From an uncultured Chthonomonas sp. (GTDB lineage: Bacteria > Armatimonadota > Chthonomonadetes > Chthonomonadales > Chthonomonadaceae): a stretch of 45,374 nt of DNA. Both the position numbers and the translations under genes were made by a program. This document shows positions 1 through 45,374 of this stretch, in pieces (positions within the stretch are counted from its first letter, which is position 1; every line of letters begins with the position of its first letter). The stretch covers positions 1 through 45,374 of the forward strand of contig CAIXIX010000367.1 of NCBI GenBank assembly GCA_903919615.1, written 5' to 3'. Under the pieces are notes generated by a model. It was given only the letters and a program-made list of their open reading frames with translations, was not told the origin of the DNA and made no database searches.

Positions 1-2
1 CC

Positions 3-941
3 CCTGATGGACTTGGGGCTTCGTCAGCATCCGGAATCAATATCAACGGTGATGTCCTCGTAACCTCTTACAGCCAGAAAGCGGATCACCGGTTGCGAAG
101 TTATGTCTGGCGCAATGGAGCATTTACCAGGATCGAATATCCTGGCGTGGGCTACATGAAGGCTAACGGAATAAACGACAAAGGGCGGATAGTAGGAATG
201 GCAATATTGAATTCGAAAGAACAACGTCCCTTTATATGGCAAAACGGCAAAGTACAGTTTTTGCCAACTCTTGGAACAGCGCGGCGCGGGACACTTTACC
301 TGAATGAAGCGCGAAGCATAAACAATTTTGGACAGGTCGCAGGTTCAGTGTTTGCTGGTGATCACGTCCACCTGGCAATATGGGATGACCACGGAAAACT
401 GACCGACGTTGGTGCCACTCTGAAGATCGGCGACAGCATGGCGCTTGGAACAAATGGAAAGGGTGAGGCCGTTGGTTATCTCATGTCTGGTGCTGACGAC
501 CGGCCGATTTTCTACTCGCACCGCGGAGGGTGCGACCTCATCAGACCAATGGGCAATGACAAGGGCGACGCCTTTAGCATCAATGACAAGTCGGAGATTG
601 TAGGAACAAGCGAGAGCACCGATTTCACGTCCTTTCCATACCTGTTGCATGACGGTGTGACTACGCGTCTTGAAACACCACGTGGTATGCAAGCTTCTGC
701 TTCAGCAATCAATAACAGCTCTCAAATAGTTGGCTATGGGCTCGAATTAAACTCATCTCGTGCGCTCACCTGGATGAGCGGTAAGGTCGCCGACCTGAAT
801 TCCCTGATCCCAAAAGGCTCTGGATGGATACTAAGCAAAGCAACCGCTATAAACGACCGTGGTCAGATCGCCGGAGATGGCGAGCTTTTTGGCAAACCGT
901 GTGCGTTCCTCCTGACACCGACAGCGCCAAATCGCCGCTAA
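3..941 (+). CDS. HAF-repeat extracellular protein (5' end outside window)
   Basis: The reading frame is open from the first bases of the window, so the start lies upstream and only the C-terminal ~312 residues are present. At least five repeats of the form I-N-(D/N)-x-G/S-x-I/V-V/A-G are visible (INDKGRIVGMA, INNFGQVAGS, INDKSEIVGTS, INNSSQIVGYG, INDRGQIAGDG), each preceded by W-x-x-G or H-x-G strands. That is the signature of HAF repeats, which occur in predicted extracellular beta-propeller-like proteins of unknown ligand. No C-terminal anchor or PEP-CTERM tail is visible; it ends ...FLLTPTAPNRR. The gene ends 30 bp before the first plausible start of the Rhs cassette and is probably independent of it. 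The family assignment is good; the biological role is unknown. Confidence 0.75.
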   Translation, partial: PDGLGASSASGININGDVLVTSYSQKADHRLRSYVWRNGAFTRIEYPGVGYMKANGINDKGRIVGMAILNSKEQRPFIWQNGKVQFLPTLGTARRGTLYLNEARSINNFGQVAGSVFAGDHVHLAIWDDHGKLTDVGATLKIGDSMALGTNGKGEAVGYLMSGADDRPIFYSHRGGCDLIRPMGNDKGDAFSINDKSEIVGTSESTDFTSFPYLLHDGVTTRLETPRGMQASASAINNSSQIVGYGLELNSSRALTWMSGKVADLNSLIPKGSGWILSKATAINDRGQIAGDGELFGKPCAFLLTPTAPNRR

Positions 942-970
942 GGGAAACAGGGATCAGGAACGAGAATATA

Positions 971-1978
971 TTGAGCCTCTGTATTTGGAGAAGGCGCGGC
1001 CGGCCGAAACAAGACAATGCGGGTATTGGGCGTTTGGTCTTTGGTGTCAAAGAGCTGAAGATAGAGCAAGCAAGGTACATATCGATTCCAACAACAAACT
1101 ACTACACGGTGAACGGAGAGATCATTGGCGAGCGCACTGCGGGCAGTCCACGTGTCGACTATCTGACCGATGCCTTGGGCTCCGTCACAGCCACGGTGAA
1201 CCAGAGCGGTCAGGTCGTTAACACCTATCGGTACAAACCTTATGGGGAACTGCTTGCGAAAACCGGAGGAGGGCCGGACCCGGCGTTTGGCTGGGTTGGC
1301 ACGAAGGGCTACAGGCCGACGAAGCAGAACTTTAGCGATTTTTATGTGCGGGCGAGACATTATGATTCCTCAACAGGTAGGTGGCCCAATGTGGATCCGA
1401 TCGGATTTTACGTTGGTGAGCCGTTTGCGAGGGTTCAGCCGTACGGATACGCATTCAGCTGCCCTAACACTCGTATCGACCCTTCTGGCCTGGCGCCGCC
1501 GCCATATCCACTCAACGGTGCACCGAATAGGCCCAACGAAGGCTTTGGTCCAGGCCCCCGCGTACCCGATCCAGGATCCAGCCGGCAGCCTAATCCCGGA
1601 ACAGAAGCTGAGTGCAATTTACCTGTGGGAACACCCGGTTGCACTGCGCAGAGCTTTGTAGATAATAACGTGTGTAAGGAGCCGCCTAAGACGGAATGGC
1701 CGTATATGGGCATGATAACTGGTCCCGTTATCATTTCTAACTACGAGGTGACATGTTGCAAGAGTTTTGCCAAACGCGGACGGGCTCACATCGTTGTATG
1801 CACGATAACTACCTACAAGTGTACCGTTTCGTCTGCAGTTATCGATTCACCTTCCACACCGACATACACGACCTCAGTCTTGCGAGGTTGTTACGCCACG
1901 GAAGTGCCGTGCGGTCAGATTAGCTACGGCCCCTATCCTCCAAACGGCGCTCCAAACAAGGGGCATGAGGGATTTTGA
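971..1978 (+). CDS. Rhs-core cassette 1 (orphan Rhs C-terminal core with Pro/Gly/Cys-rich tail)
   Basis: The conserved core begins at 1085 (IPTTNYYTVNGEIIGERTAG) and runs through LTDALGSVTATV, NTYRYKPYGE, YVRARHYD and RWPNVDPIG to the cleavage-type motif DPSGL at about 1480-1494. The other cassettes have ATG where this copy has ATT, so its start is uncertain. The frame is open back to an ATG at 824, but that would overlap the HAF gene by 118 bp. I chose TTG at 971, which follows AGGA and avoids the overlap. The tail (~160 residues) is rich in Pro, Gly and Cys and contains the motif YPxNGAPN...EGF near both its beginning and its end. It matches no toxin domain I recognise. In Rhs proteins the core forms part of a beta-barrel shell, and DPxGL marks autocleavage that frees the C-terminal effector. 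An ankyrin gene follows 9 bp later. Confidence 0.7.
   Translation: MSLCIWRRRGRPKQDNAGIGRLVFGVKELKIEQARYISIPTTNYYTVNGEIIGERTAGSPRVDYLTDALGSVTATVNQSGQVVNTYRYKPYGELLAKTGGGPDPAFGWVGTKGYRPTKQNFSDFYVRARHYDSSTGRWPNVDPIGFYVGEPFARVQPYGYAFSCPNTRIDPSGLAPPPYPLNGAPNRPNEGFGPGPRVPDPGSSRQPNPGTEAECNLPVGTPGCTAQSFVDNNVCKEPPKTEWPYMGMITGPVIISNYEVTCCKSFAKRGRAHIVVCTITTYKCTVSSAVIDSPSTPTYTTSVLRGCYATEVPCGQISYGPYPPNGAPNKGHEGF
1085..1494 (+). repeat. Rhs core repeat, copy 1 of 4
   Basis: The core coding sequence, from the TNYYTVNGEI region to the DPSGL codons. The other copies are at about 2500-2895, 4611-5007 and 7427-7821. All are in direct orientation. Differences between copies are mostly at third codon positions, so the protein has been conserved while the DNA diverged. 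Such repeats are substrates for homologous exchange of tails. Confidence 0.85.
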
Positions 1979-1987
1979 GGTGACGAT

Positions 1988-2476
1988 ATGCAGCGGAAAT
2001 CTGATTGCATCGATGCGAGCAATGCTGCCTTGCGTGGCCGCAGCGGTCGCTTAGGACCTAGATGGTCTTCTAATCGCCGTGTTTATACAGCAATGATAGC
2101 CGGCATTGCTGTGGTTGCAATCGTCGTTTATCGTGCTCATGTACGTGCGGAGGCTGGAACCGATCTGTGCCGGTCCGTTAGGGCGGACGACTTGCAAGGG
2201 GTGATCCGCGCGCTGCACGCTGGCGCGGACCCGAATGTTCGCGAACACGTCAGTTACAAGCAAGACCTGTCGTTAGCATTGATGCGCACGCAACGACAAC
2301 GGGCGATAGATGTTGCAGCAGGGCTGGATAATTTGCCAGTCGTGGAAGCGCTATTACGATCCGGTGCGGATCCAACAGACGGCACCCTGAAACATAGCCT
2401 CGCCCTCTATCACGCGCATCGAAACCACGACGAGCAAATGGTTAAACTGCTTCTGTCCTACGGCGCTAAGCCGTGA
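1988..2476 (+). CDS. Membrane-anchored ankyrin-repeat protein (candidate immunity partner of cassette 1)
   Basis: This 162-residue protein starts at an ATG preceded by GAGGTGA. An N-terminal basic stretch is followed by one transmembrane segment at about residues 33-50 (YTAMIAGIAVVAIVVYRAHV). Ankyrin repeats follow, with typical turns such as LHAGADPNV, LLRSGADPT and LLLSYGAKP. The topology is probably a short cytosolic N-terminus with the repeats outside the cytoplasm, but this depends only on the charge pattern. It lies 9 bp after the Rhs cassette and 23 bp before the next one, so it is inserted between cassettes. Ankyrin proteins are a known class of immunity proteins beside polymorphic toxins. 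That role here is inferred from position and from a similar protein after cassette 3. Confidence 0.7.
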   Translation: MQRKSDCIDASNAALRGRSGRLGPRWSSNRRVYTAMIAGIAVVAIVVYRAHVRAEAGTDLCRSVRADDLQGVIRALHAGADPNVREHVSYKQDLSLALMRTQRQRAIDVAAGLDNLPVVEALLRSGADPTDGTLKHSLALYHAHRNHDEQMVKLLLSYGAKP

Positions 2477-2499
2477 CTAACTGGTAAGGGAACCCGGCG

Positions 2500-2895
2500 A
2501 TGCCAGTAACAAATTACTACACAGTAAACGGGGAAATCATTGGCGAGCGAACCGCGGGAAGTCCACGTGTCGATTACCTGACTGATGCCTTAGGCTCCGT
2601 CACGGCGACCGTTAACTAAAGCGCGCAGGTCGTCAATACGTACCGCTACAAACCGCACGGGGCGCTGCTTGCGAAAACCGGAACCGGACCAGATCCAGCC
2701 TTCGGCTGGGTTGGCACCTGCGGATACCGCCCGACGAAGCAGAATTACAGCAATTTTTATGTGCGGGCGAGACATTATGATTCCTCAACAGGAAGATGGC
2801 CGAATGTCGATCCAATTGGGTTAGACGGCGGCAGCACTAATGTGTACCGCTACGTTAACGCGAATCCTATTAACGAAATCGACCCATCAGGGTTA
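2500..2895 (+). repeat. Rhs core repeat, copy 2 of 4 (with stop codon)
   Basis: Direct repeat of the Rhs core. It differs by a TAA at 2617-2619 where the other copies have CAG. Confidence 0.85.
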
Positions 2896-3441
2896 CAAGG
2901 CGGCTCTGCTCCTCGTACCGTGGCATACCCGGTAGTCGAACCGATGTGTCCGAAGCCATCGTTCACTTTCAACCCTAGATGGTGGAACAGGCCAACTGTT
3001 TGTAACAACAACAACTGCTATTCATACGCGTGCAACATGGTCGTAGGACATCCTCCGTCTTGGCCGGACCCCCGTTATTACAAGCCCCAGCCGGGCGGCT
3101 GGGTATTTGACCCCGGCACCGGCTTAATAAGCCCGAGCGTAAATCTTTGTAGCTGCTCCTCAGTAATGGGCGGTGTTGCGCGCGATAAGCGTAGAAACGG
3201 GTTAAATCCCAGGCCAAAAGGCACCAAATGTCCGAAAGGCACGTACGCAGTAATACTCATGGTGGGCACCCACTTCGCATTCGGTTGTGACTACCATTTC
3301 ATGAGGCAGGATAACAATGGCAGCTGGTCTGGTAAATGCGGCAACAATCAAGTTGGCCCTCGGTTCCCGGATCCCGTAAAGGTGGGAAACAACATTGGAT
3401 ATGAAAAGACTTGCGGTTATTACTGCCATAGCGTTAAGTAG
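2500..3441 (+). pseudogene. Rhs-core cassette 2, interrupted by an in-frame stop; papain/NlpC-like Cys-rich tail
   Basis: The cassette starts with the same ATG-PVTNYYTVNGEII sequence as cassettes 3 and 4. The codon for Gln in the invariant TATVNQS stretch is TAA (2617-2619), so translation should stop after 39 residues. The frame is otherwise intact to 3441. The rest of the core follows (AQVVNTYRYKPHG, YVRARHYD, RWPNVDPIG, DPSGL). The tail then has an N-rich CNNNNCYSYACN segment and a later GCDYHFMRQDNNGSWS segment. A Cys near an N-C-Y motif followed by DYHxxRQDxxGxWS recalls small papain-like secreted proteins. The peptidase reading is my inference from motif memory. The last 41 bases overlap the next gene. 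Expression of the full protein would need readthrough, recoding or internal initiation, for example at GTG 2761. Confidence 0.65.
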
Positions 3442-4012
3442 CAATTCGATGGCGATCGGACGTGCAGCACCCGTGGATACGAACCACGCGGCTCTACCCT
3501 CGCAGTTCGAGTCTGGGTTGCCAATCCTATTGGGAACGAGCGCGGAAACGAATCGAGTGGTTGAAATGCCTGCCCGAAAACACGCTGTTGCTGCTGAACA
3601 GAATCGTATCGACAAGGGTATTATCGAGCAAATTGCGGACGCGCTCAACCGCAGTGGCAGCGCAATGCCGCATGCCGGAGCCATCAAGACGATTGCACGA
3701 ATGAAGCTTGAAGGGCAAAAGACCGTCTGCCTAGTTTGCGATAGCGCTTCCGGCGGTCCGAATGAGTCTGTCATCGTGTTCTTGTACCGTGCCGATCTTG
3801 CGAAATGGAAGCTCGCCTGCTTCCGGCAGAGCGACGGCGGGGCTCATGGATTCCATTTCGCTGTTAAGTCCCACAAACTGCTCGTCCTAACGCGTATCGC
3901 CCAATTTAGGTCCGGGCAATTTACCGGGCATTTCGATGACGTTGTTGCGGCTGCGCTGACGATCGGCGATCTGAAAAATGGTACGCACCAGGGTGACGCG
4001 CGGAGGCCTTAA
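3401..4012 (+). CDS. Secreted protein overlapping cassette 2 (candidate immunity/accessory protein)
   Basis: I place the start at ATG 3401, inside the tail of cassette 2 and 41 bp before its stop. It gives a 203-residue protein with a clean signal peptide (MKRLAVITAIALSSNSMA, cleavage near AIGRAA). No lipobox Cys is present. The mature part has a helical segment around residues 45-90 and a stretch with C-L-V-C-D followed by a beta-rich half ending in GQFTGHFDDVVAAALTIGD. I recognise no family. The overlap implies translational coupling to the cassette-2 reading frame, as toxin and immunity genes often show. An exported immunity protein would fit a toxin acting in the periplasm or on the envelope. 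Function is unproven. Confidence 0.6.
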   Translation: MKRLAVITAIALSSNSMAIGRAAPVDTNHAALPSQFESGLPILLGTSAETNRVVEMPARKHAVAAEQNRIDKGIIEQIADALNRSGSAMPHAGAIKTIARMKLEGQKTVCLVCDSASGGPNESVIVFLYRADLAKWKLACFRQSDGGAHGFHFAVKSHKLLVLTRIAQFRSGQFTGHFDDVVAAALTIGDLKNGTHQGDARRP

Positions 4013-4276
4013 AAGGGCCGTGACGAACCTGGCCTCCTTCTTACGCGCCCGCGGCGCTGGTGCGAAGTTCGAGGGACGGTGTCCGCTGGCCATCTTCTTG
4101 TGCCGTTTAAGGACGAAATACCAATTCGCATCCCTTGTGGGCGAAATGCGTTTCATCGTAATTCGCCAAGTGCCGACGAGTTTTCCTCGTAACGGCATTC
4201 GTACTGCCTTTCGACTGGACGTCCGTACCTTTTTCCCTTTTCGACACATTCGGTAAAATGAAATTGGAGGCACCAC

Positions 4277-4474
4277 ATGCAGTCAATTTCTATTCCGGCG
4301 CATCTCGATGGGAAATTCATCGCGTTGGATGAGCCATACCCCTTAGTGGAAGATGCGAAGCTTATGGCCACGGTCATTGCCGATGACGACGAAACATGGC
4401 GGAGGGCGTTCGCCAGTTTTTTAAACAAATGTACATGCGGCGTGGAAGCCGCCAGAACTGAAGATATGCCGTAG
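4277..4474 (+). CDS. Small antitoxin-like protein
   Basis: This 65-residue protein has a good ribosome site (TTGGAGG, seven bases before ATG). The N-terminus (IPAHLDGKFIALDEPYPLVEDAKLMATVIADDD) follows the pattern of small beta-rich proteins found beside PIN/VapC toxins: a 'DGKxxxLDEPxxL' strand pair, then a short helical tail (WRRAFASFLNKC). No toxin gene follows; cassette 3 begins 136 bp downstream. It is therefore a solitary antitoxin-like gene or a remnant of a lost pair. The family resemblance is moderate and no catalytic motif is expected. Confidence 0.55.
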   Translation: MQSISIPAHLDGKFIALDEPYPLVEDAKLMATVIADDDETWRRAFASFLNKCTCGVEAARTEDMP

Positions 4475-4610
4475 GGCTTGTTCGGCGTTTGACACCTCGA
4501 ACGGAAGATCAACCTGCGATTCACGAACCTCGTGCCGACAACGGCGTGTTTCTGAGATCGGCGCAGACTGCGCCGGGCTGCTGCGACACGAGCTAGCGAG
4601 GGACAAAAGG

Positions 4611-5007
4611 ATGCCAGTAACAAACTATTACACCGTGAACGGGGAGATCATTGGCGAGCGAACCGCAGGCAGTCCGCGTGTCGACTACCTCACCGACGCG
4701 CTTGGCTCCGTCACGGCGACCGTGAACCAGAGCGCACAGGTCGTCAACACGTACCGCTACAAACCGCACGGTGCGCTGCTTGCGAAGACCGGAACCGGGC
4801 CCGACCCGGCGTTTGGGTGGGTTGGCACTCAGGGTTACCGGCCAACGAAGCAGAATCTCAGCGATTTCTATGTGCGGGCGAGGCATTACGACGAGGTAAA
4901 TGGACGGTGGCCGAACGTGGATCCTATAGGGTTTGGCGGAGGCGACATCAATTTCTATGCGTATATTGGAAATAATCCAGCGAGCTGGCTCGATCTGAGC
5001 GGACTGG
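4611..5007 (+). repeat. Rhs core repeat, copy 3 of 4
   Basis: Direct repeat of the Rhs core, intact, with DLSGL in place of DPSGL at its end. Confidence 0.85.
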
Positions 5008-5519
5008 CTGCGTGCGGTGGCCAAGACAGTGGGGGAGGATCCAACGGTATTGATCCGACGTTGCGTTTGAGAGTCATTCCCGACCCTCAATCACCGGTAT
5101 CGCCCTTGCCCGGCGGTGGCTCGAGATATTGTTTTATTGTTGTCGATCAGTTTGGCAAGTCATACACAAACCCGAACGCTAGAGTGGTCGAGTGCATAAG
5201 ACGTAAACAGCATGGTAAGCCGAAGACAGGGCCAAATGGCAACTGCAATTGGGTCGACATGACCGGAGCAAATGACGGACACGCTACACTTCCTCGGTTT
5301 TGCGATCCTATGGCCGGCGCAACGAAAACCAAAGGCAAAGATACAAAAGGTAATGAGACCAATTACCAGTGTTACGCTGTTGAGATGCCGATACAACCTG
5401 GCCAGACCAAACCGGTTCGCATCGTGTTGGAGCCATGTCCGTTCGAAGTGGAATATGGCGGTGATGGCAGACCGCATCGAACATCCGGCACCAAAGGGCA
5501 CAAGGTCGACTGGGGCTAG
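4611..5519 (+). CDS. Rhs-core cassette 3 with Cys-containing tail
   Basis: This intact 302-residue protein starts at ATG in the sequence AAAAGG-ATG, with GAGGGA just upstream. The first ~130 residues are the shared Rhs core (LTDALGSVTATVNQS, NTYRYKPHGALL, FGWVGTQGYRPTKQN, YVRARHYD, RWPNVDPIG). The second motif reads DLSGL instead of DPSGL. The tail of ~165 residues begins with a Gly/Ser linker. It then has a beta-rich region with several Cys (SRYCFIVVD, VVECIRRKQHG, GNCNWVDM, PRFCDPM, NYQCYAVEM, LEPCPFEVEYG). Even spacing of Cys suggests disulphides and an extracytoplasmic location. There is no signal peptide, so export would need another route or recombination onto a full-length Rhs gene. 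I recognise no toxin family in the tail. Confidence 0.75.
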   Translation: MPVTNYYTVNGEIIGERTAGSPRVDYLTDALGSVTATVNQSAQVVNTYRYKPHGALLAKTGTGPDPAFGWVGTQGYRPTKQNLSDFYVRARHYDEVNGRWPNVDPIGFGGGDINFYAYIGNNPASWLDLSGLAACGGQDSGGGSNGIDPTLRLRVIPDPQSPVSPLPGGGSRYCFIVVDQFGKSYTNPNARVVECIRRKQHGKPKTGPNGNCNWVDMTGANDGHATLPRFCDPMAGATKTKGKDTKGNETNYQCYAVEMPIQPGQTKPVRIVLEPCPFEVEYGGDGRPHRTSGTKGHKVDWG

Positions 5520-5576
5520 GGTTCAGCGGCCGGCATACAAAGGCCCAAGACAGATTGTCAGGAGGAGTGCAAGATA

Positions 5577-6212
5577 ATGGCGCTACGCAAATCAGGCGGT
5601 CTCTTTTTGGTTGCGGCTTCAATAATGTGCGCGTTACCAGGCGGAGTCATTGGGTCGCAGGAACACAACCACACAGATGCTCCGCCGTCGGCTTTCCAGC
5701 CGTCGGAGAGGCCGAATCGCGCGATTCTCACCAGGGGACAGGTCTCACGGATTGAACGCGCGCAGCGAGACGTTGATCAGCTTAATCGTAAACTTCGTGA
5801 GGCGCGGCAACGCCTGCAGTCCATGCAGCTCACGGCGATGCGCGCTGCCGTACAGACCGCGAATCCGAATGTCACGGCTGCCGCCATTACTTTCATGTCG
5901 GGACCTAATGAGTTCTGTTTCGACGATGTTGTTGCCGGATATGAGATCGGTGACGTCGTGGTTTACGGTCGCGGCGGTGCAAACGGCGCGCTCGTAATCA
6001 CTGGGACGGGCAACGTATTTCAGGTAGACGCGGACGGAGTTGGTGCGCACACGACTGCCAGTGTCGACGAATTTGAGCCTCGATTAGGCGACAGAGTTTT
6101 CGTCGTCAGTAGGGCCGACTCGCCGTGCAGCTTGTCCAAATATTTCAAGCAGCGGTTGTTGATGTCGGCACGTATTGGGGTTCAGTTGTATAACCGGAAA
6201 TTCAAAACATGA
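5577..6212 (+). CDS. Secreted coiled-coil protein downstream of cassette 3
   Basis: This 211-residue protein has a strong ribosome site (CAGGAGGAG before ATG). Residues 1-27 form a signal peptide (FLVAASIMCALPGGVIGSQ). Residues ~50-90 form a predicted coiled coil (LTRGQVSRIERAQRDVDQLN and the following heptads). A beta-rich domain follows, with VVAGYEIGDVVVYGRGG and LGDRVFVVSRADSPCS. It lies 57 bp after cassette 3 and is followed by an ankyrin gene, so the three may form one transcription unit. I do not recognise the C-terminal domain. A role as a periplasmic partner of the cassette-3 protein is inferred only from position. Confidence 0.6.
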   Translation: MALRKSGGLFLVAASIMCALPGGVIGSQEHNHTDAPPSAFQPSERPNRAILTRGQVSRIERAQRDVDQLNRKLREARQRLQSMQLTAMRAAVQTANPNVTAAAITFMSGPNEFCFDDVVAGYEIGDVVVYGRGGANGALVITGTGNVFQVDADGVGAHTTASVDEFEPRLGDRVFVVSRADSPCSLSKYFKQRLLMSARIGVQLYNRKFKT

Positions 6213-6261
6213 TAAAACGGTCGCTGGCGATCTTACAACCGACGTACAGGATGGAACGGAC

Positions 6262-7356
6262 GTGTCAAAATCTCGGAAGTCGATTGTTCGCACCGTAGTC
6301 GCGATTTGCTGCCTCATACTGGCAGCCGAATGCATGCGGGCCTACCGCCGTAATGTTCAGGAATCCCTCGACTGGAATCTTGTACTTGCCATTAAGCTCA
6401 ACGACGAAGCCGCTGTTAGACGACTTCTGGTTCAAGGCGCTAATTCGAGGTGCAATTGGAGACTGTTGTCGGTCAACGGAATCTTTGCCTCGATGGAAGA
6501 GTCCAGATTGCCCTTGCCTCCTGCCGAGGCAAATAACGGGCGAACTGCCTTGTCGGCCATGCTTCACGGACGATCCCTGCCAAAGTATTTTCGAGAAGAG
6601 CACGAACCGGCGCTCATTGTAGCCCTAGACCCGTGCCTCGACATGCCGAGCGACGGCCGAATCCCTCCGACCCGGCCAGGCATTATTAGTACATTGATCG
6701 ACCATGGCGCCGACGTCAATACTCGCACTGAAAGTACGGCCTGGCCGAAGACGGCTTTGCAGGTTGCGATATTTTATGGCGAGATGCCAGCGGTAAAGCT
6801 GCTGCTTGACCGCGGTGCCAACGTTAACGGGCAGCTAGGTACCGACGATACGCCACTGCAGGTCGCCTCTCGATCGCATCAACCAGCAATCGCACAACTG
6901 TTACTGGATCGTGGCGGGGACTCACGTGTACGCTCGGACACAGGCGAATCGCTGTTAGAAATCGCTGCCGGGAGTTATGATGTCGAAGGGTCTCAAATTT
7001 TCATCAAGGCGGGGAACGATGTGAACGGCGTCGACAAGGCCAACCGGACGCCCCTTATGGCTGCCGCAAGGTGCGGTTCCCACGAAGTGGTTCAACTATT
7101 GATAGAATCAGGCGCAGATCCGACGCGCCTCGATCGAACCGGTAAGTGCGCACTCGCGTATAGTATCGATTACGGCAACTTTTCCGGCCTTCCACGTGGC
7201 GATGAGGAAGACTTCCGGCGAGCAGCTGCAATCCTCATGAGAAATTCCCCAGCCGTGTTGAGGCAGCCAGCCGCGCGCAAAGCGATCGTTGCGGCCGTGA
7301 GGGCTTGCCCAGACGCGAAATTGCGGAATATGGTCGAATCGGCGCTTCGTAAATAA
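6262..7356 (+). CDS. Membrane-anchored ankyrin-repeat protein (candidate immunity partner of cassette 3)
   Basis: The frame opens upstream at a TTG at 6175. The better start is GTG 6262, preceded by AGGA at suitable distance and avoiding overlap with the preceding gene, giving 364 residues. A transmembrane segment lies near the N-terminus (IVRTVVAICCLILAAECM, residues ~9-26). At least six ankyrin-like repeats follow, for example AVRRLLVQGANSR, LIDHGADVNTR, LLLDRGANVNG, LLLDRGGDSR, FIKAGNDVNG and LIESGADPTR. The layout (short basic N-terminus, one membrane helix, ankyrin repeats) matches the protein after cassette 1, which is much shorter. Two ankyrin proteins of the same design after two different cassettes suggest a shared accessory or immunity function, not chance neighbours. 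Confidence 0.72.
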   Translation: MSKSRKSIVRTVVAICCLILAAECMRAYRRNVQESLDWNLVLAIKLNDEAAVRRLLVQGANSRCNWRLLSVNGIFASMEESRLPLPPAEANNGRTALSAMLHGRSLPKYFREEHEPALIVALDPCLDMPSDGRIPPTRPGIISTLIDHGADVNTRTESTAWPKTALQVAIFYGEMPAVKLLLDRGANVNGQLGTDDTPLQVASRSHQPAIAQLLLDRGGDSRVRSDTGESLLEIAAGSYDVEGSQIFIKAGNDVNGVDKANRTPLMAAARCGSHEVVQLLIESGADPTRLDRTGKCALAYSIDYGNFSGLPRGDEEDFRRAAAILMRNSPAVLRQPAARKAIVAAVRACPDAKLRNMVESALRK

Positions 7357-7426
7357 GGGCGAGCTGGTTCAGAGAACGGGTCCGCTCCGTAACCGGTACT
7401 CGAGTTGAGCTCGGGGAGAACTTTCG

Positions 7427-7821
7427 ATGTCAGTAACAAACTACTACACCGTGAACGGAGAGATCTTTGGCGAGCGAACTGCGGGAAGTCCGCGTGTCGA
7501 TTACCTCACCGATGCTTTGAGCTCCGTCACGGCGACCGTGAACCAGAGCGCACTGGTGGTCAATACTTATCGTTACAAGCCGTTTGGCGCACTGCTTGCA
7601 AAGACGGGTACCGGACCCGACCCCGCATTTGGTTGGGTTGGCACCCAGGGCTACCGACCGACGAAGCAAAACTTCAGTGACTTTTATGTCCGGGCGAGGC
7701 ATTATGATTCAACAACCGGAAGATGGCCCAATGTGGATCCAATCGGGCGCTATGGCGGCCTGAACCTATTCCGGTATGTCGAGAACGCGTCTGTAGTGTT
7801 TACAGACCCGACGAGACTAGC
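7427..7821 (+). repeat. Rhs core repeat, copy 4 of 4
   Basis: Direct repeat of the Rhs core, intact, with DPTRL in place of DPSGL at its end. Confidence 0.85.
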
Positions 7822-8251
7822 TAAATCAAAACTGGAATGCCTGGCACACATTGCACGCATCGGGAAGAATTTCGTCAAGGTAGTCTCGGAATTGGTCCAG
7901 TATGACCCAGTGGAAGACGGCAAGGGCGGTCATAAGGTGAGAGGGGGCGGTCGTACCAAGCCGGGCGGCCACTACGAAAAGATCAAGAATTTTCAAAGAG
8001 GCATCAAGAATGATCTGAGCGAATTCTATCATGATTGTATTGACAACGATAACGATCCAGGATGCAGACCGACGAAGGTAGCGGACATTTGGGCGAATAA
8101 ATTTGTACCGTTGCCGGTTTACCCGGATGTGTCCGTATGGTCACAGGTCGACTGGAAGTTGGCCGCAGATCGAACATGCACCGCGATCGAGATCGGCGGC
8201 TTGATTCTTATTATTGTCGGCGCGCCTGAGACTCTCCTGTTAAGGGACTAA
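7427..8251 (+). CDS. Rhs-core cassette 4 with basic tail and C-terminal hydrophobic helix
   Basis: This 274-residue protein starts at ATG after GGGGAGA with 8-base spacing. The Rhs core matches cassettes 1-3 with a few substitutions (ALSSVTATV for ALGSVTATV; GEIFGERTAG). The terminal motif reads DPTRL, so the Gly of DPxGL is replaced by Arg, which may affect autocleavage. The tail (~140 residues) includes a basic, Gly-rich HKVRGGGRTKPGGHYEKI segment and CIDNDNDPGCRP. It ends in a hydrophobic stretch (IEIGGLILIIVGAPETLLL). The GGHYEK-type segment resembles tails of other Rhs effectors of nuclease type, but I cannot name the family. A candidate partner gene follows 95 bp later. Confidence 0.73.
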   Translation: MSVTNYYTVNGEIFGERTAGSPRVDYLTDALSSVTATVNQSALVVNTYRYKPFGALLAKTGTGPDPAFGWVGTQGYRPTKQNFSDFYVRARHYDSTTGRWPNVDPIGRYGGLNLFRYVENASVVFTDPTRLAKSKLECLAHIARIGKNFVKVVSELVQYDPVEDGKGGHKVRGGGRTKPGGHYEKIKNFQRGIKNDLSEFYHDCIDNDNDPGCRPTKVADIWANKFVPLPVYPDVSVWSQVDWKLAADRTCTAIEIGGLILIIVGAPETLLLRD

Positions 8252-8346
8252 CGCTAGGCGGGTTGATTTTGGCCCAATAGAGCGGCATGCTGGCGTCACT
8301 TATCGGGCGAGACCGCCTGGACGCAATGCTTTGAGAGGTTGTGCAT

Positions 8347-8862
8347 ATGGTAAGACCTACTGGGTTCGAATGCAATGACGAAGAAGCTGTCGCCGCGATT
8401 GAAGACGCATTCGGTAAGGTTATCGTAATTGAATACGAGATACTCGACGAAGTCATCATCGAGATGCCTTCACTCTATCCCAGAGATCTCCCGCATATGC
8501 TAGCGACGGTGCTTGTTAGCATTATTCGGTACCACAACGCCGGAAACAACGTCGATTTTCTTGTCAGGTCGTTGCTTTTATATTTTAATACGGAGGACAT
8601 CGCGATCGAGTATAACGAAGTTATGCGGCGCGTTTTTGGGCCGGACTCTGGGCGGGAATCTCTGCTCGGTGAAGACGACGTGCTTATAAAGGCTGCGTTG
8701 GAACAATGGAAAACATTCGATGATCGTCAGTGCCGCGCAGTTCTATGTTGGATATCGTGCGTCATGAAGTGGACTGACTTTGGACTTGAGCCTGATGAGC
8801 AGGATTATGATAAGGCATCACGGTATTGGCTAGAAAGAATTCGCTGGCAACCGCAGTCCTAA
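8347..8862 (+). CDS. Acidic cytosolic protein after cassette 4 (candidate immunity protein)
   Basis: I place the start at ATG 8347, eight bases after GAGAGG, giving 171 residues. There is no signal peptide or membrane segment. The protein is acidic (many Asp/Glu), helical and Trp-rich at the C-terminus (ALEQWKTFDDRQCRAVLCWI, KWTDFGLEPDEQDYDKASRYW). Small acidic proteins directly after an Rhs effector tail are typical immunity candidates, and the tail of cassette 4 is basic, so charge complementarity is plausible. I do not recognise the exact family. It is the last gene before a 1.27-kb gene-poor stretch. Confidence 0.6.
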   Translation: MVRPTGFECNDEEAVAAIEDAFGKVIVIEYEILDEVIIEMPSLYPRDLPHMLATVLVSIIRYHNAGNNVDFLVRSLLLYFNTEDIAIEYNEVMRRVFGPDSGRESLLGEDDVLIKAALEQWKTFDDRQCRAVLCWISCVMKWTDFGLEPDEQDYDKASRYWLERIRWQPQS

Positions 8863-10128
8863 GCGAAGCATGAATGTCATCGTAAATATTGAGCCTGTGT
8901 CATTAATTGGGCACGGCGGTCCTGATAGCAGTATCGACTTTTTGCCCTGTCACGGCGCGATCGAACGACAGGTGCGCGAGTAGTTAGCCCCCTTTCCGCT
9001 GCATCCTCGATTCTCTCGGCGCGGTAGGATACCTTGGCAACGCCCCTGGAATAGAATGCGCGAAACCTCACCATCAAATAATATCCTCCCTCCCCTGCGC
9101 CTAACTATGTATCATATCTCGGCCATGTTCCGGAGGCGCGCGCGGTGGTCCCTCTCCCTGCCTTATCTTGATTCATAGGTGAAGATTGCGCACGACGATA
9201 ACAAATCACACATAAAACCCACGAAACACGGCTATCCTGGAGTGCCTCCATCGTTACCAAAGATATGATACATTGTTAGCCCGTGCGCAGCTACTTCCCG
9301 CATGCAGCGCACTTCCCTGTTCTTAGCCGCCTCCGCTTCAAACTTGCCGCTACATATTCGGCTGCACGCGTATTGCGAGTAGACGCGGCAAGCAGCGTAA
9401 CAACAGACACTTTCGCATGTACTGAGATTCATGTCTAAGAACGCCAAGCGCATACACGCATAACGCTGGCGTCCTTAAGGAAATTGGCGTCCTTAGCGAT
9501 GTAACGGCCAGCAGAGTGCGTAATTGTCGGAGGGCCAGTAGGGCGATAAACTATAGCCTAACTCCGCCAAATATCATCACGCAACATCTTGGCGGACATA
9601 GTAGATGGCACCGCTCGAACGTCACTTGAATTATCGACCTAAGAGACCTCGAAGACCTGACCGTTTATGTGTGCTACGCACCGAAGAATGCCATTGGCAT
9701 ACACACATACTAATGGCAATCTTCGAGGAAAATGGCAATCTTCGCGAACCGCCAGGGGACATCAGCTCAGTCGGTTGCAAAATCATACGCTCCTTGCTGG
9801 TCCAATGTGGGGGATTTCAATCGCCTGCACCAGGTTATCGCTGTCTCAGGTCGCTTCGCTCCAAGGCCTGCGTCTGATTGAGGCGGCACATCTCTGTAAA
9901 AGGGACGCGGCTCAGCCAATCCCGACTGTTTGCGCTACAGAATCTAACGCGGCGCCCCGGGTTCACTGCGCCCACGCGAAGAGTGGTCTCCACCGTGTTC
10001 TCTGCTGCGCCCGAAGAATGAGGGACCTGAGCAGAAAGAGGCCGAGCTTGCGAGGTCCGAGGGCAAGGAGGAGTGATGAAGGGCGTAGGGCAGCAAAATG
10101 AGTCGGACGGAAGCACGTCGTGTGCGAG
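8863..10128. other. Gene-poor stretch of about 1.27 kb
   Basis: Short open frames on both strands have no ribosome site, no recognisable domain and irregular composition, so I call no gene. Two things are visible. An 11-bp direct repeat (TGGCGTCCTTA) occurs at 9467 and 9485. One copy of a composite element shared with 10941-11116 begins near 9807. No tRNA or insertion-sequence ends were seen. The stretch is probably decayed island DNA between the Rhs array and the toxin-antitoxin pair. Confidence 0.5.
9902..9958 (+). repeat. 57-bp direct repeat, copy A
   Basis: It starts GGGACGCGGCTCA, then has 17 unrelated bases, then GCGCTACAGAATCTAACG and CGGCGCCCC. Copy B at 11060-11116 has the same two blocks and the same 17-base spacing, with one mismatch in each block. 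Upstream of both copies, less well conserved, is a GTGGGGGATTTC block (9807 and 10941). Confidence 0.8.
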
Positions 10129-10478
10129 CTAACGGCTCCCGGACTCCACGCTTAGGACGGTCGCAAATGTGTCAGTAACGTTTGCCTGGTCTGATTGCGA
10201 AAGGTTTCCCAACTGGCGCATCACAAGACCGCGTCAATGGTACCAAGAACTCCTTTAACTACGGACGGCTTAAGAAGACCTGCTAAACCCCAATCGATCA
10301 AGACTGTGTCGTCCAGTTGATTCGTCGACAGATTACTCGTAACTGGCGCAACAATTAGGTCGCCACGGTGAGCATTATACGACTGGTTGCTGAGGATAAC
10401 AGCTGGTCGCCGCTTCGTACCGGATTGATCCGTGAACGGAAATGGAAGCAACACGACTGCACCGCGGTCAAAGGACAT
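10129..10478 (-). pseudogene. PemK/MazF-type mRNA interferase toxin, frameshifted near the C-terminus
   Basis: The frame from ATG 10478 reads MSFDRGAVVLLPFPFTDQSG and then RRPAVILSNQ, IVAPVTSNLS and LLKPSVVKGVLGTID. These are the conserved strands of the PemK/MazF endoribonuclease fold. It stops at 10221, about 30 residues short of the usual length. Reading on one base out of frame gives MRQLGNLSQSDQANVTDTF to a stop at 10129-10131. That is exactly the expected family C-terminus (LVxRxLGxLSxxD). One missing G (TTG-TG-ATG instead of TTG-GTG-ATG) at about 10226 explains this. The start overlaps the antitoxin end by 11 bp. It is a broken or C-terminally truncated toxin, unless the missing base is a sequencing error. 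Confidence 0.8.
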
Positions 10479-10758
10479 CGTACACGGCATCCTCGTCGTT
10501 GTCCCAGGCTTGCGCAAATGCAGGCGCAGACAACAGCTTCATAGACTTGCTCAAACTTGAATCGGGTGGGAGATATTTCTCCGGCATCTGAAGCAACTCG
10601 CTGCCAAGGATCCGCCACTGCCGCCCAACTTTGACACCCTTTGCGCATCCTGTTCTCAGCAACCGATTAATCGCAGACGACGAGACGCGCAGCATCGCAG
10701 CCGCCTCTTCTTTCGTGTAGTATATATTCGGATTGATCTCCAACTCCGGAAATATCAC
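10468..10758 (-). CDS. Excisionase/MerR-type HTH antitoxin
   Basis: This 96-residue protein starts at GTG with AGGAGG six bases upstream. Residues 14-50 form an excisionase-family helix-turn-helix (YYTKEEAAAMLRVSSSAINR, then GCAKGVKVGRQWRILGSEL). The C-terminal tail is acidic (FAQAWDNDEDAVYDVL) and would be the part that covers the toxin. It overlaps the MazF-like gene and is first in the operon, the usual antitoxin-first order. The HTH probably binds the operon's own promoter, where a TCGATAATCGATA sequence lies 32 bp upstream. Confidence 0.82.
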   Translation of the reverse strand: MIFPELEINPNIYYTKEEAAAMLRVSSSAINRLLRTGCAKGVKVGRQWRILGSELLQMPEKYLPPDSSLSKSMKLLSAPAFAQAWDNDEDAVYDVL

Positions 10759-10789
10759 AGCATCCTCCTACGCTTGCAGTCGAAGCGAG

Positions 10790-10802
10790 TCGATAATCGA
10801 TA
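10790..10802 (-). promoter_or_regulatory. Possible operator of the toxin-antitoxin operon
   Basis: TCGATAATCGATA contains a tandem TCGATA repeat and an ATCGAT palindrome. It overlaps the region just downstream of a weak -10 (TACAAT on the minus strand, complement at 10802-10807). Autoregulation by the HTH antitoxin would be expected here. This is positional inference. Confidence 0.35.
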
Positions 10803-11059
10803 TTGTACCGCATCTCCTTACGTGCGGTTAGTGGTCGCGTTCCTGAATGTGGCGCCCTGCCATTACCCATGATCTACCCGGATGGAGGCTGAAAATGGAT
10901 GCAATGGTTTCGCAATCGTGCGTTTCTTCGACGGCGAAAGGTGGGGGATTTCTCAGTCGCCGAGGCTCCATCGAAATGACGGGGAGTGCTGTGGCTCCAT
11001 CAAAATGGCGGTGTGCGGGATTGTTTCTTGTTCGATGGAGACGGCGTGCATCTGGAAGG

Positions 11060-11116
11060 GGGACGCAGCTCAAGTTGTGCGAGGTCAATGCGTTACAGAA
11101 TCTAACGCGGCGCCCC
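11060..11116 (+). repeat. 57-bp direct repeat, copy B
   Basis: It has the same orientation, blocks and spacing as copy A (9902-9958). The two copies lie 1,158 bp apart and bracket the toxin-antitoxin pair. Confidence 0.8.
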
Positions 11117-11229
11117 TACAGAAAATGCGCGCCTGCCGGATGGTGGCGACGACAACCGATAGCGGACAGGGACTGGAAGGCATTGCCGCCTTGCCCTCCC
11201 AAGCCGACCATCTCCGGTCCGTAGCGCGA

Positions 11230-14200
11230 TTACCCAACTTTCGCCGCGCCGGTCCTCTCAAGCTTATTCCATCCTACGGCGCCACCCCTGATCGCAGACA
11301 CAAGGGATTTCAGCACGACGTAGTACATCAATTGCCGATATAGGAACTTCTGGAAGAAGAGCCACGGCAGGAGCTTCGTTCCGGACCTGTCCATGGTCGT
11401 GGCAAGCAGCGCTGCCATCAGCTCGATCGCAAACATGCACAGGTAGAAGACACCGACCCTTGCGAAGTTGCCGGCGAATAGGGAGTAGACCAGGTAGACA
11501 TCCATGATGGGTGAGATCGCCGGGAAGAGCATCTGGTACAGCCAGAGGCTTGGAAGCGCGATCCAGCCAAATGCCCCGTGCTGCAACAGCGCCGGGCGAT
11601 GCTTCCACAGGCACTGAAGCGTGCCGAAAGCCCAGCGATACCTCTGTTTGGCCAGCGACTTTAAGTCTTCTGGCGCTTCTGTGTAGGCAAGCGCCGAATT
11701 GTCGTTAACGATGCGCCAGTCTGCGCGTCGCAGTTTCCAGGTGAGGTCGGTGTCCTCAGCGAGTGTATCTCGCGTGTAGCCGCCGACTGCAAGCACAGCG
11801 TCTCTTCGCAGCGCGCCGACAGCACCTGGCACTACGGTGATACAGTTCAACAGATCGTAGGCGCGGCGATCGAAGTTCTGGCTGGTGATATATTCCAGCG
11901 CCTGCCAGCGTGTCCAGATGTTGTTGATATTTCCCACACGCACATTTCCAGACACCGCTCCCACCCGAGGATCATTGAAGTGCCGCACAAGGCGAGCAAT
12001 AGTATCTGGCGCAAAAAGTGTGTCCGCATCCAGGGAAATGTAGATCTCGCCCCTGGCCTTAGCTATCCCGATATTCAATGCCGATGCCTTACCGCCGTTC
12101 GGTTTGCGGAACGCGGTCACTCGCGGGTCGGAACCATACCGCTCCTTGACGACATCAAACGTACGGTCCTTGCTTCCATCATCGACAACAATCACTTCAA
12201 GGTTCTTGTATTCGCCTTCAAGAATGGCAGCAATGGTGCGGTTTACCACCTTCTCTTCGTTGTACGCAGCGATAACCACAGAGACATACGGTGCAAAGCC
12301 AATAGGGTAAACACGATGCTTTTCGCGAACGCGCTGCACCAGCGCAAGCGCGACAAAAATCGCGACTCGGGATACACCGAGTATCAATGAGAGAATGAAC
12401 AGCGTGGATAGGACACGCTGGACCAGATACGACACTCCAAAAACGTACCGATCCGCTCCAACGAGGATCGTATCTCGGCCAGTTAAGGCCGGCATGAGCT
12501 CGGCTCGCATCTGTGCGGGTGCAATTTTACCGGTCTGCTCTGGAAAACGAAGATCTGCAACCGTGCAAAACTTATATCCTCGAGCGCGCAGACCTTCGAT
12601 AATGCCTGGCAGAGCCGCAACGGTATTGCGGCGTGATCCGCCGGCATCATGCAGCAGAACGGTCGTCCCGACGTCGCGGTTGTCGATGACGCTCTTTACG
12701 ATCTCCTCAAAAGGCCGCGTTCGAGAAAAGTCAAGAGCGTTATCGTCTCCATAGAGAGTTTCAAAAAGCCGGTAATCCTGAGGGTCGTTCTTTTCACCCA
12801 CCGTTATGTAGTGCATGCCCGCAGCCGTAAGCAACGGCGAGAGTTCTGCAGAGGTCGTGGGTTCTACATCTCCGCCATAGGGCGGGCGGAATAGAGTTGT
12901 AGAGTGGCCAGTGATCGATTGGATAACGCGCTCCGTCGTTGTGAGCTCAAGTTTCTGGTGCTCTGCAGTCAGCCGATACATATCCGGGTGATCCCAGGAG
13001 TGATTGCCAATCTCATGCCCCTCGTCCCACATTCTTCGAATCAGATCCGGGTGCTCTTCAGCAAGTTTTCCAACCACAAAGAAGCAGGCAGGTACATGGT
13101 ACTGCTTCAAAATGTCGAGAATTTTGGGAGTCCATTCCGGGTCTGGACCATCGTCAAAGGTAAGTACAATCTGTTTCGCAGGGTTGCCTGCGGCGCCTGC
13201 GCCGTATCGATGAACTGTCCAACCAGCCGGGTACCGCACCGCGCCTGTCGCCGGATCACGCAGGTAGGTTTCATCCGTAATCTGACCCGTGCGCGGGTCT
13301 ATTTTGATGGCTCTTGCACCGGCGGCTGGCGCGCCCGTGGGCAGAAGAAGCTCACCGTCACCCTCAAATTCGACCTGACCCTGCGTGCCATATTGAATTG
13401 TTGCGAGGCTGCCGCTCTGGATAATCGGTTTCCAGTCCTTCAGCCACTTATCGCGATGCAGGAAGCTCCATAATCCCGGATCTTCGGAACCAAGGAACCA
13501 GAGCCCTGCTCCCCGCACACCCTTCTCTTTTGCCAGTGTGAGCTGATTGTAGGCGGTAACGGCATCCAGCATCCATACGGTATGGTGAACGCGCTGACCA
13601 TTCGTTTCTGCATCGTCAGGGGTCGCGGTATAGCTGAAGACCGGATTAGTCGACTTCGGATCGACGGTGACAATGCTATCTGGAGCTGTATCCCTGGCGA
13701 GCCCCATCGCTGCCTGGTAGTCCAGCGACTCCGCTGAGTTTCGTTTGTCGTTGTCGGGCCAATCGTACGCCTGGTTCGCAAATCCCATCACGATTTTATT
13801 CGGTGGCACTTCGTCGAGGAGATCTGCAAGCTGCGTCTTTGTCCATTCCAGTGAGGCTACGGGGCCAGCTGGGTCTCCGGGAGAGTGCTGATCGAAGAAC
13901 CGCGGAACGATCCAGTCGCAGGTTTCCGCCAGGTTTCCAAGATCGAAACCGTCCGTGTCCACCTGAACCACCTGCGTAACGAGCAGTCCTGCTGGATGCA
14001 GTGCAGCGCTAAGCTCTCGCATAAACTGAACGAGGTCCACTTCGTCCTGTGCGAGCGGGTTTTCAAAGTCGATGCAAATGCCTTGCATCTTTTCCTTAAC
14101 TAACCACGATTTCAGATGGGCGATTGTGGATGCGCGTGCGGCGGGATTTGAAACCAACTGGTGAACGGCCACAGGATCCCAGTTGCCTGCGCCTTCTTCT

Positions 14201-14871
14201 GAGCGAAGTGGGCGTGTGTAGTTGTTGATAAGAGCGACAACGGAGACACTGTGATGGTGCGCTAAGGGCAAGATATCTGTGATGTCACGTTTTTCTCGCG
14301 CATCAACAAATGGAATTGCAGCGCTCTGCTTAGAGATGCTGGCGTAATTATAACCCGCCGGTTCAAGGTGCAGCCACTCCGGAACAATGTGCGTTAGCGC
14401 ATCTATATTAGCGCGCAGCGAGGTCTCTGCACCCTGCTCCCAATCGACATAAAATCCTGCAACCACGGGCTGGCCCGTCTTGATTTTATGGGTTTTCAGG
14501 AACAGTTCGGCCTGTGCTCGCCGCGCCTGCCGGCGCTTATCGCGTTCCGCATTGAGGCGCTTGAGGTCTCTCGCTTCATGGGATTGCCGCACATCCAGTT
14601 TTCGCAGGCTATAGTCGGAAAGTGGGGGATCTGCATTTCCGACCTCGCGCACTGGCGCTACACGCGGAAGATGAGGAGGAGGCATAAGAGGTACGGCAAT
14701 GAGACTAACAACAAGCGCCAGCGCTCCTAGCCCAACCAGCCCGGCAACTGAAATGGAGGCTCGCATAAACCAGGGCCAGCGCCGCCGATTCTCATCGAAG
14801 AATACGGGCGCAGCCGCAGGTGGATCCTTCAGACTCTCCTCAATTGAGGAATCCTTATCATCTGATTCCAC
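11230..14871 (-). CDS. GH18-like / NodB deacetylase / GT2 glycosyltransferase fusion
   Basis: I place the start at GTG 14871, nine bases after GGAGG and overlapping the preceding gene by 14 bp; an upstream TTG at 14898 is possible. The 1213-residue product has these parts in order. A transmembrane helix lies at ~37-62. A GH18-like barrel covers ~136-481, where the active-site strand reads QGICIDFE and keeps only the last Asp (268) and Glu (270). A NodB deacetylase covers ~565-776, with TFDDGPD at 572-578, His624 and His628 of NHSWDH, RPPYGG and LLHD. Another transmembrane segment follows. A GT2 transferase covers ~859-1111, with DDG 897, DAD 948, EDTD 1039 and QRYRW 1076. C-terminal membrane helices end the protein. 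It probably makes, deacetylates and processes an N-acetylhexosamine polymer such as poly-GlcNAc at the inner membrane. Confidence 0.88.
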   Translation of the reverse strand: MESDDKDSSIEESLKDPPAAAPVFFDENRRRWPWFMRASISVAGLVGLGALALVVSLIAVPLMPPPHLPRVAPVREVGNADPPLSDYSLRKLDVRQSHEARDLKRLNAERDKRRQARRAQAELFLKTHKIKTGQPVVAGFYVDWEQGAETSLRANIDALTHIVPEWLHLEPAGYNYASISKQSAAIPFVDAREKRDITDILPLAHHHSVSVVALINNYTRPLRSEEGAGNWDPVAVHQLVSNPAARASTIAHLKSWLVKEKMQGICIDFENPLAQDEVDLVQFMRELSAALHPAGLLVTQVVQVDTDGFDLGNLAETCDWIVPRFFDQHSPGDPAGPVASLEWTKTQLADLLDEVPPNKIVMGFANQAYDWPDNDKRNSAESLDYQAAMGLARDTAPDSIVTVDPKSTNPVFSYTATPDDAETNGQRVHHTVWMLDAVTAYNQLTLAKEKGVRGAGLWFLGSEDPGLWSFLHRDKWLKDWKPIIQSGSLATIQYGTQGQVEFEGDGELLLPTGAPAAGARAIKIDPRTGQITDETYLRDPATGAVRYPAGWTVHRYGAGAAGNPAKQIVLTFDDGPDPEWTPKILDILKQYHVPACFFVVGKLAEEHPDLIRRMWDEGHEIGNHSWDHPDMYRLTAEHQKLELTTTERVIQSITGHSTTLFRPPYGGDVEPTTSAELSPLLTAAGMHYITVGEKNDPQDYRLFETLYGDDNALDFSRTRPFEEIVKSVIDNRDVGTTVLLHDAGGSRRNTVAALPGIIEGLRARGYKFCTVADLRFPEQTGKIAPAQMRAELMPALTGRDTILVGADRYVFGVSYLVQRVLSTLFILSLILGVSRVAIFVALALVQRVREKHRVYPIGFAPYVSVVIAAYNEEKVVNRTIAAILEGEYKNLEVIVVDDGSKDRTFDVVKERYGSDPRVTAFRKPNGGKASALNIGIAKARGEIYISLDADTLFAPDTIARLVRHFNDPRVGAVSGNVRVGNINNIWTRWQALEYITSQNFDRRAYDLLNCITVVPGAVGALRRDAVLAVGGYTRDTLAEDTDLTWKLRRADWRIVNDNSALAYTEAPEDLKSLAKQRYRWAFGTLQCLWKHRPALLQHGAFGWIALPSLWLYQMLFPAISPIMDVYLVYSLFAGNFARVGVFYLCMFAIELMAALLATTMDRSGTKLLPWLFFQKFLYRQLMYYVVLKSLVSAIRGGAVGWNKLERTGAAKVG

Positions 14872-15727
14872 TTCCCTTAGCCTCCAGATGCGCTGCAAGT
14901 TCAGACACGGTTACGAATCGGTAGCCATCGCGTCGAAGACGCTCGATGAGCTCAGGAAGTATCTCCATCGTCTGCTCGATGCCATCATGTAGTAGAACCA
15001 GTGCGCCGCCTGTTACCTTGCCGATCAGTCGCTTCTCCAGCACATCTGCACCCGGATTAGCGAAATCTGCTGGATCGTCCGACCAGAGAAACGTTCTTAC
15101 GTTCATCTTCTCGGCGCCAGAAAGCACGTTTGCATTGTGGTGCCCGCCCGGAGGTCGGAAGCTGTACGTCGTAACACCACAGGCACGATGAATGGCATCG
15201 GCCCCGAGGCGTATCTCTTTCATCACCGTATCTTCAGAGGCGTTGTCGAGATTAATATGGTGGTACGTATGGTTGGCAACTTCGTGCCCCTCAACAAGCA
15301 TTCGGGGCAGAATCCAGGGCGCCTCATCAACCTTCTTGCCAACGACAAAGAAGGTGGCTTTAACATGAAGTTCACGCAATAGGTCTAAAAGCCGAACGGT
15401 GGCGGCGGGGTGCGGGCCGTCATCGAAGGTCAGGGCTATCTCTTTGCTGTTCGCGTCTCCACGCCAGAGTTTTATAACCCGCGCGCCGCGCCAGGTGTTG
15501 AGGTGCTGTTCAATAACGCGGGGATGAGCCGCAGCTACTGGCATACCGACGTGTTGGGATGCCATCGTATCCGCAGGGCTCACAGTCTGGGGCGAGCCCA
15601 TGGCGCTATGCCCGACGGGTCCCAATAAAAGTGATGATACGGCTGCAACACGCAGCAATGATTTGCTGATGGGAGCGGAATATTTCACACGCATATAGCA
15701 GACGACGCTTTTGACTCTCCGATGCAT
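14858..15727 (-). CDS. Secreted polysaccharide deacetylase (NodB family)
   Basis: This 289-residue protein has an N-terminal export signal (LLRVAAVSSLLLGPVGHSAMG, residues ~25-45) and one NodB domain. TFDDGPHP (100-107) supplies the catalytic and metal Asp. NHTYHH (152-157) supplies the two metal His. RPPGGHHN (191-198), WSDDPADF and LLHDG (245-249) complete the set. It removes N-acetyl groups from cell-wall or exopolysaccharide GlcNAc. It is first in a two-gene operon with the GH18-NodB-GT2 fusion, whose start overlaps its end. A second in-frame ATG (Met12) is an alternative start. A TATAAT on the minus strand (15756-15761) lies about 30 bp upstream. Confidence 0.9.
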   Translation of the reverse strand: MHRRVKSVVCYMRVKYSAPISKSLLRVAAVSSLLLGPVGHSAMGSPQTVSPADTMASQHVGMPVAAAHPRVIEQHLNTWRGARVIKLWRGDANSKEIALTFDDGPHPAATVRLLDLLRELHVKATFFVVGKKVDEAPWILPRMLVEGHEVANHTYHHINLDNASEDTVMKEIRLGADAIHRACGVTTYSFRPPGGHHNANVLSGAEKMNVRTFLWSDDPADFANPGADVLEKRLIGKVTGGALVLLHDGIEQTMEILPELIERLRRDGYRFVTVSELAAHLEAKGSGIR

Positions 15728-15740
15728 AATGGCCTATAAT
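15711..15740 (+). promoter_or_regulatory. Sigma-70-type promoter for the LolA-like gene
   Basis: TTGACT at 15711-15716 and TATAAT at 15735-15740 are separated by 18 bp and face the gene at 15841. The predicted leader is about 95 nt. The -35 overlaps the start of the divergent deacetylase gene, so the two promoters are interleaved. Confidence 0.7.
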
Positions 15741-15755
15741 TGCTTGAGATGGTTC

Positions 15756-15761
15756 ATTATA
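15756..15761 (-). promoter_or_regulatory. -10 element for the deacetylase operon
   Basis: TATAAT on the minus strand, about 30 bp before the deacetylase ATG. No convincing -35 element is visible, so the promoter may need an activator. Confidence 0.4.
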
Positions 15762-15840
15762 CTCTAATGGTTCCACGCCGTTGGCAGAGTGATCTTCGCC
15801 AACGTTTTCGTGCTCAACAGGGCAGTTCCGGGAGGAAGCA

Positions 15841-16611
15841 TTGCAATCCCATCGCCGTTCCCTTTCTCGTTTGCTGGCGGCAGTACTAAGCACAGTTGCG
15901 GCGGCCGGTTCGGCTTCTTCACAAACGGTTCAAAGCTCGCATAAACTGGCGGACTATGTTTCAACTGTAAAGGATTTGTCTGAAACGGTTCGGGTTGTTC
16001 AGAGCGACACCGCGCAGCTTGCCAGAATTGGCTCAGATTTCGGCGCAACTTACACGCTTAAGACGATGCACATGATGTACCTGCAGCCGGATCGTCTGCG
16101 GTTGGACGGCAACTCGCCAACCCGCGGAACTGCGTTAATGCTGCTAAATGGCTCCATAAGGTATGTAGATATTCCACGCTTTAAGATTCATCTAACGGAA
16201 AACCTGGAAAAGTCGTCATCGAGGAGACAGTCGACCCTGGAGCTCGAAGGAATCCTGTCCCCGGACACGCTTACCTATTTGACTGGAACCTATGTTCGAA
16301 CTGAAATGCTGGATGGCGGACAGAGCGAAGTATTTGACCTCCACTATACAGGTTCACAGTCTCAACAGCACTTTCTCGTCTGGGTGGACGACCGGACGCG
16401 TATAACAGTGAAGCGTCAGTGGTTCGATGCCGATAAGCATCTCAAGGCAACATTCTCATACGATCAACCCAAAGAGGTGTCGCCAGGAGTGTGGCTTCCA
16501 ACCCGCCTTCAGGTTCAGAACTCCGAAGGCGCAATTGCTGCAGTTATTGCGCTTGAAGACGTTAAAGTCAACACTGGCCTCATGCCCGATCTGTTCAACA
16601 TTCCATCGTGA
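15841..16611 (+). CDS. LolA/RseB-like outer-membrane lipoprotein-sorting protein
   Basis: It starts at TTG, five bases after GGAGG. The 256-residue product has a signal peptide (LLAAVLSTVAAAGSASSQ). A single half-barrel-type domain follows, typical of the LolA/LppX/RseB superfamily: repeated strands such as DFGATYTLKTMHMMYLQPDR, RYVDIPRFKIHL and HFLVWVDDRTRITVKRQWFD, then GVWLPTRLQVQN. Such proteins bind lipids or lipoprotein acyl chains in the periplasm. The next gene overlaps by 4 bp (GTGA), so both are co-transcribed and probably act on the same lipid or glycolipid route. The exact ligand cannot be read from the sequence. Confidence 0.75.
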   Translation: MQSHRRSLSRLLAAVLSTVAAAGSASSQTVQSSHKLADYVSTVKDLSETVRVVQSDTAQLARIGSDFGATYTLKTMHMMYLQPDRLRLDGNSPTRGTALMLLNGSIRYVDIPRFKIHLTENLEKSSSRRQSTLELEGILSPDTLTYLTGTYVRTEMLDGGQSEVFDLHYTGSQSQQHFLVWVDDRTRITVKRQWFDADKHLKATFSYDQPKEVSPGVWLPTRLQVQNSEGAIAAVIALEDVKVNTGLMPDLFNIPS

Positions 16612-18272
16612 GCAAGACGAAATCGAACTTGCGATCGGGAAATGCCGACTCAAATCAGCAGGGCAAGGTTGATTCAAGGTGGGATCGAGCCGCGATCCTG
16701 TTCCTCATTGTAACCACCGTTATACGACTGTTCCAACTTTCAGCGACAAATCTCGTCCCAGATGAGGCCTACTACTGGGATTGGTCTCGCCGTCCGTCGT
16801 TAGGGTACTACGATCAGGGCCCATTTATCGCCTATTTAATAAGAACCACGACGGCTCTGTTCGGAACCAATGAGTTTGGCGTTCGAATTGGTGTGCTCCT
16901 CTGTTCCCTCGGCGCCGTTGTACTGGCTGGTATGGTCGCCCGGCGGTGCTTTTCGCCTCTTGCTGGATTTCTAACCGTTGTCCTGCTTGGCTCGACGCCT
17001 CTCATGGAGGTCGGGAGCATAATCGCTACTTACGATCCCCCGCTCGTTTTTTTCTGGATGTTATCGGTGCTGCTCATTGAGCGCGCCCTTTTTGGCGGCG
17101 AGGGCGAGAAGGTATCGGTTCGTTACTGGCTGCTTGCAGGCGTTTCGACCGGGTTTGGCCTCTTGAGCAAGCACACCATGTTGCTGATTGCTCCAGGGCT
17201 TATCCTCTATCTCGCACTAAACAAACGGCACAGACGGTGGCTGGCACGCCCCGAGCCCTATCTTGCTTTTGGAATTTGCCTGCTGATGTATTCCGGAGTT
17301 ATCATCTGGAATGCACAACATCACTGGTGGACCTTTGGGCACCTGCTGTTTTTGACCTCCGGGGCGAAAGGAAAGCCGGAACCCCTAAAGCATCTCGGGG
17401 ATTACCTTGCCTCCCAGGCGCTGCTTGTTGGCCCGGTTCTGTTCTTCGGAACCTTTAGCGGATTTTCTGGATTGAGACAGCGACTTCGCGCGTTGATGAC
17501 CGGGGATTTTGATGGTGTGCCTGAAGGAGCGCAGCAGGCTGGAAGACAGCTCTACTTGATGTGCATGGGCTGGCCGACACTCGCTTTCTTTCTGCTGCTC
17601 TCGCTAAAGACGAAAGTGCAGGGAAACTGGGCTGTTTTTGCGTGGTTAACACCCGCTATCCTCTGGTCGGGGATTATATCGGCGAAATATGCCAGGGCGG
17701 CGGATGGCAAAATACGACGGCGTTCATTATCGCCTGCCTTAAGTTCGTTTGTGCTTGCAGGCGTTCTTTCTGTTGTAATGGTGTTTCCAGCCATTGCTTT
17801 CCGGCTCGGTCTTAAGCTCAAGCCCGATAACGATCAAACGAATCAGTTTGTCGGTTGGCGTGAAACGGTCGACCGAGTTCAACAGGTGCGCCAGGAGATG
17901 AGCTCTGGGCCTGATGGCAAGCAGCATCGCCCGGTGTTTATTGTTGGCAGTGGGTATCAGTACCCGGCGATGCTTGGGTTCTATCTTCCAGACCGGCCGG
18001 AGACCTTTGATATGTTCTTGCATTTCCGATTGGATATGTATGCTGCATATGTGGAGCATCTAACAGCCCGTTTGGGTCAGGATGCCGTCTTTATAAATGA
18101 GAACCAAACCGAAGACGCAGATCTGCGTAAGGTGTTTACCGAGGTTACCTGGGATCCGCCACTGCCGATCTATCGAAAACCTTACTATGCCGGGCCGATT
18201 CGTACGGTCTATATCGCGAGATGCAGAGGATACAGGCTGTACACAGGCACATCCTGGCATGTTGGTGGTTAA
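16608..18272 (+). CDS. ArnT/PMT-like membrane glycosyltransferase
   Basis: This 554-residue polytopic membrane protein starts at GTG, overlapping the previous stop by 4 bp. The first periplasmic loop carries LVPDEAYYWDWSRRPSLGYY and DQGPFIAYL. That is the GT39/GT83 signature, with the catalytic Asp-Glu pair after the first helix. About ten to twelve hydrophobic segments follow. The C-terminal ~120 residues form a soluble periplasmic domain (VFIVGSGYQYPAMLGFYLPD). Members transfer sugars from polyprenyl-phosphate donors to lipid A, glycolipids or proteins. Pairing with a LolA-like carrier suggests glycosylation of an envelope lipid. The exact donor and acceptor cannot be assigned. Confidence 0.85.
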   Translation: MSKTKSNLRSGNADSNQQGKVDSRWDRAAILFLIVTTVIRLFQLSATNLVPDEAYYWDWSRRPSLGYYDQGPFIAYLIRTTTALFGTNEFGVRIGVLLCSLGAVVLAGMVARRCFSPLAGFLTVVLLGSTPLMEVGSIIATYDPPLVFFWMLSVLLIERALFGGEGEKVSVRYWLLAGVSTGFGLLSKHTMLLIAPGLILYLALNKRHRRWLARPEPYLAFGICLLMYSGVIIWNAQHHWWTFGHLLFLTSGAKGKPEPLKHLGDYLASQALLVGPVLFFGTFSGFSGLRQRLRALMTGDFDGVPEGAQQAGRQLYLMCMGWPTLAFFLLLSLKTKVQGNWAVFAWLTPAILWSGIISAKYARAADGKIRRRSLSPALSSFVLAGVLSVVMVFPAIAFRLGLKLKPDNDQTNQFVGWRETVDRVQQVRQEMSSGPDGKQHRPVFIVGSGYQYPAMLGFYLPDRPETFDMFLHFRLDMYAAYVEHLTARLGQDAVFINENQTEDADLRKVFTEVTWDPPLPIYRKPYYAGPIRTVYIARCRGYRLYTGTSWHVGG

Positions 18273-18357
18273 GGCGTGATCGTGAGAAGAAGGTCACGGC
18301 AGGTTCTCTGTTTCTGTAGAAGTAGGTTGTACAAAAGCGCAACAGGAACCTGGAACA

Positions 18358-19686
18358 ATGGCGATCCATCTCGCAAGAAAACAGAAACAGAAGTACCTAA
18401 CGCACTTCAGTGCAAAGGCCAGACCGGACATTGAGCGATCGCACGACATCACCCGGCACCCGGGCTTTCGTGGCGAGATTTCGAGATTTCTTTGGAAAAT
18501 CTGGTATGTTCGCCTCACGCCGGCCGGGCGAAGCCTGGTTGTCCTCACCGCGCTTCTCTGTGCAGTCGGCTCTAATTCACTAAACATTCAAGCGTACGTG
18601 CCCATTGCGTACCTGCTATGCATATGGGGTGTCGCACTTTCATTCGTGCTCCTATGCAAACCGCAAATTACCGTAACCGCGGAGCATACGGATCGGATTC
18701 GTGCTGGTGAAGTCCTACCGGTAACTCTTACCGTAACCCAGAAGCGCAGATTTGGCTTTGCGGAGCTCAATATCATCCCCTTTGGCTTGCCACCAGGTTT
18801 AAATGCGATTCCGCTCGATGGCGCGATGCTGCCTTCCATGAATCGCAATGAAACAGCCGAAGTTGACGTTGGTGTTAGGTGCATTCGCCGCGGCAACTAC
18901 ACCTGGCCTGGCTACCGGGCTGAGACCGATTTCCCATTTGGGCTGCTCCGATCCTATGCAAATATTAAGACTCCGTCGCATGTCCTGGTTTTCCCTGAAT
19001 TCTCTCCCTTAATGAACTTGCGAATTCCATCTGGTCGGAGATACCAGCCCGGTGGAGTGGCGATGTCTTCCGATCTTGGGGAGTCGTTTGAGTACATCGG
19101 TAACCGCGAATACAGGGAAGGGGATAGCATTCGCAATATCGACTGGTCGGCAACGGCCAGGCTTGGAACGCCCATTGTGCGTGAGTATCGCGACGAGTAC
19201 TTTCTTCGTGTGGGAGTGGTGCTGGATACGCACCTGCCGCATGGATCGGGAAACGACGCGAAAGATGAGTTTGAATGCGCAGTTTCTGTGTGCGCCTCGG
19301 TTGCCGACTTTATGGCAAGGGCAGATTACCTCGTAGATCTGTTTGCCGCAGGTCCTAATCTGTACCATCTCACCGCTGGACGGAGCCTGGCCTACCTGGA
19401 TCAGATTCTGGATATTCTTGCCTGTGTTGAAGAGAGTAAAGACGAGCCATTCTCAACGCTGGAACCGGCGATCTCCGATTACCTTTCGCGCCTAACCACC
19501 GTCGTTTGCGTATTCCTTGACTGGTCCATTACCCGGCGTGAGTTTGTTGCAAAACTATCGATGGAAGGATCGGCTGTAAAGGTCATCATCGTTCGGGATC
19601 GGCCCTGCACGCTCACACCAGAGCTGAACGAAAGATTGACGCTCATCAGCAGGGCAGCCATTGAAGCAGGGCTGGAGGAGCTGTAA
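18358..19686 (+). CDS. DUF58 domain protein
   Basis: This 442-residue protein has two adjacent transmembrane helices near residues 55-100 (SLVVLTALLCAVGSNSL and IAYLLCIWGVALSFVLL). An extracytoplasmic or linker beta region is followed by the DUF58 signature at about 245-275 (YIGNREYREGDSIRNIDWSA, then RLGTPIVREY). Its C-terminal half resembles a von Willebrand A-like fold. DUF58 proteins almost always travel with MoxR ATPases and transglutaminase-like membrane proteins, and both follow here. The trio is thought to act in envelope assembly or in maturation of complexes. ATG 18358 follows AGGAACCTGG. Confidence 0.9.
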   Translation: MAIHLARKQKQKYLTHFSAKARPDIERSHDITRHPGFRGEISRFLWKIWYVRLTPAGRSLVVLTALLCAVGSNSLNIQAYVPIAYLLCIWGVALSFVLLCKPQITVTAEHTDRIRAGEVLPVTLTVTQKRRFGFAELNIIPFGLPPGLNAIPLDGAMLPSMNRNETAEVDVGVRCIRRGNYTWPGYRAETDFPFGLLRSYANIKTPSHVLVFPEFSPLMNLRIPSGRRYQPGGVAMSSDLGESFEYIGNREYREGDSIRNIDWSATARLGTPIVREYRDEYFLRVGVVLDTHLPHGSGNDAKDEFECAVSVCASVADFMARADYLVDLFAAGPNLYHLTAGRSLAYLDQILDILACVEESKDEPFSTLEPAISDYLSRLTTVVCVFLDWSITRREFVAKLSMEGSAVKVIIVRDRPCTLTPELNERLTLISRAAIEAGLEEL

Positions 19687-19690
19687 ACAG

Positions 19691-21682
19691 ATGACTTCAG
19701 CTGCTGTACATCCGCATCCGCACAGAATAAACGGGTATTTCGCGTGCGCAGCAATATGCGCTTGCGCCTCCCTGTGGTATCGGGAAGGGCGGCCATCGGT
19801 AGACCTGCCAATCCTGGGCTCATTCTTTGCCCTTTCCTATGTCATTCCCTGGAGAATGGAGCGTTTCAGAGCTCTTGCGCTCGCTCGCTGTGTGCTGTTT
19901 CCCCTCGTAGTTGTGCTGTATCGATGGCACTCCGCGCAGGAAGTCGGGACCGTGGTTGATCCGATGGTTCCAGATGAGGTCGCGGTGTTGTGCTTCGCGG
20001 AGCTTACGGTAAGAGCCTGGTCTCGTAATGCCTGTATAAGCGCCGCGACGCCCGTGATGCTGATAGGTACCGTTTTTGTAATCGCGATTAACACCTATGA
20101 TGATCTGCAGGGAAGGTTTAGTACACCACCCTTTGTGCTTTTGCTGCTGCTCGGGATAGTCGAGCACAGGGTCGAGCGGGATGCAACTGCCGCTCGTAGA
20201 GCGCGACCTGTGTTGAACCTTGCATTCCTTGTTGCGGCATTTTTTGGCGCAGGGCTGTTTCTACTTGTTACTGCCCAACGAGACATGATCACGTACATGG
20301 CTAACATGGCGCTAATGCAGTCTCATCTGCCTACCAGAACTTCGGGGCTCAGCGATCAAAGCCGTTTAAGCTCCATGTACGGGCAGGAAGAGTCGTTCGA
20401 TCGCGTCCTTGGAATCAAAACGGAAGCGGACGTAAGCCATATGCGGGCCGGCGCAATGATTACCTACACATCTGGTGCATGGGGCCCCGGCTTCCGTCGT
20501 GGCAACAGAAAGTATGTCCCGATCGATGGAAGCTCGAACTTGATTGGACGAAGCGCTGGCGAGGCAGCCAGCGTGATCACATTCATGCCTCTGGACAATA
20601 TGATCCTTCTGCCTCTCAACGCCGCTTCAGTAGACATTGATCAGCCAACGACTCTGCGCTGGGCTCGCGACTCGGGTGGGCCGCTAGTTGCCGAGCCAGC
20701 AATCGAAAATTATACTTTCAAGGTAGGGAAGGAAGATGCGCAAGGGCCGTTGTGTTTGCCGCCCGATCGAGACACCATACAGGCGCTTTTGAACGTGCCA
20801 AAAAGCATAACGCCTGACATCCGTGCTCTTGCAAGCCGCATCGTTTCTGGCTGCAATACGCCCGAGCAGAAGATTCGGGCTATCGAGAACTATCTCCCAG
20901 CGAACCACAAGTACAGCCTCACAATACAGGTGGACGACCACGATCCCCTTGGTGACTTTCTGTTCTCCAACAAGGCTGCACACTGTGAGTACTTTGCGTC
21001 TGCCGCTGTGATGCTCATGCGGCGTGTGGGCATACCTGCACGCTATGTCATAGGATATTATGCTCACGAGCGTGAAGACGGAATGATTGTTGTGCGGCAG
21101 CGAGATGCACACGCATGGGCCGAAGCATGGGTTAAGGGAAAAGGATGGATCACCGTTGACGCAACGCCAGGTGATGGCTTGCCTGGCCATCAGTCTTCCG
21201 ACCTGCCATTTTGGCGTGCCTGGACCGAGAAGTTTCAAGACTGGATGACCACGGTCAAGCAGACGATGACCCCAGACAGACTTCGCGTGCCCTTCTTGGG
21301 CCTTAGTGGACTTTTAGCGCTGTATTTGGCGATCAGGCTATCGGGCAGGTTCCGGTTCAAGACAGGGAAACGCTCCTCTATGACGTCGTATTCGGTGACG
21401 GATGTCGATCTGTTGAGATTGCATGCCAGATTTGAACGCGCGTGCCGACAGTGCGGACTGCGCTGCCCTGCCGATGTCCCATGGCGCGACTTTTTACAGA
21501 ATCCTGAGCTTATGCAGGCCTTAAGCCCATCAACACCGCCTGAAGCCGCTGCGATAGTTGCGGGGCGTAAGTTCGTCGATCTTTACTACGAGGCAAGATT
21601 TGGCAGCATCAATGATCGAGCGCTTTTGCAGTGTATTTCGGATTTGGTATCCGACCTGGAGAGAATATCGAGGCTGCGATAA
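19691..21682 (+). CDS. Transglutaminase-like membrane protein (DUF3488/transglut-core/DUF4129 type)
   Basis: I place the start at ATG 19691, 10 bases after GGAGGAG and 4 bp past the DUF58 stop, giving 663 residues. The N-terminal ~200 residues contain several membrane helices. A periplasmic region leads to the transglutaminase core with the papain-like triad: Cys432 in HCEYFAS, His474 in DAHAWAE and Asp490 in VDATPGDG. One more transmembrane helix (LSGLLALYLAIRLSG) and a cytosolic helical C-terminus follow. Such proteins probably act as peptidases or transglutaminases on envelope substrates. They form a conserved operon with the flanking DUF58 and MoxR genes. Confidence 0.9.
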   Translation: MTSAAVHPHPHRINGYFACAAICACASLWYREGRPSVDLPILGSFFALSYVIPWRMERFRALALARCVLFPLVVVLYRWHSAQEVGTVVDPMVPDEVAVLCFAELTVRAWSRNACISAATPVMLIGTVFVIAINTYDDLQGRFSTPPFVLLLLLGIVEHRVERDATAARRARPVLNLAFLVAAFFGAGLFLLVTAQRDMITYMANMALMQSHLPTRTSGLSDQSRLSSMYGQEESFDRVLGIKTEADVSHMRAGAMITYTSGAWGPGFRRGNRKYVPIDGSSNLIGRSAGEAASVITFMPLDNMILLPLNAASVDIDQPTTLRWARDSGGPLVAEPAIENYTFKVGKEDAQGPLCLPPDRDTIQALLNVPKSITPDIRALASRIVSGCNTPEQKIRAIENYLPANHKYSLTIQVDDHDPLGDFLFSNKAAHCEYFASAAVMLMRRVGIPARYVIGYYAHEREDGMIVVRQRDAHAWAEAWVKGKGWITVDATPGDGLPGHQSSDLPFWRAWTEKFQDWMTTVKQTMTPDRLRVPFLGLSGLLALYLAIRLSGRFRFKTGKRSSMTSYSVTDVDLLRLHARFERACRQCGLRCPADVPWRDFLQNPELMQALSPSTPPEAAAIVAGRKFVDLYYEARFGSINDRALLQCISDLVSDLERISRLR

Positions 21683-21699
21683 ATTGAGGAGAAGAGTAA

Positions 21700-22638
21700 A
21701 TGACACCTGAGTTTTTGTCCAAAGCACAAGCCATAGAGCGCAATCTCTCCACCGTAATTCGTGGCAAAGCGGAAAGCTTGCGCCTTGTCGTTATATCCAT
21801 GATCGCTGGTGGGCACACGCTACTGGAGGATGTGCCAGGTACCGGGAAAACAACGCTTGCCAAATCGCTTGCGCGCTCCATTGATGGGATCTTTCGCAGA
21901 ATTCAATTTACACCCGACCTGCTGCCAGCCGATATAACGGGCAGCAGCTTCTACAACCCGCGCGAAGGAGTGTTTGAATACCGTGAAGGACCTGTCTTTG
22001 CCAATGTTGTGCTGGCAGACGAAATAAATAGGACGTCGCCGAGAACGCAATCTGCTTTGCTTGAAGTTATGAGTGAAAACCAGATAACCATTGATGGCAA
22101 ACGGCGAGACTTGCCCCAGCCATTCTTTGTTATCGCCACCCAGAACCCATCGGACTTTCACGGCACTTACCCGCTGCCGGAAGCCCAGCTCGACAGATTC
22201 ATGATTCGTGTTACTATGGGATATCCAGAGCCGGATGAGGAGTTGGAGATCCTGTACAGCCAGAACGATCATCATCCCTTTGACGACCTTGGTCCTGTCG
22301 CAAGCTGCGTCGATGTTCTGCGGCTGCAGGATGCGATCAAATCGGTGCGAATGGATCGATCCGTTGCGGAATACATCCTACGCCTCGTGCAGGCGACACG
22401 TACCGACACGAGACTCAGGCTGAGTGTCTCTCCGAGAGGATCTCTGGCGCTGTACCGCACTGCGCAAGCGCGTGCCGCGCTATCGGGGCGAACGTATGTG
22501 CTTCCCGAAGATGTTCGGGCAATGGCAGCACCGGTGCTTGCTCATCGAATTCTACTCGATACCAAGTCTCGATATACCGGAGTAACGCCTGAGCATGTCG
22601 TCCAGGAGATAATACACATGACGCCCGTACCACGTTGA
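21700..22638 (+). CDS. MoxR-family AAA+ ATPase
   Basis: This 312-residue cytosolic ATPase has a ribosome site TTGAGGAGAAG before ATG. Walker A is EDVPGTGKTT (43-52), Walker B is VVLADEIN (103-110), the sensor-1 region is FFVIATQNPSD, and the lid domain contains SVSPRGSLALYRTAQARAAL. These features match the MoxR/RavA branch, which acts as a chaperone-like remodeller. It is the third gene of the DUF58-transglutaminase-MoxR set and is separated by 17 bp from its neighbour. The usual order has MoxR first; here it is last. Confidence 0.93.
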   Translation: MTPEFLSKAQAIERNLSTVIRGKAESLRLVVISMIAGGHTLLEDVPGTGKTTLAKSLARSIDGIFRRIQFTPDLLPADITGSSFYNPREGVFEYREGPVFANVVLADEINRTSPRTQSALLEVMSENQITIDGKRRDLPQPFFVIATQNPSDFHGTYPLPEAQLDRFMIRVTMGYPEPDEELEILYSQNDHHPFDDLGPVASCVDVLRLQDAIKSVRMDRSVAEYILRLVQATRTDTRLRLSVSPRGSLALYRTAQARAALSGRTYVLPEDVRAMAAPVLAHRILLDTKSRYTGVTPEHVVQEIIHMTPVPR

Positions 22639-22673
22639 TGCAGTCGGCGCGTCGATATTGCGGCCTGTACACC

Positions 22674-22702
22674 TTGACATTGCGTACGGGCCTCTGTATA
22701 CT
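22674..22702 (+). promoter_or_regulatory. Sigma-70 promoter upstream of rsgA
   Basis: TTGACA (22674-22679) and TATACT (22697-22702) with a 17-bp spacer lie about 100 bp before the rsgA start. They make this gene independent of the MoxR operon. Confidence 0.75.
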
Positions 22703-22803
22703 CACGGTAGCTCAAACTACCAATATCATGGCGACTTCGCCTCTCAAAGCGAAGCCTGTATCCAAGTCTAACTTAGAGGCAGTACCAGGAGACACACAAG
22801 AAC

Positions 22804-23877
22804 TTGACCCAGATCCAATTGGAACCCGAAGTTGGGGACGACAGCTCGTCCGGCGAATTTGACAATTCGATACTCGATATAGATTCTGTAGATGATGGCC
22901 GTTACACAGGGCTTGTGCTAAGAGTAAATAGCGGCCTGTTTGTAGTTCAGCAAGTTAATTGTTCTATAGTTGAAACGCCGCCAGTGATGTGTACGCTGCG
23001 CGGCAATCTTCGAAAAAAGTTCTCGTATTCCACAAGCGGAAGTCAACCTAAGCGCGTTACGCAGGCCAAACAGCCTTTAAATTACGATACAGCTGCGGTT
23101 GGTGACCGCGTTAAGTATGTACTCATACCAGACGGATCTGGAGTGATCGAAGAGATCCTGCCTCGGCGATCTCGATTTGCAAGGTCTTCCTTTCGTGGAG
23201 CCGAACAGACGCTCGTAACAAATTTGGACCAGCTTGTTATTGTATTTGCCTGTGCCGAACCTAACCCGGATCCCTGGAGAATTGATCGATGGCTTGTAGC
23301 TGCCCAAAGCACTGGCATTGAGCCCTTGCTGATCGCTAACAAGCGAGATAAAGTGGACGACAAGACTTTCCACGAAGCATTTTCAGAGTTCCAGAAGATC
23401 GGGTATCGGGTAATTGCTACGAGCGCCAAAACAGGTGTTGGTCTCGATGAACTGAAAGATGCCCTCCGCGATAGGATCTCTGCATTCTCTGGTCCATCAG
23501 GAGTTGGAAAATCGAGTCTGCTTAATGCGATCCAGCCCGGACTAATGCTCGCTACAGGCGAGGTTGGGACAGTTACGTTCAAGGGGCGGCACACAACAAC
23601 GGTGCGTGAACTGCTGCCGCTTAATTGCGGCGGTTGGGTAGCGGATACGCCAGGATTGCGGAATCTTGAGCTTCTCAAGATGGATCGTGAAGAGCTGATC
23701 GAGAGTTTTGGGGAGTTCACGGAGCATATTGAGACCGCATGCCGCTTTCGAGATTGCAAGCATGTTAATGAGCCCGGTTGCAATTTGAAGCAGGCTGTTG
23801 AAGATGGGACTGTTACTCGCCGCCGTTATGAAAGCTTTTTGAGGTTGGCCCGAGAGTGCGAGACTACGGTACGGTAG
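22804..23877 (+). CDS. rsgA: Ribosome small-subunit-dependent GTPase A
   Basis: This 357-residue protein starts at TTG after AGGAGA. An OB-fold occupies ~30-120. The GTPase is circularly permuted, with motif order G4 (NKRD 179-182), G5 (SAKTG 207-211), G1 (GPSGVGKS 230-237) and G3 (DTPGL 281-285), which is diagnostic for RsgA/YjeQ. The C-terminal zinc finger is present (C313, C318, H320, C326). The enzyme assists late 30S maturation. The N-terminal ~25 residues before the OB-fold are acidic and Ser-rich and could be an overlong start call. Confidence 0.95.
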   Translation: MTQIQLEPEVGDDSSSGEFDNSILDIDSVDDGRYTGLVLRVNSGLFVVQQVNCSIVETPPVMCTLRGNLRKKFSYSTSGSQPKRVTQAKQPLNYDTAAVGDRVKYVLIPDGSGVIEEILPRRSRFARSSFRGAEQTLVTNLDQLVIVFACAEPNPDPWRIDRWLVAAQSTGIEPLLIANKRDKVDDKTFHEAFSEFQKIGYRVIATSAKTGVGLDELKDALRDRISAFSGPSGVGKSSLLNAIQPGLMLATGEVGTVTFKGRHTTTVRELLPLNCGGWVADTPGLRNLELLKMDREELIESFGEFTEHIETACRFRDCKHVNEPGCNLKQAVEDGTVTRRRYESFLRLARECETTVR

Positions 23878-23889
23878 GCATCTTAATTG

Positions 23890-23895
23890 TATAAT
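23890..23895 (+). promoter_or_regulatory. -10 element upstream of the helicase gene
   Basis: TATAAT lies in the short gap after rsgA, 22 bp before the helicase ATG. A leader of about 16 nt would still include the AAAGGA ribosome site. No clear -35 is visible. Confidence 0.45.
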
Positions 23896-23917
23896 AGGCT
23901 CGAAAGGATGCCTATCT

Positions 23918-26224
23918 ATGCCTGAACTGGATTTTGAAGACGCCGACGTTCCGCCGGAAGAGATTGAATCGCCTGAGGAACCTGAGAACCGGCATCCACT
24001 CCTTCGCGGACTGAATGCAGTTCAGTATGAGGCAGTGCTGCACAACGAGGGTCCCATCCTTCTCTTCGCAGGAGCGGGGAGCGGCAAAACCCGCGTGCTA
24101 ACGCATCGCGTTGCCTATCTCATCTCAGAGCGACATGTTTCTCCGTACCGCATTCTTGCTGTCACGTTCACAAACAAGGCAGCCAATGAAATGAAGGAGC
24201 GGATAGCACGCCTGATTGGCGATCGAAGAGGGCTCTGGATAGGCACCTTTCACTCCATATGCGCACGCCTGCTTCGCGAATTTGGAATGAAGATCGGCGT
24301 CGAGCAAGATTTTGTGGTCTACGACGATGGGGATCAAAATACGCTCATCAAGCAGATTATGAAGGCCTTTGATCTGGATGAGAAGAGCTATGCACCGCGT
24401 GCTCTGTTATCACAAATTAGCCGAGCTAAAGAGAAAATGATCGATCCGGACGGTTTTCCGGAGCACTTTGGCGGTCATTTTAATGATGTTTGTTGTAAGG
24501 TGTATCGAGAGTATCAGGAGCGATTGCGTCACAATAACGCACTCGATTTTGACGATCTTCTCACTGAAACTGTGAGATTGCTAAAGGAGCGCAAGGACGT
24601 TCTGGCGCAGCTTCACGATCGGTTTGAGTACCTGCTTGTAGACGAGTATCAAGACGTTAATTACGTTCAATATCTTCTGTTGCGCTACCTAGCTGCAAAG
24701 AATCGCAATATATGTGTTGTTGGAGATGATGATCAGAGCATCTATCTCTTCCGTGGCGCCGACGTAAAGCTTATCCTGCAGTTTGAAAAGGACTACCCTG
24801 AAGCCAGGGTCTTGAAGCTTGAGCAGAACTATCGCTCCACGCAGACCATTCTTGATGCCGCACACGCCGTAATCAGTAATAACAGCATACGCAAAGAGAA
24901 ACGGCTCTGGACTGAAAAGGAACGTGGCGCGCCGCTGGTTGTGCGTGAAGCCCAGAATGAGCAGGAAGAGGCGGTTTGGATAGTTCAGCGGATACGCGAA
25001 GACATCATCAAGACAGGTCGGAAACTTTCGGATTTCGCCGTATTGTATCGCACTAATGCGCAATCGCGCGCATTAGAAGAGGTGTTCATCAACTGGAATA
25101 CGGCCTATAGAATCATTGGCGGAATTCGGTTCTATGAACGCAAAGAGATTAAGGACGTTCTGGCCTATCTCCGATGTGTTAACTCTCCTCAAGATAGTAT
25201 CAGCATGCTGCGTATCATTAATGTTCCTGCGCGAAAGATTGGAGCCACATCCATAGCGGTACTCGAATCTGAGATGACGCGAAGGAGCTGCGCTCTTTGG
25301 GACGTACTTCAATCCGTCGATGATCTCAGGCAGCTAAATAGCCCTACGAGAGCGCGTATTTCTAGCTTTGCATCGATGATTGCAATGCTCCGTTCCGATC
25401 GTGATCGAATGAATGTCACCGATCTGGCAGAGCGAATCCTCGATCGGAGCGGCTACCGCGACGAGCTTGAACAAGAGAAGACGATTGAATCTCAAACCCG
25501 GCTGGAAAACATCGGAGAACTGCTTTCAAAAACGCGCCAATATGAGATGGAGACAGAGGCGGCTTCACTGACCGGATTTCTTGAGAATGTTTCGCTTGTT
25601 GCAGATATCGATAGCCTTGATGCTTCTGCCGATGCCGTTACTCTGATGACCCTCCACTCTGCAAAGGGACTGGAGTTTCCAGTCGTCTTCCTTGCAGGGA
25701 TGGAGGAGGGGCTGTTCCCTCACAAACGGGCGTTAGAGTCTGGATCCACAACGGAGTTTGAGGAAGAGAGACGATTGTGTTACGTTGGGATTACGCGAGC
25801 GGAGCAGCACTTGTATTTGAGTCACGCTGCGAGACGAACCGTTTTCGGAAGAGTTAACTACAGCGCCCCGTCGCGATTCCTGGCCGAGATCCCGGCAGAA
25901 CTGTTTGGTAAGGCACGGCAGTCCGTACAGAAGTCTCGCACCGTTTCAAGTTTCGATCCTGATGAAGATTATAAATCTCAGCGCGAGAAGCAACAACCCG
26001 CACGGCTCTGGGACAGTGGGCCGGTGTCGCCGCGTGAACAGCAGCGAATCGAACACGCGAGCGGCCTCCGCGTTGGAAAACGCGTTAGGCATGCTACTTT
26101 TGGGCTCGGGGTTGTCCTCAACGTTACCGGTGAAGGTGCAAACACTATCGTCGAGGTAGTTTTCGCCGGTCACGGCCCAAAGAAGCTCGCCTTAGCCTAT
26201 ACGAACCTGGATATTATTGCCTGA
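23918..26224 (+). CDS. pcrA: UvrD/PcrA-type superfamily 1A DNA helicase
   Basis: This 768-residue helicase carries the full UvrD/PcrA motif set: LNAVQYEAV (Q motif), AGAGSGKT (51-58), the [12 protein letters not shown] region, VDEYQD (241-246), [16 protein letters not shown] (265-280), LEQNYRS, the [20 protein letters not shown] region (motif V) and YVGITRAEQ (motif VI). The C-terminus ends in a Tudor-like segment ([17 protein letters not shown]) that in PcrA binds RNA polymerase. This supports PcrA over Rep. It unwinds 3'-5' in nucleotide excision repair, replication-fork processing and transcription-coupled repair. About 25 acidic residues precede the Q motif. Confidence 0.95.
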
Positions 26225-26238
26225 TATTAAGAGCCTGC

Positions 26239-26244
26239 TATAAT
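26239..26244 (+). promoter_or_regulatory. -10 element upstream of the FKBP gene
   Basis: TATAAT lies 75 bp before the ATG and just after the helicase stop. The best -35 candidate (TTGCCT at 26218) has a short 15-bp spacer. Confidence 0.4.
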
Positions 26245-26319
26245 ATACACAACCAGCCATCTGGAATCACAAAGCAGTCGCAACACAATTGTCTTGCGGC
26301 TCGGGAGAATACGACCAAA

Positions 26320-26751
26320 ATGCGCAAGTTTCTGCTTTCTCTGGCACTCTGTCTGGGGCTGGGCGCCAGCCACGTCGCCCCAACCAGCGTCGCACACGCC
26401 GGCCCTCCCCCTGCCAAGGAGAAGGTGGTGACGACAAAATCGGGCCTTAAGTATGTCGATATCAAAATCGGCAAAGGCGCGAGCCCAAAACTTGGTCAAA
26501 CCGTTAAGGTTTTCTACAAGGGTACCTTTACAAATGGCAACGTCTTCGATGAGACCAAGGACGCACCGGTTGAATTCGTGCTGGGACGCGTAATTCCAGG
26601 ATGGAATGAGGGGCTTCAGACGATGAAAGTTGGCGGAAAGCGTAAGCTCATCTGCCCACCGAACCTGGCTTACGGCGCCGCGGGGGCTGGTGGAGTTATC
26701 CCGCCAAACTCAACTCTGGTATTTGTTGTGGAGCTAGTCGGCGTGCGGTAA
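26320..26751 (+). CDS. Exported FKBP-type peptidyl-prolyl isomerase
   Basis: This 143-residue protein begins with a signal peptide ([17 protein letters not shown]...AHA, cleavage ~26). A single minimal FKBP domain follows: [62 protein letters not shown] and [13 protein letters not shown]. Tyr, Phe, Asp and Trp of the active pocket are present. It accelerates proline isomerisation of exported proteins. Its position between a helicase and HtrA suggests a periplasmic folding role, supported by HtrA next door. A hairpin terminator follows the stop by about 30 bp. Confidence 0.93.
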
Positions 26752-26779
26752 GGCACGTCTATAGCCTCTCAGCAATTTC

Positions 26780-26805
26780 AGGGCCGCACGTTTTCGTGCG
26801 ACCCT
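26780..26805 (+). terminator. Hairpin terminator after the FKBP gene
   Basis: A ten-pair stem with one C-A mismatch (AGGGCCGCACG / CGTGCGACCCT) closes a TTTT loop. The following sequence is only moderately T-rich, so termination may be partial. Confidence 0.6.
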
Positions 26806-26899
26806 GATTGATTTATAGCCCGGTGTGAAATAGTCAACACCAAAAAGCCCTACGGCTGGAAACACAATTCGAGATGAGGCCCGTATAAAGGGTTATGAA

Positions 26900-26975
26900 G
26901 ATGATGAAGGTAACTTACATCATCAGTCACTATGAGTGATTTCTGCTTACTTTACGTAGTTTCATCTAACGTAAA
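26900..26975. promoter_or_regulatory. Cluster of three inverted repeats upstream of the HtrA gene
   Basis: GATGATG-N11-CATCATC lies at 26900-26924. TCACT-ATG-AGTGA lies at 26927-26939. TTTACGT-N11-ACGTAAA lies at 26951-26975. The first and third have 7-bp arms and the same 11-bp gap. All lie within 95 bp of the HtrA ATG, and the last is 15 bp before it. They are probable operators for stress control of the protease. No binding protein can be named. Confidence 0.5.
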
Positions 26976-26990
26976 TCGGAGGGGTTAACA

Positions 26991-28523
26991 ATGCAAGCAA
27001 CAGCGTGGCAGAGGCGAGCAGCCCGCGTCGCGATTATGCCCGCAGTATTCGGGCTTGGATGCGCGGCTGCGATCGTTTCTAAAGATCGTGCAGGATCGCA
27101 AAATGTCACACCGCCTGTTCAACCTTCGGCACAGGTTCTTGGCGTACAATCCGCCTTTGAGCAGGTTGCAGACAAATTGCGGCCATCCGTCGTGTTCATC
27201 GAGAGCCGTCAAACGGTTAATGGTGGCCCTGTTATGCGTTTCCGACAGGGAGCCATGCAGGGGCAGGACTTTCCTTTTAGCATTCCAGGATTCCCCGGGC
27301 AGGGAAACGGAAGATTCCGGGCAATGCCGCAAGATCCGCAGTTTCCACAGCATGCAACTGCGAGCGGTTCCGGCGTCATCGTCCGCAGCGACGGCTACAT
27401 CTTAACCAACGACCATGTTGTAGCAGGAGCAGACAGGGTTACTGTTCACCTTCAGGATGGCCGCGAACTTACGGGGCAGGTAAAGCGAGATTATCGGAGC
27501 GACCTTGCTGTCGTCAAAATCGACGCAAACAACTTGCCTGCTGCAGAGCTTGGCAACTCAGATACGGTTAAGACCGGTCAGTGGGCGATTGCATTTGGAA
27601 GCCCTTTCGGCCTTAGCGATACCATGACCGTAGGTGTAATTTCGGCGTTACACCGATCGCAGCAGATCGGCGAGTCGGCTCAAGATCAGCGCTACTACTC
27701 CAGCCTGATCCAGACAGATGCGAGCATCAATCCGGGCAACTCTGGCGGAGCGCTTGTGGATGTTTACGGTCGCGTGATCGGTATCAACGTCGCAATCGAG
27801 TCCCCGTCAGGCGGCAACGTCGGCATAGGTTTCGCCATTCCGTCGAACACAGCCCGATATGTCATGGACCAGCTCATTACCAAGGGCACGGTAACTCGCG
27901 GTTACCTCGGTGTTAAGCCCATTACACCTACTTACAAGCAAAAGCAGGCTTATGGCGTGAAGAGCGGAGCGCTTGTACAGCAGGTTAGTGAGAACACACC
28001 CGCCGCCGCCGCCGGCCTTCAGGTTGAAGACATCATCCTGAAATATGATGGCCGCGACGTTCAAAATGAATATGAACTGCGGGACATGGTAGCCCGAACT
28101 GCTCCTGATACCAAGGTGTCGCTGCTGGTTAAGCGCAATGGCTCCGAGCAGACGGTTCGCGTTACTATTGCAGCAGCGCCTGCCGTGGATACGGTGACCA
28201 CCAGGACGCAGGCGCCTGTAGAGACCGTTCCAAAGGGCAAGCTCGGCGTACAGGTTGGGGATGCCAGTGATCCGCAAATCCGTGAGTCGCTCGGCACCAA
28301 GGCTGGCGAAAAGGGCGCCGTTGTCACGGAAGTGGTCGAGGGCAGTCCCGCACAAGAGGCCGGAATACGTGCTGGTGATGTAATCGTTAGGCTCGCAGGC
28401 AAGGCTATCGACAATGCAGCAGCGCTTTCCGCAGTGTCTCATAGCCTGCCAAAGAGCGGCAGCGTTACGGCAGTAATCAAACGGCAGGGTGGCACGATGC
28501 TAGTCGAGATAACTCTCGAATAG
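26991..28523 (+). CDS. HtrA/DegP-type serine protease with two PDZ domains
   Basis: This 510-residue protein has a strong ribosome site (CGGAGGGG). The N-terminus carries a hydrophobic segment (VAIMPAVFGLGCAAAIV, residues 13-29) that is either an uncleaved anchor or an export signal. The trypsin-like protease domain (~55-295) has His142 (TNDHVVAG), Asp171 (SDLAVVKID) and Ser251 (INPGNSGGA). PDZ1 is at ~305-395 and PDZ2 at ~415-505, both with GLQVEDIIL or GIRAGDVIV motifs. A Met/Gln/Phe-rich insertion (~82-120) precedes the catalytic core. It degrades or refolds misfolded envelope proteins. Three inverted repeats in its leader suggest stress-responsive control. Confidence 0.95.
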   Translation: MQATAWQRRAARVAIMPAVFGLGCAAAIVSKDRAGSQNVTPPVQPSAQVLGVQSAFEQVADKLRPSVVFIESRQTVNGGPVMRFRQGAMQGQDFPFSIPGFPGQGNGRFRAMPQDPQFPQHATASGSGVIVRSDGYILTNDHVVAGADRVTVHLQDGRELTGQVKRDYRSDLAVVKIDANNLPAAELGNSDTVKTGQWAIAFGSPFGLSDTMTVGVISALHRSQQIGESAQDQRYYSSLIQTDASINPGNSGGALVDVYGRVIGINVAIESPSGGNVGIGFAIPSNTARYVMDQLITKGTVTRGYLGVKPITPTYKQKQAYGVKSGALVQQVSENTPAAAAGLQVEDIILKYDGRDVQNEYELRDMVARTAPDTKVSLLVKRNGSEQTVRVTIAAAPAVDTVTTRTQAPVETVPKGKLGVQVGDASDPQIRESLGTKAGEKGAVVTEVVEGSPAQEAGIRAGDVIVRLAGKAIDNAAALSAVSHSLPKSGSVTAVIKRQGGTMLVEITLE

Positions 28524-28557
28524 GTCGTTTACTCAGTTAACTGGGTAATGACACCGT

Positions 28558-28589
28558 AGAGCCTGCCGTCTGGAGACACGGCAGGCTCT
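28558..28589 (+). terminator. Terminator after the HtrA gene
   Basis: A perfect 12-bp stem (AGAGCCTGCCGT / ACGGCAGGCTCT) with an 8-base loop is followed by TTTGGATTT. It lies 35 bp past the HtrA stop and 30 bp before the next gene. Confidence 0.75.
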
Positions 28590-28618
28590 TTGGATTTAAC
28601 ACAAGAAAGGCAAGGACA

Positions 28619-28834
28619 ATGAAAGTCGCAACAGCATTGCAATCTGAGGCTGTTAGCGGTGGAAGTTCGCTGAAACCCCGTGTGCCCGAGTGGCTTTACT
28701 GTTTTTCGGACGACCAGTTTGTATCCTGGTGCATCCAACACAAGCTGATGGTGTGTGAATCGGTGAGGTTCTTTTCCGATGATGAGCGGGCAGCGATCTT
28801 TCGCTACGCCGTGCGGATGAGATTACTCAAGTAA
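28619..28834 (+). CDS. Small conserved-looking cytosolic protein
   Basis: This 71-residue protein has an AAGGACA ribosome site. No signal or membrane segment is present. A C-terminal helical part (CFSDDQFVSWCIQHKLM, VRFFSDDERAAIFRYAVRM) is well formed, and the gene sits between two strong terminators, so it is likely to be real and separately expressed. I recognise no family. The two 'FSDD' helices look like an internal repeat (YCFSDDQFVSW and RFFSDDERAAIF), suggesting a small helical hairpin. Confidence 0.6.
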   Translation: MKVATALQSEAVSGGSSLKPRVPEWLYCFSDDQFVSWCIQHKLMVCESVRFFSDDERAAIFRYAVRMRLLK

Positions 28835-28842
28835 CTTAAATC

Positions 28843-28883
28843 AAAGAAGGGGCTCCCGATCGACGATCGGGAGCCCCTTCTTT
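28843..28883. terminator. Bidirectional terminator between convergent genes
   Basis: A perfect 20-bp stem around one central base runs from an AAA-flanked GGGGCTCCCGATCG arm to its complement followed by TTT. Because it has A-tract and T-tract on opposite sides, it can stop transcription from both the + gene at 28619 and the - gene at 28892. Confidence 0.9.
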
Positions 28884-28891
28884 CCGTCTTC

Positions 28892-29692
28892 CTACTCCAT
28901 GCAGGATTTCAAGAACGCTGCAGACTTTGGCAGTACCTCGGCTCCTGGGCCAGTAAGGCCGCACTCAAAAGCCATATAACCGGTAAAGCTCACCGATTTC
29001 AAAGCGGTAAAGATCGCCTTAAAATCGATATCGCCGCTGCCAGGTTCTTTGCGAGTATTATCGGCAAGGTGTACATGCCCGATCGTAGTGCCAGCAGCCA
29101 CCAGAGCAGCCGGGCTATTGGTCTCCTCAATGTGCATGTGAAATACATCAGACATTAGGCGCACGCCCGGGCTATTGATTGCACGTACGATATCCGCTCC
29201 ATCTTTCTGCGTTGGGATGGAGTTTGATTCGTAGCGGTTGAGAGGCTCCAGCAGAACGGCAGTGTGAAGCTGCGAGGCGAACTCTGCGAGGGGGAGCAGC
29301 ATCTCAATAAGCAGATCACGTTCGATTTGTGCGCGTGTGCGCCACGGTGATAAGTCCGGCACGCGATCATTATGATTGAAAATAGGAACGGTAATTGGCC
29401 CAAGAGCGCCAAGTTTAGCGGCTACCTCAAGCTGACGTTTGAGCCCATCCGAGCACTTCTGGCGCTTCGTTTTATCGGGATGGACCAGCTCAGCAGTGTT
29501 GCCGCCGCAAATAGATGATGCTCGTACGGGGCTATCTGCCAGCGCTGCGGTGCGTTCAGCAATCTCCTCAGGCGTGTGCAGGTGCCCACCATTTAACTCA
29601 ATGCCAGCAAATCCATAAGCTTCAAGGTTCTTAAGCTTCTCAACAAATGTGGCGCCTGGGACCAATCCCTCCTGGCAGGATAGTTTCATCAT
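28892..29692 (-). CDS. TIM-barrel sugar phosphate isomerase/epimerase
   Basis: I place the start at ATG 29692, directly after GAGGAGACA; the frame remains open for 23 codons upstream. The 266-residue product matches the AP-endonuclease-2/xylose-isomerase-like TIM barrel. Strands are visible as FAGIELNGG, RASSICGG, ITVPIFNHND, AVLLEPLNRYES, VRLMSDVFHM, IGHVHLADN and YMAFECGL. The metal ligands Glu (LEPLN), Asp and His (SDVFHMH), His (HVHLAD) and Glu (FECG) are in place. Such enzymes interconvert keto sugars or act on inositols. The substrate cannot be told and there is no pathway neighbour. Confidence 0.9.
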   Translation of the reverse strand: MMKLSCQEGLVPGATFVEKLKNLEAYGFAGIELNGGHLHTPEEIAERTAALADSPVRASSICGGNTAELVHPDKTKRQKCSDGLKRQLEVAAKLGALGPITVPIFNHNDRVPDLSPWRTRAQIERDLLIEMLLPLAEFASQLHTAVLLEPLNRYESNSIPTQKDGADIVRAINSPGVRLMSDVFHMHIEETNSPAALVAAGTTIGHVHLADNTRKEPGSGDIDFKAIFTALKSVSFTGYMAFECGLTGPGAEVLPKSAAFLKSCME

Positions 29693-29813
29693 TGTCTCCT
29701 CGACCTTTAGAATTCCGTGGCTGGCATCATGACCGATGCGGTTATAGTGCCAGATCATCAAGGCATCTATTGGCTATTGAGGATGTAATCTCCTAACCAA
29801 TACAAAACGTTTG

Positions 29814-30608
29814 CTATACCGCTTCATCGAACAGACCCGGAAATCGGCAGATGATGCGCTCTCGGAAACGGCGTTCCGCCCGAATCAACGCTGGCCCAAC
29901 ATGATTTTCTCGCAGACCCATGCCTGCTGCGATCTCCGGATAACTCTGATTCAAGAGAAACCTCCGTCGGAGTATCGTGGCATCGCGCCATAGCATCGTT
30001 GCGATAACGTGCCGAACAGCCCGCTTCTTCTCACTGTTCATCGCGGAGTAACCAATGCAGTCAATTTTGGGGTGTACCGCCGGGCGGATATCATGGCTCA
30101 GCCTTGGTGGCGAGGGCACGCTCTGCGCTGAACGTAAACTTGACGGATTTGCAGTTTCGGTTCTGCTCCAGTGCAACCGCATCCACTGGCTAGCAGCCCC
30201 GCGGACCGCTGAACCGACGTATGCAGTGAACCGCCCACGACCACTATCGTACCATTGCCGGATTCGGGCATTGTCGGCTTCGATGAGCTTCGCCATGACA
30301 TGGCGGCATAGTTGATCGCGATGATCCGAAACGAGCTGCGCATCTCGGCATAGCATAGAAATATAGGTCGTGAGCCTACGGTTGAACCAGATCGTCGCTG
30401 GTTGATCCCCGGATAGCACAAGCCCGATGAGCCGACGTTCTGACTCAGACGAACTGGCGTTTAAGTCCGGTGGCGTGCAGGATCGCAAGGTAACAGAATT
30501 GCTTGAGTTCACATCGAGCAGGCGCTGTTCCCAACGGCGACTTCGAACGTCGCTGCTTACAGGGTTGTAGTTCGCAAAGAGTGAGATCGGACGTGGAGAA
30601 TGTACCAT
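29814..30608 (-). CDS. ECF-type RNA polymerase sigma factor-like protein
   Basis: This 264-residue protein has a region-2-like stretch at ~75-145 (WFNRRLTTYISMLCRDAQL, DQLCRHVMAKLIEADN, RFTAYVGSAVRGAASQWMRL). After a variable linker, a region-4-like helix-turn-helix reads ILRRRFLLNQSYPEIAAGMG and LRENHVGPALIRAERRFRERI. It is more divergent than ordinary ECF factors and has a ~50-residue N-terminal extension. The assigned ATG has no ribosome site; a GTG about 37 codons in is an alternative. It is divergent from the BTAD-STAND regulator, with both starts within about 125 bp, so the two may control each other. Confidence 0.65.
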   Translation of the reverse strand: MVHSPRPISLFANYNPVSSDVRSRRWEQRLLDVNSSNSVTLRSCTPPDLNASSSESERRLIGLVLSGDQPATIWFNRRLTTYISMLCRDAQLVSDHRDQLCRHVMAKLIEADNARIRQWYDSGRGRFTAYVGSAVRGAASQWMRLHWSRTETANPSSLRSAQSVPSPPRLSHDIRPAVHPKIDCIGYSAMNSEKKRAVRHVIATMLWRDATILRRRFLLNQSYPEIAAGMGLRENHVGPALIRAERRFRERIICRFPGLFDEAV

Positions 30609-30661
30609 CAGGAGGTTGCCTTATTGCATCAGTCGTTATGAGGTATTGTATCTAGACAGGT

Positions 30662-30681
30662 GTTACAAAAAGCGTTACAAA
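30662..30681 (+). promoter_or_regulatory. Direct repeat GTTACAAA in the sigma/BTAD intergenic region
   Basis: Two perfect GTTACAAA octamers lie 12 bp apart (30662-30669 and 30674-30681), about 50-70 bp before the chosen start of the BTAD regulator. SARP/BTAD regulators typically bind direct repeats about one helical turn apart. This may be an autoregulatory site. Confidence 0.45.
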
Positions 30682-30732
30682 TATCGCGAATTTGCCGCTG
30701 AAGCAGAGTTTTTTTGTACGGAGACTTCCCAC

Positions 30733-33618
30733 TTGAGTCCCGACGACCCCTTCGCACCTACATTGCAGCTTACGCTTTTCGGCGCTCCTTCGTGCTGTAT
30801 TGCCGGGGCGACAGAGCAAGTCGACCTATCGCGTAAGGCAATCTATCTGCTGGCTGCGTTAGCGCTTTCGTCACGGGGCACATTAAGCCGCGCAAAGGCG
30901 GCGAATGATCTTTGGCCCGAAGCGGACACTAAGAACGGTCTTTTCTACCTCCGCCGCACTCTAACCGAGATACGCAACAAGCTCGGCTCCGCTTCGAACC
31001 TCTTGAGTCCTGCGGCAGCAGACCCGATTGTCTTGCAGCTCGACTCTGTTAATGTCGATGTACTGAGTTTTGATGGTGGAATTAACAGTGATGACCTGAA
31101 TAAGGTTCAATCCGCCATCGAGCTCTACACCGGGCATCTGCTTGCGCCTGCGGATGATCCATGGATACAAACGGAGCGCACCGTTCGCCGCACTTCGTGT
31201 CTCCGTGCCATTTCTCGATTGAGAGATGCCGCCCGGTCTGCTCATGAGATGACGCGCGTTGTCGAACTATCAAGGCTAGCAATCAAGGTTGACCCACTTC
31301 GCGAAAGTGAGCACCGAGAGCTAATCGAAGCGCTCGCAGACAGTGGCGCTGTAACAGAAGCTGTTCATGCCGCCAAGCAGCTTACGACGCTGTTGGCGAG
31401 AAGGCTGCATCGACTTCCAGAACCCGAAACCACAAAGCTGCTGGATCGACTGAACCATGTGCCGTGGTCGCCAAGGCCCGCGGAAAGAGCAGGCTCGACG
31501 GACCAGTCACGGGTTACTGGGAGCTATCCAAGCCCTATCAGCTCGCTTGTGGGCAGAGAAGCTGAGATCCAGCATGTGCGCTCAATGGTTCTGGTAAACC
31601 GCCTCGTAACCATTACAGCTGCGGGTGGATTCGGCAAAACGCGCCTGGCAACTCAAGTTGCGAGTACCCTTGAATCGGAGTTTAATGGCGGCATCTGGTT
31701 TTGCGACCTCGATTCCATCACAAATCCTGATCTGATACTTGGTCTGATATTGACACTCCTGGGGTCGAACGAGAATGCCGGACTATCCGCCATTCAGGAA
31801 ATCAGAAAGCGCCTTCAGGGTATTCAAACGCTACTAATATTTGACAATTGTGAACACCTTCACGCGGCCTGCGCAACTTTGGCTCAACGGCTACTTAACT
31901 CTGTATCCGGTCTGCGGATTCTGGCGACGAGCCGGCAGCCACTCAGCATCACGGGTGAAATCCTGTTTCCGCTATCGGCCCTGGCAGTACCGGTTGGTAC
32001 AGATCGAACAATCTCAAAGCTCACACTCGAGGCGCTCAAGACACGCTACGCCGCCGTCGAGCTGTTTATAACAAGAGCTCAGTCGCGAGGCACCCTAACT
32101 CTTACTGACGCGATGGCGCCTGCGATCTGCCGGATCTGTTCGAGGTTGGAGGGCAACGCTATGACGATTGAGCTTGCCGCAGCTCAGGCGTCAACGGTTG
32201 GACTACCAGATATCGATCGCAGTTTAGGGGATCTCTTCGATAGTCTGGTGAACGATAGCGATGTGCTTCCAGATCGTCAGCGGTCGGCGGATGCGCTAAT
32301 TGGCTGGAGTTTCAACCTGCTATCTGCGCAGGAGCAGGATGTGCTGGGTAGATTGACCGTATTCCGAGGAGGCTTGACGCTAGGAACTGCAATCGATGTG
32401 TGTACTCTTCCTGGCGAGTCGTCGGCCGAAATTCGCTCGTGTATCCTCCATCTCGCAGATAAGCGCCTTATACAGACAGTTGCGGGAGATAGTGGTGGCA
32501 TTACCTATCGAATGCTTGATCTCGTTCGCACATATATAAGTCGACATTCAATGTCGATCGACGCCGAAGGTGTAGCGGCATTGCGAACGGTGGAAAAGCA
32601 GTTTCTTGATAACTGCTATGAGTTTCTGGAAGTGCATTATATGGGGATCTACTCTAGCAAGCAGGCAGAAACACTCAATCAAATTGAAGCTTACATCGAC
32701 AATCTTCGCGCGGCGCTCCAGATAACTATCGACAGGCAAGACACGGTGCGCGCTATTGGGATTTTCAACTTGATATGGCGGTTCTGGTTTACAAGATGCT
32801 GGTTCACTGAAGCCACCGCGTGGATAAATCAGATATTGGAACTGCCTGGAGCGGCTGCTGCTGAGGGAATAACCCACGCATACGTTTTCATGGGCAACAT
32901 CGCGCACAATGCTGAGCATTTGGACGTCGCACGCACCTATTTCACTAAATATTTGGCGCGCGCGATTGAGATAAATGATGAGAGGCAGATCGCTCTCGCT
33001 CAGTCTTCACTTGCGATTGCGACTTTACAAAGTCACAACTACGAAGAATCCAAATCTCAATTTGAACTTGTATTACCAGTTTTACGCCGACTTAACGACA
33101 AGGCAAACACGGGACGCGTGCTCTCAAATCTTGGCGAGAGTTATTCGGGGCTCAGAGACTATGTGCAGGCCATTAAAGCGTACACCGAATGCATTCGGAT
33201 TCTTCGCGAAGTTGATCTGCCTTACGACGTGATGCACGCGCAAATAAACCTTGCGAATGTGTTCGTTGATTCGGGCGATGTCGCGAACAGTGTGAAGAAC
33301 TTCATGGAGGCGTTTCCTGTCGCAATGGAACTTCGCAGCAGCGCAGACATTCGTGATGGTATCCTGGTGGCAATGCTGATAGTAAGCGCTCGAGGGCATT
33401 TAGCGATGGCTGTACAGTTGCTGGGAATGCTTGCAACGTATGGCTACGCGTGCGGCTTGCCGAACAGTTCTGATTACGATGCACGATCCAGCAGTTTGCT
33501 TTCAGCCGCGAGTGTCTCGTTAGGCGATGCACTTAAGGAACATCTTGAACAGGGTTACCAGGTGGACCCTGCGGATATCCCACAAGTGACATTGCAACTG
33601 GTATCGAGTGTAAATTGA
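30733..33618 (+). CDS. BTAD/SARP-type regulator fused to NB-ARC ATPase and TPR-like repeats
   Basis: I place the start at TTG 30733, eight bases after GGAGA; the frame extends to a TTG at 30616 whose GGAGG is directly adjacent and unusable. The 961-residue product has an N-terminal OmpR-like winged helix (~10-105, with LSRKAIYLLAALALSSRGTL and YLRRTLTEIRNKLG). A BTAD domain follows at ~110-245. The STAND/NB-ARC ATPase begins at LVGREAEI (272), with Walker A AAGGFGKTRLA (~296) and Walker B LLIFDNCEHL (~366), and includes ILATSRQPL. The C-terminal ~350 residues are TPR-like helices. It is an ATP-dependent signal-responsive transcription activator. The TPR region probably senses the signal, which is unknown. 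Confidence 0.85.
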   Translation: MSPDDPFAPTLQLTLFGAPSCCIAGATEQVDLSRKAIYLLAALALSSRGTLSRAKAANDLWPEADTKNGLFYLRRTLTEIRNKLGSASNLLSPAAADPIVLQLDSVNVDVLSFDGGINSDDLNKVQSAIELYTGHLLAPADDPWIQTERTVRRTSCLRAISRLRDAARSAHEMTRVVELSRLAIKVDPLRESEHRELIEALADSGAVTEAVHAAKQLTTLLARRLHRLPEPETTKLLDRLNHVPWSPRPAERAGSTDQSRVTGSYPSPISSLVGREAEIQHVRSMVLVNRLVTITAAGGFGKTRLATQVASTLESEFNGGIWFCDLDSITNPDLILGLILTLLGSNENAGLSAIQEIRKRLQGIQTLLIFDNCEHLHAACATLAQRLLNSVSGLRILATSRQPLSITGEILFPLSALAVPVGTDRTISKLTLEALKTRYAAVELFITRAQSRGTLTLTDAMAPAICRICSRLEGNAMTIELAAAQASTVGLPDIDRSLGDLFDSLVNDSDVLPDRQRSADALIGWSFNLLSAQEQDVLGRLTVFRGGLTLGTAIDVCTLPGESSAEIRSCILHLADKRLIQTVAGDSGGITYRMLDLVRTYISRHSMSIDAEGVAALRTVEKQFLDNCYEFLEVHYMGIYSSKQAETLNQIEAYIDNLRAALQITIDRQDTVRAIGIFNLIWRFWFTRCWFTEATAWINQILELPGAAAAEGITHAYVFMGNIAHNAEHLDVARTYFTKYLARAIEINDERQIALAQSSLAIATLQSHNYEESKSQFELVLPVLRRLNDKANTGRVLSNLGESYSGLRDYVQAIKAYTECIRILREVDLPYDVMHAQINLANVFVDSGDVANSVKNFMEAFPVAMELRSSADIRDGILVAMLIVSARGHLAMAVQLLGMLATYGYACGLPNSSDYDARSSSLLSAASVSLGDALKEHLEQGYQVDPADIPQVTLQLVSSVN

Positions 33619-33764
33619 GTGTGATATGGTGGTGAATTGGATGATACGAGTTCGACCTCGCTAATTCAAAAATCTTAACACGTTAAACGTTCCGTTGAAG
33701 ATCATCAATTTTCCTTAGATTTTTCCAGGTTGGTTAGTAAGATCTGATAAGCTCGCTCCGTTTC

Positions 33765-33819
33765 TCTGGTTGATGGCGCCGCAAACTGCCAATTGGCGGC
33801 GGCCCATTACAAAACCAGA
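33765..33819 (+). ncRNA. Structured leader upstream of the small exported protein
   Basis: An outer stem TCTGGTT / AACCAGA (33765-33771, 33813-33819) encloses a second stem (ATGG...GCCGC with GCGGC...CCAT). Inside lies a TGCC/GGCG-type hairpin with the palindrome GCCAATTGGC. It ends just before the AAAGGAAATGGAG ribosome site. It could be a regulatory RNA element or an mRNA stabiliser. I could not match it to a known riboswitch. Confidence 0.4.
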
Positions 33820-33842
33820 TTAAAGGAAATGGAGACATCAGC

Positions 33843-34175
33843 ATGCGGACACTCACTTTTGCCTTCAGAAACACACGAAGCGGTCTTGCCGGTCGGCTCC
33901 ATACAGGAGTCTCTGCGTTACTGATTGCTGCAACTCTCTTATTTTTACTGCAATCGAGATCAAAAGCAGCGGTTGCTGGCGCTGAGATATACCTTGGCTC
34001 AGCGCAAACCGGATACACAGATGTTACCGCCTACATTGAGGTTGATAGCGATGGTAACGACTGGGTCGTAGGTTGGGACGGCCTTGCGCCATTCGAAATC
34101 GTGGTTGATCTAACTGAAGGTCACGTTATCGACCCAGGCGGTAAGGTAATTGGCGTTTGCGTGCCGGCTGAGTAG
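33843..34175 (+). CDS. Small exported protein
   Basis: This 110-residue protein has a good ribosome site (AATGGAG). A long signal segment (residues ~21-43, HTGVSALLIAATLLFLLQSR...AAVAGA) precedes a ~65-residue beta-rich domain (EIYLGSAQTGYTDVTAYIEV, NDWVVGWDGLAPFEIVVDLT). The single late Cys (VIGVCVPAE) could form an intermolecular disulphide. I recognise no family. It lies alone between the STAND regulator and a terminator, with a structured leader, and looks like a separately regulated envelope or secreted protein. Confidence 0.65.
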   Translation: MRTLTFAFRNTRSGLAGRLHTGVSALLIAATLLFLLQSRSKAAVAGAEIYLGSAQTGYTDVTAYIEVDSDGNDWVVGWDGLAPFEIVVDLTEGHVIDPGGKVIGVCVPAE

Positions 34176-34204
34176 TTCCGGAACGCCTTTTAGCATCAAA
34201 TGAT

Positions 34205-34236
34205 CGGGCCGCCTGCGACAGTGTCGCGGCGGCCCG
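34205..34236. terminator. GC-rich hairpin between convergent genes
   Basis: A 14-bp stem with one bulged T (CGGGCCGCC-T-GCGAC / GTCGCGGCGGCCCG) and an AGT loop. No T-run follows. It separates the small exported gene from the convergent minus-strand operon. Confidence 0.6.
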
Positions 34237-34265
34237 GGATTGCTGTCAGGTCACCGTAACAGCTC

Positions 34266-35768
34266 TCAGTCTTTTATTGTATGCGTAAACTCGATCCCGA
34301 ATCGGAACCTATTGATTGCATCGACGCCACCCAGTACCTTCAATTCGTTAAAGTCCTTGAGGCGCCGCCGTAAGTAGACGTCGTATACATTATGTATAGC
34401 CTGCTGTATCGGCTTCTGGTCGGTGCCGAGCACCTGCGTGAAGCTCGCCTCGAGGCCAATCTGGCTGCGCCATCTGGTTAATGGGGCAGTACTCTTTGGG
34501 TCATAATCGGGAAAGCCATTTTGCCAGAACAGTGCAATACTAGGCAAAGTTCTTGGGCCAATCTTGCTCGTACCGCCATCCTGCGTGAATTGCAGCTGTT
34601 GAACATTGACGATTCCGCCTACAGCCCACTTGTCTCCGCTTCTTGCAAGTATTTTGCCGGCTGATAGACCATAAGCGTAAACGGAGCCAAACGTGTTAAC
34701 GGTGGTGAGTGCACTTGAAAATACGATGTGCAATCCCCCATGACTTGCTGAGGATGCACGAATTGCCTCATCTTTAAGCTGATAATAGGCGACCGCAAAA
34801 GCCGCACGTTCCGGCAAGGTCACTTCACAAGCGCATCGCGAATCAATCAGTTCAAACAGAAGTCTAAGGCTGCGCGCCCGTTCCCAGCGGCCTGGCGACA
34901 GATCGAGTTTTGAACCGATGGAAAACGCATTGGGATTGGTCTGCGACACCTGGGCGTCCATATCGTAGCCCAGAAATCCATCGCTATAGCTAACACGCTC
35001 GTAGTATCCCCAACCGCTGTTACTCCGTGCGCCAGCTGTGATACTTAGCGCCACTCCCTTAACTTGACGTGCCGGCGGGCTTAATCCTCGGGGACCGTTA
35101 TTATCGATCGGTTCCTCGGTGGGACCTTGCCTTTCAGCAGCTCGATTGAGGTCGGCGCCTAATGTCGCAAGTTCGGCTTGAATTCGCGCAAACTCGACTG
35201 GCTTTATGGAGTCAATCGATATTCCATTTCGTGTGAGCGCCGCGATAAGTAAATAGGCTCTCACGATAGGCTTAATAGTGACGTAAGCCGCTTTACCATC
35301 GTGCCCGAGGATCAACTGCTCACCCATCGTCAGCTTGTCAAAGATAGGCGAGAGGCGTTCAAGGCACTTCGTCGTAAGAACATCGTGATCTCCGATGATC
35401 TCCTTGACGAGCGCTTTGCCTCTATCAGGCAGCGCATTCTCGACCGCATTTTCGATCTGCGTTTGGATGTAAACAGATTGCTGTTTGTCTGAATACTTCC
35501 ACTTGTTCGATGTATTGCCTCCCGGATTGCAGAGGAATTTCAATCGGTCGCTTCCGTCTGGAACATAGCCTGTGCCACCGTCCAGAGATGCCGCCATCGG
35601 GCTATGGTCGTCAATAGCAAGCGCAGAAACCCCCGTCGCCATGCCGGAATTGGTTGCGGAATTTGCGACCGTCTGGGCGGGATTTTTCGTCTGCGCGGAC
35701 ACAGCTCCAGCGGCCAAGGCTTGAAACAGCATTGCTACAATCACGGTGGTTCGTTTTGGTGAAATCAA
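34266..35768 (-). CDS. Exported beta-rich protein B (paralogue of 35866-37134)
   Basis: I place the start at TTG 35768, eight bases after GGGAG. The frame is open to 35810, but that extension would contain one arm of a terminator-like hairpin. The 500-residue product has a signal peptide (MISPKRTTVIVAMLFQALAAGAVSA). After the cleavage site comes an AIDDHSPMAAS motif shared with its paralogue. A helical region follows. The C-terminal ~260 residues are beta-rich with aromatic strands (GVALSITAGARSN, YDMDAQVSQTNP, VNTFGSVYAYG, NVQQLQ, RWRSQIGLE, FRFGIEFTHT). It looks like an outer-membrane or surface protein of unknown family. It is last in a five-gene minus-strand cluster. Confidence 0.75.
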   Translation of the reverse strand: MISPKRTTVIVAMLFQALAAGAVSAQTKNPAQTVANSATNSGMATGVSALAIDDHSPMAASLDGGTGYVPDGSDRLKFLCNPGGNTSNKWKYSDKQQSVYIQTQIENAVENALPDRGKALVKEIIGDHDVLTTKCLERLSPIFDKLTMGEQLILGHDGKAAYVTIKPIVRAYLLIAALTRNGISIDSIKPVEFARIQAELATLGADLNRAAERQGPTEEPIDNNGPRGLSPPARQVKGVALSITAGARSNSGWGYYERVSYSDGFLGYDMDAQVSQTNPNAFSIGSKLDLSPGRWERARSLRLLFELIDSRCACEVTLPERAAFAVAYYQLKDEAIRASSASHGGLHIVFSSALTTVNTFGSVYAYGLSAGKILARSGDKWAVGGIVNVQQLQFTQDGGTSKIGPRTLPSIALFWQNGFPDYDPKSTAPLTRWRSQIGLEASFTQVLGTDQKPIQQAIHNVYDVYLRRRLKDFNELKVLGGVDAINRFRFGIEFTHTIKD

Positions 35769-35792
35769 TGTTTTAACTCCCAAACAAAATCG

Positions 35793-35828
35793 CCGGCCAC
35801 GAGGCGTCAAAATAACAATCGTGGCCGG
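35793..35828 (-). terminator. Hairpin between the two paralogous exported genes
   Basis: A perfect 10-bp stem (CCGGCCACGA / TCGTGGCCGG) with a 16-base loop is followed on the minus strand by CGATTTTGTTT. It lies 38 bp after the stop of protein A and just before the start of protein B, so it can act as a partial terminator or attenuator that lowers expression of B. Confidence 0.65.
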
Positions 35829-35865
35829 ACGTTTAAGATCAAGAAAATGTGGGCCGCGTCAGCCG

Positions 35866-37134
35866 TCAGTTCCCGAATGTGTATCCGAATTCGAGCTGGA
35901 ATCGAACCACATTCGCTGCATCTGGGCCGGCAGAGAGTTTTAGCTCAGAGAACTTTGTTTTCGGCAGCCTGTATCGAATGAATCCATCATAGATGTCGTG
36001 AACATGATGAAAACCGGCTAATGAGCTGTATTCCAAGCCAATCTGGTATTTCCAGCGGTTAATTGATACGTTGCCATGGCTATCGACTGAGTTGACTTTA
36101 TCTTGCCAGAAGATGGAAGCGCCAGGCAAAAATACATTGGTGATGCCACCAAGTTCGCTATTCACCCGCAATTGCTGAACGTTCTCCTGAAAAGTAATAC
36201 CACCATGCCCAAGGGGGTTCTTAATCAGTGAGCTAGTTCCGATGCCGCTCGAATAAACAGAGCCAAACCCGTGTACGCTGGTGAAGTTTGAGCTAACGCT
36301 AACTCTCCACCCGTTGCTTAGAGCGACAACCGCCTTTTGGGCTTCCGACAAAAGATGCGATTTGGCCGCCAGGTATTCCAGCTTCTTGGTCGGCTCTGTT
36401 GGCGCCTTCGGGTGATCTCGAACAAACTCGACGTAAGTTTCAATGGCGAACATTCGCACACGCCGCAGTGGTGAAATATCGACCTTTGCACCTAAGGATA
36501 CAGAAGTAGGGTCGGATGAATAGGTTTGGAAATCGAAATCGGCTCCTGGAATGACCTCGCTCAGTTCGAGGCGCTGGTATAGTGACGTATTGTTGGTCGA
36601 CCTGGCGCCGCCCGTAAGCGTAACGGCATAGCCAACCGGTGCGGGGTTGAGGCTTTCTAGTTGCGCGTAGAGATTGACCAGCTCCTCGAAGTCGTCCTTT
36701 AGAGCCTTCCTCTGCTGCACTGAATACCTACTGTTTGGTGAGCCCTCCTCACGCATGGCAGTATTGTAGTGCTTTAGGAGCGTGCTGATTGTTGTACCAA
36801 TACTCTCAGCTGTAGAGCCTTTAGGCTGTTTCAGCAATGTCTGTTCAAGGTAGCCGGTCGAATCGTAATTATCAAATTTAATGCCGTTAAGTTCTAGGAG
36901 ATGCGCGTTGAACTTCCTCAACCGGTCTGCCGAAATCATAGTGGGCGCAAAGCCGCTTATCGACGTCGCCATTGGGCTTTTGTCGTCAATAGCTTGTGCT
37001 GCCGTCTGAACGAGCTGACCGCTGCTAGTGGCAGACAACGTGTCTGGCGGTTTGCCTGCGTGGGCGGAAATGCCGGTGAATAGTGCGATACAGCCGAAAC
37101 CGATGGCACGATGATGTGGTTCCATTGCTCTCAT
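35866..37134 (-). CDS. Exported beta-rich protein A (paralogue of 34266-35768)
   Basis: This 422-residue protein starts at ATG after GGGAGAT. The signal peptide (AIGFGCIALFTGISAHA) is followed by AIDDKSPMATSI, as in protein B. A helical domain (~60-160) precedes a beta-rich half. The matching blocks with B are LTGGARST, SLGAKVDISP, VHGFGSVYSSG, ENVQQLRV, SIFWQD, RWKYQIGLE, HHVHDIYDGFIRYRL, FSELKLSAGPDAANVVRF and a last strand QLEFGYTFGN. The C-terminal strand ending in an aromatic pattern is compatible with an outer-membrane barrel. Its start lies 76 bp downstream of the CHAT gene on the same strand, so it is probably part of that operon. Confidence 0.75.
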   Translation of the reverse strand: MRAMEPHHRAIGFGCIALFTGISAHAGKPPDTLSATSSGQLVQTAAQAIDDKSPMATSISGFAPTMISADRLRKFNAHLLELNGIKFDNYDSTGYLEQTLLKQPKGSTAESIGTTISTLLKHYNTAMREEGSPNSRYSVQQRKALKDDFEELVNLYAQLESLNPAPVGYAVTLTGGARSTNNTSLYQRLELSEVIPGADFDFQTYSSDPTSVSLGAKVDISPLRRVRMFAIETYVEFVRDHPKAPTEPTKKLEYLAAKSHLLSEAQKAVVALSNGWRVSVSSNFTSVHGFGSVYSSGIGTSSLIKNPLGHGGITFQENVQQLRVNSELGGITNVFLPGASIFWQDKVNSVDSHGNVSINRWKYQIGLEYSSLAGFHHVHDIYDGFIRYRLPKTKFSELKLSAGPDAANVVRFQLEFGYTFGN

Positions 37135-37210
37135 TTACAATAATCTCCCTGGCCGGACCAAAAATGGCACGTACAAAAAATCTCACGCGCCGCAGCGATA
37201 AAAGTAGTAA

Positions 37211-40200
37211 TTATGAGGCGGCCGAAAGGGTTTTGGCCTGTTCGATCGCTTCCCTTACCTTTACAACCCGCCAGCTATCTGCATCGTAAAATCGCAGATA
37301 GATCTCAATAGCTTCGTTATAATGGTCTAGTGCCGCTTCATACCTGCCGAGCGAGGTTTCCGCTTCACCAAGATAATAGCACGATGCTGCAACGTTAGGA
37401 TGATACTGGCCGAAAGTCTCAATATATATTTTTTCAGCCCTCTTATGCATATCAAGCGCCTGGTTGGCTCTGCCGTTTTTACAGTATAGGCGGCCGGCAT
37501 TGTTAAGCCGAATCGCCACCTTATTGTGCTGTTCTCCAAATAGTCTGCTATCGAGGCGCATAGCATGGAGGTAGTTCTCTATCGCATCATCGTATCGGTC
37601 CAGGGCCTCGAATGCTGCGCCTCGGTTGTTTACAGCGCTTGCGAAAGTCGCCCCAGACAGATCTGTTGCAGCCTTCATTGATTTATCATAGAGCTCAAGT
37701 GCGCGGAGCGGGTCTTTGCAATGCTTAATCACAAACCCCGCATCGTTGTAATAATCGGCAAGTTCATCGCTTTTCGCTGGCAAGGCTTTAACGGCAGCCG
37801 AGAGCGCATCTTCGCACATAGTCACTGCGAGATCCACCTGCTTCAATTCTACAGCAGCGATCGTCGCATAGTGCAGTTTAGCTCTTGCGCTCTGGAGACT
37901 GTCCTGACCATAGGCGATATTAGCGGCATTTATTGCCATGGAAAACTGGCGTTCCGCCTCATCGGCATCGGAGTGTTCGCGTTTGCATATCCCTGCCTCA
38001 ATCGCCAGAGAATAGAGCGACTCCCATTGTGTTTCCGAAATACAGCGCTCTTCGATGGCCTGCACATGATGAAGATCTTGCCGAACCTCTTTCCAGTCTG
38101 ATGTGCGATTCGCAATTTCCAGGCCGGTGCGCAGCGCGCTTGCCGCATCGATTGCGCACTTCCTCCGTCTATCCGAAGGCATCCGAAACCAAACAAACTC
38201 ACGGATTAGCTGGTGAATGGCAAATCGGCTGTCAGATTCTCGCGTCCCAAGCGAAAGCGTAGTGATGTCTGCAATCGCCTCAGATACTGCAATCTCATAC
38301 CGCTTGTCGGCGAGACCTGCTGCACGCAATAGAATATCTCGACGGATCCCTCTTGTTGCGAGGCATGTCCCCGTCTGCAGCAATCGTTTTGCGTTACGAT
38401 CCAGACGGGCGAAGGATATGGCCATGGTGTCGAACAGACTGCCTGTATGGCCGGTATGGTTCATGAACTGCTTACGAGCACGTGTTAGAGTAGCGACAAC
38501 ATCCTGTTCCAGCAGTTCTCTGTAGGCTCCGTACCCGATGCCAAGACGATCTGCGTGGTTGGCTGCAAGCGCCAGGGCGAGCGGCAGTGAGCCCATTCGA
38601 CTTACGATTGCCGATGCTGCATTCCGCTCGTCGGGTGAGCAGCCCTTACGCCGCATTACGAGGAAATCGACGGCGGTATCGTGCTCCAGGTCTGGCAGTT
38701 GAATTAGCTGGCAGAGGGATCGGACAATATCGGCATCGGTTGTTGTCGCAATAAAATGATGCCGGTCAGGCAGCCACTCGTGGGGTGGAGTTTCCAGCAT
38801 ATTGTCATAGATCAGCAGGGATCGCGCGTGTGATGAGTTGATCCTTTCTATGACCCGTTTTGCTCTCTCCGATACTCCTTCAGGCACACCAAAGTACTCT
38901 GCAATTTCCTCAAGGCTCTCTCGGATTTCTGTGAGATTGCGAGATCTAATCCAGTAAACGCCGCCTGGATAGAGGTGCTTACGTCGATGGCCATACTCAA
39001 TTGCCAGAAGCGTCTTGCCCATACCAGGCATTCCAACGATCGCGACTGCTGCGCGCGGATCCTGATTCAAAGTGGCATCTAGATCTTGCAGCGTCGCTTC
39101 GCGGCCAACGAACTCGTGCGCCTGCCTGAAAGGCAGATTGTTTGGTGTCTCAGCCGGGCTAAGATCAAATATCTCAGAATCGGCCGCATTTATGTAAAGT
39201 ACGGGGTTGCCCCAGTCGGCCCCGGTTCCTCGTATCGCCTGTCGGCCTTCCCAGAGCGCATCTTCTGCAGATTGCGAAAGGGTTAGCGCACTATAAAATG
39301 CGCGGGCAAACTGTGCGGCAATCGAATCCCGCCAGGGAAGTTGCATTGCAACTGCGGCGGTTATTTTCCCTGAAGCAGTCGCCTGTTGTGCGAATGGCGC
39401 GGTGTCACAAGCGGATAGGCAAAGCAGCCTGAATTCGGGGTAGTTGAGCATCTCAGATACCCGAGATACGCCCACCCTCTGGTGACCTGTGGCGCTCTTA
39501 AGGACGATTGCGGGTTCGCGGCCACTGCTGCTGCCGTGCCCAACGAAATGCACGATGTTGGGCCGCAGGTCCGACACGGCTTGAGCTAACGATTCTAGCG
39601 TTGCATCTGGCAACTCTCTGACCACGCTGCGACGGCATTCCGGCGAATCCTGGAGCACGCCAATGAGTGACCTTGCCTCTGCTCGCGCAGAGGCAAGCAT
39701 CGGAAATGCCGGTGTTGCAGGATTTGCCCAGACAACCAGGACACGAAGCTCACTTAAGCGAGGACGGCTTGCACTCGCAGGCGTTACACTGTCACCACTC
39801 TGTCTGAAAATGTGCAGAGCTGGTTCTAGAGATAAGTAATTTGCACTGCCGACGCTACCTGCGGACGTTAGGGATGCGCAGCAGAATTCCCAGGGAATAT
39901 CGGAGAGTATGGGATCGTTTGTCGTGATTCGAAGCCGCAGCCGTCGTTCATGTTTCAGTGGGATCTGACGAAGCTTGCCGTCGATTGCAGATAGCAACGG
40001 TGGAGGCAAGAGCATTTTAGAGACAGAATTGCCAATTGCCTGAAGATTTTCTGGGGTAGGCGGGCGCTCTATATGAGCCCTAAGAGGCTCGAGGATTTCA
40101 CGTTCAATTCGCGCAGGGTTATAATCGCAGCGCCAGCGATCACAGAGCGGCATTTGCTCCATAAACGAGAACGCCGCGCCCTCGACCTTTCCCGTAACAG

Positions 40201-40279
40201 GATCCATGTCGATTTTAACATGGAGATCGATCAGGCTATATTTTGTCGCCTCATCACTTGGTGGCGAATCTTCAGGCAC
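37211..40279 (-). CDS. CHAT protease / NB-ARC ATPase / TPR protein (NLR-like)
   Basis: This 1022-residue protein starts at GTG, nine bases after GGAG. An N-terminal domain (1-170) contains RLRLRITTNDPILSDIPWEF, typical before CHAT. The CHAT caspase-like protease (~175-370) has catalytic His248 in VHFVGHG and Cys291 in CLSACDT. The NB-ARC/STAND ATPase (~385-720) has FVGREATLQDL, Walker A GMPGMGKT (416-423) and Walker B SLLIYDN (487-493). The last ~300 residues are TPRs (for example ALDMHKRAEKIY, ALDHYNEAIEIY). The design matches NLR-like sensors: TPRs sense, the ATPase switches and CHAT cleaves. It lies 30 bp after the partner gene of a sigma factor, so its substrate may be that partner. Confidence 0.9.
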   Translation of the reverse strand: MPEDSPPSDEATKYSLIDLHVKIDMDPVTGKVEGAAFSFMEQMPLCDRWRCDYNPARIEREILEPLRAHIERPPTPENLQAIGNSVSKMLLPPPLLSAIDGKLRQIPLKHERRLRLRITTNDPILSDIPWEFCCASLTSAGSVGSANYLSLEPALHIFRQSGDSVTPASASRPRLSELRVLVVWANPATPAFPMLASARAEARSLIGVLQDSPECRRSVVRELPDATLESLAQAVSDLRPNIVHFVGHGSSSGREPAIVLKSATGHQRVGVSRVSEMLNYPEFRLLCLSACDTAPFAQQATASGKITAAVAMQLPWRDSIAAQFARAFYSALTLSQSAEDALWEGRQAIRGTGADWGNPVLYINAADSEIFDLSPAETPNNLPFRQAHEFVGREATLQDLDATLNQDPRAAVAIVGMPGMGKTLLAIEYGHRRKHLYPGGVYWIRSRNLTEIRESLEEIAEYFGVPEGVSERAKRVIERINSSHARSLLIYDNMLETPPHEWLPDRHHFIATTTDADIVRSLCQLIQLPDLEHDTAVDFLVMRRKGCSPDERNAASAIVSRMGSLPLALALAANHADRLGIGYGAYRELLEQDVVATLTRARKQFMNHTGHTGSLFDTMAISFARLDRNAKRLLQTGTCLATRGIRRDILLRAAGLADKRYEIAVSEAIADITTLSLGTRESDSRFAIHQLIREFVWFRMPSDRRRKCAIDAASALRTGLEIANRTSDWKEVRQDLHHVQAIEERCISETQWESLYSLAIEAGICKREHSDADEAERQFSMAINAANIAYGQDSLQSARAKLHYATIAAVELKQVDLAVTMCEDALSAAVKALPAKSDELADYYNDAGFVIKHCKDPLRALELYDKSMKAATDLSGATFASAVNNRGAAFEALDRYDDAIENYLHAMRLDSRLFGEQHNKVAIRLNNAGRLYCKNGRANQALDMHKRAEKIYIETFGQYHPNVAASCYYLGEAETSLGRYEAALDHYNEAIEIYLRFYDADSWRVVKVREAIEQAKTLSAAS

Positions 40280-40309
40280 CTGTTTATCTCCGAACGATTC
40301 TTACTCTTC

Positions 40310-41515
40310 TCACAACTGTCTTAACCGTGGACGCAATGATGTTACACCAGGTGCAGTCAACTCCAGATAACGTCCGCTTTCCCATCGCTTCATCTCGGAA
40401 ATCGGCCAGCAGCCGAGATGCTGTATCTGTGCCGAAGCAATTAATATGTCCATGCATAAATCAGATGTCGGGAATGCGGCCACTGTCGATTCAGGCAGTT
40501 CAATTCTCAGGTTTCTGTTGGAGCCCAACCGATCGGTGCGAACCATTAGCTCTATCGCTGGCAAGTTCAGCTCTCTGTCCGCAGAGTCAACTATAGGCGC
40601 CATAAGTTGTAGTTTTAGTTGCGATGTGAACGCCGGGTTGCTCGAGTCCGGTTCCTCTGAGAGTAGCGATATGGATATCCGATCTATCGGTAAGGGTCCA
40701 TCGATGATGCCGGTCATCTCTCCCAGGCGCGGAACATTCCACTCTGCGACTCTTCCTATGAGCGGAGCAATTCCTATTGGTAATGTTAACCCCTGTAATG
40801 TTAGTGATAGTTCTACCCGGCTGCCATCGTTCAGATCCAGATCCACGTTTTGAGAATCTGAGGGAGGAAAGACCTCGATCCTGCAATGGAGACGTCCTTC
40901 TTCATCTATATCGCACGCTCTAACAATGCACTCAATGTCGCGGCGCCCAGACATGACAATTTGTCTACTGGCTCCGCCACGAGCGGGCGACATGCTCGCG
41001 GTAAGCAGAGAAAGCCGTATCTGCTCCGTAATGGTTTCAATGGCTGCAGAAATGGCCTTTGGAAGCGGAGAGGTCCCAAGGGACATGATCGCCTGCCAAA
41101 TATCGAACGAGCGCGCCCCGCGCGCCATATCCCTAGAAAATGTAGGGGCGGTGAGATTGAGGTCAATGAGCTGAGCCTGGCTATCACAGTACTCCAGCCA
41201 TGCCTGGGCAAGCTGAGCCTCAAATGTGTCGCCATCTGAAATTTGTTGTACCTGTGCGAAGGGCATTGTTTTCAGAGATGCCAGCGTGCGCATGGCTTCG
41301 ATGAGGGATCTGCGTTCTGCGTTCTTTCGCAACAACGACTTTTCCATCAATCGCACAGATGGTTCGTCGAGGCCGCCAACGAGATAGAGCAGGATAGTTC
41401 GAGCATCTAGGGCGGGTACATAATGATCTGCGGGCCGCGAATTCGAAAGCAGACGAAAGACGGAATCGTCTTCAGTCAGTTGCGCAATAATCGAGCCGTA
41501 CTCGGCGTCAGGCAT
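40310..41515 (-). CDS. Candidate anti-sigma/partner protein, unknown family
   Basis: The start of this 401-residue protein overlaps the sigma-factor stop by 8 bp, so translation is coupled. Residues ~35-85 (ARTILLYLVGGLDEPSVRLM, then KNAERRSLIEAMRTL) resemble the helical N-terminus of anti-sigma factors (LLxYLxGxLxxxxxxxxExHL), without the zinc-binding Cys/His. No membrane helix is visible. The middle is helical, and the C-terminal ~220 residues are beta-rich, with two sandwich-like parts (RRDIECIVRACDIDEEGRLH, SRVELSLTLQGLTLPIG, LKLQLMAPIVDSADREL). I recognise no family. Position between sigma and CHAT protease suggests that it holds the sigma factor and is the protease substrate. That is a hypothesis. 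Confidence 0.65.
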   Translation of the reverse strand: MPDAEYGSIIAQLTEDDSVFRLLSNSRPADHYVPALDARTILLYLVGGLDEPSVRLMEKSLLRKNAERRSLIEAMRTLASLKTMPFAQVQQISDGDTFEAQLAQAWLEYCDSQAQLIDLNLTAPTFSRDMARGARSFDIWQAIMSLGTSPLPKAISAAIETITEQIRLSLLTASMSPARGGASRQIVMSGRRDIECIVRACDIDEEGRLHCRIEVFPPSDSQNVDLDLNDGSRVELSLTLQGLTLPIGIAPLIGRVAEWNVPRLGEMTGIIDGPLPIDRISISLLSEEPDSSNPAFTSQLKLQLMAPIVDSADRELNLPAIELMVRTDRLGSNRNLRIELPESTVAAFPTSDLCMDILIASAQIQHLGCWPISEMKRWESGRYLELTAPGVTSLRPRLRQL

Positions 41516-42680
41516 AAGCTGTCTCTCCGTAGTGCTTTTTCCATTGTTTCATCACTTTTTGTCTCGAACGGCTGCCGCTCAGCCAGGAGTTGATAGTGTC
41601 TCCACTTAGCCTGTATCCAGCGGTCGAGGCTGCCGGCCCAATCCGTTCTAGAATCTCCAATTGAGGCAACTCTTCGAGAGCGTGTTCGAACACCAGGCGT
41701 TCCCACACGTAACCCGCGCTAAGCACTTTGTCTCTATCATCGATCGGTGAAATGCGTTTCATGAGGTCCTGTGTAACAGGTACATAAGGCAGCATTTCCT
41801 TGATCTCGTTGAGCAATGTCAATATCTGAGCCGACGAATAGTTCCAACCCTTAATAATCTCGTGCTTAGAGTTCAACATATCCGTCCTGGACTCGCACAG
41901 GTAGTACGCCAGCATCGCAAGTACCACGATATCCCATGTGAGCCCATTTACAGCTATCTGATCGGGCGGATGCATATGAGCCTCCTTAATCAGGTTACTA
42001 ATGTCGCTGCCGGATTCAATCTCGATACCCAGTATCGCTTCAACGAGCGCCTTTGGATCGTGATAAAGGGTGTCGTATGCCAGAAGCCTGAGCGTACCCA
42101 CATCTGCAATCCATGCTTGAATTACCTCCTTCGTTATAGAGGGCTCGTTCTCCAACGGATTTTGGCTCAGAATCAATGCTGTCTCATCCGCAGAGAAACC
42201 ATCCAAGAGGCACAGTCTAGCTGCAAGCAGGCGTCGATTGTAACCCTCTTGCGATATCTCTGCGTCCAAACCCAGGAGCGACGTGTTTACTACATGTTTC
42301 AGCAACTCTGCCAGGAACAACAACTCAACATTGTCGGCCACTTCGTGCGGAGCAGTACCAGGCTCTGCTTCGTCGATGTTGTCAGCGTAACAATTTTTAT
42401 CTCGTCTGAGCATATCAACCCGGCAATTGTCTGCCATCCTGTAAAGAAGTTTTGTACAGGCGGCCACACTATCGCAAACGAGCCTGCTGCGCATCACCCA
42501 TAGACGTATAAATACCTGCTGAGCCAGGTCCTCAATCACATCAGCCGTTGGCCCATGTGGTTTACTGCGTAAGTAAGCCTTTAACCGACCCGAATAGGCG
42601 GATCGAATTTCATGAATTGCGCCTTCGGCAACTCTTTCATCTGGTGATGTTAGCTTCCGCCAGGAATCAAGGCCGTCCAA
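41508..42680 (-). CDS. Extended sigma-70/ECF-type sigma factor
   Basis: This 390-residue protein starts at TTG after GGAG. Region 2 is clear at ~20-100: SAYSGRLKAYLRSK, DVIEDLAQQVFIRLWVMRSR, CTKLLYRMADNCRVDMLRRD. A candidate region 4 is weaker (RLCLLDGFSADETALILSQ, ~170-190). A ~200-residue C-terminal extension follows, ending in another HTH-like segment (RLSGDTINSWLSGSRSRQKV). The size is twice that of a plain ECF factor, so the extension may be a sensing or binding domain, as in ECF families with C-terminal extensions. It leads a five-gene minus-strand cluster. A GATCT-TTAC-AGATC palindrome lies 17 bp upstream. Confidence 0.75.
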   Translation of the reverse strand: MDGLDSWRKLTSPDERVAEGAIHEIRSAYSGRLKAYLRSKPHGPTADVIEDLAQQVFIRLWVMRSRLVCDSVAACTKLLYRMADNCRVDMLRRDKNCYADNIDEAEPGTAPHEVADNVELLFLAELLKHVVNTSLLGLDAEISQEGYNRRLLAARLCLLDGFSADETALILSQNPLENEPSITKEVIQAWIADVGTLRLLAYDTLYHDPKALVEAILGIEIESGSDISNLIKEAHMHPPDQIAVNGLTWDIVVLAMLAYYLCESRTDMLNSKHEIIKGWNYSSAQILTLLNEIKEMLPYVPVTQDLMKRISPIDDRDKVLSAGYVWERLVFEHALEELPQLEILERIGPAASTAGYRLSGDTINSWLSGSRSRQKVMKQWKKHYGETAYA

Positions 42681-43078
42681 AATAGGCTCCGAACTCGATC
42701 TTTACAGATCAGTACCAAAAGGCTTTTCAGCCACACATAGATTTAACGAGTGCAAGGTCAACATCGAACAAGCAGAGTAGTAGATTCAGTGAAAGACTCT
42801 GGTCACCTGTTAGCGGCGGGAGCCGTCGGCGCAGCGGCTCTACACACGAGTTCTGAGTTGGGTGTGATAGAAACGCCGCATACCCGATGGATTGGATACC
42901 CCGCACGTTAAATCCTGCCGATCTATTGGTGATCTACGATTGCATTCAGCCTGCCAGGCGCCCCCACACAATTATAATAACGGAGCATCGAGGAATGTTC
43001 TTACAAGTTGAGCAGGATAATTTTGAGCGGAGCAGACAACTTGCTGATGTTAATCGACATCGCGATGCACTAATACAT
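42681..43078. other. Intergenic stretch between the sigma operon and the MFS gene
   Basis: Apart from the GATCT/AGATC palindrome and a weak TTGACC, nothing distinct is seen. An open frame at 42887-43096 (+) lacks a ribosome site and overlaps the MFS stop; I do not call it a gene. Confidence 0.45.
42697..42710 (-). promoter_or_regulatory. Palindrome upstream of the sigma operon
   Basis: GATCT-TTAC-AGATC lies 17 bp before the TTG start and is a possible operator in the leader or promoter region. A TTGACC about 60 bp further upstream is a weak -35 candidate. Confidence 0.35.
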
Positions 43079-44434
43079 CTAATCTCGTGCGTTTGAATAA
43101 CTGCGGAGCGCGGGCCACTTTATCGCGGCGGCCGCAGCAATAATAACGGACCCGATGCCTCCTGAAACAACGGAAAAAATAGGACCTGCTATATGTGCAA
43201 CCATTCCAGATTCAAAAGCCCCTATCTCGTTAGAGCTATTGACAAATATCGCGTTAACGGCATTAACGCGGCCCCGCATCGTATTGACTGTCAATGTTTG
43301 AATGAGCGTTTGGCGCACAACGACGCTCACCATATCCAGGCCTCCCAAAGCAGCAAGAGCAATCACGGATAGAATGACATTACGCGATAATCCAAAAACT
43401 ATCGTGGAAATACCAAAACCAAATACCGCCCATAACATCGCCCGGCCAGGATGCTTAAAGCCGCGCATGTGCGCACATGTGACTGCCGTGATCAGCGCTC
43501 CAAAGGAGCTGGAGGCTCGCATCCAGCCAAGCGCTTCTGGCCCAAGATGTAGAATGTCCTTCTGGTAAACTGGCAGTAGCGCGGTTGCGCCGCCAAATAA
43601 CACCGCGAATAGGTCGAGTGAAATAGTCTCCAGGATAATCCTGTTCGTTCGGATGTAGCGTATGCCATCCAGCAGCGTTGACCACTCAAGCGTCTGCCGC
43701 TTGGAGCGCAGTTCATCGTGCGGCTCATGAAACTGAATAGACGCCATTGTTAGGGCGCTTAATATCCCGCAGGCTGCCGTCAATAAGTATATAAAGGCAG
43801 GCAGGGCAGCGTCCGGTTTGCCGTTTACGTGAGCAGTGGAGGCAGTCCTGAGCGCCACGACTACACCGGGCAGCAGCGCTGCAAAGGCGGGCCGGCCAGT
43901 CCAATCTAGTAGAAAGCCGCCCAGCGCCTGTCCTAGCATTACGGCGACCCTGCGCACACTTGTATCCCATGAAACTGCATTTGCTAATATGCCTGCTGGA
44001 ACGATCTGAGGCAATATTGCTCCGCGCGCGGGATTGCAAAATGCGCGGCATGTCATACCCAGGAATAAACAGAAAAGGAACAGCGAAACCGGTGCGTGAA
44101 CTGACGAAAGCACTGCCAGCAGGATCGTACAAAGAGATGAAAGCAGTTGAGTTATGACAACGATCGTTTTGCGGGGATAACGGTCAGCAATATGCCCTGC
44201 CACAATTGCAAAAAGGAAAACCGGGATAACCTGAACCAGGCCGACATACCCCAGTGTTAGAGAGCTGTGAGTTCGCGCGTACAGTTCCCACACTACCACG
44301 ACGCCCTGCATTGCCTCTCCCGCGCCAGAGAGATTTCGTCCAAACGTATACCTTCTGTACTCCTGAAGCCGCAGGGCAGCATACGCATCAGTGCGTGATT
44401 CGTTTTCTGAAGGTGGTCCGGATTTGGAATGCAT
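43079..44434 (-). CDS. Major facilitator superfamily exporter (MFS_3/EntS-like)
   Basis: This 451-residue protein has about twelve membrane helices. The loop between helices 2 and 3 carries GHIADRYPRK, the MFS motif A. The N-terminus LQEYRRYTFGRNLSGAG is typical of the EntS/MFS_3 branch, which exports siderophores or drugs. Helices are visible as LGYVGLVQVIPVFLFAIVAG, LFCLFLGMTCRAFCNPARGA and LLPGVVVALRTA. The substrate is unknown and no siderophore gene is nearby. It is divergent from the ROK regulator with an 89-bp gap, so that regulator may control it. Confidence 0.88.
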   Translation of the reverse strand: MHSKSGPPSENESRTDAYAALRLQEYRRYTFGRNLSGAGEAMQGVVVVWELYARTHSSLTLGYVGLVQVIPVFLFAIVAGHIADRYPRKTIVVITQLLSSLCTILLAVLSSVHAPVSLFLFCLFLGMTCRAFCNPARGAILPQIVPAGILANAVSWDTSVRRVAVMLGQALGGFLLDWTGRPAFAALLPGVVVALRTASTAHVNGKPDAALPAFIYLLTAACGILSALTMASIQFHEPHDELRSKRQTLEWSTLLDGIRYIRTNRIILETISLDLFAVLFGGATALLPVYQKDILHLGPEALGWMRASSSFGALITAVTCAHMRGFKHPGRAMLWAVFGFGISTIVFGLSRNVILSVIALAALGGLDMVSVVVRQTLIQTLTVNTMRGRVNAVNAIFVNSSNEIGAFESGMVAHIAGPIFSVVSGGIGSVIIAAAAAIKWPALRSYSNARD

Positions 44435-44496
44435 GTGCAGCAGTTTACCTCAATGACATGCCCCGATTTTTAATTACGAATCTTTAGTAAAGGTTA

Positions 44497-44525
44497 TTGA
44501 CAAAAATACAGGGTGGGTCTAAAAT
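44497..44525 (+). promoter_or_regulatory. Sigma-70 promoter of the ROK gene (leaderless or nearly so)
   Basis: TTGACA (44497-44502), 17-bp spacer, TAAAAT (44520-44525). Transcription should begin about 7 bases after the -10, near 44532-44533. The in-frame ATG at 44533 lies there, and the ATG at 44524 overlaps the -10 and cannot be used from this promoter. Confidence 0.7.
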
Positions 44526-44532
44526 GGTATTG

Positions 44533-45374
44533 ATGAACCGGACTTCCGCTGTACAACCCAATCTGCTGTCCCGAATAAACGAGCGCCAAGTTCTAGATTC
44601 AATACAGCGGTGTGGACCGCTTTCTCGTGCCGAGGTAGCACGGGAATCTGGAATAAGCGCTCCCACGGTCTCCAGAGCCGTCGAAGCGCTGCTTCGTGCA
44701 GGGCTGCTCGAGGAAGGCGAAGCTCCTGGATTATTGCGAGGACGGCCCGGGAAGAAACTCCGGCTTGCTACAGTGCTTTCGCAGGTGCTCGGCCTGGTTA
44801 TCGATGTCGGCGTGTGCCGTATCGTAGCGGCCGGGCTCGATGGCGATGTAGACGAAGACCGCACCCGTGAATTTATAACGCCAGATACATACGAAAGGCT
44901 CCTGACGGCGGTAGTTCGTGAGGCGAGGAGCCTGATGAGCGATAGGACGGTGAATACTCTTGGTCTGGCTGTGAGTATGCCTGGTCTCGTCAATACGCGC
45001 ACGAATACCGCAGTTCTCTCCCCGAATGTTCCAATAACAAACTCGCACAATACGGCTGCAGACATTACGGAGCTTCTCGGCGTCGAATGCATCCTCATTC
45101 AGGAAGCCGATGCACTATGCCTTGCAGAAAGGCGTTTTGGAGCCGCCGGGGGACTGGATGATTTTGCAATGCTCGATGTGTCAACCGGGGTTGGGCTTGG
45201 CGCAATGAGCGGTGGTAGGCTTCTCACTGGCCACAGTGGCCTGGCCGGCGAAATCGGTCATATTACCGTGGATCTGGATGGAAGACAGTGCGGTTGCGGT
45301 AACTATGGATGCCTTGAAACTGTTGCTGGTGATTCCGCGCTTGCCTATGCAGTATCGCTCAAACTGGGACGCCG
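44533..45374 (+). CDS. ROK-family transcriptional regulator (3' end outside window)
   Basis: About 280 residues are present and the frame runs off the window. An N-terminal winged helix (INERQVLDSIQRCGPLSRAE, then SGISAPTVSRAVEALLRAGL) precedes a sugar-kinase-like domain with VLGLVIDVGV, MPGLVNTRTN, DVSTGVGLGAMSGG, LAGEIGHITV and the ROK zinc motif CGCGNYGCLE. The usual kinase Asp of the NDAN motif is replaced by Glu (QEADALCLAE), so kinase activity is doubtful and a NagC/Mlc-like repressor role is more likely. I chose ATG 44533 because the promoter ends just before it; ATG 44524 is in frame but lies within the -10. The divergent MFS gene is a likely target. Confidence 0.88.
   Translation, partial: MNRTSAVQPNLLSRINERQVLDSIQRCGPLSRAEVARESGISAPTVSRAVEALLRAGLLEEGEAPGLLRGRPGKKLRLATVLSQVLGLVIDVGVCRIVAAGLDGDVDEDRTREFITPDTYERLLTAVVREARSLMSDRTVNTLGLAVSMPGLVNTRTNTAVLSPNVPITNSHNTAADITELLGVECILIQEADALCLAERRFGAAGGLDDFAMLDVSTGVGLGAMSGGRLLTGHSGLAGEIGHITVDLDGRQCGCGNYGCLETVAGDSALAYAVSLKLGR

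Follow-up and report, generated by a model that had tools for sequence, protein, structure and literature searches.

Proteolytic release of a sigma factor by a CHAT protease is known from the type III-E CASP/Craspase circuit, which consists of Cas7-11, the TPR-CHAT protein Csx29, Csx30, and CASP-sigma (PMC10028731). In the literature we found, this tie between a CHAT protease and sigma release occurs only within a CRISPR system. A three-gene cluster in the 45,374-nucleotide stretch of Chthonomonas DNA analyzed here (hereafter, the window) raises the question of whether a comparable switch might operate without CRISPR, as an earlier note on this DNA had proposed.

Identification and conservation of a sigma-partner-CHAT module

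The cluster lies on the minus strand and comprises genes for an ECF-type sigma factor (41508..42680), a partner protein (40310..41515), and a CHAT-NB-ARC-TPR protein (37211..40279). The sigma and partner ORFs overlap by 8 bp and a 30 bp gap separates the partner from the CHAT gene, so the ORF coordinates agree with the order, single strand, and spacing that the earlier note had described. The sigma factor (390 aa, TTG start) was assigned from Pfam/NCBIfam searches, a structure model, and a subfamily search. Its sole Pfam match is to Sigma70_r2 (2.3e-4), and region 4 has no match in Pfam/NCBIfam. The model (pLDDT 89.8) has the region 2 fold of an ECF sigma factor, as region 2 (residues ~28-95) superimposes on that of E. 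coli sigmaE (4lup) with a TM score of 0.83 and an rmsd of 2.2 Å, and a profile search of the PDB likewise returned ECF sigma factors (best E 1.8e-8). In place of a recognizable region 4, the protein ends in helices (324-389) with an HTH-like look.

The C-terminal half of the sigma factor (residues 135-390) is family-specific and defines a subfamily of 30 loci among the 291 Armatimonadota genomes surveyed, with the module being patchily distributed (25 of 291 genomes). An alignment of four diverse sigma factors gave no usable pattern, closer sigma factors gave a working search, and the partner used alone as a query in a first scan of the genome contigs gave no match. The partner lies beside the sigma gene in 22 of the 30 loci, 19 of which also have an adjacent CHAT gene, in identical order in 17 cases; order and strand are also identical in three further genomes of the window's family. 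Since the arrangement repeats both in these three genomes and across the phylum, it is not due to chance, and the earlier note's question of whether the partner accompanies sigma and CHAT genes elsewhere can be answered in the affirmative. Two loci (L078 and L089) contain sigma and partner genes with no CHAT gene nearby, and both genomes encode homologous CHAT proteins elsewhere. In seven other subfamily loci, CHAT is absent and the sigma gene is followed by a gene for an NB-ARC/TPR protein. In L103, the gene adjoining CHAT proved to encode a dehydrogenase.

The partner as a predicted anti-sigma factor

Profile comparison and modeling indicate that the partner (401 aa, ATG start) is a predicted anti-sigma factor composed of a helical anti-sigma domain, a flexible linker, and a beta-rich C-terminal domain. 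The full-length protein matches no known family in Pfam, and a PADLOC scan of it yielded zero matches. Residues 36-110 (41186..41410, minus strand) aligned in hhalign with canonical zf-HC2 anti-sigma domains from Armatimonadota (probability 81.6, P 1.1e-5), while all 15 control slices scored ≤3.7. An HMM of this domain matches zinc-containing anti-sigma domains (E 6e-8 and 1.5e-9) as well as a single-chain fusion of a sigma factor with an anti-sigma domain (L124), and one partner has an NCBIfam anti-sigmaE match (E 0.006). The domain thus shares homology with the ZAS/zf-HC2 group, and the HxxxCxxC zinc motif is absent from residues 36-110. Judged from these profile matches, the N-terminus of the partner is a zinc-less anti-sigma domain, which is how the earlier note had read it. 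The remainder of the protein (residues 184-399) is beta-rich and has no known match among solved folds.

The same N-terminal domain is fused ahead of the NB-ARC/TPR protein in three of the seven CHAT-less loci. These fusions score E 4e-7, 4e-5, and 8e-4, ranking just below all true partners among 1587 ORFs. The STAND protein N-termini in L085, L088, L090, and L091 fall below significance for an anti-sigma domain, and we therefore claim only the three fusions.

The CHAT-NB-ARC-TPR protein and the predicted cut site

Pfam searches and homologue alignment divide the third protein (1022 aa, GTG start) into three parts, all encoded on the minus strand. The CHAT protease domain (residues 81-351, 39227..40039) was identified with a Pfam E of 1.5e-23 and a PF12770 score of 84 bits against a cut-off of 24, and its His-Cys dyad, His248 (codon 39536-39538) and Cys291 (39407-39409), is invariant in 20/20 homologues. 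PADLOC gave a weak SAVED_CHAT match (E 2e-6) covering this part of the protein. The NB-ARC STAND ATPase domain (residues 395-572, 38564..39097; Pfam 4.6e-7, 29.8 bits against a cut-off of 23.5) resembles the Apaf-1 NB-ARC in profile comparison (E 6.8e-12) and carries the Walker A sequence GMPGMGKT, whose Lys422 is kept in 19/20 homologues. Both the protease dyad and Walker A are accordingly intact, in agreement with the earlier reading. The presumed sensor is a C-terminal array of kinesin-light-chain-like TPRs (37301..38011), detected by Pfam and profile search with a TPR_12 match of 2e-25 over residues 880-952 and extending to residue 993.

Conservation and disorder both point to a candidate cleavage site in the partner linker (residues 174-182, 40970..40996, minus strand). 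Arg179 (codon 40979-40981) is conserved in 20 of the 22 sigma-linked partners within the pattern P-x-Phi-[AS]-x-x-R-[GSA], and the linker around it is predicted to be disordered (pLDDT <50). Every genome in which we saw a standalone partner with the Arg linker also encodes a CHAT protein of this family, and [AS]-x-x-R-[GSA] is absent from both orphan partners, which are those that lack sigma and CHAT. We predict from sequence and model that CHAT cuts after Arg179, and cleavage gains support because this residue is near-invariant and lies in a linker predicted to be disordered. Also in favor of this site, loss of R179 coincides with the change Q313S in CHAT, Gln313 being a candidate specificity-loop residue of that domain; this coincidence represents a single evolutionary event.

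Neighboring genes and a promoter-like motif

Adjoining the CHAT gene on the same strand is a gene for an exported protein (422 aa, 35866..37134), followed by its paralogue (514 aa, 34266..35810; 33% identity). The earlier note's interest in these exported proteins was justified to the extent that the former is conserved as part of the operon in two families (f1 and f19). On the plus strand, a small exported protein (110 aa, 33843..34175) is a predicted target gene; a homologue holds the same place in L007 (39% identity, E 2e-12). Ahead of it lies a candidate sigma target site, the promoter-like sequence GTAAGATC-N14-CGTTT (33737..33763, plus strand), with one mismatch to GTTAGAT-N15-CGTTT, and a similar site (L007:2242) is found upstream of the homologous gene.

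The motif GTTAGAT-N15-CGTTT was found ahead of genes that travel with the module. Spacing 15 gave 26 matches versus ≤4 for any other spacing; 7 of the 26 lie inside sigma genes and were set aside as coding coincidences (Arg-Cys...Pro-Phe codons). Within two mismatches, the motif precedes 10/17 c3/c5 genes (p 2.6e-9) and 3/4 c9 genes (p 2.8e-4), compared with 8/238 others; the c3/c5 count is partly circular, as these are the genes from whose upstream regions the motif was originally derived. Column 8, which was not used in the search, is C or T in 15/15 cases. Across the window's own genome there was no enrichment, with 23 matches versus 44 for a reversed control, and for this reason we do not claim a large regulon. 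A candidate ahead of the window's own sigma gene was rejected as a weak match with two mismatches and spacing 14. Most of the genes that accompany the module or bear the motif encode exported proteins or proteins of unknown family, and one of those bearing the motif specifies a Tle1-like phospholipase.

Discussion

We consider it probable that the module is a CRISPR-independent proteolytic sigma switch, in which CHAT cuts the anti-sigma partner and frees the sigma factor to turn on a few neighboring genes. In the resting state, the ECF sigma factor would be held by the N-terminal anti-sigma domain of the partner, as suggested by profile homology, the gene overlap, and the fusions. From the known behavior of such domains, a signal received by the TPR array could flip the NB-ARC ATPase and activate CHAT. 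A cut after Arg179 would then detach the anti-sigma half of the partner from its beta-rich half, and the former might disappear or weaken, perhaps through housekeeping proteolysis of the kind proposed for Csx30 and CalpT. The free sigma factor would direct a small, mostly local gene set from GTTAGAT-N15-CGTTT promoters, including exported or unknown neighbors and, in some loci, the sigma gene itself.

The same three parts could also work without proteolysis if binding of the STAND protein to the partner and a change of shape set sigma free, with CHAT having other substrates. The seven CHAT-less loci, in at least three of which the anti-sigma domain and the NB-ARC/TPR protein are fused, indicate that proteolysis is not essential for coupling, and since the sensor ATPase there carries the anti-sigma domain itself, release in those loci may occur by shape change alone. 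For the module as a whole, however, we regard this as unlikely, given the invariant CHAT dyad and the restriction of the Arg-linker partner to genomes with this CHAT family. Still more improbable, in our estimation, is that the partner is a co-activator or scaffold tied to CHAT by shared regulation only. The bulk of the partner is indeed a beta-rich domain without known relatives, but the controlled homology of its N-terminus to anti-sigma domains, the fusions to sigma and STAND proteins, and the overlap with the sigma gene all argue against that role.

What the preferred proteolytic switch is used for is a separate and compatible question, and we see an even balance of chances that it serves envelope stress, development, or cell-cell recognition rather than anti-phage defense. 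Searches of phage, plasmid, and viral-contig collections gave zero matches, and the PADLOC results were nil for the partner and weak for CHAT. Since most of the predicted targets are either exported or unknown proteins, a stress or envelope response and a defense role are equally probable. On the other side, the patchy spread and the STAND/CHAT parts suit conflict systems, and the Tle1-like phospholipase also counts on this side.

The predicted circuit works like Craspase in having a CHAT protease and, here by prediction, an anti-sigma substrate with an N-terminal ECF-sigma-binding domain, a flexible-loop cut, and local target promoters. It is nevertheless not a member of that system, as it has no CRISPR part and another domain order: Csx29 has N-terminal TPRs and a C-terminal CHAT, whereas here CHAT comes first, followed by NB-ARC and the TPRs, there is no Cas7-11 or crRNA, and the predicted cut follows an Arg in the linker joining the two halves of the partner. 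The window and three related loci showed no CRISPR-like direct repeats, and the proteins scanned matched no Cas model, which upholds the earlier statement that the locus contains no CRISPR component; neither Cas7-11 (gRAMP) nor a CRISPR array is present at the locus, and ordinary-size type III RAMP genes occur on another contig of the genome. No sequence relation between the partner and Csx30 was detected, the partner profile matching neither a solved chain nor, at E ≤0.001, a solved fold in a library that may not include Csx30.

In the type III CRISPR system CalpL/CalpT/CalpS, a cA4-triggered Lon-SAVED protease cuts an anti-sigma factor (PMC11417357). A ligand-activated protease there similarly leaves a sigma-bound fragment for degradation, but the Calp system lacks CHAT and NB-ARC, and Pfam detects no Lon or SAVED domain in our module. 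ECF sigma factors are also released by proteases when membrane-anchored anti-sigma factors are degraded, as with RseA/DegS and RsiW, whereas our partner has no membrane anchor and a STAND-CHAT protein replaces the envelope proteases. Repeat-bearing, NLR-like STAND ATPases such as Apaf-1 (NB-ARC) and AfsR share the NB-ARC switch, repeat sensor, and effector domain, except that the effector here is a CHAT protease to which an anti-sigma partner is genetically linked. Within the same phylum, L104 places ordinary ECF sigma, zinc anti-sigma-like, and CHAT genes in one row; the logical parts are the same, yet this is another subfamily with a canonical zinc motif and CHAT at the C-terminal end.

There is perhaps an even chance that these loci represent an undescribed class of Armatimonadota signaling, in which an Apaf-1-like CHAT protease serves as a CRISPR-free, dedicated activator of an ECF sigma factor through an Arg cut in a zinc-less anti-sigma partner, accompanied by a protease-free sister lineage with an NLR-like sensor fused to the anti-sigma domain and a common GTTAGAT-N15-CGTTT promoter class. 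The module offers a simple system for reading STAND activation as transcription. If true, a CRISPR-free form with a linked substrate, a predicted cut site and promoter class, and a protease-free sister would suggest that sigma switches of this kind occur outside CRISPR systems and that CRISPR may have recruited them.

A conserved sigma-partner-CHAT module in the Armatimonadota

Three minus-strand genes of the window, encoding a sigma factor (41508-42680), its 401-residue partner (40310-41515) and a CHAT-NB-ARC-TPR protein (37211-40279), were confirmed at the place given by the earlier note, together with the 8-bp overlap and 30-bp gap between them. The last protein has significant Pfam matches to CHAT, NB-ARC and TPR and intact catalytic residues, while the sigma gene matches region 2 only and the partner has no Pfam match; neither Rfam families nor tRNA genes were found in the window. 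The window also encodes an AfsR/SARP-like regulator (BTAD, NB-ARC, TPR; 30616-33618) divergent from a second ECF-like sigma gene (29814-30608), and a relative of this regulator also flanks L007, a locus from another Armatimonadota genome (L-numbers denote loci). A second CHAT protein of the window's genome (G000:C614, L105:8976-11816) lies near an ordinary ECF-like sigma gene.

The predicted sigma structure (pLDDT 89.8) contains the region 2 fold (4lup, TM 0.83), and its profile matches ECF sigmas. Region 4 was not recognized by Pfam or NCBIfam; the last segment, GLWxRLVFQY...LPHxDI...LNxWLSNGRL, looks like a helix-turn-helix. The window's genome holds one copy of the partner, which occurs in three others among 17 genomes of the family, and in 4/4 of these partner-bearing genomes the genes for the sigma factor, partner, CHAT-NB-ARC-TPR protein and an exported protein follow the same order on one strand, with the module proteins of the three relatives sharing 19-30% identity with those of the window.

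The C-terminal half of the sigma factor is a trait of its subfamily and, used as query, detected it in 25 of 291 phylum genomes. Neighbourhoods around these matches, with split contigs, gave 30 loci, and the conserved neighbourhood that the earlier note had proposed as a check was indeed present: 17 have sigma, partner and CHAT genes in order (the window, L006, L007, L008, L069 to L076, L082, L084, L087, L092 and L093, with the partner frameshifted in L074) and two have CHAT adjoining in another orientation (L077, L086). One module is divided over two contigs (L068 and L121), in two loci (L078, L089) sigma and partner occur together while a same-family CHAT gene lies at another place in the genome, in seven (L079, L080, L081, L085, L088, L090, L091) an NB-ARC/TPR protein follows sigma and CHAT is missing, and L083 is interrupted by a contig end. 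Named relatives carry the labels Chthonomonadia, Armatimonadetes, Abditibacteriales and Fimbriimonas, plus the unplaced 'Bacterium HR16'. The reverse search, with the partner as query, returned 24 full-length copies, only two of which (L122, L123) are without both sigma and CHAT nearby. L074 also carries a tandem pair of CHAT-NB-ARC proteins behind its one sigma gene and frameshifted partner (2517-9094).

The partner as a predicted anti-sigma factor with a candidate cut site

In the partner model, the N-terminal domain (residues about 38-110) is helical and predicted with confidence (pLDDT mostly above 90); it is followed by more helices, a low-confidence segment (174-182) and a beta-rich C-terminal domain. 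As the earlier note had suggested, the N-terminus resembles a zinc-less anti-sigma domain: hhalign aligned it to zinc anti-sigma domains from this phylum with a probability of 81.6 (P 1.1e-5), against no more than 3.7 for any of 15 control slices, and it lacks the HxxxCxxC motif. Its HMM also matches zinc anti-sigma proteins in L126 (E 6e-8), where an ECF gene lies next to it, and in L125 (E 1.5e-9), as well as a single chain comprising a complete ECF sigma and a zinc-less anti-sigma domain (L124:7299-8540, E 3e-10), and in the CHAT-less L079, L080 and L081 the partner-type domain is fused to the NB-ARC/TPR proteins. A looser version of the sigma/anti-sigma/CHAT theme occurs at L104:2329-6117, where genes for an ordinary ECF sigma, a zinc anti-sigma-like protein and a CHAT protein stand in one row.

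Among partners that are 14-22% identical to the window's, Arg179, the predicted site of the CHAT cut, ranks with the best-conserved positions: 20 of the 22 sigma-linked copies keep it, and, start Met aside, it is the sole highly conserved residue within a low-confidence segment. It lies in the motif P-x-Phi-[AS]-x-x-R-[GSA]. Separase, clostripain and similar clan CD proteases cleave after Arg. The motif is missing from both orphan partners, while the two sigma-linked exceptions (L070, L072) have Ala but keep most of the remaining motif; only the CHAT proteins of these two loci carry Ser in place of Gln313, a candidate specificity-loop residue. This coincidence of Arg loss and Gln-to-Ser change represents one evolutionary event and is no more than suggestive.

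Csx30 of type III-E CRISPR systems has an N-terminal domain that binds CASP-sigma and a flexible loop in which it is cut, at 427-429 (PMC10028731), and CalpL/T/S is a Lon-protease analogue of this circuit (PMC11417357). Judged from sequence and predicted models, the window module would work like both, yet it lacks defining features of type III-E and likewise of CalpL/T/S. Gene order and its conservation, domain and profile matches, catalytic residues, fusions, linker conservation and the association of a promoter-like motif with module genes are computational results; we infer from domain knowledge that the partner would bind the sigma factor, that sensing would lead to cleavage of the partner and to sigma release, and that the motif and the module as a whole would have a promoter function and a biological role. 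Within the literature searched, which leaves many subscription papers outside, a CHAT domain, an anti-sigma factor and an ECF sigma were linked only in the type III-E paper, an absence that is no proof of novelty.

A promoter-like motif and candidate output genes

Searching the DNA upstream of the module genes for dyads gave GTTAGAT-N15-CGTTT, which the sigma factor may use as a promoter. In 540 kb, spacing 15 gave 26 matches with at most one mismatch, and every other spacing from 5 to 30 gave 4 or fewer; seven of the 26 lie inside sigma genes and were discounted as coding coincidences. Within two mismatches, the motif precedes 10/17 c3/c5 genes, 3/4 c9 genes (both groups of neighbour genes) and 4/26 sigma genes, versus 8/238 others, with c9 the cleaner test (p 2.8e-4) because c3/c5 was the training set. 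In the 4.5-Mb genome G073, the only two exact matches lie inside one sigma locus and two of four one-mismatch matches at or near its second. The window site at 33737 is upstream of a gene for a 110-residue exported protein, and in L007 the homologue of this gene is preceded by a similar site with two mismatches, the rest of the intergenic DNA having diverged.

The small c9 genes (L006:8050-8526, L068:1445-2044, L071:11098-11571, L073:11095-11688; families f1, f5 and f19) are divergent from sigma with the motif in front. In G073, a Tle1-like phospholipase gene (L080:16875-17963, Pfam E 4e-79) lies near a CHAT-less sigma module and is preceded by the motif at a distance of 49 bp. The c3/c5 proteins form a superfamily without a Pfam match and with a conserved C-terminal K-x-Y; they are encoded in L070, L072, L077, L078, L080-L082 and L084-L092 (e.g. 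L070:14022-14873). All 15 strong matches in the phylum (E < 1e-30) lie inside sigma-module loci, and in family f15 the genes nearly always adjoin the module, in CHAT and CHAT-less forms alike. The c3/c5 proteins are probably the main output of the sigma module or a further partner of it.
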